Shown here: piece by piece, positions 1 to 64,000 of the stretch
Numbering within the stretch: position 1 is the first letter of the stretch
Layout of the letters: every line of letters begins with the position of its first letter
Assembly: GCF_019429625.1 (NCBI RefSeq)
Contig: NZ_JAHXRW010000001.1
Span: 62,001-126,000 of the forward strand
Direction: 5' to 3'
DNA from: Celeribacter sp. PS-C1
GTDB lineage: Bacteria > Pseudomonadota > Alphaproteobacteria > Rhodobacterales > Rhodobacteraceae
DNA: 64,000 nucleotides
The notes under the pieces: model-generated
Databases searched by the model: none
What the model saw: the letters and a program-made list of their open reading frames with translations, nothing else
Told to the model about the DNA's origin: nothing
Program-made: the position numbers and the translations under genes

Positions 1-1622
1 TCGACACGGCGTGGGAACTGCCGGTCTATATCGCCAACTTCATCCTCATGGATTACGGCACCGGCGCGATCTTTGGCTGCCCGGCGCATGACCAGCGCGA
101 CTTTGATTTCGCGACCAAATACGGCCTGCCGATCAACTATGTCTTTGCGCCGGTTGAGGGCGATTTGAACGAGGCCGAAGCCTTTGTTCCGACGAAATCC
201 GAAACCGTGAAATACATCCGTGGTTTCGCGGGCGAAGAGGTTCAGACCGGCGATGAGGGCGTCAACACCGCCGTCGATTTCTGCGAAGCGAACGGTGTCG
301 GCCATGGCGTGACCAAGTTCCGCCTGCGCGATTGGGGTCTGTCCCGTCAGCGCTATTGGGGTTGTCCGATCCCGGTGGTGCATTGCGAGGCTTGCGGCGT
401 GGTGCCGGAGAAGAAAGAGAACCTGCCGATCGAGCTGCCCTTCGATGAAGATGGCAAAGCGATTGATTTCTCCATCCCCGGCAACCCGCTGGACCGTCAC
501 CCGTCTTGGCGCAACACGACCTGTCCGAAATGCGGCGGCGCGGCTCTGCGCGAGACCGACACGATGGACACTTTTGTCGACAGCTCGTGGTATTACGCCC
601 GCTTCACCGCGCCGCATGCCACGACACCGACCGTCGCCGAGGACGCCGAGTATTGGATGAACGTCGATCAATATATCGGCGGCATCGAGCACGCGATTCT
701 GCACCTTCTCTATTCCCGCTTCTTCGCCCGTGCGATGAACGAGACAGGGCATCTGCCCGACAGCGCGCGCGAACCGTTTGACGCGCTGTTCACGCAAGGC
801 ATGGTGACCCACGCGATCTACAAAACCGTGGGTGCCGATGGACGTCCGAAGTATCACTACCCGGAAGAGGTCGAACTGCGGGACGGCAAAGGCTACTTGG
901 AAGACGGCACAGAAGTCGAGATTGTGCCCTCCGCCAAGATGTCCAAGTCCAAAAACAACGTGGTGGACCCGGTCGAGATCATCAAACAATTCGGCGCCGA
1001 TACTGCGCGCTGGTTCGTGCTCTCCGATAGTCCGCCGGAACGTGACGTGGAATGGACCGCCTCGGGCGCCGAAGCCTCGCACAAACATTTGGGGCGCGTC
1101 TGGCGTCTGGCCGCAGAGCTCGACGCCACGCCGGAACAGGGCCAAGGCGACGACGAGCTGATGCGCGCCGCCCACAAGGCGATGTTCGAAGTCACGCAAG
1201 GCATCGAGAGCTTTGGCTTCAACGCTTCGATTGCGAAGCTCTACGGTTTCACCAACACAATTGCGAGGTCCAAAGCAGGCCGCGAGGCGAAACGCTTTGC
1301 GCTCAAAACGCTGGCACAGCTCATGTCCCCCATGACCCCGCACCTCGCGGAAGACATGTGGTCGATGCTGGGTGGCGAGGGCCTCATCGCGAAAGCGCCG
1401 TGGCCCAAGCCAGACGAGGCGATGCTGGTCGAGGACACGGTGACGCTTCCGATCCAGATCAACGGCAAACGCCGCGACGAAATCTCTGTTCCCAAAGATA
1501 TGCCGAAGGAAGAGGTTGAAAAGCTGGTGCTGGAAAACGATGCTGTGAAAAAGGCGCTCGATGGCGGGTCGCCGAAGAAACTCATCGTTGTCCCGGGCCG
1601 CATCGTCAATGTCGTCATTTGA
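1..1622 (+). CDS. leuS: Leucyl-tRNA synthetase, C-terminal part (5' end outside window)
   Basis: The frame is open from the left edge (first full codon at position 3), so about 540 C-terminal residues are present. The enzyme charges tRNA-Leu with leucine in the cytoplasm. The class I signature KMSKS lies at about 935-949, followed by the anticodon-binding domain and a C-terminal extension ending in a lysine- and valine-rich tail ([14 protein letters not shown]). Cysteine pairs near the start of the visible part (CEACG and CPKCG) fit the zinc-binding insertion of bacterial LeuRS. The stop codon overlaps the start of lptE, the usual order in Rhodobacteraceae (leuS-lptE-holA), which suggests one transcript. 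Identification is firm; only the missing N-terminus limits the description. Confidence 0.97.
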
Positions 1623-2094
1623 TCGCAGAACTCTCCTGATCTCGTTCGCAGCCCTCGCGGGCTGCGGGTTCACCCCGGCTTACGGGCCGGGAAGCAGCGG
1701 CTCCGCGCTGCGTGGCAAGGTCGACATTGCCGCCCCCAGCACGCGCGAAAGCTACAATCTGGTCAATCGCCTCACCGAGCAATTCGGTCCGACGCAAACG
1801 CCGCTTTATCGCCTCGGCTATACGATTTCGACCAATCAGAATCAGATCGGCATCACCCGTGATCAGGAAATCCTGCGCTACCATGTGACCGGTGAGGTCA
1901 ATTACACCCTGACCGATATTGCGACAGGGCGTCTGTTGGCCAAACGCAAGGCCTCGAGCTTTACCGCCTATTCCGCCACCGGGTCGTCGGTCGATACGCT
2001 GACCGCTTCGCGCGATGCCTACGAACGCCTGATGGTCATTCTCGCCGATCAGATGGTGAGCCAGATCATCGCCACCGTTGAGCTGCCCGCATGA
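1609..2094 (+). CDS. lptE: LPS-assembly lipoprotein LptE
   Basis: 161 residues. LptE is the outer-membrane lipoprotein that plugs the LptD barrel and helps place LPS in the outer leaflet. The ATG at 1609 is chosen because it gives a lipoprotein signal: Arg6-Arg7, a hydrophobic stretch and the lipobox LAGC with Cys19. The longer frame starting at 1561 would bury this signal. The mature part starts [10 protein letters not shown], typical of alphaproteobacterial LptE. The gene overlaps the end of leuS by 14 bases and its stop overlaps the holA start (ATGA at 2091), so translation is probably coupled. The family is poorly conserved, so the assignment rests on lipobox, length and the leuS-lptE-holA order. 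Confidence 0.9.
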
Positions 2095-3116
2095 AGCTTT
2101 CCGCTCGGGATGCGATCTCCTACTTCGCCAAGCCCGACCCCGGGAAGGCAGGCGTGCTGCTCTATGGCCCCGACGCCATGCGCATCGCACTGCGCCGCCA
2201 AGAGGTGATTGAGGGTCTGATCGGCAAAGAAGGCGAAGAGGAAATGCGCCTCACCCGCATGTCGGGCGCTGAGCTGCGCAAAGACAAGACGCTCCTAATG
2301 GACGCGCTGAAATCCCAAGGCTTTTTCCCCGGTCCGCGCGTGGCCTTTGTCGAGGATGCCACCGACCAGATCGCCGATCTTGCCAAGGATGCTCTGTTCG
2401 ACTGGCGTGACGGGGATGCGCAGATCGTTGTCACCGCCGGTCAGCTCAAAGCCACCTCGAAACTGCGCAAGCTCTTTGAAGGCCACCCGAGCGCCTACGC
2501 CATCGCCATCTACGCCGATCCGCCATCGCGTGCGGAGATCGAGGCCACTTTGTCGAAAGCGGGCATTACGGACATTTCCCGCGACGCCATGACCGACATC
2601 GAAGCGCTGGCCCGCACGATTGATCCCGGCGATTTTCGCCAGACCTTGGAAAAGCTCGCGCTCTACAAACTGGGCGACGCCACGCCCGTCTCTAGCGAAG
2701 ACGTGCAAAGTTGCGCCCCCGCCACCACGGAGGCCGAGGTGGACGATGTGCTCAACGCCGTGGCCGAAGGGCGCGCGAATGAACTTGGCCCCCTGATGAT
2801 CAAACTCGCGGGGCAGGGCAGCGATCCCGTTGCGCTTTCGATCTTTGCCATGCGGCATTTCCGAAGCCTGCACGCCGCCGCCTCGCATCCGAATGGCGCG
2901 GGCGCAGGCATTGCCGCAGCGCGCCCGCCCATCTTTGGCCCGCGCCGGGACCGGATGACGAAACAGGCCTCCGGCTGGGGCATGTACAAACTGGAAACCG
3001 CACTCTCCATTCTGACCGACACTGACCTGACGCTGCGCTCCTCATCCAAGGCTCCGACCATGGCCGTTATGGAACGCGCGCTCATCCGACTTGCCATGCT
3101 CGCGCAACGGCGCTGA
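2091..3116 (+). CDS. holA: DNA polymerase III delta subunit
   Basis: 341 residues, the normal HolA length. The delta subunit is the wrench of the clamp loader: it opens the beta clamp so the loader can place it on primed DNA. The N-terminal part carries the family pattern LLYGPDAMRIALRR in place of a working P-loop, then an AAA+-like fold and an all-helical C-terminal collar domain with the RxxxxxLxxAA-like motif seen here as RHFRSLHAAA. It overlaps lptE by four bases (ATGA). About 60 bases separate it from the next gene, and no clear terminator is visible there. Confidence 0.93.
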   Translation: MKLSARDAISYFAKPDPGKAGVLLYGPDAMRIALRRQEVIEGLIGKEGEEEMRLTRMSGAELRKDKTLLMDALKSQGFFPGPRVAFVEDATDQIADLAKDALFDWRDGDAQIVVTAGQLKATSKLRKLFEGHPSAYAIAIYADPPSRAEIEATLSKAGITDISRDAMTDIEALARTIDPGDFRQTLEKLALYKLGDATPVSSEDVQSCAPATTEAEVDDVLNAVAEGRANELGPLMIKLAGQGSDPVALSIFAMRHFRSLHAAASHPNGAGAGIAAARPPIFGPRRDRMTKQASGWGMYKLETALSILTDTDLTLRSSSKAPTMAVMERALIRLAMLAQRR

Positions 3117-3176
3117 GCGAAAACCACCATTGTTCGCGCTCCGAAACGCCCCAGATGTAGAGGAAAGGAGCCGCAC

Positions 3177-4175
3177 ATGACCCCCTATTCCCTTCTCGAT
3201 CTCTCTCCCGTGCCCGAAGGCACCTCCACCGCTGACGCGTTAAAGAACTCCGTCGATCTGGCGCAACGTGCCGAAGGCTGGGGCTACAACCGGTTCTGGC
3301 TGGCCGAACATCACAACATGCCGGGGATCGCCTCCGCCGCGACCGCCGTGGTGATCGGGCATATCGGGGCGCATACCTCGACGATTCGCATCGGAGCGGG
3401 TGGGATCATGTTGCCGAACCATGCGCCTTTGCAAGTGGCCGAAGCCTTCGGCACGTTGCGGGAGTTGTATGGTGATCGTATCGATCTGGGCCTCGGTCGC
3501 GCGCCGGGAACGGATATGCCGACAGCACGCGCGCTCCGGCGCAATCTGACGCCAGGCCATGCCAATGGCGAAACCTTTCCGCAAGATGTGCAGGAGGTCA
3601 TGGCCTATCTCGGTGACATGCCCGAAACCGCCGCTGTTCGCGCCTTTCCCGGAACTGGCACCCATGTCCCGGTGTGGATGCTCGGCTCTTCGACCTATGG
3701 TGCGGAACTGGCGGCCATATTGGGCCTGCCCTACGCCTTCGCCTCTCATTTCGCGCCTGCCGCGCTGGATCAGGCAGTGAAAATTTACCGCGATCTGTTC
3801 CAGCCATCAGAGTATCTCGACAGGCCCTATTTCATGCTGGCCACCAATGTCTTTGCCGCCGAGAGCGCCGAAGAAGCCGTCTATCTGCGCTCGTCGATGA
3901 TGCAGACTTTCGCCAATCTGCGCATGGGCCGCCCCGGCAAATTGCCCTATCCTGTCGAGGATATTTCCACGGTCGTGCCCGCGCAGTTCCTGCCCTCGCT
4001 CGATGCAATTTTTGCGGTCTCGGCGACTGGTACGAAACCGATGGTGAAGGACAAAGTCACGGCGCTGATCGACCGTTATAAGCCGGATGAAATCATCTTT
4101 GCGGCGAATATCCATGATCATCAGAAACGGCTGCGCTCCTTCGAGATTGCCGCCGAGGTTATGAAAGAGATCTGA
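3177..4175 (+). CDS. LLM-class flavin-dependent oxidoreductase
   Basis: 332 residues with the luciferase-like monooxygenase fold. The N-terminus ([12 protein letters not shown]) and the block [17 protein letters not shown] match the MsnO8-type subgroup, which uses reduced FMN or F420-like flavins on unknown substrates. Conserved segments [17 protein letters not shown] and [14 protein letters not shown] follow. An AGGAAAGGAG ribosome-binding site precedes the ATG. The end overlaps the converging flavoprotein gene by 17 bases, which leaves no room for a separate terminator. Substrate and pathway cannot be deduced from the neighbours. Confidence 0.88.
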
Positions 4176-5337
4176 GCGCGCCAAGCCCGGCTAGACGTCC
4201 GGTGGCGAGACAGGCGGTCAACAAATAGCCGCCTGTCGGTGCGTCCCAGTCGAGCATCTCGCCTGCGAAAAACAGACCGGGTTTCGCGATGGCCTCCAGA
4301 TGATCCGTGAGGCTCTCGAAGGTCACGCCGCCAGCCGTAGAAATGGCCTCATCCATCGGGCGGAATTTGAGACCTTTGATCTCAAGAGCCTTGAGCGCGG
4401 TGATGAGATCATCAGGCTTAGACCCTGCAAACTCCATGACCAGCGCGACCTTCTCCGGCGTGAGCCGCAAAGCGCGTTTGAGGAACTTCGTCAGAGTTTC
4501 CTTCAATTTTCGCTGGATTAGGGTCTGTTTGACTTTATCCTCCGACCAGTCTGGCAAGAGATTGAGCATCAAAGGCGCGCCATTACGCAGCCCGCGCGTG
4601 ACGCTATAAATCCCGCCGCCCTCAAGGCCGGTCGCGGAGATAACAAATTCGCCTCGGCTCTCATACGCCCCGGCGCGCAGGGTCACGCCTTTGACGGGAT
4701 GCCCGAAGTGGCGGGTCATGTGAGAACTCCAGTCGACTAAAAGACCGACGTTTGACGGCTCAAACGGAGCAAGCTCGACATAGGGCGAGACGGCATCGAC
4801 CCAAGCTCCATTCGACCCTAATCTGGCCCAACTCGCCCCTCCGAGCGCCAGGATCACACGTTTCGCCAAAACCTCGCGCGGCCCCTCCGGCGTCGAAAAA
4901 CGCACCGTGTCGCCGAGGGCCTCCATGCGCCAATTTCGACGAAGGTCACAGCCTTGTTCCTCCAGCCGCGCAAGCCATGCCCGGAGCAAAGGCGACGCCT
5001 TCATCACCCTGGGAAACACCCGGCCCGTGGAGCCCGTGAACATCTCCTGCCCCAAGGCTTCCGCCCAAGCGATGGCCTCTTGCGGACCGAAGTCCTTCAG
5101 GGCCGCGTGGAGGGCCGCATGCAACGGCGCATAGGCCTGTAAAAATGCATCCAAAGGTTCGTTTTTCGTCAGGTTTAGACCCGATTTTCCGGCCATGAGG
5201 AATTTGCGCGCGGGCGAGGGTTTGGCCTCGGCGATCAGAACGCTGCGGCCCGCTTTGGACACCACATCCGCCGCCATGAGCCCGGCAGGGCCGGCACCCA
5301 CGACCAGTACATCAACCTGAAGAGAAGCCTCACTCAC
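4159..5337 (-). CDS. BaiN/HI0933-type FAD-dependent flavoprotein
   Basis: 392 residues. The N-terminal dinucleotide-binding motif is [14 protein letters not shown] (about residues 11-24), followed by the family signature [18 protein letters not shown]. The C-terminal FAD segment ends with [18 protein letters not shown]. These match the TIGR03862 branch of the HI0933/YhiN flavoproteins, whose physiological reaction is not established. The start overlaps the end of the crotonase gene by four bases, so it is the last gene of the SDR-crotonase-flavoprotein operon on this strand. Its 3' end overlaps the converging LLM oxidoreductase. Confidence 0.88.
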
Positions 5338-5948
5338 GGCTGGATCAGGGCCTTGATCCCGGCGATATGCGCGGGCACAGCCTCAAGCGCCGCCAGAGAC
5401 AGCTCTACGACAGCCTCTTTCTGATCCGTTGCAGGAACCAAGCGGTCCACCAGCCCCCAAGACAGCGCCTCCTCAGCGGTGATCTTCTGCCCCGCCATAA
5501 GGATCATTTTCGCCCGCGCAGGCCCGATTAGGGTCGAAAGTCGCACCGGATCGGAGGGCTGCGGCAGAAAGCCGAGCTTCATCACCGGGTAAAAGAATTT
5601 CGCAGACGGATCGGACAGGCGGATGTCACAAGCCAAAGCCATGCCAAAGGCACCGCCCGCCAGAGTACCATTCAGCGCCGCAATAGTCAGGGAAGGCAAG
5701 GCCGCGATCTTTCCCGACAAATCCTCCCACAGAGGCGAGGTTGCAAGACCGGCGCGCGCCTCATCGAGATCGGCGCCTGCGGAAAACACCTTGCCTGCAC
5801 CTGTCAGCACGAAAACCTTGGCCTCTCCCGCCGCATCATCCGCGATTTCGATGAGCCGAGATAGCATCTCGGAGGTCAGGGAATTAGCTTTTTTAGGCCG
5901 GTTTAGTGTCACAATCCACAGATCACCGTCGCGCGCCAAATCGATCAT
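5334..5948 (-). CDS. Crotonase-superfamily protein (enoyl-CoA hydratase-like)
   Basis: 204 residues from the ATG at 5948, which overlaps the SDR stop (four-base overlap); a longer frame exists but would run into the SDR. The crotonase fold is shown by LNRPKKANSLTSEML near the start, GAGKVFSAGADLDEA, and the oxyanion-hole segment GGAFGMALACDIRL. It is short for the family (about 255-270 residues), and where hydratases usually carry a catalytic Glu (PExxLG) this protein reads PVMKLG. I therefore infer that it is not a standard hydratase. Other crotonase-fold activities such as isomerase or thioesterase are possible. Confidence 0.8.
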   Translation of the reverse strand: MIDLARDGDLWIVTLNRPKKANSLTSEMLSRLIEIADDAAGEAKVFVLTGAGKVFSAGADLDEARAGLATSPLWEDLSGKIAALPSLTIAALNGTLAGGAFGMALACDIRLSDPSAKFFYPVMKLGFLPQPSDPVRLSTLIGPARAKMILMAGQKITAEEALSWGLVDRLVPATDQKEAVVELSLAALEAVPAHIAGIKALIQP

Positions 5949-6700
5949 GAGATCACCCCGATCTTTCGACGCAGCCCTTCGTCCCGCAGGGACAGTTCTT
6001 CGCCCAGATGCGCGTCCGCCTCGGCACCGCACATCCAGAGCAAAGCCTGCGCGGGCCATTCAGGCGGGATATGGTCGGACCAGTCGAGCTGGCTCACCGC
6101 ATTGATGCCGGAAGCTTTGATGTCACGCTGCATTTGGGTCGCAACAGTGCCCGGAGACAGACCCATCACGCGAATGCCATTGGCGCGTTCTTCGAGATCG
6201 AGCATGGAGGTCAGCATCGCCGCGCCAGCTTTGGAACTACAATAGGCGCTCCAGCCTTCGACCGGGTGGTGCGCGGCGCCAGACGAAATGGTCAAGACCG
6301 TGCCAGAACCACGGGCCACCATCTCCGGCACGACACGTCGCATGGCATAGAAGACACCTTTGACGTTGATGTCGATCAGATGGCCCCAAGCCTCGGGATC
6401 ACAGGTTTTGAGATCGCCGATAGGGTCGATCACACCGGCGTTGTTGATCAGGATGTCGATGGTGCCAAAGTGGCTCTCGACCGCGCTCATCGCGGCGTCA
6501 ATCTCCACAAATTTTGAGATGTCGCAGGGCACCGCCAAAGCATTCGGTCCGATGTCCTCGGCGATCTTGGTGATCGCGTCCGCGCTTCGTGCCAAAAGCG
6601 CGACCTTCGCGCCGGATGCGGCAAAAAGACGGGCCGCAGCCTCGCCAATGCCACGGCTCGCCCCGGTGATGACAACGGTTTTTCCAGTGACGTCTGACAT
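5945..6700 (-). CDS. Short-chain dehydrogenase/reductase
   Basis: 251 residues from the ATG at 6700, preceded by AGAGAGG. The Rossmann motif TGASRGIG binds NAD(P)H; NNAG, the serine in LTISSGAA and YCSSK (the YxxxK catalytic pair) are all in place, so it should be active. It is the first gene of a three-gene operon with the crotonase-like and flavoprotein genes. Together with a crotonase fold this could act on an acyl-CoA or other hydroxy/keto substrate, but the substrate is not visible from sequence. The 115 bases to the divergent DUF2125 gene must hold both promoters. Confidence 0.9.
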   Translation of the reverse strand: MSDVTGKTVVITGASRGIGEAAARLFAASGAKVALLARSADAITKIAEDIGPNALAVPCDISKFVEIDAAMSAVESHFGTIDILINNAGVIDPIGDLKTCDPEAWGHLIDINVKGVFYAMRRVVPEMVARGSGTVLTISSGAAHHPVEGWSAYCSSKAGAAMLTSMLDLEERANGIRVMGLSPGTVATQMQRDIKASGINAVSQLDWSDHIPPEWPAQALLWMCGAEADAHLGEELSLRDEGLRRKIGVIS

Positions 6701-6815
6701 AGTTTGGCCTCTCTCATAATTCTCCGCGACCATAAGGTCTGACGAGCCGGGGTTCCAGTCTTGACCCTCCGCGCAAAGCACGAAACTGTACGCGCAACTG
6801 TTCAAGGAGATTTTT

Positions 6816-8366
6816 ATGCGTACCCTGTTTTCGACCACCGCGCTCACCGCGCTTTGCCTGATGGGCACCCCGGCGCTTGCCGACATCACGCCGGAAGAGG
6901 CCTGGGAGGCCTACCGTGGCCAGATGGCCCAAATGGGCATGGAACCGACCGCCGAGGTGACGCGCGAAGGCGACACGTTGGTCGTGCGCAATATGGTCTA
7001 TGGCCTGGAGATGGACCTGGGTGAAACCTCAGTCACCACCACCACCACGGCCCCGGAGATTCGGTTTCAAGAGCAGAACGGCGGCACAGTCGCGGTGCGG
7101 TTTGTCGAACCGCTGAATTCGATTTCGGTCACGCCGGTGGGCCCGGGGTTCGACGGCGCTGCAGAGACAGACATGATCGAAACCCGCTCAACCATGACCA
7201 TTGACGGGATCACGATGGTTTCGGGAACTCCCGAGAGCCTTATGTTTACCCTAGAGAACAACGCTGTAACGTCAAAAAGCGAAGCCGTCGTCATTGATGA
7301 CATGGTGATCCAACCGGGGCTCTCGGTCGCCATGATCGGCATCGGCGGCACCTATACGATTGTGGAGGGCGAAGACGGCTTGAGCTCAGAGATGGACTTG
7401 AACGCCAATACTCTGACCTATGATTTCGATCCGATGGACACCGAAACTGGCGACAAGGTCGAGATGGGCTTTGCGGCCAATGACATGAAGATGACGGGCT
7501 CCTTCACACTGCCCGAAGGCGAGAATGTCGACTTCATGCAAACCCTACTCGGCGACAGCTCCATGGATGTCACCATCGAAATGGCAGGCAGCACCTACTC
7601 CATGGCGATCGTAAGCGAGACTCCGGGCGGCGGAATGACCATCGACGCCACAACAGGCTCCACAACTCTGGATATGACACTCAACGACGGTGCAGTTGGC
7701 TATGACTCCAAAGCAGCCGATCTCAACGTCATTGCCGCTGGCGCGCAAATTCCCGGCGGTCAGGCAAATGTTTCTCTACAGCAATACAACGCCGCCCTGC
7801 TTTTCCCGCTGGCCGCCTCCGAAGAGATGCAGCCCTTCGAGCTTCGTCTCGGGTTGGAAGGATTGGTCCTGCCGGAGATCGCGTGGATGATCGCGGACCC
7901 AACAGGTCAGCTTCCGCATGACCCAGCGAGCCTGCGCATTGCTTTGGATGGCACCTTGGAGAATGGCATCGATCTATTTGACGTCGCCGCGCTGACCGCC
8001 ATGGAAGAGAGCGGCGCCAAGATGCCGTTCAAGGTCGAGACACTGAATATCCCAGAAATTTTCCTCGATCTCGCGGGCGCTACGATCCGGGGCGAAGGCG
8101 CGGGTCACTTCCTCGATCAGGAACCGGCCGTGCCGGGTGGCCTGCCGCCTTTCGCGGGCAAGCTCTCGCTCAATATGGTGGGCGTGACCGATCTGATCAC
8201 CAAACTGTCCTCCGCTGGCATCATGCCGCCGGAACAAGCCATGTCGGCACAAATGATGCTGGGCCTCTTTGCCCGTCCGGGTGAGACCGCAGGCGAGTTG
8301 GTGTCCGAGATCGAAATGACCGAAGACGGCCAGATCATCGCCAACGGGCAACCGCTGCCGTTCTAA
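6816..8366 (+). CDS. DUF2125 periplasmic protein
   Basis: 516 residues with a clear Sec signal peptide (MRTLFSTTALTALCLMG, cleavage near ALA-D). The rest is rich in beta-strand patterns with alternating polar and hydrophobic residues, as in other DUF2125 proteins of alphaproteobacteria; this fold resembles long lipid- or substrate-binding envelope proteins, but no function has been proven. A CAAGGAG ribosome-binding site lies before the ATG. It faces away from the SDR operon and is followed by a stem-loop and pmbA. Family assignment is from recognition of the N-terminus and overall pattern. Confidence 0.82.
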   Translation: MRTLFSTTALTALCLMGTPALADITPEEAWEAYRGQMAQMGMEPTAEVTREGDTLVVRNMVYGLEMDLGETSVTTTTTAPEIRFQEQNGGTVAVRFVEPLNSISVTPVGPGFDGAAETDMIETRSTMTIDGITMVSGTPESLMFTLENNAVTSKSEAVVIDDMVIQPGLSVAMIGIGGTYTIVEGEDGLSSEMDLNANTLTYDFDPMDTETGDKVEMGFAANDMKMTGSFTLPEGENVDFMQTLLGDSSMDVTIEMAGSTYSMAIVSETPGGGMTIDATTGSTTLDMTLNDGAVGYDSKAADLNVIAAGAQIPGGQANVSLQQYNAALLFPLAASEEMQPFELRLGLEGLVLPEIAWMIADPTGQLPHDPASLRIALDGTLENGIDLFDVAALTAMEESGAKMPFKVETLNIPEIFLDLAGATIRGEGAGHFLDQEPAVPGGLPPFAGKLSLNMVGVTDLITKLSSAGIMPPEQAMSAQMMLGLFARPGETAGELVSEIEMTEDGQIIANGQPLPF

Positions 8367-8376
8367 ACACGAAGAC

Positions 8377-8411
8377 GCACCGCCTGCTTGCGCTTTGCGG
8401 GCGGGCGGTGC
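8377..8411 (+). terminator. Stem-loop between the DUF2125 gene and pmbA
   Basis: Perfect 8-base arms GCACCGCC (8377-8384) and GGCGGTGC (8404-8411). No T-run follows, so it may only weaken read-through into pmbA or protect the upstream mRNA end. Confidence 0.45.
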
Positions 8412-8449
8412 ATCTGACACGCAATTCAGACGAAACAGGAGACCCCGTC

Positions 8450-9796
8450 ATGACGCGCAACCTCAAAGACCTGACCGAGGCGCTTCTTGAGGCCGCTATG
8501 AGTGCCGGGGCCGAGGCCGCAGATGCGATGGCCATCGACGGCACCTCCCTGTCCATCAATGTGCGTCAAGGCGCATTGGAACAGGCGGAGCGCTCCGAAG
8601 GGGTGGACATCGGGTTGCGGGTGCTGATCGGCAAACGACAGGCCTGCGTGTCTGCTTCCGACACCCGTCCTGAGACACTGGCCACCATGGCCGAACGCGC
8701 GGTTACCATGGCGCGTCTAGCGCCAGAGGACCCGACTGCTGGTCTTGCCGATCCGACACAAATCACCGCGAACACCGACGCAAGTTCTTTGGAACTGTTC
8801 GATCCCTCCGAAGAGCCATCGCCCGAGCAACTTAAAGAGGACGCCCTGCGCGCCGAGGCGGCAGCCGCCGGCTACAAAGGCGTATCGCAGGTCGACAGCG
8901 CCGCCGCAGCTTACGGGCGTCGTCAGATTTACCTGTCCGCGACCAATGGGTTCAGCGGCGGCTATGCCCGCAGCGACCGGATGATTTCCACCGTTGCCAT
9001 CGCAGGTGAAGGCACGGGGATGGAGCGCGATTATTGCGGCGAAAGCCGGATTTTCGGCGCGGACCTGCCCAGCCCCGAAGAGATCGGCCTTCTGGCCGCC
9101 GAACGCACCGTCGCCCGTCTCGGCGCACGCAAGCCCAAGACCGGCGCCTATCCGATGCTGTTCGACGAGAGGATTTCTTCGTCGCTGATCGGGCATCTTC
9201 TGTCCGCGATCAACGGCTCCGCGATTGCACGCGGCGCAAGCTGGCTGCGGGACGCGATGGGCGAAGATGTCTTGCCGAGTGGTCTTTCCGTCATCGAGGA
9301 CCCGCACCGCCCGCGTACCTCTGCCTCGCGTCTGTTCGATGCCGAAGGGCTTGCGACACAGAAACGCGCTTTAGTGGAAAACGGACGGCTGACCTCTTGG
9401 GTTCTCGACCTCGCGACCGCCCGCAAACTGGAGTTTGAGAGCACAGCTAACGCCTCGCGTGGCGTGTCGGGTCCGCCCTCACCGACTTCTGGAAATGTGA
9501 GCCTAACTCAGGGCACACAGAGCCGCGACGAGTTGATGCGCGAGATGGGCACCGGACTTTTGATCACCTCCATGATCGGCTCTTCGATCAACCCTACAAC
9601 TGGTGATTATTCCCGTGGAGCGAGCGGATTTTGGATCGAGAACGGCGAGGTCGCCTATCCGGTCAACGAATGCACCATCGCCGGGAACCTGCGCGATATG
9701 CTGAAAACCATCGTGCCCGCGAATGACGCGCGCGCACATCTGAGCCGCGTCGTGCCCTCGCTTTTGGTCGAAGGGATGACACTTGCCGGAGATTAA
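8450..9796 (+). CDS. pmbA: Metalloprotease-associated protein PmbA/TldE
   Basis: 448 residues; the ATG at 8450 has ACAGGAGA upstream. PmbA (TldE) is the non-catalytic partner of TldD; the TldD/E complex degrades unfolded or modified peptides and matures some microcins. The protein lacks the HExxxH zinc motif of TldD, as expected for TldE, and carries the family blocks EGVDIGLRVLIG, SATNGFSGGYARS and the C-terminal GSSINPTTGDYSRGASGFW. No tldD is present in the window. The CysQ-like gene starts at or just before its end, so the two are probably cotranscribed. Confidence 0.92.
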   Translation: MTRNLKDLTEALLEAAMSAGAEAADAMAIDGTSLSINVRQGALEQAERSEGVDIGLRVLIGKRQACVSASDTRPETLATMAERAVTMARLAPEDPTAGLADPTQITANTDASSLELFDPSEEPSPEQLKEDALRAEAAAAGYKGVSQVDSAAAAYGRRQIYLSATNGFSGGYARSDRMISTVAIAGEGTGMERDYCGESRIFGADLPSPEEIGLLAAERTVARLGARKPKTGAYPMLFDERISSSLIGHLLSAINGSAIARGASWLRDAMGEDVLPSGLSVIEDPHRPRTSASRLFDAEGLATQKRALVENGRLTSWVLDLATARKLEFESTANASRGVSGPPSPTSGNVSLTQGTQSRDELMREMGTGLLITSMIGSSINPTTGDYSRGASGFWIENGEVAYPVNECTIAGNLRDMLKTIVPANDARAHLSRVVPSLLVEGMTLAGD

Positions 9797-9800
9797 GCAG

Positions 9801-10586
9801 GTGGCAGTCGGTGCAGAAGAAGATCTCGAACTGTTGATAGAGGCCGCGCGCAACGCTGGCGAGATCGCCCGCCCCTATTGGCGCGCCGATCCGGAGGTCT
9901 GGGACAAGGGCAGCGGGCAAGGTCCGGTAACGGAGGCCGATCTGGCCGTCGACAGGATGCTCCACGAGTATCTGCTGTCTGAGCGGCCTGAGTATGGCTG
10001 GCTTTCCGAAGAAACCGTCGACACCACCTCCGAGCGCCTCGGCAAAGAACGCGTGTTCATCGTCGATCCGATCGACGGCACCCGCAGCTTTATCCATGGC
10101 GACCACAATTGGGCACATTCTTTGGCAATCGCCGAAGAGGGCGAGGTGATCGCGGCTGTGGTGTTTTTGCCGCTGCGTGAGCGGTTGTTTCACGCCGTCA
10201 AAGGACAGGGTGCCTATCTTAACGACGACCCTCTGATCGTGACGGAACGCTGCGATCTCGATGGCGCGACCGTTCTGGCCCCGCGCCAGCATTTGGACGA
10301 CGAACATTGGCAGGGAGGCGCGCCGAAATTCATTCACAAATACCGACCCTCCCTCGCCTACCGGCTGACACTTGTGGCGCAGGGGCGCTATGACGCGATG
10401 TTCAGCTTTCGCGACACTTGGGAATGGGACGTGGCCGCCGGCACGCTGATCCTGACCGAAGCCGGGGGACAAGTCACGGATCGCGAGGGAAAGGCACCGG
10501 TTTTCAACCAACCGAGGCCGCAACTGAACGGCTTGGTGGCGGGATGCCCCAATCTGGCGGATGGCATCCTCGCACGGCTGAAATAG
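9801..10586 (+). CDS. Inositol-monophosphatase-family phosphatase, CysQ-like
   Basis: 261 residues from the GTG at 9801, with GGAG ten bases upstream; a TTG at 9783 would add six residues and overlap pmbA. Metal-binding residues of the Li-sensitive phosphatase superfamily are present: Glu70 in WLSEE, DPIDGT (Asp89, Asp92) and WEWDVAAG near the C-terminus. The family includes 3'(2'),5'-bisphosphate nucleotidase (CysQ), which clears PAP made by sulfotransferases, and inositol monophosphatase. CysQ is the more likely role from the overall pattern, and is of interest because two sulfotransferases occur further along, but the substrate is not certain. Confidence 0.85.
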   Translation: MAVGAEEDLELLIEAARNAGEIARPYWRADPEVWDKGSGQGPVTEADLAVDRMLHEYLLSERPEYGWLSEETVDTTSERLGKERVFIVDPIDGTRSFIHGDHNWAHSLAIAEEGEVIAAVVFLPLRERLFHAVKGQGAYLNDDPLIVTERCDLDGATVLAPRQHLDDEHWQGGAPKFIHKYRPSLAYRLTLVAQGRYDAMFSFRDTWEWDVAAGTLILTEAGGQVTDREGKAPVFNQPRPQLNGLVAGCPNLADGILARLK

Positions 10587-10599
10587 AGCCTAATCCAGC

Positions 10600-11820
10600 T
10601 TATTTATACTCTTCCATATCCTCGGCGACGGCCCGCGTCATGGAGGCAATGATGTCCGGGTCCGCCGAATGCACCCGCGACCAGTTCGGGATAAAGGGCG
10701 TCTCCATCGGATTGTCGAGGAACACACTGCCCGCGAGGATGATGTTGTTCGCAAACAGCTCCACCGCTTTTTCCTCGGAATGACGGTCCACATGCAGCCC
10801 GTTCATCCGCGCATCGTTGAAATAAGTCTCGATGAGATCGAGCGCGCCGCGATAATACGTGGCTTTGATCGAGCGGAAAATCTCTTCGGAAAACACCGTG
10901 CCATCTGCCGCGAGCTTGCGATAGAGGGCTTTGCAGATGTCCACGGACATACGAGACAGGCCGGTTTTGGCATCCTCTTCGCTGAGATCTTGGTGTTTGT
11001 GATCGTAACGATCGGAAATTTCGACCTGACAGACCGCACGCGGGCTGAGATTGCGCCAAGCCTCGGAGAGCAAACCGATCTCAAGCCCCCAATCCGAAGG
11101 GATACGCATATCCGGAAGGATCGAGGTGCGCATGGCAAATTCGCCGGCCAGCGGATAGCGGAAATCCGACAGGAAATCGAGATACTCGCGCGGCCCCAGA
11201 ACCTTGGCCAGCGCATGAATCATCGGCGTCACCAAAAGCCGCGTCACTCGACCGTTCAACTTGCCGTCGGCCACGCGGGGGTAGAAACCTTTGGACATCT
11301 GATAGGGAAAGGTCGGGTTCGCGACCGGGTAGACCAGACGCGCCAGCATTTCGGCGGAATAGGTCACCACATCGCAATCATGCACGGCGACCACGGCGCT
11401 GTCGGCGCGGGCAATCGTGTAGCCCATGCAGAACCAAACATTGCGGCCCTTACCCGGCTCAGAGGGCGAAAGGTCCAGCTCTTTGAGACGAGCATCCACT
11501 GCAGAGAGGCGCGGACCATCATTCCAAAGCACCACATGATCGGCCTTGAGACGCGAGAAAAACTGAAGCGCGTAGCGATATTGCTCTTCGGTGGCGCGGT
11601 CGAGGCCAATGACGATGCGATGGATGAAATCGACCTTGTTCAACTCATCGACGATATTCGTCAGCGCATCGCCTTCGAGCTCGGAAAACAGCGACGGCAG
11701 GATCAGCGTGATTTTACGCGTCGAGGAAAAGGCATTGAGTTCCCGGCTCAGGTCCTCTTCGGAATTGATGCGCAGATTGTGCAATGTGGCGACATGCCCG
11801 CCCTGATGAAAATCCGCCAT
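10600..11820 (-). CDS. Glucosyl-3-phosphoglycerate synthase-like glycosyltransferase
   Basis: 406 residues, GT-A fold. Visible features are the nucleotide-sugar region VIGLDRATEEQY, GKGRNVWF and the metal-binding HDCD at residues 147-150. The segment SDWGLEIGLLSEAW resembles the region after the DxD in GpgS enzymes. GpgS joins glucose from NDP-glucose to 3-phosphoglycerate; the phosphate is then removed to give the compatible solute glucosylglycerate. The gene next to it (three-base gap, same strand) encodes an HAD phosphatase of the mannosyl/glucosyl-3-phosphoglycerate type, which strongly supports this role. Mannosyl transfer cannot be excluded. Confidence 0.75.
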   Translation of the reverse strand: MADFHQGGHVATLHNLRINSEEDLSRELNAFSSTRKITLILPSLFSELEGDALTNIVDELNKVDFIHRIVIGLDRATEEQYRYALQFFSRLKADHVVLWNDGPRLSAVDARLKELDLSPSEPGKGRNVWFCMGYTIARADSAVVAVHDCDVVTYSAEMLARLVYPVANPTFPYQMSKGFYPRVADGKLNGRVTRLLVTPMIHALAKVLGPREYLDFLSDFRYPLAGEFAMRTSILPDMRIPSDWGLEIGLLSEAWRNLSPRAVCQVEISDRYDHKHQDLSEEDAKTGLSRMSVDICKALYRKLAADGTVFSEEIFRSIKATYYRGALDLIETYFNDARMNGLHVDRHSEEKAVELFANNIILAGSVFLDNPMETPFIPNWSRVHSADPDIIASMTRAVAEDMEEYK

Positions 11821-11823
11821 GTC

Positions 11824-12633
11824 TTAGCCTTTCTCGGTACTTTGATAGTCTTGTGCGATGCGTGAGAGCACCGCAATGTTCCAACCTTCGGGGCCGGGCG
11901 CACCTGTGCGCACGATCCGGCCCGTCGCCTCTCCGGGCAGGGTCGGGATACCCGGCCCATGTGAATTGCGCACGACAACGCCGTAATCTGCCGCGGCGAT
12001 CATTTCGACATCATTAGGCGCATCGCCCAGAGCCATCGTGATAGGCCGCGGGGTGTAATCTGCGATAATTTCGGCCATGCGATCCGCCTTGGTCGCGCCG
12101 AACGACAGGGTCAAATAGCGCCCGCCCTGCCGAGCATGGATGCCCTGTTCCATCAGCGCAGCCTCAAAGCGCGACAGATCTTCATCTGATCCACTCCAAA
12201 GTCCGGGCTCTGAAAACTGCCTTTGCGCGGCCAGCGTTGCTTGCGCCAAAGGAAGCCCGGTGTTTTGTGCCACCTCTTCGACGCTCCAATCGGAAAAGCC
12301 GGTGTAGTGCTGACGCAAGTCTTGCGGCAGATCGGCCAAGGCCGCTTGGAGGGAATCGTGCGCTGTCCGATCCGACAAAGCGCCAGTGCCCGGTGCCAGA
12401 ATACCCGCGCCATTTTCGACAATCGCAGGCGCATGGTCGAACCCCATCTCAGAGCGCAGTTCTGCGATCTCGGCAGCGGTTTTCGAACTCGCCAAAATCA
12501 GAGGAAGGCCGAGACGTTTCATCTCTTGCAACGCCGGTTCAGCCGCGGCCCATGAATAGCTGTCATGGTCCAGCAACGTGCCGTCGAGATCGGAAAATAC
12601 GATCAGGCGGGGGGCGGTCTTCTCGGTCTTCAT
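11824..12633 (-). CDS. HAD-IIB phosphatase, mannosyl/glucosyl-3-phosphoglycerate phosphatase family
   Basis: 269 residues. Motif I is DLDGTL (nucleophile Asp15, acid Asp17), followed by LDHDSYSW, motif II in LILASSKTAAE, and motif IV ALGDAPNDVEMI. The sequence DxDGTLLDHDxYxW with SKTAAE is characteristic of the MpgP/YedP group, which dephosphorylates mannosyl- or glucosyl-3-phosphoglycerate. It is transcribed just ahead of the GpgS-like synthase, giving a two-gene synthesis operon for a glycoside compatible solute. The 160 bases to the divergent DUF4170 gene should hold its promoter. Confidence 0.8.
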   Translation of the reverse strand: MKTEKTAPRLIVFSDLDGTLLDHDSYSWAAAEPALQEMKRLGLPLILASSKTAAEIAELRSEMGFDHAPAIVENGAGILAPGTGALSDRTAHDSLQAALADLPQDLRQHYTGFSDWSVEEVAQNTGLPLAQATLAAQRQFSEPGLWSGSDEDLSRFEAALMEQGIHARQGGRYLTLSFGATKADRMAEIIADYTPRPITMALGDAPNDVEMIAAADYGVVVRNSHGPGIPTLPGEATGRIVRTGAPGPEGWNIAVLSRIAQDYQSTEKG

Positions 12634-12792
12634 GGCCTCATGATGACCGCAGCACAGAGGGAGGAAAACAGTTCATCGCGAAAAAGGTCAAAAAACCGCA
12701 ATATGCCGCCCAAGAATTAAGCGCATGGCGTCGACCGCTTGACCCCCCCGGCGATTGGACTAGGGTGCGCCCATAACATTCGGAGAGTTTCC

Positions 12793-13038
12793 ATGGCACA
12801 AAGACTGCACCTCGTGTTCGGCGGCGAATTGATTGACCCGTCCAAAACCGTGTTCCGCAATGTCGACGACATTCACATCGTTGGGATTTTCCCCGATTAC
12901 GAGACGGCGCACAACGCGTGGAAAGCGGAAGCACAGCGCACCGTGGACAATGCCCACATGCGCTATTTCATCGCCCACCTGCACCGACTGCGCGACGAAG
13001 CACAAAACGCCTCCCCCACCGAAGAGCTTGGGGCCTGA
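12793..13038 (+). CDS. DUF4170 small protein
   Basis: 81 residues; the ATG at 12793 follows CGGAGAG. No signal peptide or membrane segment. Conserved family pattern: LHLVFGGELIDP, then a central IVGIFPDYETAHNAWKAEAQ and NAHMRYFIAHLHRL near the end. DUF4170 proteins of alphaproteobacteria are commonly found beside the WaaA-like and lpxK genes, as here, but no function is known. It is 12 bases upstream of the WaaA-family gene and very probably in the same operon. Confidence 0.85.
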   Translation: MAQRLHLVFGGELIDPSKTVFRNVDDIHIVGIFPDYETAHNAWKAEAQRTVDNAHMRYFIAHLHRLRDEAQNASPTEELGA

Positions 13039-13050
13039 GGATAAGGCCAC

Positions 13051-14349
13051 ATGGCCCGACCCTTTCCCTATCTGCTCTATTCCGGGCTAAGCCGTAAAAG
13101 CGGACGGCATCGCGCCGAACGGCTTGATCGCCTCGTCCAAAACGGAGCGCTCTCCCAGAGTGCCCGCGATCAGCGACTTGCGCAAAATCTGCCAAACCGC
13201 CCCAAAGGCGAAGTGCTCTGGCTGCACGCTGCAACCAGTTTTGCGCTTCGCCCCGCGATGGAGCTCATGTGTCGCATCAGCGAGGACCGGCCCGATATGT
13301 TCGGACTGATCACGCTATCCCCAGATGTGCAGCCGCTCGCAGGCGCTGCACTCGAAAATGGCCATCTCACGATCTTGCCAGAGGACGACAGCGCCATCGC
13401 GCGACGGTTTCTCGACCATTGGTCCCCCGACAGTCTCGTTTGGATCGGAGGCCAGTTCCGCCCGAACCTGCTGCGCGAAACGCATGAACGGCATATTCCC
13501 ACACTCGCGATCGAAGCCCCCGAGAGCCCAACCACGCTCGATCTGACCAGCCCCGTTCCCGGCCTGCGCAAACACGTGCTTGGCGGTTTCGATCACGTGA
13601 TCACCGCCACATCCGAGGCCGCGTATCCGTGGCGTCGTGCGGGTCTTAACGCTGAGCAGATCGAGGTTTTGGGCTATCTCGAAGAGGGCGGCATCGCGCC
13701 CAGCGTCGATGAAGAGGAGCTGACACGCCGGATGGCGGAGATCGGCACGCGCCCCACTTGGTATGCGGCGCGACTGGATCGTTCAGAAGTCAGCGAGGTG
13801 ATCCGCGCCCACAAACGTGCGCTGCGCCGCGCGCACCGACTGTTGTTGGCGCTATCCCTGTCCGATCCCTCAACGCGAGACAGCGTGTTGGCCCAGATGG
13901 AAACTGCGGGCCTGACTGCCGCAATTCTCGACCCAGACCACCCCATCTCCGAATCGGATCAGGTCGTCATTCTCGCGAATGAACCCCATCACAGCGAGGA
14001 AGGTCTCTGGCACAGGATCGCACCGATCAGCTTCATGGGAAGCTCTCTCGGGCCATTCGGCGGCAGTGATCCCTATCCCGCCGCCGCGATGGGCTCCGCG
14101 ATTTTACATGGCCGCAACGTCTCCGATTTCACCACCGCCTACGCCCGCCTTGCGGCCGGAAATGCGGTGCGCGCTGTGAATGATGGATTTGAGCTTGGCG
14201 AAGAGGTCGGACGTTTGATGTCCCCCGATCAGGCTGCGTTGATGGCGGGTGCGGCATGGGAAGTGGCCTCCACAGGCGCCGAGGTCACGGATCGCGTGGC
14301 AAATTTGGTGCAGGATTTCCTTGATCTTCGGGAAAGGATCACGCCATGA
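13051..14349 (+). CDS. WaaA/KdtA-family glycosyltransferase-like protein with altered active site
   Basis: 432 residues, matching the two-domain layout of Kdo transferase (glycosyltransferase N-terminal domain, then a GT-B C-terminal domain). Position between DUF4170 and lpxK fits lipid A-Kdo synthesis. However, key positions differ: the N-terminal motif usually reading HAxSxGE, which supplies the catalytic Glu, is HAATSFAL here; the ELWP-type block is GGQFRP; and the CMP-binding GGHNPLEPA block is GGSDPYPAA. The usual N-terminal membrane anchor is also weak. I infer a paralogue with changed or lost activity, and expect a canonical waaA elsewhere. It overlaps lpxK by four bases. Confidence 0.75.
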
Positions 14350-15338
14350 AACAGCCTCTGTTCTGGTCTAATCCTGCGGAAAACCCGGGTTGGCAGGCGC
14401 GTTTGCTTTCGCCGCTCTCCGCGCTCTACGCTAAGGCGACGGCCAAGCGGCTCAAAAAGCCCGGCTATCGCGCCTCCGTGCCGGTGATCTGTGTCGGCAA
14501 CATCAACGCGGGCGGGACGGGCAAAACACCCACCACTATCGCATTGGTGCAGAGATTGATCGAACGCGGGCACACGCCCCACGTCGTCTCGCGCGGCTAC
14601 GGCGGCAAGCTCGAAGGCCCTGTGCGCGTCGATGAGCGCGCCCATAGCGCCGATGATACTGGCGACGAACCTCTTCTGATCGCCGCCTTCACGCCGGTAT
14701 GGGTCGCCAAAGACCGTGCCGCAGGCGTGCGCGCGGCCGAAGCGGCTGGGGCAGATGTGATCCTCCTTGATGACGGCATGCAGAACCCCTCGGTCGAAAA
14801 AGACCTCACGCTCGTTGTGGTCGATGCCCATCGTGGCTTTGGCAACGGGCGTGTTTTGCCTGGCGGACCGTTGCGTGAGCCCGTTTCTGTCGGCATGGCG
14901 CGTGGCGATGTTCTGATCTCCATCGGTGATGCCGCTGCACAGGAGCGGTTTACGTCGAATTGGGCTGGATTTGTGTCTATTTCGCGCGCTCAGGCGACCT
15001 TGCAACCGCTGCCGACCGGGCTGGATTGGCAGGGGCTTCAGGTCATGGCTTTCGCAGGCATCGGTCATCCCGAAAAGTTCTTTCAAACCCTGCGCGATCT
15101 GGGCGCCGATCTTCTGCGAACTGAGGCGCTCAAAGATCACCAACCGCTGTCCATTCCACTGATGAAAAGGCTCGAAATCGAAGCCATGGCACTGGGAGCA
15201 CAGATGGTAACCACAGAAAAAGACGCGGTGCGTTTGCCCCGCGCCTTTCGTATGAAGGTGGTCACCCTGCCCGTGCGGCTCACTGTCTCCGACTGGTCAG
15301 AGATTGATGCACATTTGAGCCGTTTGGGGCTGGATTAG
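14346..15338 (+). CDS. lpxK: Tetraacyldisaccharide 4'-kinase
   Basis: 330 residues. LpxK phosphorylates the 4' position of the lipid A disaccharide precursor at the inner membrane. The P-loop [12 protein letters not shown] lies around residues 49-60, followed by SRGYGGK and the DDGMQNP block that carries the catalytic Asp pair. A short N-terminal amphipathic/hydrophobic region ([17 protein letters not shown]) is the membrane-association helix. It starts inside the end of the WaaA-like gene (ATGA), so translation is coupled. It converges on the dsbA-like gene with only four bases between stops. Confidence 0.95.
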
Positions 15339-15342
15339 GGTC

Positions 15343-15996
15343 TTAGCCCTCAAGTTTCGCGTCAAGAATTTCCTTGAGGTCCGCGTAGCTCATGTTCGAA
15401 TGTTTCTCACCATCAATGACCAGCGTCGGCGTGGCATTCACGTCGTATTCTTCGATCTCTTTGGTGAATTTCGCGTAGAGCTGTTCCGCCATCTCGCCAT
15501 CGTTGAGGCAGGCATCGAGATTCTCGTCCGTCAAACCGGCGCGCTTGCCGATTTTGCGCAGGTTCTCGACGATTTCCATCGTGTCTTTGCCACCTGCGAG
15601 CCACTCGGCCTGCTCTTCGTAGAGCATTTTCTGAACGCCGAAGTAGCGCATTTCCCCGCCACAACGTGCGACCATAGAGGCCCAGAGACCGAATTTGTCA
15701 AAGTAGACTTCGCGATAAACGAATTTTACTTTGCCAGTGTCGATATAGTCTTTCTTCAACGGCTCGAACACGGCGCTGTGGAAGTTCGCACAATGCGGGC
15801 AGGTGTAGGACGCATACTCGATCAATTCGATCGGCGCATCTGCATCGCCAAGAACCAGATCGGCGATCTCGGAGGTGTCAGCATCCTGAGCCGCGGCCGG
15901 AGACACGATGAAATTCGTGACGGCAGAGGGTTTCAGCAAAAGCGCGCCACCGAGTGTTGCCAGTGCGGTGGTGATCATGAAGGTGCGGCGGTTCAT
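15343..15996 (-). CDS. DsbA-family thiol:disulfide oxidoreductase, exported
   Basis: 217 residues. The N-terminus MNRRTFMITTALATLGG has a twin-arginine followed by a hydrophobic run, so export by Tat or Sec is possible. The thioredoxin-fold active site is Cys66-Pro-His-Cys69 and the cis-proline loop reads NATPTLVIDG. This CPHC centre and the long helical insertion are typical of DsbA proteins that oxidise cysteine pairs in the periplasm. The gene follows dciA with a one-base overlap (TGATG), an arrangement common in Rhodobacteraceae, but no functional tie between the two is known. Confidence 0.9.
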   Translation of the reverse strand: MNRRTFMITTALATLGGALLLKPSAVTNFIVSPAAAQDADTSEIADLVLGDADAPIELIEYASYTCPHCANFHSAVFEPLKKDYIDTGKVKFVYREVYFDKFGLWASMVARCGGEMRYFGVQKMLYEEQAEWLAGGKDTMEIVENLRKIGKRAGLTDENLDACLNDGEMAEQLYAKFTKEIEEYDVNATPTLVIDGEKHSNMSYADLKEILDAKLEG

Positions 15997-16529
15997 CAGT
16001 TTTCCTTTGTTGTAGTGCTGTGTCGGGTCAGGAATGTCCCGGCGAATTTCTCAAGCGCCTGACGCAGAGCCTCATCATGAACCCCATCGGCGAGGGATTT
16101 GGCCTCGGCTTGGGTCTCCGGCGTCATTTGCGGTTTGGGTTTAGGCTTTTGGGTCTCGAAAACGGCGCGGCCTTCGGAGAACCCCATCGGCGCGGTTTGC
16201 GTGATGTGAATATGGCTGATCGCGTTGTGACCGTAGACGGCATTCACGCGATCGCGAATCTTCGGAAGTTCTGCCTGAAGCATCGGCGCGTAAGCGCCGG
16301 TGGTTAAAAGCGTAAGCGTGGCGCCGAAGCCGCCCTTGGCGTAGGACACTTTGACAGGGCGCGACATGGCCGCAATCTCCGGTCCGACGCTTTCTTCCCA
16401 ATGGGTGAGCAATTTGGATTGCGAAAACCCACGGGATTCGGACGCCTCCTGGATACGGCGCTGCAAAAGACTGGCGGTTCTCTCGAACCCCTTCTTGCGT
16501 CTTTTCACATATGGCTGCGCCTCGGTCAT
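15996..16529 (-). CDS. DUF721 (DciA-like) protein
   Basis: 177 residues from the ATG at 16529. The DUF721 core is recognisable in LLTHWEESVGPEIAAMSRPVK (split here as the W-x(5)-G-x(2)-IAAHS-like block) and the following beta-rich segment ending in LPKIRDRVN. DciA proteins load the replicative helicase DnaB in most bacteria that lack DnaC. This member has an extra lysine/proline-rich C-terminal tail (KPKPKPQMTPETQ). It is divergent from mutY with about 100 bases between starts. The fold is fairly clear, but whether this copy is the helicase loader is inferred from the family. Confidence 0.8.
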   Translation of the reverse strand: MTEAQPYVKRRKKGFERTASLLQRRIQEASESRGFSQSKLLTHWEESVGPEIAAMSRPVKVSYAKGGFGATLTLLTTGAYAPMLQAELPKIRDRVNAVYGHNAISHIHITQTAPMGFSEGRAVFETQKPKPKPQMTPETQAEAKSLADGVHDEALRQALEKFAGTFLTRHSTTTKEN

Positions 16530-16631
16530 GATTTCCCGTCTGGTTTCTTCGCTTCTGAACCCTATTCTATTGCCACAGGCGCAACACGCCAGAAGAAAGC
16601 AGATGACAGGACCTAAAGATTGCGTGACGAC

Positions 16632-17681
16632 ATGAAACACGACGATATCGCGACGCAGCTTTTGGGGTGGTACGACGCCCATGCGCGCGTCTTACCTTGG
16701 CGCACATCGCCCTCGGATCGCGTGCGCGGCGTCATACCTGATCCGTATCGGGTGTGGATGTCTGAAATCATGTTGCAGCAAACGACAGTGGCCGCCGTGA
16801 AATCCTATTTCGAGCGATTCACCACGCTTTGGCCCACCGTCATCGATCTCGCAAATGCCGAAGATGAGACAGTCATGGGAGAGTGGGCCGGCCTTGGCTA
16901 TTACGCCCGCGCACGGAACCTTTTGAAATGCGCGCGCGTGATCCGGGACAAATATAAGGGCGAATTTCCCCGCACGAGAGCTGAGTTGCAGTCCCTTCCA
17001 GGCGTCGGCCCCTATACCTCTGCCGCCATTGCCTCCATCGCCTTTGACCAATCAGAGACGGTCGTGGACGGCAATGTCGAACGGGTCGTTTCGCGCCTGT
17101 TTCGGGTCGAAACACCGCTTCCCTCGGCTAAGCCAGAATTGACGGAATTGGCCGACACTTTGACGCCCAAAGAACGTCCGGGCGACCACGCGCAGGCGAT
17201 GATGGATCTGGGGGCGACGATCTGTACCCCGAAATTTCCGACCTGCGCGCTTTGTCCCTTGATGGATGATTGCGAGGCTCGAGAGGCCGGAGATGCGGCT
17301 CGATTCCCGCTGAAAACGCCCAAAAAGCCGAAACCTACCCGGCATGGCCACGCCTATATCGGACGTACGTCGCGCGGCGAATGGGTTTTGGAGAAACGGC
17401 CAGAGAGGGGTCTTTTGGGCGGCATGTTGGGCTGGCCCGGTACCGAATGGCAGGAAGAGCACCCCAAAGAGGCGCCTTTTGAGGGGAATTGGATCGAGCT
17501 TGGCGAGGTGCGTCATACCTTCACGCATTTCCATCTGATCCTGACGGTTCATGCCGCGAAAGATGTGACAAATCCACCCGAAGGACTTGCCTTGCGGGGC
17601 CAAAACGCGTTCCGCGCCTCTGATCTTCCGACCGTAATGCGAAAGGCGTTTGACCTCGCCCATCAGAGCCTAGAGGATTAG
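16632..17681 (+). CDS. mutY: A/G-specific adenine glycosylase
   Basis: 349 residues from the ATG at 16632; a TTG twelve bases earlier is less likely. MutY removes adenine mispaired with 8-oxoguanine. Catalytic Glu45 lies in WMSEIMLQQT, the helix-hairpin-helix in LPGVGPY (122-128), and catalytic Asp146 in VVDGN. The [4Fe-4S] cluster ligands are Cys198, Cys205, Cys208 and Cys214 (C-x6-C-x2-C-x5-C). The C-terminal NUDIX-like domain that recognises 8-oxoG begins near residue 235. All residues needed for activity are present. Confidence 0.96.
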   Translation: MKHDDIATQLLGWYDAHARVLPWRTSPSDRVRGVIPDPYRVWMSEIMLQQTTVAAVKSYFERFTTLWPTVIDLANAEDETVMGEWAGLGYYARARNLLKCARVIRDKYKGEFPRTRAELQSLPGVGPYTSAAIASIAFDQSETVVDGNVERVVSRLFRVETPLPSAKPELTELADTLTPKERPGDHAQAMMDLGATICTPKFPTCALCPLMDDCEAREAGDAARFPLKTPKKPKPTRHGHAYIGRTSRGEWVLEKRPERGLLGGMLGWPGTEWQEEHPKEAPFEGNWIELGEVRHTFTHFHLILTVHAAKDVTNPPEGLALRGQNAFRASDLPTVMRKAFDLAHQSLED

Positions 17682-17698
17682 CGCCAGTCCCGCTGGCG
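17682..17698 (+). terminator. Stem-loop just after mutY
   Basis: Arms CGCCAG (17682-17687) and CTGGCG (17693-17698) with a five-base loop, directly after the mutY stop. There is no T-run, so termination before alkB is uncertain. Confidence 0.35.
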
Positions 17699-17715
17699 TC
17701 TGGAAGTTTGATCCG

Positions 17716-18855
17716 ATGAATATGGCCCAAATCAGTTTTCGAAATGCGATCCCCTTTTGGCTGTCGCTCACCCTTGTGCCCTTGATCTGGCTTGGCGCCA
17801 TTGTCGGCGGCTGGACCGTGATCATTGTGCCGCTTTATGCGTGGTATATGTTCGGATTTCTCGACGGAATTCTGGGGCTCAACACCGACAATCCAGATCC
17901 GAACACAGCGGAAAGCGAGCTTTTCTGGTATCGCGCTATCACGATCATCTGGTTCCCGGTGCAATTCGTGAACATCTTTGGGCTGATCTGGTTTGTGACC
18001 CACACGGATCACCTCTCCGTGCTGGAAACCCTCGTGGTGTTCTTTGGTCTTGGCGTCTCCTCCGGCACGACCGGCATGGTTTATGCCCATGAGCTTTGCC
18101 ATCAGCGTAACAATATGGAGCGTTGGCTGGGCGATCTGCTGTTGGCCTCCGTTCTCTATTCCCATTTCCGCACCGAGCACTTGTTGGTCCACCACAAACA
18201 TGTAGGCACACGGCGCGATGCGGTGACGGCGCTCTATAATGAGGGCTTTCATCACTATTTCTTCCGCGTGCTGCGGGAATGTCCGCGGTCCGCTTGGGAG
18301 GCGGAAAAGGCACTGCTTGCGCGCAGAGGCTTGTCGGCTTGGCATCCGCGCAATCCGCATTTCCGCTATTGGACGCTGCAGCTCATGATGCTGATCTTAG
18401 CCACGCTGATTGGCGGTGTGCCGGGGCTCATGCTCTTTGTCTGGCAGGCCATCGTCGCGATATGGCAGTTGGAACTCACCAATTACGTCGAACATTACGG
18501 CCTCACCCGGCGGCATCTGGGTGAAGGTAAATACGAACACGTGAAACCGCATCACAGCTGGAACGCGGCGCATATGGCGACGAACTGGTTGCTGATCAAT
18601 CTGCAACGCCATTCGGACCACCATTACAAACCAGACCGTCGCTTTCCGCTTTTGCAGAATTACGACGAGACCGAAGCGCCGCAGCTCCCTTACGGCTATA
18701 CGTTGATGGGCGTGGCCGCGATGGTGCCGCCCGTCTGGCGCAGGATGATGAACCCGAAGGTTAAAGCTTGGCGCAAGCGCTACTATCCCGACCTGGCTAC
18801 ATTTGCCGATTGGGAACCTTATAAAAACGGCACCAATCCACTGCCTCGGCTTTAA
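17716..18855 (+). CDS. alkB: Alkane 1-monooxygenase (membrane di-iron hydroxylase)
   Basis: 379 residues with about six hydrophobic segments. The histidine boxes of the AlkB family are all present: HELCH (125-129), EHLLVHHKH (154-162), NYVEHYG (256-262) and LQRHSDHH (296-303). AlkB hydroxylates the terminal methyl of medium-chain alkanes at the inner membrane, using electrons from rubredoxin. No rubredoxin or rubredoxin reductase gene is nearby, so partners must be encoded elsewhere. It starts 34 bases after mutY. NYVEHYG is the signature that separates alkane hydroxylases from related desaturases and xylene monooxygenases. Confidence 0.92.
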   Translation: MNMAQISFRNAIPFWLSLTLVPLIWLGAIVGGWTVIIVPLYAWYMFGFLDGILGLNTDNPDPNTAESELFWYRAITIIWFPVQFVNIFGLIWFVTHTDHLSVLETLVVFFGLGVSSGTTGMVYAHELCHQRNNMERWLGDLLLASVLYSHFRTEHLLVHHKHVGTRRDAVTALYNEGFHHYFFRVLRECPRSAWEAEKALLARRGLSAWHPRNPHFRYWTLQLMMLILATLIGGVPGLMLFVWQAIVAIWQLELTNYVEHYGLTRRHLGEGKYEHVKPHHSWNAAHMATNWLLINLQRHSDHHYKPDRRFPLLQNYDETEAPQLPYGYTLMGVAAMVPPVWRRMMNPKVKAWRKRYYPDLATFADWEPYKNGTNPLPRL

Positions 18856-18884
18856 AAAAAGCCCCGCTGAACAGACAGCGGGGC
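18854..18884 (-). terminator. Rho-independent terminator of ccrM
   Basis: Perfect 9-base arms GCCCCGCTG (18861-18869) and CAGCGGGGC (18876-18884) with a six-base loop. The A-run at 18854-18860 becomes a T-run on the minus strand, so it terminates the ccrM transcript; the stem also lies directly after alkB. Confidence 0.85.
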
Positions 18885-18949
18885 AGAAGGTGGTGCCGCG
18901 AAGTCAGGCCGCAGGCACCAGGCGGTAACTTTGAATTTTATTGAGAGAC

Positions 18950-20107
<1,158 letters not shown>

Positions 20108-20127
20108 TCATTTATGGGTCTAAAGAT

Positions 20128-20166
20128 GAGTCATCCGGGATTCGCAGTCAATTTCTTTTTCGAATC
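20128..20166 (-). promoter_or_regulatory. Cluster of three GANTC sites upstream of ccrM
   Basis: GAGTC (20128-20132), GATTC (20139-20143) and GAATC (20162-20166), the last overlapping the rnhB stop. The methylation state of such sites in the ccrM promoter is known to control ccrM in Caulobacter; the same role here is inferred. Confidence 0.6.
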
Positions 20167-20803
20167 AGTCACTTATGTTTTTGTCTTGATACAATATATT
20201 GTGGACCGGTTTGAACGAACGTCTATGGAGCGGGGTCACACCAAAATCTCGGAGTCCTTCGAGGTGCGCCTTGGTCCCGTAACCCGCGTTTTTCTCCCAG
20301 GCATATCCCGGATACTGTTGCGCCAAATCCACCATAAGACGATCGCGCCATATTTTGGCCACAATTGAAGCCGCAGAAATCGACATCGACCGGGCATCTC
20401 CTTTGACGATGGCCTCGGCATCCAGCCCGAAGGCGGGCGGCACCTTATTCCCGTCCACCAGTACATAATCCGCCTTGACCGTGAGCCCAGCGACGGCGCG
20501 CTCCATCGCCCTTAAAGACGCCTGTAGAATGTTGATCTCATCAATCTCCTCGACCGAACAGGAGGCGATGGAAACATCGGACTTCGCGAGAATCTCTTCA
20601 AAAAGCTTTTCGCGCCGTTTTGCCGTCAGCGCCTTGGAATCGTTCAAACCTTCGGGAATGTGCTCCGGGTCGAGCCAGACTGCTGCGGCCACCACGGGTC
20701 CCGCCAAAGGCCCGCGCCCCACTTCATCCACACCAACGATGCGGGAGTAGCCACGCCGCTGGGCGGCCTCTTCGAAACTGTAATCAGGGATCGTTTTTGT
20801 CAT
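20165..20803 (-). CDS. rnhB: Ribonuclease HII
   Basis: 212 residues from the ATG at 20803. RNase HII removes ribonucleotides embedded in DNA and RNA primers. The catalytic Asp26-Glu27 lie in VGVDEVGRGPLAGPV; NDSKAL, VLVDGNK and SISAASIVAKIWRD supply the other conserved residues, and KNAGYGTKAH contains the family's GYGT block. The frame is open further upstream but has no matching extension and would cross the terminator of the next gene. ccrM follows on the same strand. Confidence 0.96.
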   Translation of the reverse strand: MTKTIPDYSFEEAAQRRGYSRIVGVDEVGRGPLAGPVVAAAVWLDPEHIPEGLNDSKALTAKRREKLFEEILAKSDVSIASCSVEEIDEINILQASLRAMERAVAGLTVKADYVLVDGNKVPPAFGLDAEAIVKGDARSMSISAASIVAKIWRDRLMVDLAQQYPGYAWEKNAGYGTKAHLEGLRDFGVTPLHRRSFKPVHNILYQDKNISD

Positions 20804-20838
20804 ACCCCTGTGAAGCCGAAGCCGGGCAGTGGCGCAAG

Positions 20839-20871
20839 AAAAAAGCGGGTGGGACGCATGAACCCACCCGC
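20839..20871 (-). terminator. Rho-independent terminator of the exported protein gene
   Basis: Perfect 9-base arms GCGGGTGGG (20845-20853) and CCCACCCGC (20863-20871); the A-run at 20839-20844 gives six T's after the stem on the minus strand. It separates the exported-protein gene from rnhB. Confidence 0.85.
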
Positions 20872-20928
20872 AAGTTGACGCGACACATGGGGACATGAAA
20901 CCGCGTATCTGCTCGATTTTTATATAAC

Positions 20929-21396
20929 TCAGCGATGGACGTAGCCGCGGTTGCGGTCGCGGTCGATGCGGTAGCCAAAATTGCTCAGACAACCGACGTC
21001 ATAGGCGTCTTTTTTACCCTGACGGGTTTGCACCCGGGTCTCACAGGCGCGCGGCAACCGGACACGGTTTTGGTGCGTTTCGCGTTTCACACAGTTCTCC
21101 AGGACGACCAGTCGATGTTTGTTGCCTTGGCCCGCGCTCATTACACAGGTGTTCGGGATACGAAGATCGTGACCCCAGTCAGGTCTTGGCTTGCGTTCAT
21201 CATCATGACGTGGCCGCGTGGCTCTGGCTTTCTTGTCGTTCTTGTCATCCAGCGCCTTGCCGATCACGAAGAGCGTCAAAAGCCCGCCCAGTGCCAAAGC
21301 GGCATCATTGTCTCCGGCGCGGGCCGGTGCAGCGGAGAAGCCCGCGGTGGCAATGGAAAGCGCAAGCAGCCCAGCGGTGAATTTTGTCAGTCTCAT
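20929..21396 (-). CDS. Small exported protein of unknown function
   Basis: 155 residues from the ATG at 21396 (AAAGGACG upstream). A Sec signal peptide (MRLTKFTAGLLALSIATAG, cleavage near ARA-G) is followed by a hydrophobic stretch (ALALGGLLTLFVIGKALDD), a highly basic/acidic linker (DKNDKKARATRPRHDDERKPRPD) that is probably disordered, and a C-terminal part with four cysteines (NTCVM, ENCVK, RACET, VGCLS) likely to form two disulfides. It has its own strong terminator. I do not recognise the family beyond similar proteins in roseobacters. Confidence 0.75.
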   Translation of the reverse strand: MRLTKFTAGLLALSIATAGFSAAPARAGDNDAALALGGLLTLFVIGKALDDKNDKKARATRPRHDDERKPRPDWGHDLRIPNTCVMSAGQGNKHRLVVLENCVKRETHQNRVRLPRACETRVQTRQGKKDAYDVGCLSNFGYRIDRDRNRGYVHR

Positions 21397-21596
21397 CGGT
21401 CGTCCTTTCAAAGCCTGCGGCCCGCCTCGTTTCTGCATGTCTCGAATCTGCATTACGAAGTTTGGGGCACGTTGATGGGACGGTGATGGCCGGTTTCGGG
21501 AAAATCGCTCAATAACAGCGGCCTGTCATTTGATAGCAGACGACAAAACCGGCTTTGCTATTGAATAACATCGGCCAAACTCACAGGATCGCGAGC

Positions 21597-21884
21597 ATGA
21601 AAAAGCACCTTCTTCCTCTCGTGATCGCGCTCGTCACCCTTCCCGGACTGGCCAGTGCGTCCTGTTACGCCAGCTACAAAGCCAAGCGTGACAATCCGCT
21701 CAAGCTGCACTTCGGCGTAGCCGAGGTGGGCGACTCGCAATGCTCAAAAGGCGCCGCCGCCGACGCGATTGGTCCGCGCCTCGAGAAAGAAGGCTGGCAT
21801 CTTCTCTCCATCGTCGCGATGATCCCCGAAGAGAAACTGGGCGAGGTCAAAGCCGATGCTGGCGACTATTTCCTCCGATACTGA
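21597..21884 (+). CDS. Small exported protein of unknown function
   Basis: 95 residues from the ATG at 21597. Signal peptide MKKHLLPLVIALVTLPG with cleavage near ASA-S; the mature part has two cysteines (SCYASY and SQCSKG) that could pair. The sequence KLHFGVAEVG and the C-terminal DYFLRY have no assigned function known to me. Its last 29 bases overlap the start of the membrane-bound winged-helix gene, which suggests coupled expression. The preceding 200 bases divergent from the other exported protein probably hold its promoter. Confidence 0.7.
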   Translation: MKKHLLPLVIALVTLPGLASASCYASYKAKRDNPLKLHFGVAEVGDSQCSKGAAADAIGPRLEKEGWHLLSIVAMIPEEKLGEVKADAGDYFLRY

Positions 21885-22554
21885 CAGCCGCAAAGTGTCC
21901 CGCGTGGCGATCTATGGAATCGTGGCGATTGTCGCGATCCTGTTGATCGCTGCCGTGTTGTTGTTCGTGAACCTGCCGGACGCGAACGCCTTTAACGCGC
22001 GGGTCGAGCGTATTTTCGTTGAGAACGACCTGACCACCCAGGCGGAAATCAAATTGCTCGAAATTCTCGCGCAATCGGGGACGTCCTTTTCCGGCGTGCT
22101 CAATTCCTACCGTATGGTGATTTTTGTCCTGCTGGTGTTTTCCACCGCCCTCTTGATCGCAGCCCTTGTGTTCCTCGTTGTGATCATCGCGCTCAACAAG
22201 CGGATGAGCGAGATCGAGAAGCGAGGGATCGAAGTGTCCTCCCTGTTGATCTCACGCGCGGAGAACACGGTTTATCTGAACAACATGGAATTCAAACTCA
22301 CCCCCGCCGCCATCGAAACCCTGTCGGTTCTGGCCGAAGCGCGTCTCGATGATGACGTCCTGTCCGGTGCCGAAATCGAAGCGGTAATTTCCGGACGCAA
22401 TTCCGCGGATTGCGACGAGGCCGCCGGCGCCACTCGGATCAAACGCCTGCGCGATACTTTGGGAAATCAGATGGTGAGCGAGCTGTTGGTCAAAAACATC
22501 GCCCGCAAAGGCTACATGCTGTCTTGCCCGCGCGATGTGATCAAGATGGTCTAA
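21856..22554 (+). CDS. Membrane-anchored winged-helix protein
   Basis: 232 residues. Two hydrophobic segments are evident: about 17-40 (VAIYGIVAIVAILLIAAVLL) and about 86-112 (VIFVLLVFSTALLIAALVFL), enclosing a roughly 45-residue loop predicted to be periplasmic. The C-terminal 105 residues resemble the OmpR/PhoB winged helix: MEFKLTPAAIETLSVL, then RIKRLRDTLG and IARKGYML. So a DNA-binding domain appears fixed to the cytoplasmic face, the reverse order of ToxR/CadC, where the winged helix is N-terminal. GAGGT lies nine bases before the ATG; GTG at 21895 is an alternative start. The regulated genes are unknown. Confidence 0.75.
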   Translation: MLATISSDTDSRKVSRVAIYGIVAIVAILLIAAVLLFVNLPDANAFNARVERIFVENDLTTQAEIKLLEILAQSGTSFSGVLNSYRMVIFVLLVFSTALLIAALVFLVVIIALNKRMSEIEKRGIEVSSLLISRAENTVYLNNMEFKLTPAAIETLSVLAEARLDDDVLSGAEIEAVISGRNSADCDEAAGATRIKRLRDTLGNQMVSELLVKNIARKGYMLSCPRDVIKMV

Positions 22555-22659
22555 ACGCGACTGGAGCCTGCCAGCTTCAGGGAAAAGATCGCGGCGCGTC
22601 TTTCATTTTGAGATTCGTGGCTCGCAAATGCCCCTTGCGACCTTTCGAAAAGCGTGATT

Positions 22660-22675
22660 GTCTCATAATTGCGAC
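22660..22675 (+). promoter_or_regulatory. Candidate operator upstream of the XRE regulator gene
   Basis: GTCTCATAATTGCGAC, 47 bases before the regulator start. It matches the element at 23681-23696 in 12 of 16 positions with the same GTC...GAC ends, and lies in an inverted repeat TTGTC/GACAA (22658-22662, 22673-22677). Confidence 0.45.
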
Positions 22676-22722
22676 AAATCTCGATGTGCGCTCAAAGTTT
22701 AGACGACGCACAGGTATCTTAC

Positions 22723-23637
22723 ATGTTTTCGAATGAGCGCACCTTGGTAGAAACACAGATCAATTTCAAAGACATCGGCGCGCGCCTAAAGGCCCACCGC
22801 CTGGGCCGCAACCTGTCGCCGGAAGATGTCGCCACCCGCCTGCACATTTCCCGTGCGGCGCTTTATCGTGCGGAAAAAGGCGAGATCGCGAAGATCGACA
22901 TGCTCTCCGCCATCGCTCAGGAACTTCAGGTGTCTTTGCCGAGCCTTCTCGGGGTTGGAATCGAATACGTCGACAACGCCCTTAGTTTCTTCGAACGCAT
23001 GCGCCAAATCGAAGATGAATGTGAGCAAATCATCGGCCTCTTCAGCCCGATTTCCTATCTGGTGACAACGGATCGCTATGATGCCGTTCTCAAGGATGTC
23101 CTAAGCGAATCCGTACCCAGTTCAGAACATGACGATATTGCAAAAATCCTTGATATTCTTGAGAAAAGAAAACAGCGCTTTGCTCAAAGGCGCCCGCTTC
23201 TGGCCTCTATTATTTCGGATGCGGACATCCGCAAATTCCTTCGCGAAGGATTGGAGGGCAGCCCCGAGTTGTCGTCCGAGATCCGCAAACAGCGACGCCG
23301 GATGGCTTTGGCGGAGGTGCGCCATATCGTCGAAATGTTGCGCGCGCCTGATATTGGCATCCAGATCGGCGTGGCCCGCGAACCGATTCCCTCGACCTCT
23401 TTCCAGATCATGCGCCAAGCCGGGCGCTCGATCCTCACGATCAGCCCTTTCCGCCTTGGTCATAACCCCAACATTCGCATCGGTGTCGGCATGATCACCT
23501 CTGCGCCGGAAGCCCTCGAGCTTCACGAAGGCATTGCCGAGCGGCTTTGGAACACCTCGCTCAAAGGGCGCGAGGCGGCCGAGCATGTCGAAGCGCTGAT
23601 TGCGCGCGAGGGTATTGAGGCGGAGATTTCAGCCTAA
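22723..23637 (+). CDS. XRE-family transcriptional regulator
   Basis: 304 residues from the ATG at 22723; ATG at 22684 would add 13 residues. The N-terminal helix-turn-helix is at about residues 13-70 (IGARLKAHRLGRNLSPEDVA, then HISRAALYRAEKGEI). The remaining 230 residues form a ligand-sensing or dimerisation part that I cannot assign to a named domain; the segment REPIPSTSFQIMRQ and SPFRLGHNPNIRIGVGMIT stand out. It lies 130 bases before a TRAP/pyrimidine operon on the same strand and shares a 16-bp motif between its own leader and that operon's leader, so it probably controls both. Confidence 0.82.
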   Translation: MFSNERTLVETQINFKDIGARLKAHRLGRNLSPEDVATRLHISRAALYRAEKGEIAKIDMLSAIAQELQVSLPSLLGVGIEYVDNALSFFERMRQIEDECEQIIGLFSPISYLVTTDRYDAVLKDVLSESVPSSEHDDIAKILDILEKRKQRFAQRRPLLASIISDADIRKFLREGLEGSPELSSEIRKQRRRMALAEVRHIVEMLRAPDIGIQIGVAREPIPSTSFQIMRQAGRSILTISPFRLGHNPNIRIGVGMITSAPEALELHEGIAERLWNTSLKGREAAEHVEALIAREGIEAEISA

Positions 23638-23680
23638 AAATTCAGCAAAAAATTTAAACGACTGGTCAATTTTGGGTTTC

Positions 23681-23696
23681 GTCTCATTTTTTAGAC
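23681..23696 (+). promoter_or_regulatory. Candidate operator upstream of the TRAP/pyrimidine operon
   Basis: GTCTCATTTTTTAGAC, 70 bases before dctP, matching the element at 22660-22675. GTCT/AGAC at its ends are an inverted repeat. A GGTCAA (23664-23669)/TTGACC (23704-23709) pair flanks it. Confidence 0.45.
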
Positions 23697-23766
23697 TTTT
23701 TTATTGACCTCCCCCCCACTTTGGGGAGTCTATGATGATCAGAACCAAACCAACCGGGAGCGCTCC

Positions 23767-24774
23767 ATGTCTCAACCCAAACCCCTTCTGTCCGCCGTGC
23801 TGCTCGCTGGACTGGCCCTGTCCAGCCCCGCGCTTGCCCAAGAGTATGTGGCCAAGATCGGACACCTCGAAAGCACGCAGCAGAGCCGTCACGTTCACCT
23901 CGAAAAAGTGGCAGAGCTCGTCGCCGAACGCACGGACGGCGATGTGGAGTTTCAGATTTTCCCGCAGGGCCAACTCGGCAACCAGCGTCAAATGAACGAA
24001 GGCGTGCAACTCGGCACCATTGAGGCCACCGTTGCACCCGCGGCCTTCCTTGGCGGCTTTAACCCGCTGGTGTCGATCCTCGACATCCCCTACCTGATCC
24101 CCGAAGACGCCGACAAAGCCGCCGCACTGCGTGACGGCCCCTTCGGTGAGGCCCTGCTCGACAGCTTCTCCGACAAAGGCATGGTGGCGATTGATCTCTG
24201 GCCCAACGGCAAGAAACAGTTCACCTCCAACGAGCCGCTCGACACGCTCGCCGACTTCGCCGGTCAGAAATTCCGTGTCATGGACAGCTCGATCCTGATC
24301 GAACAGTTCAACGCACTTGGCGCCTCCGCCATCGCTCTGCCGTTCGGTGAGCTTTACACCTCGCTGCAAACCGGCGTTGTGGACGGCGAAGAAAACCCGC
24401 TCGACACGATCAAGGCGATGAAATTCTACGAGGTTCAGAAAAACCTCGTCGTCTCCGATCACGGCGCGATGGAAGATGTGGTCCTCTTCAACCCGATGTT
24501 CTGGGAGAGCCTCCCGGAAGATTACAAGACCATCATCAAGGACGCCTTTGCCGAAGTCATCCCCGAGTTGACCGCTCACAAAACCGCTGCCGTCGACTCC
24601 GCGCTTGAGACCATTACCGAAGCCGGCACCAACGTGCGCGTCGCCGATGAGGCTGAGCGCGCAGAATTCCGCGACACGATGTTCGGCCCGGCCTCTGCCG
24701 CCTACGTTGCCAAAACCGGCGACGCGGGTCAGACCCTGCTCGACATCTACACGCAAGCCTACGGCGATTTGTAA
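23767..24774 (+). CDS. TRAP transporter solute-binding protein (DctP family)
   Basis: 335 residues from the ATG at 23767 (GGGAG upstream). Sec signal peptide MSQPKPLLSAVLLAGLALSS, cleavage near ALA-Q. The DctP fold is shown by FAGQKFRVMDSS, which holds the conserved arginine that binds the substrate carboxylate, and the block ALPFGELYTSLQTGVVDGEE. The protein captures an organic acid in the periplasm for the DctQM permease encoded next. It heads an operon that continues through pyrK, pyrD, an amidohydrolase and pyrE, so a carboxylated pyrimidine precursor such as orotate is a reasonable substrate guess. Confidence 0.92.
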   Translation: MSQPKPLLSAVLLAGLALSSPALAQEYVAKIGHLESTQQSRHVHLEKVAELVAERTDGDVEFQIFPQGQLGNQRQMNEGVQLGTIEATVAPAAFLGGFNPLVSILDIPYLIPEDADKAAALRDGPFGEALLDSFSDKGMVAIDLWPNGKKQFTSNEPLDTLADFAGQKFRVMDSSILIEQFNALGASAIALPFGELYTSLQTGVVDGEENPLDTIKAMKFYEVQKNLVVSDHGAMEDVVLFNPMFWESLPEDYKTIIKDAFAEVIPELTAHKTAAVDSALETITEAGTNVRVADEAERAEFRDTMFGPASAAYVAKTGDAGQTLLDIYTQAYGDL

Positions 24775-24812
24775 AACCTGACGGATCCGGGGCGCGCCGC
24801 CTCGGGTCTCTC

Positions 24813-24846
24813 CGCTCCGCATCGGTTCCGATCCAGATGCGGAGCG
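24813..24846 (+). repeat. Intercistronic stem-loop between the dctP- and dctQ-type genes
   Basis: Perfect 11-base arms at 24813-24823 and 24836-24846 (core GCTCCGCATC / GATGCGGAGC) with a 12-base loop. No T-run follows. Such hairpins after binding-protein genes often stabilise the upstream mRNA so that binding protein is made in excess. Confidence 0.65.
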
Positions 24847-24858
24847 TCTCTTTCCACA

Positions 24859-25368
24859 GTGATCGAAAGCCCCCTCATGCAAGCTCTCAATCTGCTCCGA
24901 ACGGTCGAAAGAACCGTTCTCATCGCCCTTTTCCTGATCATGGTGTTTCTCTACAGCGGCTCGGTCGTGACCCGCGAAATCGGTGGCACCTTTGCCAGCC
25001 GTTTTGCCTGGATCGAGGAAGCAGTGCGGATCATGAACCTGTTCCTCGTGTTCCTGGCTCTCGGGCTGGCGCTTGAACGGGGCAAGCATGTGGGCATCAC
25101 CAATATGCGCGATCGCCTGCCCGCGCCGTTGCTCAAGGGGGTGTTGAAACTCATTGATCTCGTCGGGCTGTGCATGAGCCTCTATGTCGCGTGGCTGGCG
25201 GTCGATCTGGTGCAATTCGTGCTCAAATCCGGCCAGAAATCCCCGACCCTTGGCGTACCCATGGGCGTGATCTACCTCGCGCCTGTTGCTGGCTTTCTCC
25301 TCTTGGGCCTGCGCTATGGGCTAAGCCTTTTGGGCCTCATCGACCGTTATCAGGAGGCCTCCGAATGA
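24859..25368 (+). CDS. TRAP transporter small permease (DctQ family)
   Basis: 169 residues from a GTG at 24859; ATG at 24877 is an alternative. Four membrane segments are visible at roughly residues 18-38, 58-75, 93-115 and 132-155, the DctQ layout. RFAWIEEAVRIMNLFLVFLA contains the family's W-x-EE segment. It pairs with the large permease DctM to form the membrane part of the importer driven by the sodium or proton gradient. The start follows the intercistronic hairpin, and its end overlaps the dctM start by four bases (ATGA). Confidence 0.9.
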   Translation: MIESPLMQALNLLRTVERTVLIALFLIMVFLYSGSVVTREIGGTFASRFAWIEEAVRIMNLFLVFLALGLALERGKHVGITNMRDRLPAPLLKGVLKLIDLVGLCMSLYVAWLAVDLVQFVLKSGQKSPTLGVPMGVIYLAPVAGFLLLGLRYGLSLLGLIDRYQEASE

Positions 25369-26648
25369 TCTTCGCCCTCATTATCGTTTTGGCCATCCTC
25401 TTGTTGGTGGCTGGCTTTGAGATGCTTTTGGTGCTGGGTATCCCCGCACTCGCTTACAAAGAAGCTTTCTATGGCCGCTTGCCCGATGCGGCCGTGGTGC
25501 AAAAGATTGTCGGTGGCATCGACCATTCGACGCTTCTGGCCATTCCCTTCTTCATCTTCGCGGCGAATCTCATGGGCTCCGGCCAAATCGCGCGCCAACT
25601 CATCTCTGTCGTTAAGGCCCTCGTGGGTCACACCAAGGGCGGCATGGGCCATGTCGTCGTCGGCGGCAGCATGGCGTTTGGCGCGGTCTCTGGCTCTGCA
25701 CCTGCCACGGTGGCCGCCATGGGCCGCATGGTCTACCCGGAGCTGCGCAAAGCGGGCTATTCCGACCGGTTCAGCCTTGGGCTTCTGGTTTCTTCGGCAG
25801 AAACTGCGCTTTTGATTCCGCCGTCGATCACGCTGATCGTCTACGGCTGGATCACCGGCACGTCGATTTCCAAACTCTTCGCGGGCGGTCTCGCCGTCGG
25901 CCTGCTCCTTGGCCTCGCGTTCTCCGTCTACGTCCGTATCCAAGCCGCGCGCGACGGCGTCAGCCATGATCCGCGCTTGCCGTGGTCCGAACGCTTCAAG
26001 GCGATCTGGGACGCCAAATGGGCGCTTGGAATGCCGGTGATCATTCTGGGCGGCATTTATTCCGGCTTTATCACCCCCACAGAGGCCGCCGCAGTCAGTG
26101 TGGTCTATGCCATCCTCGTCGAGATGTTCGTCTTCCGCGCGCTTGATCTCAAAGGTCTCGCCAAGATCACCGAAGACAGCGCCGTGAATACCTCAATCAT
26201 CTTCGTGCTTTTGGCCATGGGCGGGTTGATTTCCTTCTTCGTCACCTTGGCGCAAGTGCCCAATGAAATCATCGCCTTCCTTGAGGCCACCGGCGCGGGC
26301 AAGATCGCCTTCCTGATCGCGGTCAACGTGCTGTTCTTCGTGGCAGGCATGTTCATTGATCCGAACTCAACACTTTTGGTTCTGGTGCCGCCGCTTTATC
26401 CGGTCGCCATGAGTTTCGGTATCGATCCGGTGCATTTCGGCATGTTGGTGACGCTCAATGTCAGCCTCGGGATGATCACGCCGCCCTTCGGCCTCGATAT
26501 CTTCGTCGCATCGTCCACGCTCAATAAACCTGTGGCGGACATCATTCGCGGCGTCTGGCCCTTCGTGCTGGTGAACCTGATCGTGCTCCTGCTGATCACC
26601 TATATCCCGCAAATCTCCCTCTTCATTCCAAAGCTGATCTACGGCTAA
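25365..26648 (+). CDS. TRAP transporter large permease (DctM family)
   Basis: 427 residues from the ATG at 25365, chosen because it overlaps the dctQ stop and gives a hydrophobic start (MIFALIIVLAILLLVAG). About a dozen membrane segments follow. Family motifs: IPFFIFAANLMGSGQIARQL, GAVSGSAPATVAAMG and the C-terminal repeat PFGLDIFVASS. DctM forms the transport path of the TRAP importer with DctQ. pyrK begins 14 bases downstream, so the transporter and the pyrimidine enzymes are almost certainly cotranscribed. Confidence 0.94.
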   Translation: MIFALIIVLAILLLVAGFEMLLVLGIPALAYKEAFYGRLPDAAVVQKIVGGIDHSTLLAIPFFIFAANLMGSGQIARQLISVVKALVGHTKGGMGHVVVGGSMAFGAVSGSAPATVAAMGRMVYPELRKAGYSDRFSLGLLVSSAETALLIPPSITLIVYGWITGTSISKLFAGGLAVGLLLGLAFSVYVRIQAARDGVSHDPRLPWSERFKAIWDAKWALGMPVIILGGIYSGFITPTEAAAVSVVYAILVEMFVFRALDLKGLAKITEDSAVNTSIIFVLLAMGGLISFFVTLAQVPNEIIAFLEATGAGKIAFLIAVNVLFFVAGMFIDPNSTLLVLVPPLYPVAMSFGIDPVHFGMLVTLNVSLGMITPPFGLDIFVASSTLNKPVADIIRGVWPFVLVNLIVLLLITYIPQISLFIPKLIYG

Positions 26649-26662
26649 TCCGAGGCAGACCA

Positions 26663-27505
26663 ATGACCTACATTCCGACCACCGTGTCCGTCCCTGTTCC
26701 GCAGGGGCTACGGCCCCGCTGTTCCGAAGCCACCTGTCGCGTGGTCTCGAATACCCCTGTAAATGGCGAATATCGCCTGCTCACTCTCGACGCACCCGAG
26801 GCCATTCTCGACTGTCAGCCGGGTCAGTTTTTCCAACTGCTCTGCCCTGCGCCCGAAGGGGAGAACCCTTTTCTGCGTCGCCCGATGAGTATCTACGGAT
26901 ATGACAAATCGGCGGGCCGTCTGGAGTTTCTCTATAAAATTGCGGGCGCCGGCACGCGCGGTCTCGCCACGCTGCGCCCCGATGACACCTTCAATGTGCT
27001 TGGCCCTCTGGGACAGGGGTTCTCTATGCCCGACGACTGGCAAAATCTCATGCTCGTCGCACGCGGCGTGGGCCTTGCGACCCTCGCTCCGCTCGCCCGC
27101 ATGGCGCAGGAGAGGGGGCGCAAGCTGACCGCGATCTGTTCCGCGCGCCGACCGGAATTGGCAATGTCCGTCGAGCTATTCGAAAGCTATGGCGCCGAAG
27201 TGATCGTCGTCCACGACGAGGATGGAAGCTCTACGCCCGAGGCGCTGCGCCCGTTGATCGAGGCACGGATCGCCAAAGGAGACGTAGATGCCTTCTACAC
27301 CTGCGGCTCCTCGCGGCTTTTGCGGATGCTGCAAGACCTCGGTGAGAGCCATGGCATCCCCGGCGAGATCGCCATGGAGCAACAAATGGCCTGTGGTCTC
27401 GGCATGTGTCAGGCCTGTGTGCGCAGTTTCCGGGTCGGCGACCGCATCATTCAACGCCGCGTCTGTCGCGAAGGCCCGGTGTTCCCTATTTCGGAGGCGA
27501 TGTGA
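26663..27505 (+). CDS. pyrK: Dihydroorotate dehydrogenase electron-transfer subunit (PyrK)
   Basis: 280 residues. PyrK carries FAD and a [2Fe-2S] cluster and passes electrons between dihydroorotate dehydrogenase and NAD+. The FAD motif RRPMSIYGYD is at about 72-81, the NAD-binding part begins near VARGVGLATLAP, and the cluster ligands are Cys244, Cys249, Cys252 and Cys268 (C-x4-C-x2-C-x15-C), exactly the PyrK spacing. Most alphaproteobacteria use only the membrane, quinone-linked class 2 PyrD, so this soluble NAD-linked type is unusual here. It overlaps pyrD by one base. Confidence 0.88.
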   Translation: MTYIPTTVSVPVPQGLRPRCSEATCRVVSNTPVNGEYRLLTLDAPEAILDCQPGQFFQLLCPAPEGENPFLRRPMSIYGYDKSAGRLEFLYKIAGAGTRGLATLRPDDTFNVLGPLGQGFSMPDDWQNLMLVARGVGLATLAPLARMAQERGRKLTAICSARRPELAMSVELFESYGAEVIVVHDEDGSSTPEALRPLIEARIAKGDVDAFYTCGSSRLLRMLQDLGESHGIPGEIAMEQQMACGLGMCQACVRSFRVGDRIIQRRVCREGPVFPISEAM

Positions 27506-28443
27506 TGAAAGACCTGCAAACCATCGACCTTAGCGCCCGCATTGGTGCGCTGACCCTCAAGAATCCGATCATGCCCGCCTCTGGCACCTTCTCCGAAGAT
27601 TTGGCAGATGTGTTCGACCTCGATGTCTTGGGTGCGCATGTGCTCAAAACCATCATGCATGGCACGCGCGCGGGCAACCCGACTCCGCGGGTGTGCGATA
27701 TTCAGTCGGGCATGATCAACGCCATCGGCATTCCCTCCAAAGGCATCGACTATTTCCGCGATGAAATGCTGCCCTATTGGTCAGAGTTCAAAGCCCCGCT
27801 CGTGGTGTCGATTTCTGCGCATTCCTACGATGAATTCGCCCGACTTTGTCGTGAAGTCAGCTTGCCCGGCGTGACTGCGATCGAGGCGAATATCTCCTGC
27901 CCGAACATCGAGGCGGACGGCAACGCCTTCGCCATGCGGCCCGACACAACGCAAGAGATCGTGACGCGTCTGCGCACCGAAACCGATCTGCCGCTTTGGG
28001 CCAAACTCACGCCGAACACCGGCGAACCCGTCGAGGTGGCCCGCGCCGCGGAAGAGGCGGGGGCCGATGCTTTGGTCGTGGCCAACACCATGCTGGGCAT
28101 GTCCATCGACGTCGACAGCCGCCGCCCACGTCTTGGCAATGTCATGGGCGGCATGTCCGGTCCGGCGATCAAACCCATTGCGCTGCGGATGACCTATCAA
28201 TGCGCCCGCGCCTGCGACATTCCGGTGATCGGCTGCGGCGGAATCTCGACGCTAAACGATGTGCTCGAATTCCTCATCGCCGGGGCGCAGGCGGTTCAGG
28301 TCGGCACGGCAACCTTCCAATCGCCCACGGTCATGGCGCGCCTGATCGCGGAGTTGGAAGGTTGGATGACGACGCAGGAGATCACCTCGCTCGAAGAAGT
28401 CATCGGCTCCATCGAAGGCTCTGAGGCCGGGGTGTTCGAATGA
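27505..28443 (+). CDS. pyrD: Dihydroorotate dehydrogenase, class 1B catalytic subunit
   Basis: 312 residues from the ATG at 27505. FMN TIM barrel interconverting dihydroorotate and orotate. The catalytic loop reads ANISCPN with Cys132 as the base; class 2 enzymes have Ser at this position, so this is class 1, and the adjacent pyrK makes it class 1B. NPIMPASGTF near the start and GCGGISTLNDVLEFLIAGAQ near the end bind FMN. NAD-linked enzymes of this class can run toward orotate reduction during orotate catabolism. It overlaps the amidohydrolase by four bases. Confidence 0.9.
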   Translation: MKDLQTIDLSARIGALTLKNPIMPASGTFSEDLADVFDLDVLGAHVLKTIMHGTRAGNPTPRVCDIQSGMINAIGIPSKGIDYFRDEMLPYWSEFKAPLVVSISAHSYDEFARLCREVSLPGVTAIEANISCPNIEADGNAFAMRPDTTQEIVTRLRTETDLPLWAKLTPNTGEPVEVARAAEEAGADALVVANTMLGMSIDVDSRRPRLGNVMGGMSGPAIKPIALRMTYQCARACDIPVIGCGGISTLNDVLEFLIAGAQAVQVGTATFQSPTVMARLIAELEGWMTTQEITSLEEVIGSIEGSEAGVFE

Positions 28444-29720
28444 AACATCACCGCTCAGAAACCACCAGCACAGCGGACCTGTCCGCCAAGGCCGCCGAAC
28501 TGTTTGAGGACATCCGCGCCCTCTCACGCGATGCGGCGGGCGTTAGTCGTCCCGCCTTTTCCGAAATCGAGACCGAGACACTCGACTATCTCGCCAAACA
28601 GGCGCGTGCCGAAGGGATCTGTGTCGAAGAAGACGCCGGACGAAACCTCTTGTTCTATTTGCCGCAACACGCCTCGGCCAAACGGTTCACCGTCATCGGA
28701 AGCCATGTGGACTCGGTTCCGATGGGCGGCAATTACGACGGGCTTGCGGGGGTCATCGCCGGGCTGATGGTCCTGATCGCCGCCCGCCGTGGCCTGCGCG
28801 ATCTGTCCCGACCGGTCAGGGTTCTGGCCATGCGCGGTGAGGAAAGTGCTTGGTTCGGCGCCTGCTATCTTGGCTCCAAAATGCTGACGGGCAGCTTGCC
28901 CGAGGGAGAGTTCAACGCCGCACACAAAGGCGATGGTCGGACATTGGGCGCCCATTTGCAGGCCCTCGGCATCAACACCGCGCCGATTGAGGCGCAGGAG
29001 CCGATCTGTGATTTGTCCCAGATCGAAGCCTATCTAGAGCTTCATATCGAACAGGGCCCGCTTCTCGTCGAGCGCAATATTCCCGCCGCCGTGGTCACCG
29101 GCATTCGCGGCAATTTCCGCTATCGAGACAGCCGCTGTATCGGGCAGGCCGGGCATTCCGGCGCTGTACCGCGCGCCTATCGCCACGACCCGGTTCTGGC
29201 CTTTGCCGAACTGATGCACCGGCTCGACGGCACATGGCAGCACCTGCTCAACACCGGCAAGGATCTCGTGCTGACCTCCGGTGTGGTCGGCACCGATCCG
29301 GCGCGCCATGCGATTGCCCGCATTCCCGACGAGATTGCCTTTACCCTCGACATTCGTTCGCAAGACGCCGGAACGCTCGACCAGATGCGCAGCTACCTGA
29401 AAGGCGAAATGGCGGATATCGCGCGCTCCCGTGGCGTTCGCTTTGAACTTGGGGCCGAGGTCGCGGTTGCGCCCGCCTTGATGGATGCCGATCTGGTTCA
29501 GGGGCTGGAAGCGGCCATGGCAGAGGTCACTGGCGAAGCATTTTCGATGGCCTCCGGTGGCGGCCATGATGCGGCGGTCTTTGCCCAAGCCGGCGTGCCC
29601 GCTGGCATGGTTTTTGTCCGCAATCGCAATGGCTCTCACAATCCAGAGGAAGCAATGGAAATCGCCGATTTCATGGTGGGCGTCGATATCCTTTCCACCT
29701 ATATGGAGGCGGCATCATGA
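28440..29720 (+). CDS. M20-family Zn-dependent amidohydrolase (N-carbamoyl-amino-acid/ureido hydrolase type)
   Basis: 426 residues. Metal-binding residues of the AllC/HyuC/beta-ureidopropionase group are all visible: His89 (GSHVDS), Asp100 (NYDGLAG), Glu134-Glu135 (RGEESAWF), His202 (LHIEQGP) and His400 (GSHNPEEAM). These enzymes split a carbamoyl group from N-carbamoyl amino acids or allantoate, releasing CO2 and ammonia. Between pyrD and pyrE, a natural substrate would be N-carbamoyl-aspartate (ureidosuccinate), which would yield aspartate. That step is inferred from context; N-carbamoyl-beta-alanine or allantoate are alternatives. Four-base overlaps join it to both neighbours. Confidence 0.85.
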   Translation: MKHHRSETTSTADLSAKAAELFEDIRALSRDAAGVSRPAFSEIETETLDYLAKQARAEGICVEEDAGRNLLFYLPQHASAKRFTVIGSHVDSVPMGGNYDGLAGVIAGLMVLIAARRGLRDLSRPVRVLAMRGEESAWFGACYLGSKMLTGSLPEGEFNAAHKGDGRTLGAHLQALGINTAPIEAQEPICDLSQIEAYLELHIEQGPLLVERNIPAAVVTGIRGNFRYRDSRCIGQAGHSGAVPRAYRHDPVLAFAELMHRLDGTWQHLLNTGKDLVLTSGVVGTDPARHAIARIPDEIAFTLDIRSQDAGTLDQMRSYLKGEMADIARSRGVRFELGAEVAVAPALMDADLVQGLEAAMAEVTGEAFSMASGGGHDAAVFAQAGVPAGMVFVRNRNGSHNPEEAMEIADFMVGVDILSTYMEAAS

Positions 29721-30439
29721 AGGAGCCTCGCGCTATGCCCCAGACCATGCCACTCAGCCCCGAGACCCGCGCCGATTTCGCCCGCCGCACAGCGCTTGCG
29801 TTGCTCGACATTCACGCCGTCGAAGTGGCCGAAACGCGCCCCTTCATCCTCTCCTCCGGGATCGCCAGCCCGGTCTATATCAACGTGCGCAAGGTGATCT
29901 CCGTCCCGGCGGTGCGCGAAAAGCTTATGGGGTTTGCCTCCGAAGTGATCGACGCCGAAATCGGGCGCGCTGATCTGGACGCCATCGCAGGTGCGGAAAC
30001 CGCTGGCATCCCTTTTGCCGCGTGGATCGCCGCGGAGACCGGCCTGCCGATGCAATATGTCCGCAAACGTGCGCAGGGTTTCGGCCCAGAGGCGCATATC
30101 GAGGGCCTGTGGGAGCCCGGCCAGCGCGTGCTGCTGGTCGAGGATTTGACCACCGATGGCGCCTCTAAACTCCGTTTCTGCGAGGCCCTGCGAGCGGCGG
30201 GTCTCGTGGTCCAGGATGTGTTCATGCTGTTCCAGTATGACATCTTCCCGGAGACCCGAAGCGCGATGGAACGCGCGGGTATTCGGCTTAATGCCTTGGC
30301 GACGTGGAAGGACATTCTCGACGTTGCCCGGACGCACGACCGCTTTACCGCCGAGCAGCGCGACACCATCGCCGCGTTTCTCGACGCCCCTCTGGACTGG
30401 TCTGCCGCCCATGGTGGCGCGCGCAGCCTGACATTCTAA
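29717..30439 (+). CDS. pyrE: Orotate phosphoribosyltransferase
   Basis: 240 residues from the ATG at 29717 (ATGA overlap); Met7 or Met11 are alternative starts. PyrE couples orotate to PRPP to give OMP, the entry to UMP. The core shows FILSSGIASPVYINVRKV, GAETAGIPFAAWIA, YVRKRAQGFG and the PRPP loop VLLVEDLTTDGASK, a form also seen in other roseobacter PyrE proteins. Having pyrE in an importer operon suggests that imported orotate is salvaged directly into nucleotides. Whether this is the only pyrE of the genome cannot be seen from this window. Confidence 0.9.
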   Translation: MKEPRAMPQTMPLSPETRADFARRTALALLDIHAVEVAETRPFILSSGIASPVYINVRKVISVPAVREKLMGFASEVIDAEIGRADLDAIAGAETAGIPFAAWIAAETGLPMQYVRKRAQGFGPEAHIEGLWEPGQRVLLVEDLTTDGASKLRFCEALRAAGLVVQDVFMLFQYDIFPETRSAMERAGIRLNALATWKDILDVARTHDRFTAEQRDTIAAFLDAPLDWSAAHGGARSLTF

Positions 30440-30462
30440 CCTCTGTTTTTAAGGAGACAGCC

Positions 30463-30780
30463 ATGTTCACCTTCCTTCTCGATCTGACCCAAGAAAAAGG
30501 TCGCGGCATCCACGCCTACTCCGCCGTCGCAAAAGCGGCATTCGAACGCGCTGTGACGGAACCCGATCATACCGCCGCGTTCTATTTCCTCGCGACAAGC
30601 GCGGAGAATTTCGTCGATCTACACGAACGTCAGCCGCTCTCGAGCGAAGAGCTCGAGCGGAATTTCGACATGTTTCAAGCGGATGTCGAAGCCTTTGAGG
30701 GTGCCGCAGAAGAGAGCGCGGAAAAGCGTCTCGCCGTTCTCAATGAGATCGTAAAAGCCCGGATCGAACAGACCCGCTGA
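30463..30780 (+). CDS. Small cytoplasmic protein of unknown function, last gene of the pyrimidine operon
   Basis: 105 residues, ATG at 30463 with AAGGAG seven bases upstream. No signal peptide or membrane segment; the sequence looks fully helical (for example AKAAFERAV, SSEELERNFDMFQAD, EKRLAVLNEIVKARIEQ) with an acidic centre. I do not recognise a family. Tight spacing after pyrE (23 bases) and the stem-loop after it place it as the end of the TRAP/pyrimidine operon, so it may regulate or accompany one of these enzymes. Confidence 0.72.
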   Translation: MFTFLLDLTQEKGRGIHAYSAVAKAAFERAVTEPDHTAAFYFLATSAENFVDLHERQPLSSEELERNFDMFQADVEAFEGAAEESAEKRLAVLNEIVKARIEQTR

Positions 30781-30791
30781 CACACACAACG

Positions 30792-30823
30792 CCTGCCGCC
30801 GCTTCTTACGAAAGGGCGGCAGG
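30792..30823. terminator. Stem-loop after the pyrimidine operon
   Basis: Perfect 9-base arms CCTGCCGCC (30792-30800) and GGCGGCAGG (30815-30823), loop 14 bases. It sits between converging genes and has no T-run, so it is probably a weak bidirectional terminator. Confidence 0.5.
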
Positions 30824-30842
30824 TGTAAGGCGAACTGCGTGC

Positions 30843-31874
30843 TCAGTCCTGATGCTCAAGACCGGGAGGCGGCGCGCAGCTTTCGCGCTCGATCAGTTCC
30901 GTGGGCATGATCTCCGTCTGCACATCGAACTTAGATGCCTTCATCAAGCCCACCAAAATCTCGGCCGCGCGCGACCCAATGCTCGCGCGCTTCTGACGAA
31001 TGGTGGTCAGAGGCGGCAAAGCGTAGGCCGCGATTTCGATATTGTCGAAGCCAACGATGGAGATGTCTTGCGGCACCCGAAGCCCGCCGCGCACCAGCGC
31101 CTGAAGAAGACCGAGCGCCATTTCATCGTTGTCACAAAACACGGCTGTCGGACGATCCGAAAGGGCCAAAAGCGACACGCCCGCATCGTGACCCGATTTC
31201 AGCTTAAAATCCCCCTCGAAGCGCGCCACAAGGTCAACTCCCTCCGCGCGCATCGCGGCCTCGACGCCTTTGGAGCGGGACTTTGTCAAAGTATTCGCAC
31301 TCGGTCCGGAAAGATGCGCAATCTTGCGATGACCCAGCTCGATAAGATGCGAGATCGCGAGCGCCGCGCCGCCCTCGTTGTCGGCAAGCACGCGCGGGGC
31401 ATCGAGACCCTCGACCCATTCACAGGCCTGCACGACCGGCGGGCAGCCATGATGCTTGAACAACCCCGCGTCCAGACTGCCATCGAGAACAATCACCCCG
31501 TCAGCATGAGAGCGGGTGAGATAGGGGGCGATCGCGGAGAGATCGGGCGGTCCATCGCCAGCCTGCGTGTCCAGAACAAGAAGGTTAATGCCCTCTTGCC
31601 GCAATGCCGATGAAATGCCCGAGAGAATTTCCGAAAAGAACGGATTGGCCAATTTGGGCACCAACGCGAGCACCGCACCAACCTGTTGTTGGCGCAGATT
31701 GCGAGCCGTCAAATTGACCGTATACCCGGTTTCCGCGACCGCCTGCTCAACGGCTTTTCGTGTGCGTTCCGAAACGATGGACGGATTCGACAGAACCCGG
31801 CTGACCGTTGCGGTCGAAACGCCCGCCCGTTTGGCGACGTCTTGGATACGCGGTGTTTTCTGGTGTTCGTTCAA
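30843..31874 (-). CDS. LacI-family transcriptional regulator
   Basis: 343 residues from a TTG at 31874 with GGAGG eleven bases upstream. The N-terminal helix-turn-helix is RIQDVAKRAGVSTATVSRVL with the hinge LTARNLRQQQ; the rest is a periplasmic-binding-protein-like sugar sensor (GFDNIEIAAYALPPLTTIRQ near the end). It is divergent from an isomerase-oxidoreductase-ABC importer operon, and a LacI-type half-palindrome lies in the gap, so it most likely represses that operon until its sugar or a metabolite is present. Confidence 0.92.
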   Translation of the reverse strand: MNEHQKTPRIQDVAKRAGVSTATVSRVLSNPSIVSERTRKAVEQAVAETGYTVNLTARNLRQQQVGAVLALVPKLANPFFSEILSGISSALRQEGINLLVLDTQAGDGPPDLSAIAPYLTRSHADGVIVLDGSLDAGLFKHHGCPPVVQACEWVEGLDAPRVLADNEGGAALAISHLIELGHRKIAHLSGPSANTLTKSRSKGVEAAMRAEGVDLVARFEGDFKLKSGHDAGVSLLALSDRPTAVFCDNDEMALGLLQALVRGGLRVPQDISIVGFDNIEIAAYALPPLTTIRQKRASIGSRAAEILVGLMKASKFDVQTEIMPTELIERESCAPPPGLEHQD

Positions 31875-31954
31875 CGTTCTTGGCCCTCCACAGCTCTTTC
31901 AGCCTAGTGTCATTTTCGGGCCTTGAAAACCTTTACATATTGTGTGAGGTTAAA

Positions 31955-31968
31955 TGAAACCGATTACA
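31955..31968. promoter_or_regulatory. Candidate LacI-type operator
   Basis: TGAAACCGATTACA, an imperfect palindrome with a central CG, the usual form of LacI-family operators (TGAAACCGGTTTCA type). It lies 25 bases before the isomerase start. A further inverted repeat AACCT/AGGTT occurs at 31928-31932 and 31947-31951. Confidence 0.5.
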
Positions 31969-31992
31969 TTGATGGAATCGGCGGGAGGAACT

Positions 31993-33051
31993 ATGCAGAC
32001 CATGAAAGGGCCAGGACTGTTTCTGGCGCAATTCGTCGGCGACACGCCGCCGTTTGATACATTCGACGCGATCTCAAAGTGGGCGGCCGACTGTGGCTAT
32101 GAGGGCGTGCAGGTGCCGAGCGGCGCCGACACCCTCATTGATCTCGACAAAGCCGCGACCTCAAAAGACTACTGCGACGCCTTGAAAGGCCGCGCGGCGG
32201 ACCAAGGCATCACCATCACGGAACTGTCCGCCCACACGCAGGGCCAGTTGGTCGCCGTGCATCCGGCCTACGACCTCGCCTTTGACGGCTTTGCCCCCGC
32301 CTCCCTGCGCGGCAATCCGAAAGCCCGTCAGGCTTGGGCCGTCGATCAGGTAAAAAAGACCATCGACGCCTCAGCCAATCTCAGCCTCGACCGAATGGCC
32401 GCCTTTTCCGGCGCTCTGGCTTGGCCGTATTTATACCCTTGGCCCCAGCGCCCTGCTGGATTGATCGAGGCAGCCTTTGACGAATTGGCAGCCCGCTGGC
32501 GACCTCTACTGGATCATGCCGCAGAAAAAGGCGTGAAGATTTGCTACGAAATCCATCCCGGTGAGGACCTGCATGATGGCGTGACGTTCGAGATGTTTCT
32601 CGACCGCCTGGATCAGCATTCCGCCGCGATGATGCTCTACGATCCCTCGCACTATGTGCTGCAGCAGCTCGACTATCTTGATCACCTCGACATCTACGCC
32701 GACCGGATCGGCATGTTCCATGTGAAAGACGCCGAGTTCAACCCGACCGGGCGCCAAGGGGTCTATGGCGGATATCAAGGCTGGACCGACCGCGCCGGAC
32801 GTTTCCGCAGTCCGGGTGACGGTCAGGTCGATTTCAAAGCGATCTTTTCCAAACTCACCGCGATGGGTTTCGACGGCTGGGCCGTTGTCGAGTGGGAATG
32901 CGCGCTGAAGCACCCCGAAGACGGTGCCCGCGAAGGTGCACAATTCGTCCGCGACCACATCATTCGCGTCACGGAACATGCGTTTGACGACTTTGCAGCG
33001 GCGGGCACGGATGCGGCGGCCAATCGCAAAATGCTTGGGCTGGAGGGCTGA
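31993..33051 (+). CDS. Sugar phosphate isomerase/epimerase (xylose isomerase-like TIM barrel)
   Basis: 352 residues; the ATG at 31993 follows GGGAGG. The AP_endonuc_2/IolE-type barrel is seen in YEGVQVPSG, ITELSAHTQGQLVAVHPAY, KICYEIHPGEDLHDG (metal-binding Glu), LYDPSHYVLQQ (Asp, His), IGMFHVKDAEF (His, Asp) and GWAVVEWECA (final Glu). These supply the metal site of isomerases and epimerases of this superfamily. In an operon with a Gfo/Idh/MocA dehydrogenase, it probably isomerises an oxidised sugar or inositol derivative. The exact substrate is not known. Confidence 0.87.
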   Translation: MQTMKGPGLFLAQFVGDTPPFDTFDAISKWAADCGYEGVQVPSGADTLIDLDKAATSKDYCDALKGRAADQGITITELSAHTQGQLVAVHPAYDLAFDGFAPASLRGNPKARQAWAVDQVKKTIDASANLSLDRMAAFSGALAWPYLYPWPQRPAGLIEAAFDELAARWRPLLDHAAEKGVKICYEIHPGEDLHDGVTFEMFLDRLDQHSAAMMLYDPSHYVLQQLDYLDHLDIYADRIGMFHVKDAEFNPTGRQGVYGGYQGWTDRAGRFRSPGDGQVDFKAIFSKLTAMGFDGWAVVEWECALKHPEDGAREGAQFVRDHIIRVTEHAFDDFAAAGTDAAANRKMLGLEG

Positions 33052-33053
33052 TC

Positions 33054-34184
33054 ATGGACCGTCATATTCCAATCCGTCTCGGCATGGTCGGCGGCGGGAT
33101 CGGTGCAATGATCGGCGAGGTGCACCGCATTGCCGCCCGCCTCGACAACAGCTTTGATCTGATCGCGGGCGCGCTGTCTTCGACGCCTGAGAAGGCCGAA
33201 GAGAGCGCCGCCAAAATCGGCATCGCCCCGGAACGCACCTATTCGGATTTCACCGAGATGGCCCGCGCGGAAGCGGCGCGCACCGATGGCATCGAAGCTG
33301 TGTCGATCTGCACGCCCAACCACCTGCATTTCCCAGCGGCCAAAGCCTTTCTGGAGCAGGGCATTCACGTCATTTGCGACAAGCCGATGACCTCGACCCT
33401 AGAACAGGCGCTTGAGCTGGGCGAGATTGCCCGCAAGGCCGATGCGCTGTTTGTCCTCACGCACAACTACTCCGCCTATCCGCAACTGCGTCTGGCGCGG
33501 GAGTTGGTTCAGTCCGGCGCACTTGGCCCGATCCGTCTTGTGCAGGTCGAATATGCGCAGGATTGGCTTGCGGAGCCGACCGAAAGCAAACAGGCCGATT
33601 GGCGCACCGATCCGGCGCGCGCCGGAGCCGGTGGCTCGATCGGTGACATCGGCACCCACGCGTTCCAACTTGCCCGCTTTGTCAGCGGCCAGCGCCCCGC
33701 ACAAATTGCGGCCGATTTGACCAGCTTCGTCCCCGGTCGGCGCGTGGATGACAATGCGCATGTGATGATGCGCTACGCCTCTGGCGCCAAGGGTACGCTT
33801 TGGTGCTCACAGGTTGCGCCGGGCACGGAAAACGGTCTGAAACTGCGCATCTACGGGGAAAAAGCCGGGATCGAATGGTCGCATGAAACGCCCGAAACCC
33901 TCTGGTTCACGGCACTCGGCGAGCCCGCACGCAAGCTGCGCCGTGGCGGCCCCGAAGGCACAATGATCGGCAGTCGCGTTCCCGCGGGTCACCCGGAAGG
34001 CTACCTCGAAGGCTTCGCCACGCTTTATGGCGAGGCGGCGGATGCGATCCGGGCCTATCAAGCCGGTCAAGCTATCGAAACGCTTTTGCCCGGCATCAAG
34101 GACGGCATCGAAGGCCTACGTTTCATTGACGCCTGCCTGCGCTCCAACGCCAAGGACGCGGCATGGGTGGAGCTTATGCCATGA
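33054..34184 (+). CDS. Gfo/Idh/MocA-family NAD(P)-dependent oxidoreductase
   Basis: 376 residues. The Rossmann motif is LGMVGGGIGAMIG (about residues 9-21); the family EKP motif appears as CDKPMTSTLEQA, and the C-terminal catalytic domain contains GGSIGDIGTHAFQLARF with the conserved Asp and His. Such enzymes oxidise or reduce sugars, inositols or their derivatives. It lies two bases after the isomerase and overlaps the ABC ATPase gene by four, so all are in one operon under the LacI-type regulator. Substrate not deducible. Confidence 0.9.
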   Translation: MDRHIPIRLGMVGGGIGAMIGEVHRIAARLDNSFDLIAGALSSTPEKAEESAAKIGIAPERTYSDFTEMARAEAARTDGIEAVSICTPNHLHFPAAKAFLEQGIHVICDKPMTSTLEQALELGEIARKADALFVLTHNYSAYPQLRLARELVQSGALGPIRLVQVEYAQDWLAEPTESKQADWRTDPARAGAGGSIGDIGTHAFQLARFVSGQRPAQIAADLTSFVPGRRVDDNAHVMMRYASGAKGTLWCSQVAPGTENGLKLRIYGEKAGIEWSHETPETLWFTALGEPARKLRRGGPEGTMIGSRVPAGHPEGYLEGFATLYGEAADAIRAYQAGQAIETLLPGIKDGIEGLRFIDACLRSNAKDAAWVELMP

Positions 34185-35683
34185 CCTCGCCGATCCTTGC
34201 CCTCGAGGGGGTCTCCAAGTCCTTTGGGCCGATTGAAATTCTGCACAGCGTCGATTTTGCGCTCCGGCCCGGCGAAATCCACGCGTTGATCGGTGAGAAT
34301 GGCGCGGGCAAGTCGACGACGATGAAAATCATTGCCGGCTACCTCGATGCTTCCGGTGGCAAGGTGACCTGCGATGGTGCGCCCGCCACATTCACCTCAT
34401 CGCGCGAGGCCGAGGCCCGTGGCATCGTCATGATCCATCAGGAATTCAATCTCGCCGAACATCTGGGCGTGGATCAGAATATCTTTCTGGGCCGCGAGAT
34501 CAAAAAAGGCTGGCGTCTGGACCACGCAGCGATGCGCCAAAAGACGCAGGAGCTTTTGGATCAACTCAATTGCCGGATCGACCCGTCTCAGCCGGTGTCG
34601 AGCCTGTCCGTCCCCGACAAGCAAATGGTCGAGATCGCAAAGGCGCTGTCACGCGATTTGCGGGTTCTGATCATGGATGAGCCGACCGCCGTTCTGACCG
34701 AGCGCGAATGTGAAATCCTGTTCCAGCAGGTCGAGCGTTTGCGGGATCAAGGCGTCGCCATTCTCTACACCTCGCACAAGCTTTCCGAGGTCAAACGCAT
34801 CTGCGACCGCGTGTCGGTGCTGCGCGATGGGGCGATGGTAAAATCCGGTCCGGTTTCCGAGATCAGCGAAGACGAGATGGCGACCGCCATGGTCGGGCGT
34901 GAACTCACCGATCTGTATCCCGCCAAAGCCATACCGCAGGACAAGATCCTGCTTGAGGTCGAAAACCTGAGCGTGCCCGGCAAGGTCGACCATGCGAGCC
35001 TGCATCTGCGTCGAGGTGAAGTTCTCGGGATCGGCGGTCTGGTCGGGTCCGGGCGTACCGAGTTTGCCGAAGCCATCGCGGGCCTGCGCAAACGGTCGGG
35101 CCAAGTGAGACTGAACGGACAAGAGTTGCCAGCAGACGATGTGCGTGCCGCCATGAACGCCGGACTGGTCTATCTGACCGAAGACCGCAAAGGCGCGGGG
35201 CTTTTGCTTGAGAAAGGGCTGCGTGAAAACCTGACGCTGCCCTATCTGGAGCAATTCGGTCGCCCGTTGATCGACCGACACTCCGAAGAGGCCGCGCTTG
35301 AGAAAGCGATCGCTGATTTTGCCATTCGGGTGCCGTCGCCGGACATGCTGGTCGGCAATCTGTCTGGTGGGAACCAACAGAAACTTTTGCTCGCCAAGAC
35401 GCTTTTGAACGATCCGCAGGTCATCATCATCGACGAGCCGACCCGCGGCATCGACATCGGCACCAAACAACAGATTTACGACCTGATCGCCAAACTTGCC
35501 GCTGACGGCCATGCGATCATCGTCATTTCCTCGGAGATGCCAGAGCTCATCGGCCTCGCCTCGCGCGCGCTCGTTATGCACGCGGGCCATGTCGTCGGAG
35601 AGGTCGCAGGCGAGGAGGTCACAGAACAGAATATCGTCCGTCTTGCCATGGGCCTGACGGGTCACGGAGAGGATGCCGCATGA
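34181..35683 (+). CDS. Sugar ABC transporter ATP-binding protein (RbsA/MglA type)
   Basis: 500 residues from the ATG at 34181. Two fused ATPase domains, the CUT2 layout. The first has Walker A GENGAGKSTT, signature VSSLSVPDKQMVEIAKALSR and Walker B LIMDEPT; the second has a degenerate Walker A (GLVGSGRTEF), signature LSGGNQQKLLLAKTL and Walker B VIIIDEPTRGID. It powers import with the permease and binding protein encoded downstream. The start overlaps the oxidoreductase stop and the end overlaps the permease start, both by four bases. Confidence 0.95.
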   Translation: MTSPILALEGVSKSFGPIEILHSVDFALRPGEIHALIGENGAGKSTTMKIIAGYLDASGGKVTCDGAPATFTSSREAEARGIVMIHQEFNLAEHLGVDQNIFLGREIKKGWRLDHAAMRQKTQELLDQLNCRIDPSQPVSSLSVPDKQMVEIAKALSRDLRVLIMDEPTAVLTERECEILFQQVERLRDQGVAILYTSHKLSEVKRICDRVSVLRDGAMVKSGPVSEISEDEMATAMVGRELTDLYPAKAIPQDKILLEVENLSVPGKVDHASLHLRRGEVLGIGGLVGSGRTEFAEAIAGLRKRSGQVRLNGQELPADDVRAAMNAGLVYLTEDRKGAGLLLEKGLRENLTLPYLEQFGRPLIDRHSEEAALEKAIADFAIRVPSPDMLVGNLSGGNQQKLLLAKTLLNDPQVIIIDEPTRGIDIGTKQQIYDLIAKLAADGHAIIVISSEMPELIGLASRALVMHAGHVVGEVAGEEVTEQNIVRLAMGLTGHGEDAA

Positions 35684-36684
35684 CTATGAGCAGCGCGAAG
35701 ACGACCGAAAAGCCGCGTGGCGCAAAGCTTGATCTCAAAGTGATCGGGCCGATTGTTGCGCTGATCGTGCTGATCCTGATCGGGATGTCGCTTAACCCGA
35801 ACTTTCTCAGCTACGCCAACATCACAAATGTGCTCGCACGCTCTGCGTTCATTGGCATCATCGCTGTCGGCATGACCTTTGTCATCACCGCCGGCGGACT
35901 CGACCTGTCGGTCGGCTCGATGGCGGCTTTTGTGGCGGGGCTCATGATCCTGACGATGAATCTGCTCACCGACAGCATGGGGATCGGCGTCGATGTGATC
36001 CTGATCGGGATCGCCCTGTCTCTTGTCGCGGGTCTGATCGCCGGGCTTGTGAACGGGTTGCTGATCACGAAAGTCGGGATCGAAGCCTTCATCGTGACGC
36101 TGGGGACGATGGGCATTTATCGTTCGCTCATCACATGGCTGGCCGACGGTGGCACTTTGAGCCTCGGCTTTGAGATGCGCGAACTCTACCGCCCCGTCTA
36201 TTACGGTGGAATTTTTGGCGTCACCTGGCCGATCATCGCGTTTTTCGTCGTGGCTTTGCTCGGCGAAATCGTCATGCGCCACACGGCATTTGGACGCCAC
36301 TGCGCCGCCATCGGGTCGAACGAAAAGGTTGCGCGCTATTCGGCCGTGTCCGTTCTGAAAGTCCGCCTTGCCACTTACACCCTCTTGGGTCTGCTCGTCG
36401 GCTTTGCCGTCGTGATGTATGTGCCGCGCCTCGGCTCCGCCTCCTCCTCTACGGGTCTGTTGTGGGAACTCGAGGCGATCGCGGCGGTCATCATCGGCGG
36501 CACGCTTCTCAAGGGCGGTTTCGGACGCGTTTGGGGCACGGTGGTCGGCGTTCTGATCCTGAGCCTCATCGGCAACATTCTCAACCTCACGGATTTCGTA
36601 AGCCCCTATCTGAACGGCGCGATCCAAGGGGTGGTCATCATTCTGGCGGTGGTGCTGCAACGCAGCCGATCCACTGACAGATAA
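35680..36684 (+). CDS. Sugar ABC transporter permease (RbsC type)
   Basis: 334 residues with about nine to ten membrane segments. Family hallmarks are GMTFVITAGGLDLSVGSMAA near the start of the core, LAGLVNGLLI-like (IAGLVNGLLITKVGIEAF), the coupling segment FGRHCAAIGSNEKVARYSAV, and GGTLLKGGFGRVWGT. It forms the channel of the CUT2 importer with the double ATPase encoded just upstream. 31 bases separate it from the binding-protein gene. Confidence 0.94.
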   Translation: MTMSSAKTTEKPRGAKLDLKVIGPIVALIVLILIGMSLNPNFLSYANITNVLARSAFIGIIAVGMTFVITAGGLDLSVGSMAAFVAGLMILTMNLLTDSMGIGVDVILIGIALSLVAGLIAGLVNGLLITKVGIEAFIVTLGTMGIYRSLITWLADGGTLSLGFEMRELYRPVYYGGIFGVTWPIIAFFVVALLGEIVMRHTAFGRHCAAIGSNEKVARYSAVSVLKVRLATYTLLGLLVGFAVVMYVPRLGSASSSTGLLWELEAIAAVIIGGTLLKGGFGRVWGTVVGVLILSLIGNILNLTDFVSPYLNGAIQGVVIILAVVLQRSRSTDR

Positions 36685-36715
36685 CCGCTAACTTTTCGTC
36701 GAAAGGGAGGAACCA

Positions 36716-37663
36716 ATGACGAAGACCTTTTTCACAACGACCGCTTTGGCGGGGGCTGTATCGCTGGGCGTTATGGGCGCAGCTTCGGCAGAAACCATCG
36801 GCGTCTCCATCCCGGCCGCAACCCATGGCTGGGCCGGGGCTCTGAACTACCACGCAGAGGCGACCATCGAACGCCTAGAAGAAGCCTATCCGGACATGGA
36901 TTTCGTTCTGGCGACCACGCCAGATGCCGCGACACAGGTCTCCGACCTCGAAGATATGGTCGCGACCCGTGGCATCGACGCCCTCGTCGTCCTACCATTT
37001 GAATCGGAGCCCATGACCGGTCCGATCAAGCGCATTGCGGAGAGCGGCACCTGGGTAACAGTCGTCGATCGCGGCCTTGCCCAAGAGGGCATCGAAAACC
37101 TCTATGTCGCGGGCGATAACACGAGCTTTGGTCACACCGCTGGCGCCTACTTCGCCGACACGCTCGACGAAGGCGCAAAGGTCGTGGTCATGCGCGGCAT
37201 TCCCTCCGTCGTGGACAATGAGCGCGTCGCCGGTTTCGAAGCAGCCATCGAAGGCTCCGGGATCGAAGTCGTCGCGATGGATCACGGCAACTGGAACCGC
37301 GACGAAGCCTTCACGCTGATGCAAGACTACCTGTCGCGCTTCCCCGAGATCGACGCCGTTTGGGCCGCAGATGACGACCAGGCGGTCGGCGCGCTCGCAG
37401 CCATCGAACAGGCTGGCCGCACGGACGAAATGATCGTGGTGGGCGGCGCTGGCATGAAAGAAATGGTAGACCGTATTAGCAAAGGCGACGCGACCGTGCC
37501 CGTCGATGTGACCTATCCGCCGTCGATGATTGCAACCGCGATTGAGATGACGGTTTTGGGCCTGACCACGAGCGCTCCAATGACGGGTGATTTCATCATC
37601 GCCTCTGAGCTCATCACTCAAGAGAATGCAGCCGATTTTTATTTCGAGGACAGCCCTTACTGA
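36716..37663 (+). CDS. Sugar ABC transporter substrate-binding protein (RbsB type)
   Basis: 315 residues; GGAGG precedes the ATG. Signal peptide MTKTFFTTTALAGAVSLGV, cleavage near ASA-E. The mature protein has the two-lobe type I fold: IGVSIPAATHGWAGALNYHA at the start, DALVVLPFESEPM, VVDRGL and DAVWAADDDQAVGALAAI. The aromatic/polar residues THGWAG and NWNRDEAF are where CUT2 proteins bind the sugar. It is the last gene of the operon and is followed by a strong terminator. The sugar cannot be named. Confidence 0.93.
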   Translation: MTKTFFTTTALAGAVSLGVMGAASAETIGVSIPAATHGWAGALNYHAEATIERLEEAYPDMDFVLATTPDAATQVSDLEDMVATRGIDALVVLPFESEPMTGPIKRIAESGTWVTVVDRGLAQEGIENLYVAGDNTSFGHTAGAYFADTLDEGAKVVVMRGIPSVVDNERVAGFEAAIEGSGIEVVAMDHGNWNRDEAFTLMQDYLSRFPEIDAVWAADDDQAVGALAAIEQAGRTDEMIVVGGAGMKEMVDRISKGDATVPVDVTYPPSMIATAIEMTVLGLTTSAPMTGDFIIASELITQENAADFYFEDSPY

Positions 37664-37674
37664 TCATTAAGATG

Positions 37675-37696
37675 TGCGTTTAATATATTAAGCGCA
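37675..37696. repeat. AT-rich 22-bp palindrome
   Basis: Arms pair in 10 of 11 positions: TGCG at 37675-37678, a TTAATATATTAA-type centre (37680-37691) and CGCA at 37693-37696. It stands between the binding-protein stop and its terminator. It may be an extra hairpin or a protein-binding site. Confidence 0.4.
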
Positions 37697-37755
37697 TTTA
37701 TATCATATAAGTGTTCTCATTTGATTTTCCCAAAGTCGGGAAGTGAAACGAAATT

Positions 37756-37780
37756 GAAGGCCGCTTCCGCGGCCTTCTTC
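37756..37780 (+). terminator. Rho-independent terminator of the sugar ABC operon
   Basis: Perfect 9-base arms GAAGGCCGC (37756-37764) and GCGGCCTTC (37769-37777), four-base loop, followed by a short T-rich stretch (TTCTATT). Confidence 0.75.
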
Positions 37781-37847
37781 TATTCTCAGAGATATCGAAG
37801 CGCTGCTGATTTCCTACATACGCCATGCCCTTGTCGCCATGACTGGC

Positions 37848-38837
37848 TCATTTACGACGAATGACAGATGAAAAGGGCGCGCCGCTGGTGTCGTTCAGCG
37901 CCAGTGGCGTGATAAGCGCCGCGGCATCGCGTTCTTTGGCTGGAGTCACGTCAATCACGCCGAGGTCAGTGAGATAGTCCGGCAGGCGACCGGAGAGTAT
38001 CAGGCGCTCATCCATTGGCAGATCGGGCGTCAACGCATGGGCCAACATCCAGACGCTCGTCGTGCAATTGGCCGTGATCGTGTTATAAAACCCCGGTTCT
38101 TCCTCGAGCCGTTGTGCCAGTTCGACATAGGACAGGAACAGGGTCCGGCGCTGCTCTGCGGTCAGATGCACCGGATAGAGCCGCACTTGTTCCTGACGGT
38201 AATTGGTCCGCAGCTTGACGATGTCGCGTTCGGTCGCAGCAATCAGGACCAATTCGAACTCGCGGAAAAAACCGCCGATCTCGTTGAACTCTTCATCTGC
38301 CTCGCGGCGGATTTCGACCGAGAAGACCACGTTTTCACCCGTGGCAAAGCCAAAGCTCACCAAGAGATGGGCGATGTCGGGATTGTCCCAGACCGAGGTG
38401 ATCATATCAACCGTCTCAAGGTCATTCAGATCATACTCTTCGGTGATCCAACGCGGCGTTGCCTCGGTCTCATTCTGCCATGCGAAATCCCGGATATTCG
38501 CGAGCCGCACCTGATCGCCTTCGACATCCGCCAGCGCACCTTTGGACACATCCATCGCCCAATCGCGCGATTGCTGAGGTGTGATGGTTTGATACCACCC
38601 CGCCACCGCAAGCCCTCCGAGCGCCAAGACGGCCCAGCCCAACCGACGCGCGCGTACAAACCGCAGAGCGAGCGCCGAAAGTGCGAGCCCGACCAGACCA
38701 GAAAGCGCAAGAATACGCGGCCCGCCGGTGAGGTGCAGCCAAAGCGCGGTCGCGCTCCAGGCCGTACCTGCGACAACGATCAGAACAAAGAGGGCATGGG
38801 CCGTATATTTCATCAAACGGGTCATGGGAGCACTCAT
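37848..38837 (-). CDS. DUF4105 (Lnb N-terminal periplasmic domain) membrane protein
   Basis: 329 residues. Two or three hydrophobic segments at about residues 13-33, 42-58 and 66-82 anchor the protein; the rest, from about residue 90, is the DUF4105 domain, probably outside the inner membrane. Typical blocks are AHLLVSFGFATGENVVFSVEIRR (split over two strands), ELVLIAATERDIVKLR and the NCTTSVW motif, whose Cys resembles a papain-like centre as in NlpC-related folds; the family also contributes to lacto-N-biosidase secretion in bifidobacteria. It is third in a pspA-led operon, which suggests a role in envelope stress. Confidence 0.8.
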   Translation of the reverse strand: MSAPMTRLMKYTAHALFVLIVVAGTAWSATALWLHLTGGPRILALSGLVGLALSALALRFVRARRLGWAVLALGGLAVAGWYQTITPQQSRDWAMDVSKGALADVEGDQVRLANIRDFAWQNETEATPRWITEEYDLNDLETVDMITSVWDNPDIAHLLVSFGFATGENVVFSVEIRREADEEFNEIGGFFREFELVLIAATERDIVKLRTNYRQEQVRLYPVHLTAEQRRTLFLSYVELAQRLEEEPGFYNTITANCTTSVWMLAHALTPDLPMDERLILSGRLPDYLTDLGVIDVTPAKERDAAALITPLALNDTSGAPFSSVIRRK

Positions 38838-38890
38838 ATCTCAAAAGGTTTGGGAAGCGGCCCGCATCGTTCGGGGCCGCCCAAGACGGG

Positions 38891-39175
38891 TCAAACGTCG
38901 GTGTCGCCGCGGGCTTCAGCCAAGAGGCGCTCTGTGCGTGCGTCTTCAAGCTTGTTGTAGAGGCGTTCTGATTCTTCTTTATCGCGCAGAGCCTTGGTGA
39001 TCGAGGCCGTCGAGTAGACGAGCATCAAGGCGGCCATCGCGTAATAGCCTTTGGCAGAGAAACTGGCCTCCAGCGACCAGATGCCACCGGCCATCATCAA
39101 GGCCGCGATAGAGAAATTGAAATAGGTGAAGAGGTTCCAGGCGTTGGACACTTTGGGGGTATAGGATTTCGACAT
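38891..39175 (-). CDS. YiaA/YiaB-family inner membrane protein
   Basis: 94 residues with two membrane helices (about 13-33 and 42-61) joined by a short turn, the YiaAB two-helix domain: NAWNLFTYFNFSIAALMMAG then KGYYAMAALMLVYSTASITK. The C-terminal 35 residues are charged and helical (KEESERLYNKLEDARTERL), likely a cytoplasmic coiled coil. It lies between pspA and the DUF4105 gene, as commonly seen in alphaproteobacteria, and probably shares in a membrane-stress response. Biochemical function is unknown. Confidence 0.82.
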   Translation of the reverse strand: MSKSYTPKVSNAWNLFTYFNFSIAALMMAGGIWSLEASFSAKGYYAMAALMLVYSTASITKALRDKEESERLYNKLEDARTERLLAEARGDTDV

Positions 39176-39230
39176 TTTTTAGGTTCCTTTGACTGTGTGT
39201 TTGATTGGGCTTAGCGAAATAGGTCGAGTG

Positions 39231-39908
39231 TCAGGCAGTTTTGGCGCGCAGACGGTCAAGCACATGGGCGGCTTCCGGTCGCAGCGGCGCGCCGCAGCCG
39301 GCGGCAGCAAGGCGGGCCACTGTGCCCTCCGCTGAGGGCCCCGTGGTCAAATCACGCAGGGCAACATCGACAGCCTCGGCGTGCTCTTGGCGGGATTGCA
39401 GGCGCTCCAAGGTGGCTTCGGCCTCGCGCAGGCTTGAGACAACGCCGTCCGGCATGGTGCCGCGCAGCTTTTGAGTGCGGGCGGCGGCATCAGCGATTTG
39501 TTTGCCCCGCTGCAATGCGCGCAAACGCTGCTCAGACAAACTCACCTGTTCGCGCAGGCGGCGGATTTCCGCATCATAGTGGGCCGTAGCCCGCGCCGAG
39601 GCGGCGGCTTCGGCCTCGAGTTCGGCAATCGCCGAGGCGGCTTCTGTGGCCAGATCCTCGCGGTCTTGCCGCAGGGCCTCAACGGCACGCACCTCAAGAT
39701 CATTGATCTGATCTGCAATCTTGGCGGCGTTCTTTTTTTCACGCTCGGCGTATGCGATCACAATGGCGACAGCACGCTTTGCGCCTTGAAGCCCATCGGC
39801 GGCGTCGCGCAATTGCTGGCGCAGAATGGTCAGCGCATTTGCGTCCTCAATGGCCTCTGTCGCATCATACGAACGGGCCCGAACGAGGGTCGTAAACATC
39901 TTGAACAT
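39231..39908 (-). CDS. pspA: PspA/IM30-family membrane-stress protein
   Basis: 225 residues, almost wholly helical with long heptad patterns (for example IADQINDLEVRAVEALRQDR and ATAHYDAEIRRLREQVSLSE). PspA proteins assemble on damaged inner membrane and prevent proton leakage. The N-terminal amphipathic helix starts MFKMFTTLVRARSYDATEAI, replacing the usual MGIFSR start, and the C-terminal 40 residues (EGTVARLAAAGCG onward) are specific to this subgroup. GGAG is close to the ATG. It is the first gene of a three-gene operon divergent from a TetR gene with repeated operators between them. No pspF or pspB/C genes are seen. Confidence 0.85.
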   Translation of the reverse strand: MFKMFTTLVRARSYDATEAIEDANALTILRQQLRDAADGLQGAKRAVAIVIAYAEREKKNAAKIADQINDLEVRAVEALRQDREDLATEAASAIAELEAEAAASARATAHYDAEIRRLREQVSLSEQRLRALQRGKQIADAAARTQKLRGTMPDGVVSSLREAEATLERLQSRQEHAEAVDVALRDLTTGPSAEGTVARLAAAGCGAPLRPEAAHVLDRLRAKTA

Positions 39909-39925
39909 CGTAAGCTCCTTCTTTA

Positions 39926-39938
39926 TGAACGCTGTTCA
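39926..39938. promoter_or_regulatory. TetR operator copy 1
   Basis: TGAACGCTGTTCA, a 13-base palindrome with one changed base compared with copies 2 and 3, 18 bases before the pspA start and so downstream of or within its promoter. Confidence 0.75.
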
Positions 39939-39945
39939 TGAAACC

Positions 39946-39974
39946 TGTATGCAGCAATCATGAACGTTGTTCAA
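39946..39974 (-). promoter_or_regulatory. Candidate pspA promoter
   Basis: On the minus strand TTGAAC (39969-39974), a 17-base spacer and CATACA (39946-39951). The -35 overlaps operator copy 2, as expected for repression by the TetR protein. Confidence 0.5.
39961..39973. promoter_or_regulatory. TetR operator copy 2
   Basis: TGAACGTTGTTCA, identical to copy 3 and 35 bases from copy 1 (centre to centre); it overlaps the proposed -35 of pspA. Confidence 0.78.
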
Positions 39975-39982
39975 GACTAAAA

Positions 39983-39995
39983 TGAACGTTGTTCA
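39983..39995. promoter_or_regulatory. TetR operator copy 3
   Basis: TGAACGTTGTTCA, 22 bases from copy 2 (two helical turns), ending 20 bases before the TetR start, so it can also serve for autoregulation. Confidence 0.78.
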
Positions 39996-40015
39996 AAAAA
40001 ATTTCGAGGGTCGAT

Positions 40016-40630
40016 GTGAGCACCACGCGCGAAGCTAAAAAAGCCGAATTGAAAAAGCGCCTGATCGAAGCCGCCGAGGCGGAGATCATCGAACATGGTC
40101 TGGCGGGACTGAAAGCACGGGCCGTGACAGCCCGGGCGGGCTGCGCCTTGGGGTCGCTTTATACGGTGGTCGAAGATCTCGACATGTTGGTGATCGAGGT
40201 AAATTCGCGCACCCTTTCCGAATTGGGCACGGCGCTGACCGAAGCAGTCACACAGGCAGGCGACACGCCGCAGCAGGCGCTTCAGGCGCTCGCCCTGCGA
40301 TACGCCGATTTCGCCATCGCGCATCAGCCGCTTTGGCTCTCGCTGTTCGAACATCGCCTGCCCGAAGGTCAGGACATCCCCGACTGGCACAAACAGGAGC
40401 ATGCGGTTCTCGTCGAAGTCATCGCGCCACATCTGGCAAAACTACGCCCAGACATGACGCAAGAGGCCCTGATCCTACGAACCCGCACCACTTTTGCCGC
40501 CGTGCATGGCGTGGTCTATCTTGCCCTACAGGGCCGCTTTGTCGGCGTGCCGATGGACGCCCTGACATCGGAAATTTCCGGTCTCGTGGAGACGTTGACG
40601 GCAGGAGCGGCGCAAATAGCGCAGGCATAA
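40016..40630 (+). CDS. TetR-family transcriptional regulator
   Basis: 204 residues from the GTG at 40016, preceded by GAGGG; a TTG at 39989 would lie inside operator copy 3. The N-terminal helix-turn-helix spans about residues 12-55 (KKRLIEAAEAEIIEHG, then RAVTARAGCALGSLYTVVED). The C-terminal domain carries the TetR_C-type WLSLFEHRLP segment. It is divergent from pspA-yiaAB-DUF4105; three near-identical palindromes in the gap make it the likely repressor of that operon and of itself. Ligand unknown, perhaps an amphipathic compound that disturbs the membrane. Confidence 0.88.
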   Translation: MSTTREAKKAELKKRLIEAAEAEIIEHGLAGLKARAVTARAGCALGSLYTVVEDLDMLVIEVNSRTLSELGTALTEAVTQAGDTPQQALQALALRYADFAIAHQPLWLSLFEHRLPEGQDIPDWHKQEHAVLVEVIAPHLAKLRPDMTQEALILRTRTTFAAVHGVVYLALQGRFVGVPMDALTSEISGLVETLTAGAAQIAQA

Positions 40631-40665
40631 ACACCGGCTCAGGACGCAAAGGCTGCGACACGGAC

Positions 40666-40695
40666 GCACAGGACATGGATGCACAGGACATGGAT
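40666..40695. repeat. Two tandem copies of a 15-bp unit
   Basis: GCACAGGACATGGAT is repeated exactly at 40666-40680 and 40681-40695 in the gap between the tetR gene and trhO. A third partial match (GCAC) follows. A simple local duplication with no evident role. Confidence 0.8.
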
Positions 40696-40742
40696 GCACT
40701 GAGGGCTTGCCTGATGTGACACACAGGCGTATCGAACAGCAC

Positions 40743-41645
40743 ATGTTTACAGTCTGCGCGCTCTATCACTTCACCCGCTTCGAAGACCCCGCCGCCCTGC
40801 GGTCGGGCCTCTTGGATCTTTGTATGGCCGAGGGCATCACCGGATCGCTTTTGTTGGCGAAAGAGGGGATCAACGGCACGGTTGCAGGGCCCACGCCCGC
40901 CGCAATTGAACGGCTGGTTGCACATATTCGCAGCCTGCCGGGATGTGCCGATTTCGAATACAAACTTTCGACCGCCGCCGAACAACCGTTCAACAGAATG
41001 AAAGTGCGGCTCAAGAAAGAGATCGTCACCATGGGGCAACCCGATGTCGACCCGAAAGCCCGGGTTGGGCACTATTGCAGCCCCGAAGAATGGAACGAAC
41101 TGATTTCAGCGGATGACGTCGCGATCATCGACACGCGCAACGATTACGAAGTGCAGATTGGCACCTTCAAAGACGCGATCGACCCGAAGACAAAGAGCTT
41201 CCGCGAGTTCCCGCAATGGTGGGAAGAGAACAAGGATCGCTTCCACAACAAACGCATCGCGATGTTCTGCACCGGAGGTATCCGCTGTGAGAAATCGACG
41301 AATTTCCTGTTGGGACAGGGCATCGAAGAGGTCTACCACCTCAAGGGCGGTATCCTGAAATATCTCGAAGAGATGCCGCAGGAGGAGAGCCTTTGGGAAG
41401 GTGAGTGTTTCGTGTTTGATCAACGCGTGTCCATCGGGCATGGGTTGACCGAGGGGCCGCATGAGCTGTGCCACGCCTGCCGCCGCCCGATCCTACCTGA
41501 GGACAAAGCGCGCCCGGAATATGAGGATGGTGTGTCCTGCCATCAGTGCATCGATGAAACGGATGACGACCGCAAGGAACGTTTCCGCGAGCGTCAGAAG
41601 CAGATTGCACTGGCGAAGGCACGAGGCGAGCGCCACTTCGGCTAG
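40743..41645 (+). CDS. trhO: tRNA uridine(34) hydroxylase (rhodanese-related)
   Basis: 300 residues from the ATG at 40743. TrhO (YceA) makes 5-hydroxyuridine at the wobble position of certain tRNAs in an oxygen-dependent way. The N-terminal acylphosphatase-like domain (GITGSLLLAKEGINGTVAGP) precedes a rhodanese domain with IIDTRNDYEVQIG and the active-site loop MFCTGGIRCEKST (catalytic Cys). The C-terminal region has two cysteine pairs (CHACRRP and CHQC) that may bind zinc. It converges on the RTX gene with 27 bases between. Confidence 0.93.
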   Translation: MFTVCALYHFTRFEDPAALRSGLLDLCMAEGITGSLLLAKEGINGTVAGPTPAAIERLVAHIRSLPGCADFEYKLSTAAEQPFNRMKVRLKKEIVTMGQPDVDPKARVGHYCSPEEWNELISADDVAIIDTRNDYEVQIGTFKDAIDPKTKSFREFPQWWEENKDRFHNKRIAMFCTGGIRCEKSTNFLLGQGIEEVYHLKGGILKYLEEMPQEESLWEGECFVFDQRVSIGHGLTEGPHELCHACRRPILPEDKARPEYEDGVSCHQCIDETDDDRKERFRERQKQIALAKARGERHFG

Positions 41646-41672
41646 ACATCCTTGTCGTGTCGCCACAAAGCG

Positions 41673-44018
41673 TCAGATAAATTCCATGGCGCCGACCAAG
41701 TCGTTTGGGTCCGTGATACCCTCAAAGGCCAAAGAGTTTTTCTCATCGAACACAAGCATGAATAGGTCTCCATCCCACACGCCATAGATCTCTATGATTT
41801 GCTGGCTGGTCAAATCAGCCCCACCCCAGAGGGCGTTGTCCAGAATCAAGATGTCCATGCCTGAGTTAAAATCGCGGATGTAATCGTGCCCGAGGTCAAA
41901 CACGAACTCGTCGCTTCCACGTCCTCCGGAAAGGTAATCATCGCCTTCGCCGCCTTCTAGGCGATCATCTCCATTGCCGCCATAGAGACGATCATTGCCG
42001 CTATGTCCGCGAAGGAGATCGTTGCCATCGCCGCCCTTGAGATAATCGTGGCCCCAGTACCCGTAGACCCGATCATCCCCGTCGTCGCCGTACACACGAT
42101 CTTTATGCTTGCCACCATGCAATTTGTCATTGCCATCGCCGCCATAGATCTGATCGCGCCCGGTCTGGCCATAGATCGTATCATTGCCCAAACCACCGTA
42201 AATGTGGTTGTCCGCAGGATCCCCGGCCACCCGATCATCATAACTCGTACCGACGATGTTTTCGATATTGCTCAGACTATCGCCGTAGGCCGCCCCAGCA
42301 TTGTGATTTGAATCTGCCAGATCGACGATTACCTTGGAGCCCAGCGCCGAATAGTCGACCGTATCCACCCCATCTTGACCATTGTAGGTGTCGCCACCGC
42401 CAAAACCGATCAGAATATCGTCGCCGCTGCCTCCAGTGATGACATCGCTATTTGAAGTGCCATACAGCACACCCTCGTAAGTCCCCTCCGGATGCATGAT
42501 TACTCCATTGCCGATTTCGGGCATGTAGTGTGACAAATCCAGATCAATGGCACCTGAGACCTGCTCCCAAGTCAGAGGCATTCCATTGCGGGTGACCAGC
42601 TCGATGACCTCGTCGCCGTAGATCAGACGTCCGCCGGTCGCCGTACTGACGAAGGTCAGCTGATCGACATTGCGCAGAAAATCAAAAGCCGAAAGGTCCA
42701 GACGATCCTTGCTATATTCAAAGTCGACGATGGTGTCAGTCTCGCCATCCGCAGCAAAGACAAAGACATCCGATCCCGTCGCACCCGACAACGTGTCGGA
42801 GCCCGCGCCATCGTAGATAAAGTCGTTTCCTCCGCCTCCCCAAATATCATCGGCAAAATCGCTTCCGACGATATGGTCGGACTCTGCCGTACCGATCAGC
42901 TGACTTTCCGTGCCATCGGCGAAAAGGACAACACCGTCGAAACCGGTGTCTAATGTCAGGCTTTGAAGGCCCGTTTCGGCATCTGAAGCCGCAAGAATCG
43001 TAAGGGTATTGCCATCGCTGTAGAGCTGAATCTCTGACACATTCGTGAGCCCGAACTCGGCGGCATCTACGATCGACACCCGATGTACGAGGGTTCCGTC
43101 TGGCATAAGGTTGAACACGGTGACCCCGTCATCGGAGCCGACCGCCACCACAAAGACCACACCGTCGATCACGATGGTTTCGACCTGATCAGCATTCATG
43201 AAACGCGTGTTCAAACTGTCGATCACATGATCGGTCAGCATCATCTCGCCCGTCTCGGAGATCGCAATCACGGTCAGGGAAGAACTGCCCGCGGAGGCCA
43301 CGATGGCATAGGTAGTCCCATCTTGCTCGACCATAGAGATGTCCTGAATCGTGTTGATGCCCAGACCTTGCGCAGCGCCGAAAGAGGCCGACGCTGTCAG
43401 GGCGCCGGTCTCATCGATTGTTGCGCAGGTGATACTGTTGCCATTGAGTGTGCCGTAGATGACGAAATCCGTACCATTCACTTCGAATGTGGCCAGTGCA
43501 GCGACACCATCGCCCCCCATCAGCACAAGAGATGAGACTTCTGTGAGATGCCCTGCCGCATCGACCGTGTAACTGGTCAGCGCGCCCGATCCGACAGCAG
43601 AGCCGATCATAACATGCCCGATCCCGTCCACCTCGGCGAACCCAACGGCGGTCATGTTGAGCGCGGTGCTCTCGGCCCCGGCGGAGGCGCCACGCGTCAG
43701 ATTACCATGAGCGTCCATTGAGATAGACAAACCCGCAAGTGTGTCCGTGCCTTCTAGCGCAAAATGCCAAACCCCGCCGATCTCCTGAATGGTCACCCCG
43801 TCAGGGGGCGCAGCGGAACTGACGAAATAGGCCTCGTCCACATGGCTCAACGCTCCGCTTGCGGGATCATAGGCGTAAGTGATGACGACCCCGAGTTCGC
43901 GTGAACTGGCCACAAGGAAAAGCCCGTTCGGAGTCTGCACCAGATTCAAGTCGGAAAACCTGATATCATGTTCCAGAGTGTCTATGTCGAAGTGCTTGCT
44001 ATTGATCAAACCCACCAT
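41673..44018 (-). CDS. RTX calcium-binding protein with N-terminal predicted beta-propeller
   Basis: 781 residues from the ATG at 44018 (GGGGGTT upstream); the longer open frame has no ribosome-binding site. There is no Sec signal, as expected for type I secretion. Residues about 20-420 repeat a strand pattern of roughly 50 residues (for example DGTTYAIVASAGSSSLTVIA and DGVVFVVAVGSDDGVTVFNL), which suggests a seven-bladed lactonase/YVTN-like propeller. The C-terminal third holds two blocks of GGxGxDxL calcium-binding nonapeptides (about residues 450-500 and 585-730, e.g. YGGLGNDTIYGQTG). It is divergent from an RTX subtilase. Extracellular role is unknown. Confidence 0.85.
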   Translation of the reverse strand: MVGLINSKHFDIDTLEHDIRFSDLNLVQTPNGLFLVASSRELGVVITYAYDPASGALSHVDEAYFVSSAAPPDGVTIQEIGGVWHFALEGTDTLAGLSISMDAHGNLTRGASAGAESTALNMTAVGFAEVDGIGHVMIGSAVGSGALTSYTVDAAGHLTEVSSLVLMGGDGVAALATFEVNGTDFVIYGTLNGNSITCATIDETGALTASASFGAAQGLGINTIQDISMVEQDGTTYAIVASAGSSSLTVIAISETGEMMLTDHVIDSLNTRFMNADQVETIVIDGVVFVVAVGSDDGVTVFNLMPDGTLVHRVSIVDAAEFGLTNVSEIQLYSDGNTLTILAASDAETGLQSLTLDTGFDGVVLFADGTESQLIGTAESDHIVGSDFADDIWGGGGNDFIYDGAGSDTLSGATGSDVFVFAADGETDTIVDFEYSKDRLDLSAFDFLRNVDQLTFVSTATGGRLIYGDEVIELVTRNGMPLTWEQVSGAIDLDLSHYMPEIGNGVIMHPEGTYEGVLYGTSNSDVITGGSGDDILIGFGGGDTYNGQDGVDTVDYSALGSKVIVDLADSNHNAGAAYGDSLSNIENIVGTSYDDRVAGDPADNHIYGGLGNDTIYGQTGRDQIYGGDGNDKLHGGKHKDRVYGDDGDDRVYGYWGHDYLKGGDGNDLLRGHSGNDRLYGGNGDDRLEGGEGDDYLSGGRGSDEFVFDLGHDYIRDFNSGMDILILDNALWGGADLTSQQIIEIYGVWDGDLFMLVFDEKNSLAFEGITDPNDLVGAMEFI

Positions 44019-44331
44019 GATCGAACCCCCATTCGCCCATATTGATAGGTGCAAGATGGGCGCGCATGGGGGATAAATGCGGTACCAGAATATGGCCGAA
44101 CTGGCGCTTTTCCCGCAGGTTAGATGAAAAATTTTTCCGAAATTGAATCTAAATGAGACGGCGCGCAAGGAATGCTTAACAATCATTTACGGAAGATAAA
44201 TGCCGTAATTTCCATTTTGCTGACATAATGGTTTGAGATAGAACATAAGGTAAACCTATGGAGCTGCCCCAACAGAACCAAGGTCGATCCATCGCCAGCA
44301 TGCCGATGATTTTTTAAAGGGTGACGACGCT
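44019..44331. other. 313-bp intergenic region between divergent RTX genes
   Basis: AT-richer than its surroundings and without a plausible gene. It holds an inverted repeat TTACGG (44187-44192)/CCGTAA (44203-44208), and further on TTTGCTGACATAATGG (from 44216), which may be part of a promoter for the subtilase. The strong AAAGGGTGA ribosome-binding site of the subtilase is at its right end. Both RTX genes must be driven from here. Confidence 0.6.
44187..44208. promoter_or_regulatory. Inverted repeat in the RTX intergenic region
   Basis: TTACGG and CCGTAA, six-base arms ten bases apart, roughly midway between the two divergent RTX genes; possible operator for both. Confidence 0.35.
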
Positions 44332-46638
44332 ATGACTACTCCAACTGATCCTCTATACGGATCCCAGTGGCATTTCGACTTAATTGGTGACATCGAACAG
44401 GTATGGGACGACTACACCGGGAGCGGCATCAGTGTGCTGGTCATGGATGATGGCGTGGATTTCTCGCACGAGGATCTCGACGGAAATTACGATGGAACCT
44501 ACAACTTCACCTACGGTGGCATTACCTACGATGGCCTACCGGCAGGCGTAAACTCCAATCACGGCACAGCAGTCGCGGGGCTGATTGGCGCCGAAAACAA
44601 CGGTATCGGCGGCGTTGGCGTCGCCTATGACGTATCGCTCACATCTTTCGACTATCTCGAGACGATTCAGTATTCTGCTGATTACTATATGCAGCTCGCC
44701 GCGTTCACCCAGTCGGGGAACTTCGACATCGTGAACAACAGTTTCGGCCTGCCTGCAATATATGCCGATTTCGACCCCGGTTACTCGGTTCTCGGTGGCA
44801 CGTCCGGCTACAACTACGTCTATCTCTACATCAACACCATGATGGATACGCTGGAAACCGGTCGTGGCGGTCTGGGAACGATTTCGCTTTATGCTGCGGG
44901 CAATGACGGGATCAATGCCTCCGGATCTTACCAAACAAACAGCCGGGCCACAGTGACCATTGGCGCCACGGACTCCAACGGCGATGTGACGTATTACTCC
45001 AATTACGGCGTCAGCCTGATGGTGACGGCCCCCGCCGCATCGGTCACGACGGACCGCACAGGCACAGATGGCTATTCCTCGGATGACTACACCTCAAGCT
45101 TTGGCGGGACCTCGGCTGCGACGCCCGTGACCGCTGGCGTCGTGGCGCTCATCCTCGATGCCAACGAGGATCTGGGCTGGCGTGACGTGAACGAGATTCT
45201 CGCTCTCTCCGCGCAACAGACCGGCTCGGCCTTTGGCTCCGCTTCCAGTGGCTATGAATATGGAACCTGGTTCTCCAATGGCGCAACGAATTGGAACGGT
45301 GGAGGCATGACCTATCACCTCTCCTACGGCTACGGCATGGTTGATGCCTTTGCCGCGACGCGCCTGGCAGAAGTTTGGGACATTCTCTACGATGACTATG
45401 GCACATCCGCCAACGAAGAGACCTTGACCCTGAACTACACCGGCTCCAGCAGAACCGTGAGCGATGGCGGCAGCAATAGCATCAGCATCACCACGACGTC
45501 GCATTTCGAAATCGACAGCGCCTATGTAACCGTGGATTTGTCGAGCTATGATCTGGAATCTGTCAGCGTGTATCTCGTTACACCTGATGGAGACATGATG
45601 ATGTTGCTCGATCAGGAAAACATCTACAACGCCACTCAGGGCAACCTCTACAATTATCAATACACATTCCATGTGAACGGCCTGCACGGGATGGACTCTT
45701 CCGGCACGTGGCAGCTTTACGTGATCGACAACGAGAGCGATGGCTACTCCACAACCATCAACGATATGACCATCGAATTTTACGGTGACACCTATGACAC
45801 CAACGATGTCTATCACTTCACCGCCGACTACGGCGCGCTGGCCGCAGAAGAAGGCGGCCGTACCGTCATCAGCGATGACAACGGCGGCACCGACTGGCTG
45901 AACTACGCAATGCTAGACGTGTCTTTGACCGTTCGTCTGGACACGGGCGAAATGGATCTCGGCACAGTGGGGTCGGGAACCATCACTCTAGGTGACTTCG
46001 AAAATATCATGGGCGGCCAGAAACGCGATGTTCTGATTGGCGACGATTACGACAACATCATTTATGGCAACGACGGCAATGACACCCTGCGCGGCAACCG
46101 TGGCAACGACGAGCTGAATGGCGGCGAAGGCAATGACACGATATACGGCGGCTACGGGTTTGACTACCTTTACGGCGAAGACGGGGACGACACCATCGAA
46201 GCTGGCAAAAGCCGTGACCGCGTTGAAGCCGGCGCGGGTGACGATTTCGTCGATGGCGCGCAAGGCAAAGACAATATTTTCGGTGGCTCTGGAAATGACA
46301 CGCTTTATGGAGGCACGTCGAATGACCGCCTGTCTGGCGGCAGGGGAAATGACCGGATTGGAGGCAACGAAGGTGACGACCGCATGTATGGCGGGTCGGG
46401 GGCAGACACATTCGTGTTCGAACTTGGCGACGACACGGACACAATCTACGACTTCTCGACTGCTGAAGGCGATGTACTGGAGTTTTCCTCAACTCTGGCT
46501 TCCAGTGCCGAGGATGCTCTGAGCTATGCCACCGTTTCTGGTGGCAATGTAATCTTCGACTTCGGGAACGGCGATGTGCTCATTGTCGAAGGGATCAGCG
46601 ACACCAACGAACTCCTGAACTATATCGAGATTGCCTAA
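44332..46638 (+). CDS. Secreted subtilisin-like (S8) protease with P-domain and RTX repeats
   Basis: 768 residues, no Sec signal. The catalytic triad is Asp39 (VLVMDDGVD), His77 (NSNHGTAVAG) and Ser261 (GGTSAATPVTAG), with the oxyanion Asn in VNNSFG. Residues about 365-485 form a proprotein-convertase P-domain (DSAYVTVDLSSYDLESVSVY, then GTWQLYVIDNESDG). The C-terminal part (46008-46430) has about a dozen GGxGxDxx calcium-binding repeats ending with a hydrophobic secretion tail (NELLNYIEIA). I infer a type I secreted, kexin-like endoprotease. No type I exporter genes are in the window. Confidence 0.9.
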   Translation: MTTPTDPLYGSQWHFDLIGDIEQVWDDYTGSGISVLVMDDGVDFSHEDLDGNYDGTYNFTYGGITYDGLPAGVNSNHGTAVAGLIGAENNGIGGVGVAYDVSLTSFDYLETIQYSADYYMQLAAFTQSGNFDIVNNSFGLPAIYADFDPGYSVLGGTSGYNYVYLYINTMMDTLETGRGGLGTISLYAAGNDGINASGSYQTNSRATVTIGATDSNGDVTYYSNYGVSLMVTAPAASVTTDRTGTDGYSSDDYTSSFGGTSAATPVTAGVVALILDANEDLGWRDVNEILALSAQQTGSAFGSASSGYEYGTWFSNGATNWNGGGMTYHLSYGYGMVDAFAATRLAEVWDILYDDYGTSANEETLTLNYTGSSRTVSDGGSNSISITTTSHFEIDSAYVTVDLSSYDLESVSVYLVTPDGDMMMLLDQENIYNATQGNLYNYQYTFHVNGLHGMDSSGTWQLYVIDNESDGYSTTINDMTIEFYGDTYDTNDVYHFTADYGALAAEEGGRTVISDDNGGTDWLNYAMLDVSLTVRLDTGEMDLGTVGSGTITLGDFENIMGGQKRDVLIGDDYDNIIYGNDGNDTLRGNRGNDELNGGEGNDTIYGGYGFDYLYGEDGDDTIEAGKSRDRVEAGAGDDFVDGAQGKDNIFGGSGNDTLYGGTSNDRLSGGRGNDRIGGNEGDDRMYGGSGADTFVFELGDDTDTIYDFSTAEGDVLEFSSTLASSAEDALSYATVSGGNVIFDFGNGDVLIVEGISDTNELLNYIEIA

Positions 46639-46696
46639 ACCAGAGTGTGAACTCTGTGATTCAGCTTCCGCAAGAAACGCTTTAAGGTGAGCGGCA

Positions 46697-47698
46697 ATGA
46701 AACAGCCGCTTACCTCATTTTCCGATGACCGGCCGTCTGAATGGCCACATGTCACCGTCGCGATCCCCGTCCGGAATGGCGGCGCAAGGTTTCGCGAAGT
46801 CTGCGCAACGCTTCGGGATCAAGACTACCCTGGCTTTGACGTGCTCTGCATCGACTCCGGCTCTTCGGATGGCAGTCTCGACATCGTCCGCGAACACGGA
46901 TTTCGCCTGCACCAAATCTCACCGGAGAACTTTGGTCACGGGCGGACGCGCAATCTCGCTTTTGAACTCTGCGACAGCCCTCTCGTCGCCTTTCTCACTC
47001 ATGATGCAGTACCTGTCGATGCCGCGTGGCTACGCCACCTCGTGACGGCACTGCAGAGCGCTCCCGATATCGCCGGGGCCTATGGGCGTCACCTTCCGCA
47101 TCTCAGGACAGACCCCTACGTCATACGAGATTTGAACGCCCATTTTGCGGCACGCATCACGCCGCCGGTTGTTCGCAAACGCGATTTTCCCCGCTTCGAT
47201 GAGGACGAGCGCCTGCGCCAAACTTGTCATTTTTATTCCGACAATGCCTCAATCATGCGTCGTGACGTCTGGGTGACCTTGCCCTACCCCGATGTCGATT
47301 TCGCCGAGGATCAGCTTTGGGCGCTTGCGGCTCTCCATGCGGGCTATGCCATTGCTTATGCTGCCGATGCACCGGTACGACACAGTCACGATTTCGGCCC
47401 GTGGGAAAGCTTTCAACGCAGTTTTGACGAAGCACGCTCTTTTCGCAGAAACTTCGGATATCGCATGATCCGAGGCCCTCTGCACGCACTCCGCTCGATC
47501 CTCACTCAAATCCTTCGAGATTTGGCTTTAGGCCTACGGCGCGGGTGGATTGTTACTCACCCCAAACGCGTTTTACGCCGGATTGGGGTCGATTTCATGC
47601 GACCCCTTGGTCAATATTTCGGAACCCTCGCTGCGCATAGCGATGGGCGCACCCTGTCTTTCCTGTCACGGGACAATCGGTTACGAAAGTCGCCATGA
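46697..47698 (+). CDS. Family 2 glycosyltransferase (rhamnosyltransferase-like)
   Basis: 333 residues, GT-A fold: VTVAIPVRNGGARFREVCAT at the start, IDSGSSDGSLDIV, then GHGRTRNLAFELC and SDNASIMRRDVW. The acceptor-side block YPDVDFAEDQLWALAALHAG contains the ED catalytic pair of GT2 enzymes. It closely resembles the C-terminal domain of the 916-residue glycosyltransferase at 50472-53222. It lies at the left end of the capsule locus and overlaps the next glycosyltransferase by four bases (ATGA). Donor sugar is not known; rhamnose is suggested only by general similarity. Confidence 0.88.
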   Translation: MKQPLTSFSDDRPSEWPHVTVAIPVRNGGARFREVCATLRDQDYPGFDVLCIDSGSSDGSLDIVREHGFRLHQISPENFGHGRTRNLAFELCDSPLVAFLTHDAVPVDAAWLRHLVTALQSAPDIAGAYGRHLPHLRTDPYVIRDLNAHFAARITPPVVRKRDFPRFDEDERLRQTCHFYSDNASIMRRDVWVTLPYPDVDFAEDQLWALAALHAGYAIAYAADAPVRHSHDFGPWESFQRSFDEARSFRRNFGYRMIRGPLHALRSILTQILRDLALGLRRGWIVTHPKRVLRRIGVDFMRPLGQYFGTLAAHSDGRTLSFLSRDNRLRKSP

Positions 47699-48900
47699 TC
47701 ACGCGTTCGAACCTTCGAAAATTCATGCGTCATGCCCGTCAGGGCGGGGTACGCCACGCGGCCACCATCGCTCTGCGCTATCTTTCCGGCGGCGGCGGCC
47801 AAACTCCCACCGGCATGACAGATAGGGTAGCGCGTTTGAATGCGGTCTATTGTGATCCATTTGGCCCTGAGGCGACGGGTGAGAATTCCAACCTCATGCA
47901 ATGGGTGATCCCCAGCTTCGGCTTCGGCTCCGGTGGCCACATGACGATTTTTCGCTTCATCAACAATCTCGCCGCACTCGGGCATCCACAGCGCGTGGTG
48001 ATCCTGCCGCCGCACTCTTTCAACACAGCAGAAGACGCCCAACGCGCTATTGCCGAGTGGTATATGCCGCTCAATGCCACAGTAGTTCTCGGTCGTGAAT
48101 CGATCCTGCCCTGCCATGCTTTGATCGCGACCGGCCATCAAACTGCGCATACGGTCGCCGCCTATCGTGGAGCGACCCATCGACTTTATTTCGTGCAGGA
48201 TTACGAACCCTATTTCTTCCCGGTCTCCTCCGAAAGCTACATGGCCGAAAGCACCTATCGGCTGGGCCTGATCGGGGTCACGGCGGGCGATTGGCTGGCC
48301 GAAAAACTCGCGAAGGACTTTGGCATGAAAACCCATGCTATCTCCTTTGGCGTCAACCACGAGATTTACCATCCGAAGGGTCGCAAGTCAGAGGGTGCGC
48401 AAAAGGTCATCTTATTTTATGCCCGCCATGTGACCCAACGACGCCTTGTGGAGCTTGGCCTGGCCGCATTGATGCGGCTGGCGCAAAGACGATCTGATTT
48501 CAAAGTGCTGTTCGTGGGCGGCGATATGTCCGGGATCGATATGCCATTTGAGTACGAGCTATTGGGGGAAATGCCCGAGGCGCAGCTTGGCGATGTGTTT
48601 CGCCGCAGTGATCTTGGGGTAGTACTAAGCGGCACGAACCTGTCGCTGATGCCGCTGGAACTGGCCGCCTGCCAGTGCGCCGTCTTGATGAACGATGGCC
48701 CCAATGCGCGCTGGCTTTTGACAGAGGATGAAGCCTTTTTCGCCGCCGCCGACCCCGCCAGCCTGTCACAAGAAATGGAGCATGCCCTGAGCGACACGGT
48801 CGCACGAAAAGCACGTGTTCAAGCCGCATTGGCGCGCGCTCAGAGTGCCGATTGGATGGAGCAGGCCAAGTCGATGGCGCGATTTACCTCCGGGCTGTGA
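47695..48900 (+). CDS. WsaF-like GT-B glycosyltransferase
   Basis: 401 residues. After a 60-residue basic N-terminus comes VIPSFGFGSGGHMTIFRFIN, the start of a WsaF-type rhamnosyltransferase fold, then LYFVQDYEPYFFPV and, in the nucleotide-sugar half, ILFYARHVTQRRLVELGLAA and LSLMPLELAACQ. WsaF builds rhamnan chains of S-layer glycans. This protein matches residues 245-600 of the large glycosyltransferase at 50472-53222. It is translationally coupled to the GT2 gene before it and converges on a sulfotransferase gene. Confidence 0.85.
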   Translation: MITRSNLRKFMRHARQGGVRHAATIALRYLSGGGGQTPTGMTDRVARLNAVYCDPFGPEATGENSNLMQWVIPSFGFGSGGHMTIFRFINNLAALGHPQRVVILPPHSFNTAEDAQRAIAEWYMPLNATVVLGRESILPCHALIATGHQTAHTVAAYRGATHRLYFVQDYEPYFFPVSSESYMAESTYRLGLIGVTAGDWLAEKLAKDFGMKTHAISFGVNHEIYHPKGRKSEGAQKVILFYARHVTQRRLVELGLAALMRLAQRRSDFKVLFVGGDMSGIDMPFEYELLGEMPEAQLGDVFRRSDLGVVLSGTNLSLMPLELAACQCAVLMNDGPNARWLLTEDEAFFAAADPASLSQEMEHALSDTVARKARVQAALARAQSADWMEQAKSMARFTSGL

Positions 48901-49917
48901 TCAGCTTAGCGCCTTCCTTACCCGGCTTTTGAGGCGGCGGACCCCGTTGCGTTCACGCTTGAGGTGGCGTTCGGACTTCTCTGCCTGAACGGCCGTTAGC
49001 TTCTTGGAGGTGTCGTCCCATTTCTTCTGCAAAATATCGCGCAGCAAATCTGGGTCATTGACAGGAAGCTTTCGCGGCGCGCGTTTGAGCATAAACAACA
49101 CCTGCTCAGCGCGCATTTGCATACAAAGCCCCGAGGCCAGTTCCACATATCCCGCCTCAACAGAGGCCTCATGCGCGCGGGCCTTCACACGCCGCAAAGC
49201 CGACGCACGACCGGCAGCATCATAACCGAATGGATTGAACATCTCAGGCGCATCACGGCCATCATGTGCCATAACTTTTTCGACCAGCGCCAAGTCGCCT
49301 TGCTGGCGAGCGAGCACTTCTTCTTTGCTAACCAAAAGCTCGGTCTTCTGCTCCGCCGTCCTTTTGCGTTCAAGTGTCGGCGACATCCCAAGACCCGACG
49401 CAATCATCGCGAATTGATCGTCGAGAGCCTCCGTCACCAACACATAGTTGAATTTTCGCAGGATCGAGACCGCTTTCTCAAAACGCGTCTCGGCGCCGTT
49501 ATCAATAAAGCTTGGGAATTTCGAAATGAGATAAGTACATTGGAAATCATCCCGAAAAAAACGTTCCATAAACATCTCGGAAGTCAGCTCAACCCCGGTT
49601 TTTTTCAGTCTCGCATTGCGGCGATGATTGAAACGCGACCGAGTATGCCCATCCGGCCCGCGCAGCACGACCATGAGCTTAAGATCGGCAGGGTTGGCAT
49701 AGAGCGTATTGAGATCGCTCACCCCATGGCCTTGGATGCAAAACAGGTCTTTTAGCCCCTTCCCGTCAAGCTCTTCGATCTGCTTAATCCCATTAAGAAA
49801 CCTGTAAACACGCGAGTTCGGACCCAGAGAAAGCACCTGGTCATTGCCTTTTTCTGTCCGAAAGTGATTAAGGACCGTTGTACCGCCAGTTTTTGGAATA
49901 TGAGGAAAAATAATCAT
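48901..49917 (-). CDS. Sulfotransferase-family protein (Sulfotransfer_2 type)
   Basis: 338 residues from the ATG at 49917. The PAPS 5'-phosphosulfate loop is PHIPKTGGTTVLNHF (Pro8-Lys9-Thr10-Gly-Gly-Thr-Thr), the hallmark of carbohydrate sulfotransferases related to heparan 2-O-sulfotransferase. A second motif, VVLRGPDGHTRSRF, fits the 3'-phosphate site, although the usual RDPxxR pattern is altered. The C-terminal 60 residues are strongly basic and helical (SERHLKRERNGVRRLKSRVR). In a capsule locus it most likely sulfates the polysaccharide. It is convergent with the WsaF-like gene and divergent from a small coiled-coil gene. Confidence 0.8.
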   Translation of the reverse strand: MIIFPHIPKTGGTTVLNHFRTEKGNDQVLSLGPNSRVYRFLNGIKQIEELDGKGLKDLFCIQGHGVSDLNTLYANPADLKLMVVLRGPDGHTRSRFNHRRNARLKKTGVELTSEMFMERFFRDDFQCTYLISKFPSFIDNGAETRFEKAVSILRKFNYVLVTEALDDQFAMIASGLGMSPTLERKRTAEQKTELLVSKEEVLARQQGDLALVEKVMAHDGRDAPEMFNPFGYDAAGRASALRRVKARAHEASVEAGYVELASGLCMQMRAEQVLFMLKRAPRKLPVNDPDLLRDILQKKWDDTSKKLTAVQAEKSERHLKRERNGVRRLKSRVRKALS

Positions 49918-50061
49918 CGCGACCGCATACTTTCTGTGACTGCCGAACTGGAAAACTCTGTAGCAATTGGGGGCTCTTGCCACAAGATATGAGGCGTGTA
50001 TGGGCATGGACAGCTATAGGTGTTTGCCCTACTGTCCCGGCAGACTAAAGACTGAGAAAGA

Positions 50062-50433
50062 GTGCTGTCCGTGACCCTGAAATCAAGCGAGACGACCGAG
50101 AGCCTGGCCGAGTCTCTTCGGATCACCAAATTGCAGCTCGCTCGCACCCGTCGCATGAATTCTGCACTGTGGACACGGATGAATTTCGGCGCGTTGCGTC
50201 GTGATGAAGACGGTCAAGTGATCAGCAATGACACGGAAAACCGGTTGGCTCTGCTCGAGAGTGAAAACATAGAGCTGACGCGGCAGCTTGAAGCATTGAG
50301 TCAGAAGTTTGAAGATGTCTCGCGCACAAATGCTGAGCTTTGGAAACGCGTGCATTACGCCGAAGCTCGCGCCGCGCTGCCACTCAGACGCATGGCCGGA
50401 AAAGTTTTGCGCCGGGTCGGACTGTGGCGCTGA
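50062..50433 (+). CDS. Small coiled-coil protein of unknown function in the capsule locus
   Basis: 123 residues from a GTG at 50062 (another GTG at 50071 is possible). The central part (about residues 58-100) has a heptad pattern, ENRLALLESENIELTRQLEA and KFEDVSRTNAELWKR, and the ends are basic (RRMAGKVLRRVGLWR). No signal peptide. Similar short coiled-coil proteins or C-terminal extensions occur with glycosyltransferases in polysaccharide loci, where they may hold the enzymes together. I do not recognise a named family. Confidence 0.65.
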   Translation: MLSVTLKSSETTESLAESLRITKLQLARTRRMNSALWTRMNFGALRRDEDGQVISNDTENRLALLESENIELTRQLEALSQKFEDVSRTNAELWKRVHYAEARAALPLRRMAGKVLRRVGLWR

Positions 50434-50471
50434 CATCCTCTCAGAAAGATTGAAGTAGGCGAAACGCGGCT

Positions 50472-53222
50472 TTACGTGTCTGCCTTTTTTCGTGCCCGCG
50501 CGGCCTGAATGCCATCCGCATAGCCGCGATATTTCTCCGCGACCACACGTTTGTAGGCTGCGATTTCCGCATCATCGGCACCATTTGCGGACAACCATTT
50601 CGCTTTGTTCATCTGCTCACGCTCGATGGCGCTTTCAACGGCGGAAGCAGAGGTCGGGGCAATCACATACCCGAAATGTGTTAGGAAGAAATCCGCCTCC
50701 GTCTTGCAGCGTTTATAGGTTTCTTCTGGGCCGTAGTCATGGGAGTGGATCACTGTGGCGGTCGGCGCATAGACCTTCGCATAGCCCGCTTCAATCATCT
50801 CATGCGCCCAGACCTGATCCTCGCCGTAGTCGACCTCCGGATAGGGCAGAGTCTCCCAGACAGAGCGGCGCATGCAGGAATTGTTATCCGAGTAGAAATG
50901 CAGGATTTGCTGCCACCGCTCTTCATCATGTCCCCAGACCCGCCCAGAGAGTTTTTTCGAGGTCTTCAGCGGGTAGTTGAGAAACTGTGCAAAATGCGCA
51001 TCAAGCTCATGGTGCGTCAGGACCGAGTGTTGGGGATAGGCAATGTGACGTCCATATAGACCGGCCGCGTCGGGGAAATGCGTCATCATCGTCCAGATGT
51101 CATGCAGCCAGCCGGAATGCGCGGGGATCGCATCCTGCGTCAGGAAACAGATCAGTGACGAAGCGCCAAGTGAGGCGCCGAGATTGCGCGTGCGCCCGTG
51201 TTGAAACTCCGCTTGGGGGATGACCTTGAGCGTGATGTCGCTCTGTTCCGCCAGCCACTCTGCTGTGCCATCACTTGAGGAACTGTCGACGCAGATAATG
51301 TTCGGACGGACACGCCCCGTCTGATTGCGCAGAGCTTCGATCACGGGCTTCAGCTCATGCATGCCATTCCAAGTTGGGATCACAACATCAACCACGTCTT
51401 CGACTTGGCGTGTTGCGCGCCGGATCTGCGCCGCGGCGGTGTCTTCGGTCGCGCCAAGCTCCTTGAGACGCTCCTTGAACGCGGCAGCAACGTGTTCGGC
51501 AGAGCTGCGCCAATCGAATTGACCAACCCAATCAAAGGCGCGCTGTGCCTGATCTTCGCGTTTGGCCCTGTCCAAAACAAAAGCCTCGACCTTGTCGGCA
51601 ATATCAAAGGGATTGGGCCCCGCCAGCGTCACCACACCCTCAGGGAAGATCGCCTGAGTGCTATCGCCCTCAAGCTCCACGACCGGGAGGCCACAGGCCA
51701 TCATCTCCTGTGGGATGAGCGAATAGTTTGTGGCCGAGAAACAAATGCCCAGATCGCAGGAGCGGTAGAGTATGGCCAGTTCTTCGCTGCTCAATATGCC
51801 ATGATTGACGGCATCGTAAGGCACTTCGTCAAAGGGCAGATCGTCCTGGCCAAAGAAATGAACCTCGATCGGAAGACCACGTCGGCCCATTTCATCAAGC
51901 GCCATCAATGCCAGACCAATCGCGCGACGCGGTGTATGATCGCGGGCGTAGAGACATACGCGGATCGTGCCGTCTTCCGCGCCGAGCCGCGTGGTTTTCC
52001 CGTCTCGGCTATACACATCCGAGTCATAAGCCAGGTGAAATCCCCGACTCCAGCGACCGTAGCGCTCGGACAAGATCTTTTGAAGCCAAGGGCTTGCGCA
52101 GACACAAGCGAGATCCAAGTCATAGCTGCCGCGCGCCAAAAGGGCGTCGGTGCCCATAGCATAGAAGGAAGGCTCGTGGTCCTGAACGAAATAGAACCGC
52201 TCCTTGAACCCCGAACAGGCCGCCGCGACATAGGCCGTGGTCCAGCCGGTCGCAACGACAATATCGCCTGTTGCGTGATAAAGCGCCGGAGAGACAAAAC
52301 GAACTTTTGCGCCAACACATTGGAAATGCTTGACGATGTCGTCATAGGCTTCGTCTGCGGAGACATGGAAATCACGCCGTTCGATCCAGATGGTGCAAGT
52401 ATGCCCCATCATTTCAAGATGCCGAATGGTGCGAAAAATGGTCATGTGTCCGCCGCCGCCGCGCGCAAAGTCCGGCACGATCCAATGAATGTCCATGGCC
52501 TCGAAATCGATCGCGCCGGGGGCGGCGCGCACACCCTGCTCTCGTGGCAATGTCATCAGATGCGCCAAATGTTTTGGCGCTGAAGAAGCCATGAGATTGC
52601 GCTTCATGCGCTTGGCCTGGTCCGGCCGAGCCGCGCGACCCTCCGCTTTTCCGAAAAGCACATAGTGCTCAAACGGGTTGAGCCCCGCTTTCTTGATGTC
52701 CGAGTAGGTCTCGATATAAAAGTTCGTATCGAAATCCGGGGAAGGATTATGACCTTTTTTCCAGCCGGCCGTCATGAAATACGTGAGCGGATCTTGTTCC
52801 CGACCCAGATCATTCCCGTAGCTGGCGACGTAAAAGTCGCTGTCAAATTGACCGACAACGCGTTTGTCATAGACGTTATGAGGGGCTTTTCCAGAAGTCG
52901 TTATAACCTTTGATGCGGCTACTCCGGCCATGGTCCCCGCTGCGATATAGGCCTCCAGCCCAGCACTTTCATCGACCTCTAGCGCCGCGGCCAAATCGAA
53001 ATCGCTGCAAGGCGATCTCCCTTCGCGCCATCCGATCAAAGCAAAATGTGCGACCGGATCAATGTCATCTTTTTGCAAAGCAACTTCGCGTCCGAGATAC
53101 CACTCAATGTCCAGCACCTTCGTGACCAGATTCACTTCGTCCTGCGAAAGTGTAAGATCCAAATTTGCCTGCGGTTCTAAACCTTTACCGGAACTCACAA
53201 GATCAATCCTCACAATTGCCAC
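50472..53222 (-). CDS. Multidomain glycosyltransferase: repeat region, WsaF-like GT-B and GT2 domains fused
   Basis: 916 residues from a GTG at 53222; no better start is seen. Residues about 38-198 hold three copies of a short repeat (FDxDFY...DPLTYFMTAGWKKGHNP type) found in surface-glycan enzymes. Residues 245-600 are a WsaF-like domain (IVPDFARGGGGHMTIFRTIR, FYFVQDHEPSFYAMG). Residues 611-860 are a GT2 domain (VVDVVIPTWNG, CVDSSSSDGTAEWL, YPEVDYGEDQVWAHEMIEAG). The same two domains exist as separate genes at 46697-48900 in the opposite order. It should add two different sugars in sequence to the capsule chain. Confidence 0.88.
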   Translation of the reverse strand: MAIVRIDLVSSGKGLEPQANLDLTLSQDEVNLVTKVLDIEWYLGREVALQKDDIDPVAHFALIGWREGRSPCSDFDLAAALEVDESAGLEAYIAAGTMAGVAASKVITTSGKAPHNVYDKRVVGQFDSDFYVASYGNDLGREQDPLTYFMTAGWKKGHNPSPDFDTNFYIETYSDIKKAGLNPFEHYVLFGKAEGRAARPDQAKRMKRNLMASSAPKHLAHLMTLPREQGVRAAPGAIDFEAMDIHWIVPDFARGGGGHMTIFRTIRHLEMMGHTCTIWIERRDFHVSADEAYDDIVKHFQCVGAKVRFVSPALYHATGDIVVATGWTTAYVAAACSGFKERFYFVQDHEPSFYAMGTDALLARGSYDLDLACVCASPWLQKILSERYGRWSRGFHLAYDSDVYSRDGKTTRLGAEDGTIRVCLYARDHTPRRAIGLALMALDEMGRRGLPIEVHFFGQDDLPFDEVPYDAVNHGILSSEELAILYRSCDLGICFSATNYSLIPQEMMACGLPVVELEGDSTQAIFPEGVVTLAGPNPFDIADKVEAFVLDRAKREDQAQRAFDWVGQFDWRSSAEHVAAAFKERLKELGATEDTAAAQIRRATRQVEDVVDVVIPTWNGMHELKPVIEALRNQTGRVRPNIICVDSSSSDGTAEWLAEQSDITLKVIPQAEFQHGRTRNLGASLGASSLICFLTQDAIPAHSGWLHDIWTMMTHFPDAAGLYGRHIAYPQHSVLTHHELDAHFAQFLNYPLKTSKKLSGRVWGHDEERWQQILHFYSDNNSCMRRSVWETLPYPEVDYGEDQVWAHEMIEAGYAKVYAPTATVIHSHDYGPEETYKRCKTEADFFLTHFGYVIAPTSASAVESAIEREQMNKAKWLSANGADDAEIAAYKRVVAEKYRGYADGIQAARARKKADT

Positions 53223-53296
53223 GCTAGAGCATTGCGCTCAGAATAGTGATCGTGCAAATCCATAGAGGATGAAAAATGTGAGGTCAAAGAGCTTTC

Positions 53297-54058
53297 ATGG
53301 CATTTCCAGCAGAGACCATTGTTTTGTGTGCAACGCAAAGATGTGGTTCAACGATGATCGTCGAAGACATGCGCAACACCGGGGTGCTGGGGCAGCCTGA
53401 AGAATGGTTCGTCCCTTGGTCTGCAAAGAAACCCGGCATCAATTGGCGTCAGGCGCTTGGCGGTGTGGTAAAGCGGTCCACCTCTGACAATGGCATTGCG
53501 GCGATCAAAGTCATGGCCAATCAGCTTGCCCCCGTTGAGGAATGTCTCGCGACCTTCTCGGACGCACCGTCGGACGCACCTTATTCCCGTTTTGCGCAGG
53601 TCACCAAGACAGCGCAATTCGTCAAGCTGGAGCGCAGCGATCTTGTGTATCAGGCGATCTCACGCGTGATCGCGCGCCAGACCGGCATCAACCACGCGAC
53701 AGGTCAAAAGGGCGACGCCCATTTCGCTGGCAATCTGATGGATGGCTATCAAAGCGATTACAATGCACGCACCCGCTATGATTACAAAATGATCCGGGAC
53801 GAATGCACACGCATCACCTTGGAAAATCTGACGTGGAGTCGTTTTTTCGAGACACATGGGATTGTGCCAGAAGTGCTTCGCTACGAGGACGTCAGCCAGG
53901 ACCCGGATATGAAGCATCTCGATATGCTGGCAAGCCTTTTGGGCGTGGCGCTGCCGGAGGAACGGGCTCAGCGCAAGATGGTCAAACTAGGTAACGCGCG
54001 GAACACCGAGTGGCGCGAACAATTCTACACCGATCTAGGAGACCGGGATTTCGCCTAA
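53297..54058 (+). CDS. Stf0-family sulfotransferase
   Basis: 253 residues. The N-terminal PAPS-binding motif is CATQRCGSTMIVEDM, followed by the Stf0 hallmark GQPEEWF and later KTAQFVKLERSDLVYQAISR, the 3'-phosphate region. Stf0 enzymes put sulfate on sugars; the best-known member sulfates trehalose for mycobacterial sulfolipid. Here the context is a capsule locus with a second, unrelated sulfotransferase, so the product is probably a polysaccharide carrying sulfate at two kinds of position. It is divergent from the large glycosyltransferase gene, with about 75 bases between starts. Confidence 0.88.
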   Translation: MAFPAETIVLCATQRCGSTMIVEDMRNTGVLGQPEEWFVPWSAKKPGINWRQALGGVVKRSTSDNGIAAIKVMANQLAPVEECLATFSDAPSDAPYSRFAQVTKTAQFVKLERSDLVYQAISRVIARQTGINHATGQKGDAHFAGNLMDGYQSDYNARTRYDYKMIRDECTRITLENLTWSRFFETHGIVPEVLRYEDVSQDPDMKHLDMLASLLGVALPEERAQRKMVKLGNARNTEWREQFYTDLGDRDFA

Positions 54059-54061
54059 ACG

Positions 54062-54084
54062 AAAAGGGCGACCCTGGGCCGCCC
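54062..54084 (-). terminator. Terminator after the pyruvyltransferase gene
   Basis: Arms GGGCG (54066-54070) and CGCCC (54080-54084); the AAAA at 54062-54065 gives a short T-run on the minus strand. Moderate strength, between convergent genes. Confidence 0.5.
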
Positions 54085-54088
54085 GCCT

Positions 54089-55222
54089 TCACTGGAAATG
54101 CGATGTGAAGAAGGCGTCGAACTCGTCGCAGCGATCTTGATAAGTCGCATTGAAGGTCGAATAATTCGCTTTCTCGAGAACTCGTTCCAGTGAGAACCCT
54201 GTCTCAGCCATCTCGTGCACGGAAATGGTCGGCAGGCTCAGGCGTTCACACAACTCTTGCGTGCGTGTGTCATGGACGTACCACACGGCAGGCACCCCAG
54301 CGATCATCGCCATCATATTGCCGTGAAAGCGGCACCCAAAGGCAAAGTCCATCGTCTCGACATGCGCGCGCCAGTCGGCCCATTTGAAAAAGATGCGCAT
54401 GTGATTTTCGGCATAGTTGCGTAGTTTCTCGGCACGCAGCGGCCCAATGCCGAAGTATTTACGGATATTGGCGAATTTCTTTTCATCGATTTCGCGGTGG
54501 AACCCGATCCAACTTTCGGCAAAATTAGCCTGCGCGATGTAGTCGTAGCCTTTCTGTAGCGCAAGCTTCATCATCTCGATCTGAATCGGTTTAAGCAGTG
54601 CGTCGGCTTCGTATTTGTTCCGGTCACGTTTGTAGGACAGCGCCGCGCGTTCGATGTCATCGACTGAATTCGGCACCTCGATGGAGAAGTTTTTCCCGGT
54701 GTTGAGATATGCCGTCGGGCAGCCGGTCACCGTCACATTTGTGATGCCGAGCTTTGCCAAAAGATCCGCGGTAAAGGCCCCACGAACCCCCACACCCTTG
54801 GAGTTCGCCGCCGCATATTCGACCAGCCGGACAGTCGCAGGGTGCAGATCCACCGCATCCCCTAGGCTTTCGGCCTGAGCACCGAGACCGACGACGACAA
54901 AGGGAAGGCCCGCGTCCTCGACGAATTTGGTGATAAACCCAAAATTGACGCCGGGGTTCAGCATATTCGACGCGGACATCACGATGTAATCGTAATCGCT
55001 GCGAATGCTCACGCCCGACGTAAGGCGAATATCAGAGAATGAAAAGTAGTCCAGCCGCGTGATGTTTGGGAACAAGCGCTTCAGATGGCTGCGCACCGCT
55101 TCACCGATAAACAGGTTGCCGGAGTTCTTGCCCGCAATCTGGATTTGCTCGTCGAATGGGATGCTGTCGACTTCTGGATAGTCGTCCAAAAACCAACGAC
55201 AGCCAATCATAAGAATTTTCAC
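54089..55222 (-). CDS. Polysaccharide pyruvyl transferase
   Basis: 377 residues from the GTG at 55222, with AAGGGGA ten bases upstream; the longer frame would add a spurious hydrophobic stretch that overlaps the preceding gene. The CsaB/WcaK-type fold is seen in GNLFIGEAVRSHL, FVVVGLGAQAESLG, GVRGAFTADLLAKLG, TVTGCPTAYLNTG and FGCRFHGNMMAMIAGVPAVW. Such enzymes transfer pyruvate from PEP to a sugar as a ketal, giving an acidic polymer. It is the third gene of a minus-strand operon with kpsM and a GT2, 71 bases after the GT2. Confidence 0.88.
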   Translation of the reverse strand: MKILMIGCRWFLDDYPEVDSIPFDEQIQIAGKNSGNLFIGEAVRSHLKRLFPNITRLDYFSFSDIRLTSGVSIRSDYDYIVMSASNMLNPGVNFGFITKFVEDAGLPFVVVGLGAQAESLGDAVDLHPATVRLVEYAAANSKGVGVRGAFTADLLAKLGITNVTVTGCPTAYLNTGKNFSIEVPNSVDDIERAALSYKRDRNKYEADALLKPIQIEMMKLALQKGYDYIAQANFAESWIGFHREIDEKKFANIRKYFGIGPLRAEKLRNYAENHMRIFFKWADWRAHVETMDFAFGCRFHGNMMAMIAGVPAVWYVHDTRTQELCERLSLPTISVHEMAETGFSLERVLEKANYSTFNATYQDRCDEFDAFFTSHFQ

Positions 55223-55293
55223 GGAAGTCCCCTTCTGGTTGTATCCGGTGCCAGTGCTGGCATATGCCAATGTAAGGAATGAAACAATAACGC

Positions 55294-56241
55294 TTACAAC
55301 CGCCCCAAGAACGCCCCAAGCCACAGCGCGAATTGCGACAAATTGGTTTGGCGATAGAGACCCAAAGCCGAGAGCTTGCGCAGGGCACTCAGCCCTGAGG
55401 CTTGGTTTAACACCTCAAACATATCGATCCGCGCGCGGATATCAGGTGAGACTCGATCCACGGCCAGGCGCAATGCAGTGATATTGGTCCGGTTCCACCT
55501 TTTATATTGACCATCGAACAATCCGCGCACGCGACGCATTTGCGCGCGGAATCCCATGTTCGACCCGATCAGGTTGGCATCATGTTGACGATAGAACAGC
55601 GTCGGCACTGGGTCATAGAAAATCTGACCGCCCAAAGCAGACACGATCAGATATGCCCACCAGTCATGCGCCACGACCTCTCGGGTCTGCCCCGCAAGAA
55701 GAGCGAGCTCATCGGCGGCCCCAGGCGTCATCAACATGGTATTGCCGCCAGCAAAATTCTGCACCAAAGCATTCGCAAAGCTCTGCGGCCGCTCGAATAA
55801 TGGCGACAGACCTAGAGGATTTAGCTGCTCATCCGTGATCTTGGTTCGACTGCCATATAAGGCGATGTCCTCGGGGCTCACTGGTGAAAGCATATTTAAG
55901 CCACGCGCAAGGCGATCCACATACCAGACATCGTCCTGGTCACAAAAAGCAACATATTCACCACTATTTATGTTATATTGGTTCATTAAAGACATAAAAT
56001 TTGCTGAGGACGCTCCTCTCTTCGGGCCCTCTATCAATGTGACCTGACCCTTCGGAAAACTCGCCGCGAACTGCGCGACCAAGTCGCGCGTGCTGTCTGT
56101 AGATCCGTCGTCGGACACGATCAAACGCCAATTTTCATGCGTCTGAGCCCCGATGCTCTCCAGCTGCTCCGTGATGTGCTGCGCGCCGTTATAGCTGGCC
56201 AGAAGGATCGTGACAGTCGGAGTCGTATCGCGTTCAGTCAT
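55294..56241 (-). CDS. Family 2 glycosyltransferase
   Basis: 315 residues. GT-A fold: TVTILLASYNGAQHITEQLE, LIVSDDGSTDSTRDLV, and the metal site FCDQDDVWYVDRL; the C-terminal half has the block HDWWAYLIVSALGG and YRQHDANLIGSN typical of rhamnosyl- or galactosyltransferases that start with this pattern. It overlaps kpsM by four bases and precedes the pyruvyl transferase, so it probably adds one sugar of the capsule repeat. Donor unknown. Confidence 0.9.
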   Translation of the reverse strand: MTERDTTPTVTILLASYNGAQHITEQLESIGAQTHENWRLIVSDDGSTDSTRDLVAQFAASFPKGQVTLIEGPKRGASSANFMSLMNQYNINSGEYVAFCDQDDVWYVDRLARGLNMLSPVSPEDIALYGSRTKITDEQLNPLGLSPLFERPQSFANALVQNFAGGNTMLMTPGAADELALLAGQTREVVAHDWWAYLIVSALGGQIFYDPVPTLFYRQHDANLIGSNMGFRAQMRRVRGLFDGQYKRWNRTNITALRLAVDRVSPDIRARIDMFEVLNQASGLSALRKLSALGLYRQTNLSQFALWLGAFLGRL

Positions 56242-57050
56242 AGTCTTGTAAGGATGTCACGATTGAACCGGTTGAGCAAAGCCAGACCGATGGCGATCAG
56301 GACAAGACCCAAACCAATCGGATAGGACATCGTGACATAATCGCCAGTATATTGTGGATAGAACGCGCGGCGCATCTGGCCAACGATATGCACCACGGGA
56401 TTCCACCATAGGTAATCCTGATAGGGCTGCGGTACGCGGTCGTGCAGGTAGATCACACCCGAAATGAGCACCAAGGGGCGATTGAGCACCGTCCAGACAT
56501 GTTGCCACATCGGCAAGTAAGCAATGATCAGCGCATTGATCAGACCAACTCCGATTCCGAGAACCACAGCACCCGTCACGGCCACCACAGCCAGTGCCGC
56601 ATGAAGTTCAGTGCGGGTTTCCCAGAACATCGTGATGCCCGTAAGCACCACGAACATAATGATGGTTTGCGTTACCATTGAGGCAAGTGCTTTGGCGATC
56701 ACCGCATCGACATAAGTGATCGAAGGATATTGCAAAAGCGCGCGCGAGGAGCGCACGGCATTGGTCACCCGCCCCGCCATATCGCGGTAGAAATTGAACA
56801 CCAGAAAGCCCGTGGCATAGAAAATCTGAAAATTCGTCCCCAAGGGCGGGGAGCGCAGGATCAGAGAGAAAATCACTGACATGACGGCGATCCCCGCAAT
56901 CGGCTCAGCCAGGGTCCAGGCGTAGCCGCCCGTCGTTCGGCTCGAAGAGGTAGCCAACTCACGAATCGTCAGCGCAGAGATCGCCCGCAAAGTGCGAAAG
57001 CGCCGATCCTTACGTCCGGTCCATTCAGGGGCGTCATCATACTCTGCCAA
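56238..57050 (-). CDS. kpsM: Capsule polysaccharide ABC transporter permease
   Basis: 270 residues from a TTG at 57050 (no nearby in-frame ATG). ABC-2-type permease with six membrane segments; the N-terminal cytoplasmic part ALTIRELATSSSRTTGGYAW and the block HDRVPQPYQDYLWWNPVVHI are typical of KpsM/Wzm exporters. It carries the finished lipid-linked polysaccharide across the inner membrane with the ATPase KpsT encoded at 58597. It is divergent from kpsE, and the 83-base gap contains overlapping promoter-like sequences. Confidence 0.92.
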   Translation of the reverse strand: MAEYDDAPEWTGRKDRRFRTLRAISALTIRELATSSSRTTGGYAWTLAEPIAGIAVMSVIFSLILRSPPLGTNFQIFYATGFLVFNFYRDMAGRVTNAVRSSRALLQYPSITYVDAVIAKALASMVTQTIIMFVVLTGITMFWETRTELHAALAVVAVTGAVVLGIGVGLINALIIAYLPMWQHVWTVLNRPLVLISGVIYLHDRVPQPYQDYLWWNPVVHIVGQMRRAFYPQYTGDYVTMSYPIGLGLVLIAIGLALLNRFNRDILTRL

Positions 57051-57064
57051 GACACGCTCTATGG

Positions 57065-57094
57065 TTGTAAATCACTGTCGCGGAAAGCTATAGT
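57065..57094 (+). promoter_or_regulatory. Candidate kpsE promoter
   Basis: TTGTAA (57065-57070), 18-base spacer, TATAGT (57089-57094). CTATAG at 57088-57093 is a palindrome, so the same element could act as a -10 on the minus strand for kpsM, with TTGTAC about 19 bases away. Confidence 0.4.
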
Positions 57095-57133
57095 GCAACA
57101 GGGTCCCAAAAGTACAATCGAAAAGGTTGATCT

Positions 57134-58600
57134 GTGAGCGAAAGCAATAGACCGCCCCATCTGCGCAGTGTTTCAGATGACACTTCCGAATCCGAGAACA
57201 GTGCAGAAGAGCGCCGGGCCAAAGCCTTGATGAGGCGTCAGAGACGGGCTGAACTCGAAGCCGAAAAAGCCGATCGCGAGGCGCGGACCGCGCATGTCAT
57301 CGCCCGCCTTGAAGCTGAAAAAGCTCAGGAAGAAGAACAAAAATTCGGTGCAGCCCAACCCACCAGCCCCCATGTCGTGCGCACTGACGACCAGGATTGG
57401 GAGGAGGATGACGAGGGAGACAGCGGGCAGAGCCTACGCAGGCCACCGCCCCTCGGTCGGGTGCCCGAGCCAGCACATATCGCGCATATCCGACTGCGGC
57501 ACGTCGCCATTCTCGCCAGTTTCCTTCTGGGCGTCATCCTACCAGTTCTGCTCGTCAGCTGGTACATGGTCTTCCGGGCCTCCGATCAATATGTCTCACA
57601 ACTGTCTTTTTCCGTACGTACCGAAGAGCCCAGTTCTGCGCTCGATATTCTTGGGGGGCTAAGCTCAGTCAGTTCATCCTCTGGCACCTCCGATACGGAT
57701 GTTTTGTTCAAATACCTGCAAAGCGACGGGTTGGTGCAGGAAATCAACAACGAAATCGATCTGGTCAACCTCTGGAACAAACCAGAGAGAGACCCCTATT
57801 ACAGCTTTGGCGACGATCACACGATTGAGGCGTTGACCGATCACTGGAACCGGATGGTCGATATCTTCTACGACAGTTCCGCTCATATACTAGAGCTCCG
57901 CGCACACGCCTTTACGCCCGAGGACGCTCAGCTGATCAACGATCGCATTCTGGCCAAGAGCTCGAATTTGGTGAACGAACTGAGTTCGATCGCGCGCGAG
58001 GACGGCACGCGATACGCCCGCGAAGATCTCGAACAGGCGGTCGAACGACTCAAGGCTGCGCGCTCCGCCATTGCGCGGTTCCGGAGCGAGAACCTGATCC
58101 TTGACCCCTCCGCTGAATCGCAAAGCCAGATGGGCCTTCTTAACATGCTGCAACAACAGCTTGCCGATGCGATGGTCGAACATGACATGTTACTGCAAAC
58201 CACGAACGAGACGGATCCGCGCGTCAATCAGGTACGCAACAAGATTGATGTGATCCGTCGCCGCATCACTGCAGAGCGACAAAATTTCAGCGCCTCTCCT
58301 GGCCAGGGGCAGGAGGGCGATGAGCGCGCCTATGCCGCCATCCTTGAGGAATTCGAAAGCCTCTCCGTTGACAAAGAATTTGCAGAACAGGCCTATGTTT
58401 CGGCTTTGGCCAGCTACGATTCCGCACTCGCTGATGCAGGTCGCAAAACCCGCTATGTCGCGGCGCATATCAAACCGACCCTACCCCAACGGTCCACGGC
58501 ACCGCATCGCATGTCGACGATAGCCCTGTTTGCGTTGTTCAATTTTCTGCTCTGGTCCATTGCAGTTCTGGTGTTCTATGCGCTGCGCGACAGACGGTGA
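57134..58600 (+). CDS. kpsE: Capsule export inner-membrane protein (KpsE/polysaccharide co-polymerase 3 type)
   Basis: 488 residues from a GTG with AAAAGG upstream. A charged, partly coiled-coil N-terminus of about 120 residues (for example EERRAKALMRRQRRAELEAE) precedes the first membrane helix (about 124-147). A large periplasmic part with coiled coil (REDLEQAVERLKAARSAIAR) follows, and a second helix lies at about 460-484. This is the KpsE layout, linking the exporter to the outer-membrane channel; the long N-terminal extension is unusual compared with E. coli KpsE. It overlaps kpsT by four bases. Confidence 0.88.
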   Translation: MSESNRPPHLRSVSDDTSESENSAEERRAKALMRRQRRAELEAEKADREARTAHVIARLEAEKAQEEEQKFGAAQPTSPHVVRTDDQDWEEDDEGDSGQSLRRPPPLGRVPEPAHIAHIRLRHVAILASFLLGVILPVLLVSWYMVFRASDQYVSQLSFSVRTEEPSSALDILGGLSSVSSSSGTSDTDVLFKYLQSDGLVQEINNEIDLVNLWNKPERDPYYSFGDDHTIEALTDHWNRMVDIFYDSSAHILELRAHAFTPEDAQLINDRILAKSSNLVNELSSIAREDGTRYAREDLEQAVERLKAARSAIARFRSENLILDPSAESQSQMGLLNMLQQQLADAMVEHDMLLQTTNETDPRVNQVRNKIDVIRRRITAERQNFSASPGQGQEGDERAYAAILEEFESLSVDKEFAEQAYVSALASYDSALADAGRKTRYVAAHIKPTLPQRSTAPHRMSTIALFALFNFLLWSIAVLVFYALRDRR

Positions 58601-59289
58601 ATCCGCCCATGATCCGGCTTGAGAATATTTGGAAATCCTTTCGCGTAGACGGCCACACCTACACCGTGGTGCGCGGGGCTTCGGCCGTTTTTCCCGATGG
58701 AAAAAGCGTGGCGCTTCTCGGCCGGAACGGGTCTGGGAAGAGCACGATGCTCAAGTTGATTGCGGGCACAATGAAGCCCGATCACGGACGCGTCGTGGCG
58801 ACGGGTACTGTGTCCTGGCCCGTGGGGTTTGCCGGGAGCTTTCACCGCGAAATGACTGCCGCGCAGAACGTCCGTTTCATCGCACGCGCCTATGGTGTCG
58901 ATTCGGACGAATTAATTGAATTCACCCGCGACTTTGCCAACCTTGGGAAATATTTCGATCTTCCGATCCGCACGTATTCCTCCGGGATGCGGTCACGCTT
59001 GGCCTTTGGCTGCTCCATGGGAATCCGCTTTGACACCTATCTGGTCGATGAGGTGACCTCGGTCGGGGACAAAGACTTCAAGGACAAGGCGCGCGAACTG
59101 TTCTACGACCGGATGCGCAATTCTGGCGCCGTGGTAATTTCTCATTCTCGTAGGATGATCCGTGATCTTTGCGACGCGGGCGCTGTATTGGATCGTGGCG
59201 AGATCGTCTATTACGACGATGTAGAGGAGGCGATTGCACACCACGAATGGGTCATCGCCAACCGTCCTCGGTTCGAAGCCACTTCTTAA
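58597..59289 (+). CDS. kpsT: Capsule polysaccharide ABC transporter ATP-binding protein
   Basis: 230 residues from the GTG at 58597 (GTGA overlap with kpsE); ATG at 58609 is an alternative. Walker A is LLGRNGSGKSTMLK, the signature is SSGMRSRLAFG and Walker B TYLVDEVTS. KpsT-type ATPases drive capsule export together with KpsM, and the kpsE-kpsT pair is divergent from kpsM here, so the exporter is complete at the inner membrane. No outer-membrane Wza/KpsD gene is in the window. A bidirectional terminator follows. Confidence 0.93.
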   Translation: MNPPMIRLENIWKSFRVDGHTYTVVRGASAVFPDGKSVALLGRNGSGKSTMLKLIAGTMKPDHGRVVATGTVSWPVGFAGSFHREMTAAQNVRFIARAYGVDSDELIEFTRDFANLGKYFDLPIRTYSSGMRSRLAFGCSMGIRFDTYLVDEVTSVGDKDFKDKARELFYDRMRNSGAVVISHSRRMIRDLCDAGAVLDRGEIVYYDDVEEAIAHHEWVIANRPRFEATS

Positions 59290-59309
59290 AAGCTTCTTTT
59301 ATCACGGAA

Positions 59310-59338
59310 AAAGCGCCGCATCTGAGACGCGGCGCTTT
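59310..59338. terminator. Bidirectional terminator between kpsT and gyrB
   Basis: Ten-base arms AAAGCGCCGC (59310-59319) and GCGGCGCTTT (59329-59338) with a nine-base loop. The A-rich and T-rich ends allow termination in both directions for the converging genes. Confidence 0.8.
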
Positions 59339-59352
59339 ACGAGTTTTAACAA

Positions 59353-61812
<2,460 letters not shown>

Positions 61813-61816
61813 CTAT

Positions 61817-61845
61817 TTTATACGCGAGCACGCCGGGGATGTCAC
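61817..61845 (-). promoter_or_regulatory. Candidate gyrB promoter
   Basis: On the minus strand GTGACA (61840-61845), a spacer of exactly 17 bases and TATAAA (61817-61822), 28 bases before the gyrB ATG. It would let gyrB be expressed apart from the recF-lysE transcript. Confidence 0.6.
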
Positions 61846-61901
61846 GCGAATGACACGGAAAAAGAGTGGGAAAACGCCGGGTCACGTCGCTCGGATTCGG
61901 A

Positions 61902-62522
61902 TCACACGAAGGGCAGGATGAGCGCCACAAAAATTAGGAGGGAGCCAGCAGAGATATTCATCCGCCGCAGGGCCTGTGGCGAGGTCATGATTTTGCGCAC
62001 CGCACCGACGGAAGCCCCCAAAATGAGGTTGCCGACCAGCGGGATCACCGCGGAAATCGCACAGATCGCAACTATGTCGGAGACGGTGAGGCTGGAGAGG
62101 TCAAAAAAGCCGGGCAGAAAACCCATGTAGAACAGGATTGCCTTAGGATTGCCGAGGATCACCACCAGTCCGGCAACAAATCCGGCCCACATGCCGGGGC
62201 GCGTTAGGCGACTGTCGGCTGCGATTTGCTTGTCGGCATTGCGGATCAGCAAGGCCCCCATCACCAGAAACATCACCACAGCAACCCAGCGCAGGACGGT
62301 CAGGAACCCGTCGAATTCCGAGACGATCCACGACACACCCAAGATCGCCAAAAGCGACCAGAGCACGTCCCCGATAACAACGCCCAAGGCCAAGGGCCAA
62401 GCCGCATTGAACCCGCCCGAAAGCGCGCGCGCCAACATCGCCAGCCACACCGGACCGGGCGTCAAAAACAGGATCAAAAGCGCGAAGGCATACAGCCCGA
62501 GATCGCCGGGAGTGATTGTCAT
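61902..62522 (-). CDS. LysE-family amino-acid/metabolite exporter
   Basis: 206 residues with six membrane segments. The LysE/RhtB pattern is clear: LFLTPGPVWLAMLARALSGG near the start, ALGVVIGDVLWSLLAILGVS, and LVVILGNPKAILFYMGFLPG. These proteins export amino acids, homoserine lactones or similar compounds. Its start overlaps the recF stop by four bases, so it is cotranslated with a DNA-repair gene, an arrangement without obvious functional sense. The substrate cannot be inferred. Confidence 0.92.
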   Translation of the reverse strand: MTITPGDLGLYAFALLILFLTPGPVWLAMLARALSGGFNAAWPLALGVVIGDVLWSLLAILGVSWIVSEFDGFLTVLRWVAVVMFLVMGALLIRNADKQIAADSRLTRPGMWAGFVAGLVVILGNPKAILFYMGFLPGFFDLSSLTVSDIVAICAISAVIPLVGNLILGASVGAVRKIMTSPQALRRMNISAGSLLIFVALILPFV

Positions 62523-63628
62523 ATCCGTTCTTTCACATTGGAGCTTCCGCCCTCGTCCGACACCTCATAGGCGGCGGCGCGAGACCCGAGCTCTGCGAAT
62601 AATTCCGGCCCCGTGCCGGTCATAAAAGCCTGCGCGCCTAAGGCGCAAATCTCATCGTAAAGCGCCGCGCGACGATCCGCGTCAAGATGCGCGGCCACCT
62701 CATCGAGCAAAAAGATCGGCGCGGCGCCAAAATCCTCTGCCAGCGCACGTCCATTGGCGAGAATAAGCGAGATCAAAAGCGCCTTTTGTTCCCCCGTCGA
62801 ACATTGATCCGCAAGCACGTCTTTGGCGCTGTAGACGCCCTCAATGTCAGCACGATGCGGACCGACCAGGGTGCGGCCCGCCGCCAGATCGCGCGGTCGC
62901 CCATCTTGGAAAGCCGCCAAAAGATCACTCTGAGTTTCCGGCAAATCCATACCGTCAGACGATTTCAACGCAAGCGCCGCGGAGGGAAAAGCGGTCTCCG
63001 CCCCCTCCTGCGCCTGCGCGATGCGCTCAAGCGCCGTCAGCCGGTTCTTCATGATCGCTGCGCCATGCTCGGCCATTTGCGCCTCAAGTGCTGCGTACCA
63101 ATGCGCATCGCGCACCATGTCTTTGAGCAGACGATTGCGCTCTCGCATGGCCTTCTCATAGGCCAGAACCACCTCCGCATGACGCGGCTCGAAACTCATC
63201 ACCATACGGTCCAGAAACCGCCGCCGCCCTTCGGGCGCTTCGATCCAAAGCCTGTCCATCGCGGGGATCAGCCAGACCACACGCGCTACACGGCCCAACG
63301 CCACCTGTGCCGCCGCCTTGCCGTCGATTTTCACAGAGCGCGACGTACCGCTTTCCGCCCAGGTTTCCAGCTCATGAAATTGATGCAGCGAGTGCAGATC
63401 AGCGCGGATTTTCCAGCCCAAAGCCTCAGGCTTGCGCGCAATCTCGTAGGGACTGGCCCGCCTTAGCCCGCGCCCCGGGGACAAGAGCGACACCGCTTCG
63501 AGAATATTGGTTTTCCCCGCGCCATTCGGCCCCCAAATGGCGACAGGCCGCCCGTCCAACTCGAGACGCGCGGCCCTGTGAGAGCGAAAATGCGACAGGC
63601 TCAGCTCTTCTATGAACAGGCCGCCCAT
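62519..63628 (-). CDS. recF: DNA replication and repair protein RecF
   Basis: 369 residues from the ATG at 63628 (GAGGGAAGAG upstream); the longer frame overlaps the dnaN stop without a conserved start. SMC-like ATPase: Walker A is WGPNGAGKTNILEA, the signature is DQCSTGEQKALLISLILA and Walker B is PIFLLDEVAAHLD. LSHFRSHR near the start is the typical RecF opening (LxxFRNY). It helps load RecA at gaps. The gene follows dnaN by 34 bases and overlaps the lysE-type gene by four. Confidence 0.96.
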   Translation of the reverse strand: MGGLFIEELSLSHFRSHRAARLELDGRPVAIWGPNGAGKTNILEAVSLLSPGRGLRRASPYEIARKPEALGWKIRADLHSLHQFHELETWAESGTSRSVKIDGKAAAQVALGRVARVVWLIPAMDRLWIEAPEGRRRFLDRMVMSFEPRHAEVVLAYEKAMRERNRLLKDMVRDAHWYAALEAQMAEHGAAIMKNRLTALERIAQAQEGAETAFPSAALALKSSDGMDLPETQSDLLAAFQDGRPRDLAAGRTLVGPHRADIEGVYSAKDVLADQCSTGEQKALLISLILANGRALAEDFGAAPIFLLDEVAAHLDADRRAALYDEICALGAQAFMTGTGPELFAELGSRAAAYEVSDEGGSSNVKERI

Positions 63629-63662
63629 CTCTTCCCTCTGGTCTTCTTCTTGGCAGAAATAC

Positions 63663-64000
63663 TCACACCCGCATTGGCATGACGACATAGACGGCGGAGG
63701 TGTCATTGCCTTCGCGCATCAGGGTCGGATCACCCGAGGAGTTGAACAGGAACACCGCATTCTCGCGATCGACCTGCGAGGCAATCTCAAGCAAGTATTT
63801 GGCATTAAAGCCGATTTCCAGACGCTCGTCGTTATAGGCGACAGCCAGCTCTTCCTCAGCGGCCCCACTGTCGGGGGCATTCACAGAAAGCGTCAGCTTG
63901 TCTTCGTCCAGCGTCAGTTTGACGGCACGCGAGCGTTCGGAGGACACGGTGGCCACACGGTCCACGGCCTTGGCAAACTCGGCAGCATCAACTTCGAGCT
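63663..64000 (-). CDS. dnaN: DNA polymerase III beta subunit (sliding clamp), C-terminal part
   Basis: The 112 C-terminal residues are present; the gene continues beyond the right edge. It ends with SAVYVVMPMRV, the conserved end of the clamp (usually YVVMPMRL/V). Upstream blocks KAVDRVATVSSERSRAVKLT and NAKYLLEIAS belong to its third domain. The clamp tethers the polymerase to DNA. Order dnaN-recF-(lysE)-gyrB is a variant of the ancestral replication-origin cluster. Confidence 0.96.
   Translation of the reverse strand, partial: LEVDAAEFAKAVDRVATVSSERSRAVKLTLDEDKLTLSVNAPDSGAAEEELAVAYNDERLEIGFNAKYLLEIASQVDRENAVFLFNSSGDPTLMREGNDTSAVYVVMPMRV

Follow-up and report, generated by a model that had tools for sequence, protein, structure and literature searches.

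Why should a bacterium keep a TRAP importer in one operon with a dihydroorotate dehydrogenase, a hydrolase of the M20 family and an orotate phosphoribosyltransferase? This arrangement is found in Celeribacter sp. PS-C1, in a stretch of 64,000 nucleotides (contig NZ_JAHXRW010000001.1, positions 62,001 to 126,000) that is referred to here in its entirety as the window.

Layout of the locus

An earlier note on this DNA had listed eight genes, namely dctP, dctQ, dctM, pyrK, pyrD, the M20 gene, pyrE and a gene for a small protein, with spacings of -4 to about 85 nucleotides. Coordinates and order are confirmed, and the computed gaps range from -4 to 84 (dctP-dctQ 84, dctQ-dctM -4, dctM-pyrK 14, pyrK-pyrD -4, pyrD-M20 -4, M20-pyrE 11, or 14 with the ATG at 29735, and pyrE-small protein 23). 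The list had overlooked an XRE-type regulator gene and a likely operator upstream (Table 1). The genes were also described as fused in one operon, which is right in the sense that they are adjacent in one operon; no protein fusion exists here.

Table 1. Features of the locus, in positions of the window
Feature	Position	Strand	Basis
XRE-type regulator, 304 aa	22723..23637	+	HTH_3 over cut-off
Likely operator TCTCATTTTTTAGA	23682..23695		one mismatch to TCTCA-N4-TGAGA
dctP, TRAP substrate-binding protein, probably orotate-binding	23767..24774	+	PF03480; 4nn3_A, E 6.6e-130
dctQ, small TRAP membrane subunit	24859..25368	+	PF04290 over cut-off
dctM, large TRAP membrane subunit	25365..26648	+	PF06808, TIGR00786 over cut-off
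pyrK, electron-transfer subunit, class 1B dihydroorotate dehydrogenase	26663..27505	+	PF10418, four cluster Cys
pyrD, class 1B catalytic subunit	27502..28443	+	NF005574, TIGR01037 over cut-off
M20-family amidohydrolase, proposed N-carbamoyl-aspartate hydrolase	28440..29720	+	TIGR01879; substrate from context
pyrE, orotate phosphoribosyltransferase, one of two genomic copies	29735..30439	+	NF001729 over cut-off
Small protein of five helices, 105 aa, unnamed family	30463..30780	+	29 relatives aligned

The importer and its probable ligand

The TRAP transporter DctPQM is complete in one operon, with the binding protein and both membrane subunits over their Pfam cut-offs. The closest solved relative of DctP is PDB 4NN3 (4nn3_A) of Maridesulfovibrio salexigens, with 202 of 315 aligned residues identical (64%). 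Unlike the window operon, 4NN3 is known as a structure with its ligand; the excerpt of PMC11668362 describes it as bound to orotic acid, with a lysine replacing the usual arginine of the pocket. The window DctP has the same lysine in this place, as do all 62 close DctPs compared (the window, 4NN3 and 60 further loci), whereas the 20 distant DctPs without exception carry the arginine. By its resemblance to 4NN3, the window DctP probably transports orotate. The earlier note knew of no described marine TRAP system for orotate; here it needs correction, as the M. salexigens protein is an orotate-binding TRAP protein already known.

The enzymes of the operon

PyrD exceeds the cut-offs of two class 1B models (NF005574, 345 bits with a cut-off of 269; TIGR01037, 315 with a cut-off of 270) and contains the ANISCPN loop with its cysteine, in agreement with the class 1B assignment first made by eye; its best PDB match is 5ue9_A. 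The four cluster cysteines ascribed to PyrK are Cys 244, 249, 252 and 268. The iron-sulphur domain of this subunit (PF10418) is over its cut-off and the FAD domain (PF00970) just short of it (20.8, cut-off 21.1), while PyrK stays below the cut-off in every NCBIfam PyrK model that it matched, which counts against the explanation preferred below. PyrE reaches 285 bits with NF001729 (cut-off 245), lies just under the cut-offs of TIGR00336 and PF00156, and is 45% identical to the other genomic copy. Class 1B PyrD had been called uncommon, and indeed, among 295 genomes from the family to which the window belongs, only 8 have a similar PyrD (E <= 1e-40). The biosynthetic class 1B PyrDK of Lactococcus (1ep1) belongs to the same two-subunit family, but the operon PyrDK differs from it: it is additional to a class 2 PyrD of the same genome, and its genes are linked to those of an importer and a hydrolase.

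The M20 enzyme belongs to the hydantoinase/carbamoylase family by its match to TIGR01879 (262 against a cut-off of 204), its conserved HIEQG motif and its metal-binding residues, and it falls below the narrower NCBIfam models. Its best PDB match is an N-carbamoyl-L-amino acid hydrolase (3n5f), and residues H89, D100, E135, H202 and H400, which we take to be the metal ligands, are invariant in the seven sequences aligned. As its substrate we propose N-carbamoyl-aspartate, on the basis of gene context. Two sequence features were set aside as proof of this substrate: R245 (in HSGAVPR) is also present in an M20 enzyme without pyr neighbours (L145) and is absent from three that are pyr-linked (L077, L149, L150), and an IRGN motif separates most pyr-linked enzymes yet occurs at L148, where no pyr genes were seen. 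A tree of the M20 enzymes was not used; it had long branches, duplicate removal had dropped the rows of three genomes with ABC-linked genes, and it left out all but one of the enzymes without pyr neighbours.

For the small protein, neither Pfam nor NCBIfam gave a family match at E <= 0.001 (the scan left out the first residue; the start is at 30463), and a PDB fold search at the same threshold gave nothing; its AF2 model has a mean pLDDT of 94.6. Two Agrobacterium plasmids encode it as a fusion with the M20 enzyme, and it may have a role in orotate use. It is not an exclusive partner of M20 enzymes, since at L165 its neighbours are a hydantoinase-type gene and genes for an ABC importer.

The remaining pyrimidine pathway

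A second pyrD, of class 2, and a further pyrE were sought in the genome and both were found, the former on contig C38 and the latter beside a dihydroorotase gene on C37. OMP decarboxylase PyrF is encoded as well. With these genes and dihydroorotases elsewhere, the operon pyrD and pyrE are not the sole biosynthetic copies. The dihydroorotase gene reported as missing is indeed absent from the operon, which counts against the explanation preferred below; many relatives have one inside the operon and this genome has two outside it. The reductive uracil pathway (PreTA-like reductase, PydB, PydC) follows the same logic, in that a ring is reduced and opened and the carbamoyl group removed by an M20 enzyme, but it is encoded by separate genes on contig C12, and the operon M20 shares only 25-27% identity with the PydC found there.

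The regulator and its likely operator

The HTH_3 domain of the regulator (scanned from 22741) is followed by a C-terminal domain that matches no Pfam family; the AF2 model has a mean pLDDT of 87.1, and a PDB fold search gave a single, weak match at E <= 0.001, a phospholipase-D-like protein. An XRE regulator gene adjoins 45 of the 60 close dctP loci, and the palindrome, allowing one mismatch, precedes dctP at 43 of these 45 as against none of the 15 loci lacking the regulator; in shuffled sequences it appears in 0.6%. At the level of sequence, regulator and palindrome are associated across loci; the effector and the sign of the regulation we infer. A scan for consensus promoters found none, which counts against the preferred explanation.

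On the 3' side of the likely operator, TTGACC at 23704-23709 was spotted by eye as a possible -35 element.

Conservation across genomes

The same gene order was sought in other roseobacters, and the whole set stands together in 7 of the 8 family genomes with such a PyrD (the window genome included), so the linkage goes beyond chance. Hyphomicrobiales have the set as well, and Desulfovibrio relatives have part of it. Of the 60 close dctP loci, 45 have pyrK, pyrD and M20 genes nearby. PyrE is present in 43 of these 45 clusters and at one Desulfovibrio locus (L088); a dihydroorotase gene lies between M20 and pyrE in 16 of them and again at L088, which makes the route from orotate to aspartate complete within one cluster. 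A dihydroorotase tree separated operon from housekeeping copies with weak support (39/17), and no claim on gain or loss is therefore made.

At 14 of the 60 close loci, three of them with little contig left after dctP, no pyr gene was seen, which implies that the importer can be of use on its own; hints of another substrate were absent from the neighbours scanned at five of the 14 (L045, L053, L056, L057, L061). The distant DctPs were rejected as carriers of the same system, as pyr genes were found at 0 of 20 loci, although L106 is a 3 kb contig that could show none and others also end early. In three genomes pyrE-like and M20 genes occur without a pyrD or dihydroorotase match nearby, an arrangement that fits other substrates too.

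The pyrK-pyrD-M20 core also recurs with MFS importers, including in 55 Klebsiella plasmid records. The Klebsiella plasmids carry pyrK-pyrD-M20-pyrC with an MFS gene whose match to an aromatic acid/H+ symport model is below cut-off, and lac genes adjoin the cluster on both plasmids inspected, a neighbourhood that hints at the use of milk orotate. M20 is retained in the Klebsiella clusters inspected and in the two Agrobacterium clusters, none of which has an annotated PyrE; on one Agrobacterium plasmid an OMP decarboxylase gene adjoins the cluster.

A model for orotate utilisation

We think it likely that the locus is a dedicated orotate-utilisation operon: orotate would be taken up under the control of a regulator and degraded reductively to aspartate, with a salvage branch through PyrE. 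The proposal draws on facts established by sequence comparison, namely the gene content and its conserved linkage, a DctP that closely resembles an orotate-binding protein, the other enzymes encoded in the genome, and a palindrome that goes with the regulator. DctP would capture orotate and DctQM would bring it inside, where PyrDK with NADH, presumably working in the reductive direction, would convert it to dihydroorotate. A dihydroorotase, encoded elsewhere here and in the operon in many relatives, would open the ring to N-carbamoyl-aspartate, from which the M20 enzyme would release aspartate, CO2 and ammonia in an irreversible step pulling those near equilibrium. PyrE would turn some of the orotate into OMP and so into UMP, and the XRE protein would regulate the operon at the palindrome that precedes dctP. 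Orotate import with either salvage or degradation to aspartate had been suggested before, and this core finds support in the sequence, while for dihydroorotate or carbamoyl-aspartate as the imported compound the evidence spoke neither way; the novelty of the binding protein fell away, and the regulator had been missed.

PyrE points to salvage, and the operon might serve nucleotide synthesis only, with orotate, dihydroorotate or carbamoyl-aspartate being imported, PyrDK working oxidatively, PyrE forming OMP and the M20 enzyme acting on a minor overflow or another substrate. The class 1B enzyme of L. lactis serves synthesis, the clusters mostly retain PyrE (43 of 45, and L088), and OMP decarboxylase is encoded in the genome and beside one Agrobacterium plasmid cluster. 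Yet M20 is unneeded for salvage alone and would waste the precursor, class 2 PyrD, dihydroorotases and PyrE are already present in the genome, and the plasmid clusters inspected retain M20 and have no annotated PyrE, which makes this reading rather unlikely. We consider it still less probable that the true substrate of the operon is a relative of orotate, for instance a substituted form or some other cyclic ureide acid, with M20 cutting the corresponding N-carbamoyl acid. M20 specificity is not readable from sequence, the enzyme scores below the narrower models, and the small protein at L165 has its hydantoinase-type neighbour and ABC importer; PyrD, PyrE and the dihydroorotase of relatives are nevertheless enzymes of orotate and its neighbours. 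The orotic acid with which 4NN3 was crystallised (excerpt of PMC11668362) speaks against both readings. That a generic dicarboxylate TRAP importer stands by chance beside unrelated pyrimidine genes is hardly credible: the 14 close loci without pyr genes would fit, but the conserved order contradicts it, with the set recurring in the family, in Hyphomicrobiales and partly in Desulfovibrio relatives, and palindrome and regulator co-occurring.

Significance

TRAP proteins that bind orotate are already known, and so is the reduction of orotate by clostridia. The fermentation of Clostridium oroticum, in which orotate is converted via dihydroorotate and carbamoyl-aspartate to aspartate, was worked out long ago; to our knowledge, the bacteria carrying the operon are not known as orotate fermenters. 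For a route of this type, the reductase and M20 are encoded in the window operon and the dihydroorotase elsewhere in the genome. C. oroticum resembles the operon in the proposed steps and in its class 1B dihydroorotate dehydrogenase, which is named in a reference title in PMC9326563. Unlike C. oroticum, the operon adds a TRAP importer, PyrE and an XRE regulator; its proposed hydrolase is an M20 enzyme, the comparison with C. oroticum covering the reductase and the proposed steps. Genes or an operon for bacterial orotate degradation were not found in the literature searched, among the matches listed.

We are somewhat inclined to see in this orotate-utilisation operon a portable module built on a PyrK-PyrD-M20 core. 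Dihydroorotase and/or PyrE often join the core, and the module would further comprise an XRE regulator with its palindrome and a novel family of small proteins that can be fused to M20. It would have passed between Rhodobacterales, Hyphomicrobiales, Acetobacteraceae, Desulfovibrionaceae and Klebsiella plasmids, taking on different importers (TRAP or MFS, perhaps ABC) in the process. The cluster is a complete, testable set of importer, enzymes, regulator and operator, and its small protein is a conserved member that matches none of the family libraries searched. The cluster also suggests a function for plasmid genes whose annotations read “Zn-dependent hydrolase”, “dihydroorotate dehydrogenase” or “hypothetical protein”, and it suggests that orotate dissolved in seawater, perhaps also that in milk, is used as a nutrient.

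Gene content and linkage of the operon

All eight genes that the earlier note had described (dctP, dctQ, dctM, pyrK, pyrD, M20, pyrE and the gene of a small protein) are present where it placed them, in the same direction and separated by -4 to 84 bases, and a ninth gene, encoding an XRE-type regulator, lies directly upstream. Profile matches confirm dctP, dctQ, dctM, a class 1B pyrD, M20 and pyrE, with the M20 enzyme falling into the hydantoinase/carbamoylase family; for PyrK, the iron-sulphur domain speaks for the assignment, the NCBIfam PyrK models being matched below cut-off, and the 105-residue last protein matched no Pfam or NCBIfam family. The host genome comprises 3.87 Mb in 40 contigs. 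Beyond the operon lies a separate cluster, in which a LacI-type regulator identified by profile is followed by genes which, read by eye, resemble a sugar isomerase/epimerase, an oxidoreductase and a sugar ABC importer.

Coordinates of the features discussed
Feature	Sequence	Position	Remark
XRE-type regulator	window	22723-23637	
Palindrome	window	23682-23695	then TTGACC at 23704
Eight-gene operon	window	23767-30780	
Separate cluster	window	30843-36684	regulator on minus strand, other genes on plus strand
pyrK-pyrD without M20	L027 (genome G263)	5688-8360	
Partial dihydroorotase match	L090	near 7326	
M20-small protein fusion	L149 (Agrobacterium plasmid)	9001-10659	
M20-small protein fusion	L155 (Agrobacterium plasmid)	6986-8644	
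Small-protein cluster	L165 (genome G954)	7136-13536	

Of 295 family genomes, 8 carry a PyrD like that of the window (E <= 1e-40), and in seven of these, the window's included, the complete nine-gene set is clustered. The arrangement in the eighth genome, where pyrK and pyrD adjoin SnoaL-like and cupin genes without M20, is another context for class 1B. When named genomes were scanned with an alignment of seven DctPs, 130 places were confirmed; in 60 of the best 80, which were used here, DctP is at least 60% identical (close DctPs), those nearest to the window's being from Celeribacter at 91-92% identity. pyrK, pyrD and M20 lie within 9 kb at 45 of the 60 close loci, which are not independent, as they include several strains of the same species and contigs of the family genomes. 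The 45 include a Pseudodesulfovibrio locus (L082) in which pyrK and pyrD belong to another class 1B pair, placed after pyrE, while a further close locus, from Desulfovibrio (L088), carries M20, dihydroorotase and pyrE. None of these five genes was found at 14 close loci, although less than 1.5 kb of contig follows dctP in two (L072, L089) and 3.6 kb in another (L051), nor were pyr genes found at any of the 20 loci with less similar (distant) DctPs, some of which are short. The gene neighbourhood is not due to chance.

Probable substrate and regulation

Among solved structures, the top match to DctP is 4nn3_A (E 6.6e-130; 202 of 315 aligned residues identical), a TRAP binding protein of Maridesulfovibrio salexigens crystallised with orotic acid. 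Excerpts of one paper (PMC11668362) place a lysine at position 152 of 4NN3, which was matched to an alignment column in this analysis; it is kept in all 62 close-group sequences (window, 4NN3 and 60 loci), and all 20 distant DctPs have arginine there. The same excerpts note an asparagine at another position, presumably that of the LGN motif, which is found in 55 of the 62 close sequences but also in all 20 distant ones, these having been selected for it by the search pattern; it is thus uninformative as a substrate marker. An excerpt of a review lists orotic acid among the ligands from a TRAP binding protein screen (PMC5812351). Together with the 4NN3 ligand this shows that an orotate TRAP binding protein was known before, which corrects the earlier note's statement on described marine TRAP systems for orotate.

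When one mismatch is allowed, the palindrome TCTCA-N4-TGAGA is found upstream of dctP at 43 of 45 loci with a regulator gene close by (exact in 20, one mismatch in 23; the other two loci have two mismatches) and at none of 15 loci without the regulator, and single-base shuffles of the same stretches gave such a match in 0.6% of trials. Five sites in the whole genome fit the pattern TCTCANNNNTKAGA, of which that of the operon alone has an all-A/T centre. The palindrome also precedes the cluster on Nitratireductor, Pacificitalea and two Agrobacterium plasmids, and was not found before that on a Roseomonas plasmid. A search of the PDB at E <= 0.001 with the regulator model (mean pLDDT 87.1) returned one match, a phospholipase-D-like protein (TM 0.37); no HxKxxxxD motif was seen in the regulator's sequence, so that it may have a degenerate sensor domain.

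Dihydroorotase and other pyrimidine genes

The dihydroorotase reported as missing is indeed absent from the window's operon, but not from its relatives or from the genome. A class II enzyme is encoded between M20 and pyrE in 16 of the 45 clusters as well as at the Desulfovibrio locus, where it exceeds the TIGR00856 cut-off, and the genome itself has a TIGR00856 dihydroorotase on contig C37, adjoining a second pyrE, and a TIGR00857 one on C36. Therefore, an enzyme encoded outside the operon could open the ring. At least one class II dihydroorotase is present in each of 18 genomes searched and two in three of them, of which two (G089 and G302) give matches with the same coordinates and are therefore apparently a single genome. 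At one locus (L090), a partial match (34% identical) between M20 and pyrE is possibly the remnant of a lost pyrC.

The search for second copies yielded a class 2 PyrD on C38 in addition to the pyrE on C37. The operon's PyrD and PyrE are therefore extra copies, which rules out that they are the sole biosynthetic ones. An OMP decarboxylase is encoded on C1, and C12 carries a uracil pathway distinct from the operon.

Distribution on plasmids and in other lineages

On a Klebsiella plasmid, a divergent MFS gene is followed by pyrK, pyrD, M20, pyrC, a regulator 41% identical to that of the window and a small protein of the same new family (HMM E 5.7e-13). This stretch is matched at >=99% by 55 Klebsiella plasmid records, over at least 80% of its length in 53, and by none of 20,395 E. 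coli records in megablast. In the two of these 55 inspected (L153, NZ_CP069904.1; L154, NZ_CP050823.1), lacY and lacZ lie 1.4 kb from the module; one of the two plasmids comes from milk, and ruminant milk is rich in orotate. The Roseomonas plasmid carries a LysR gene and then MFS-pyrK-pyrD-M20-pyrE, while the full TRAP version resides on the Nitratireductor and Pacificitalea plasmids. An alphaproteobacterium of another family (G701) carries the regulator, the palindrome, TRAP, pyrK, pyrD, M20, pyrC and pyrE. Three genomes that share another family (L142-L144) have a pyrE-like gene adjoining an M20 enzyme 47-48% identical to the window's, and no match to pyrK, pyrD or dihydroorotase was found in these stretches. 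In L144, the sole one profiled, the pyrE-like protein falls below the NF001729 cut-off and SBP_bac_3 and ABC genes follow, an importer which possibly carries carbamoyl-aspartate or orotate.

The small protein is modelled as five helices (mean pLDDT 94.6), with nothing similar in the PDB at E <= 0.001. On the two Agrobacterium plasmids, pyrK and pyrD are followed by an M20 fused C-terminally to the small protein, which suggests that the latter acts with the M20 enzyme; both fusions have 552 residues and are 93% identical, and so probably stem from one event. In L155, pyrF and an MFS gene are close to the fusion. Members of the small-protein family at E <= 1e-6 occur in 3 of 385 genomes of the class, the window's included. 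In G954 its neighbours are genes for an amidohydrolase of the hydantoinase type, a protein of the D-Glu_cyclase family and an ABC importer of the NMT1 type, without a match to M20, perhaps as another cyclic ureide pathway, and in G701 about 6 kb separate it from the regulator gene of the operon (L166). These results speak against the small protein being an exclusive partner of M20.

Proposed pathway

Clostridial orotate fermentation is known chemistry, which that proposed for the operon resembles. According to a reference title in PMC9326563, the dihydroorotate dehydrogenase of C. oroticum is class 1B. Among the matches listed in the open-licence literature, none describes this operon; a description may exist elsewhere. 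As judged from sequence, the most likely mechanism is that DctP would bind orotate for import, PyrDK would reduce it with NADH, a dihydroorotase would open the reduced ring and M20 would hydrolyse the product to aspartate, CO2 and ammonia, with PyrE diverting a share of orotate to OMP. Hydrolysis at the M20 step is irreversible and would set the direction of the pathway. That M20 is kept with pyrK-pyrD with or without PyrE, and that many versions include a dihydroorotase, favours degradation as the principal role, to which salvage would be a branch.
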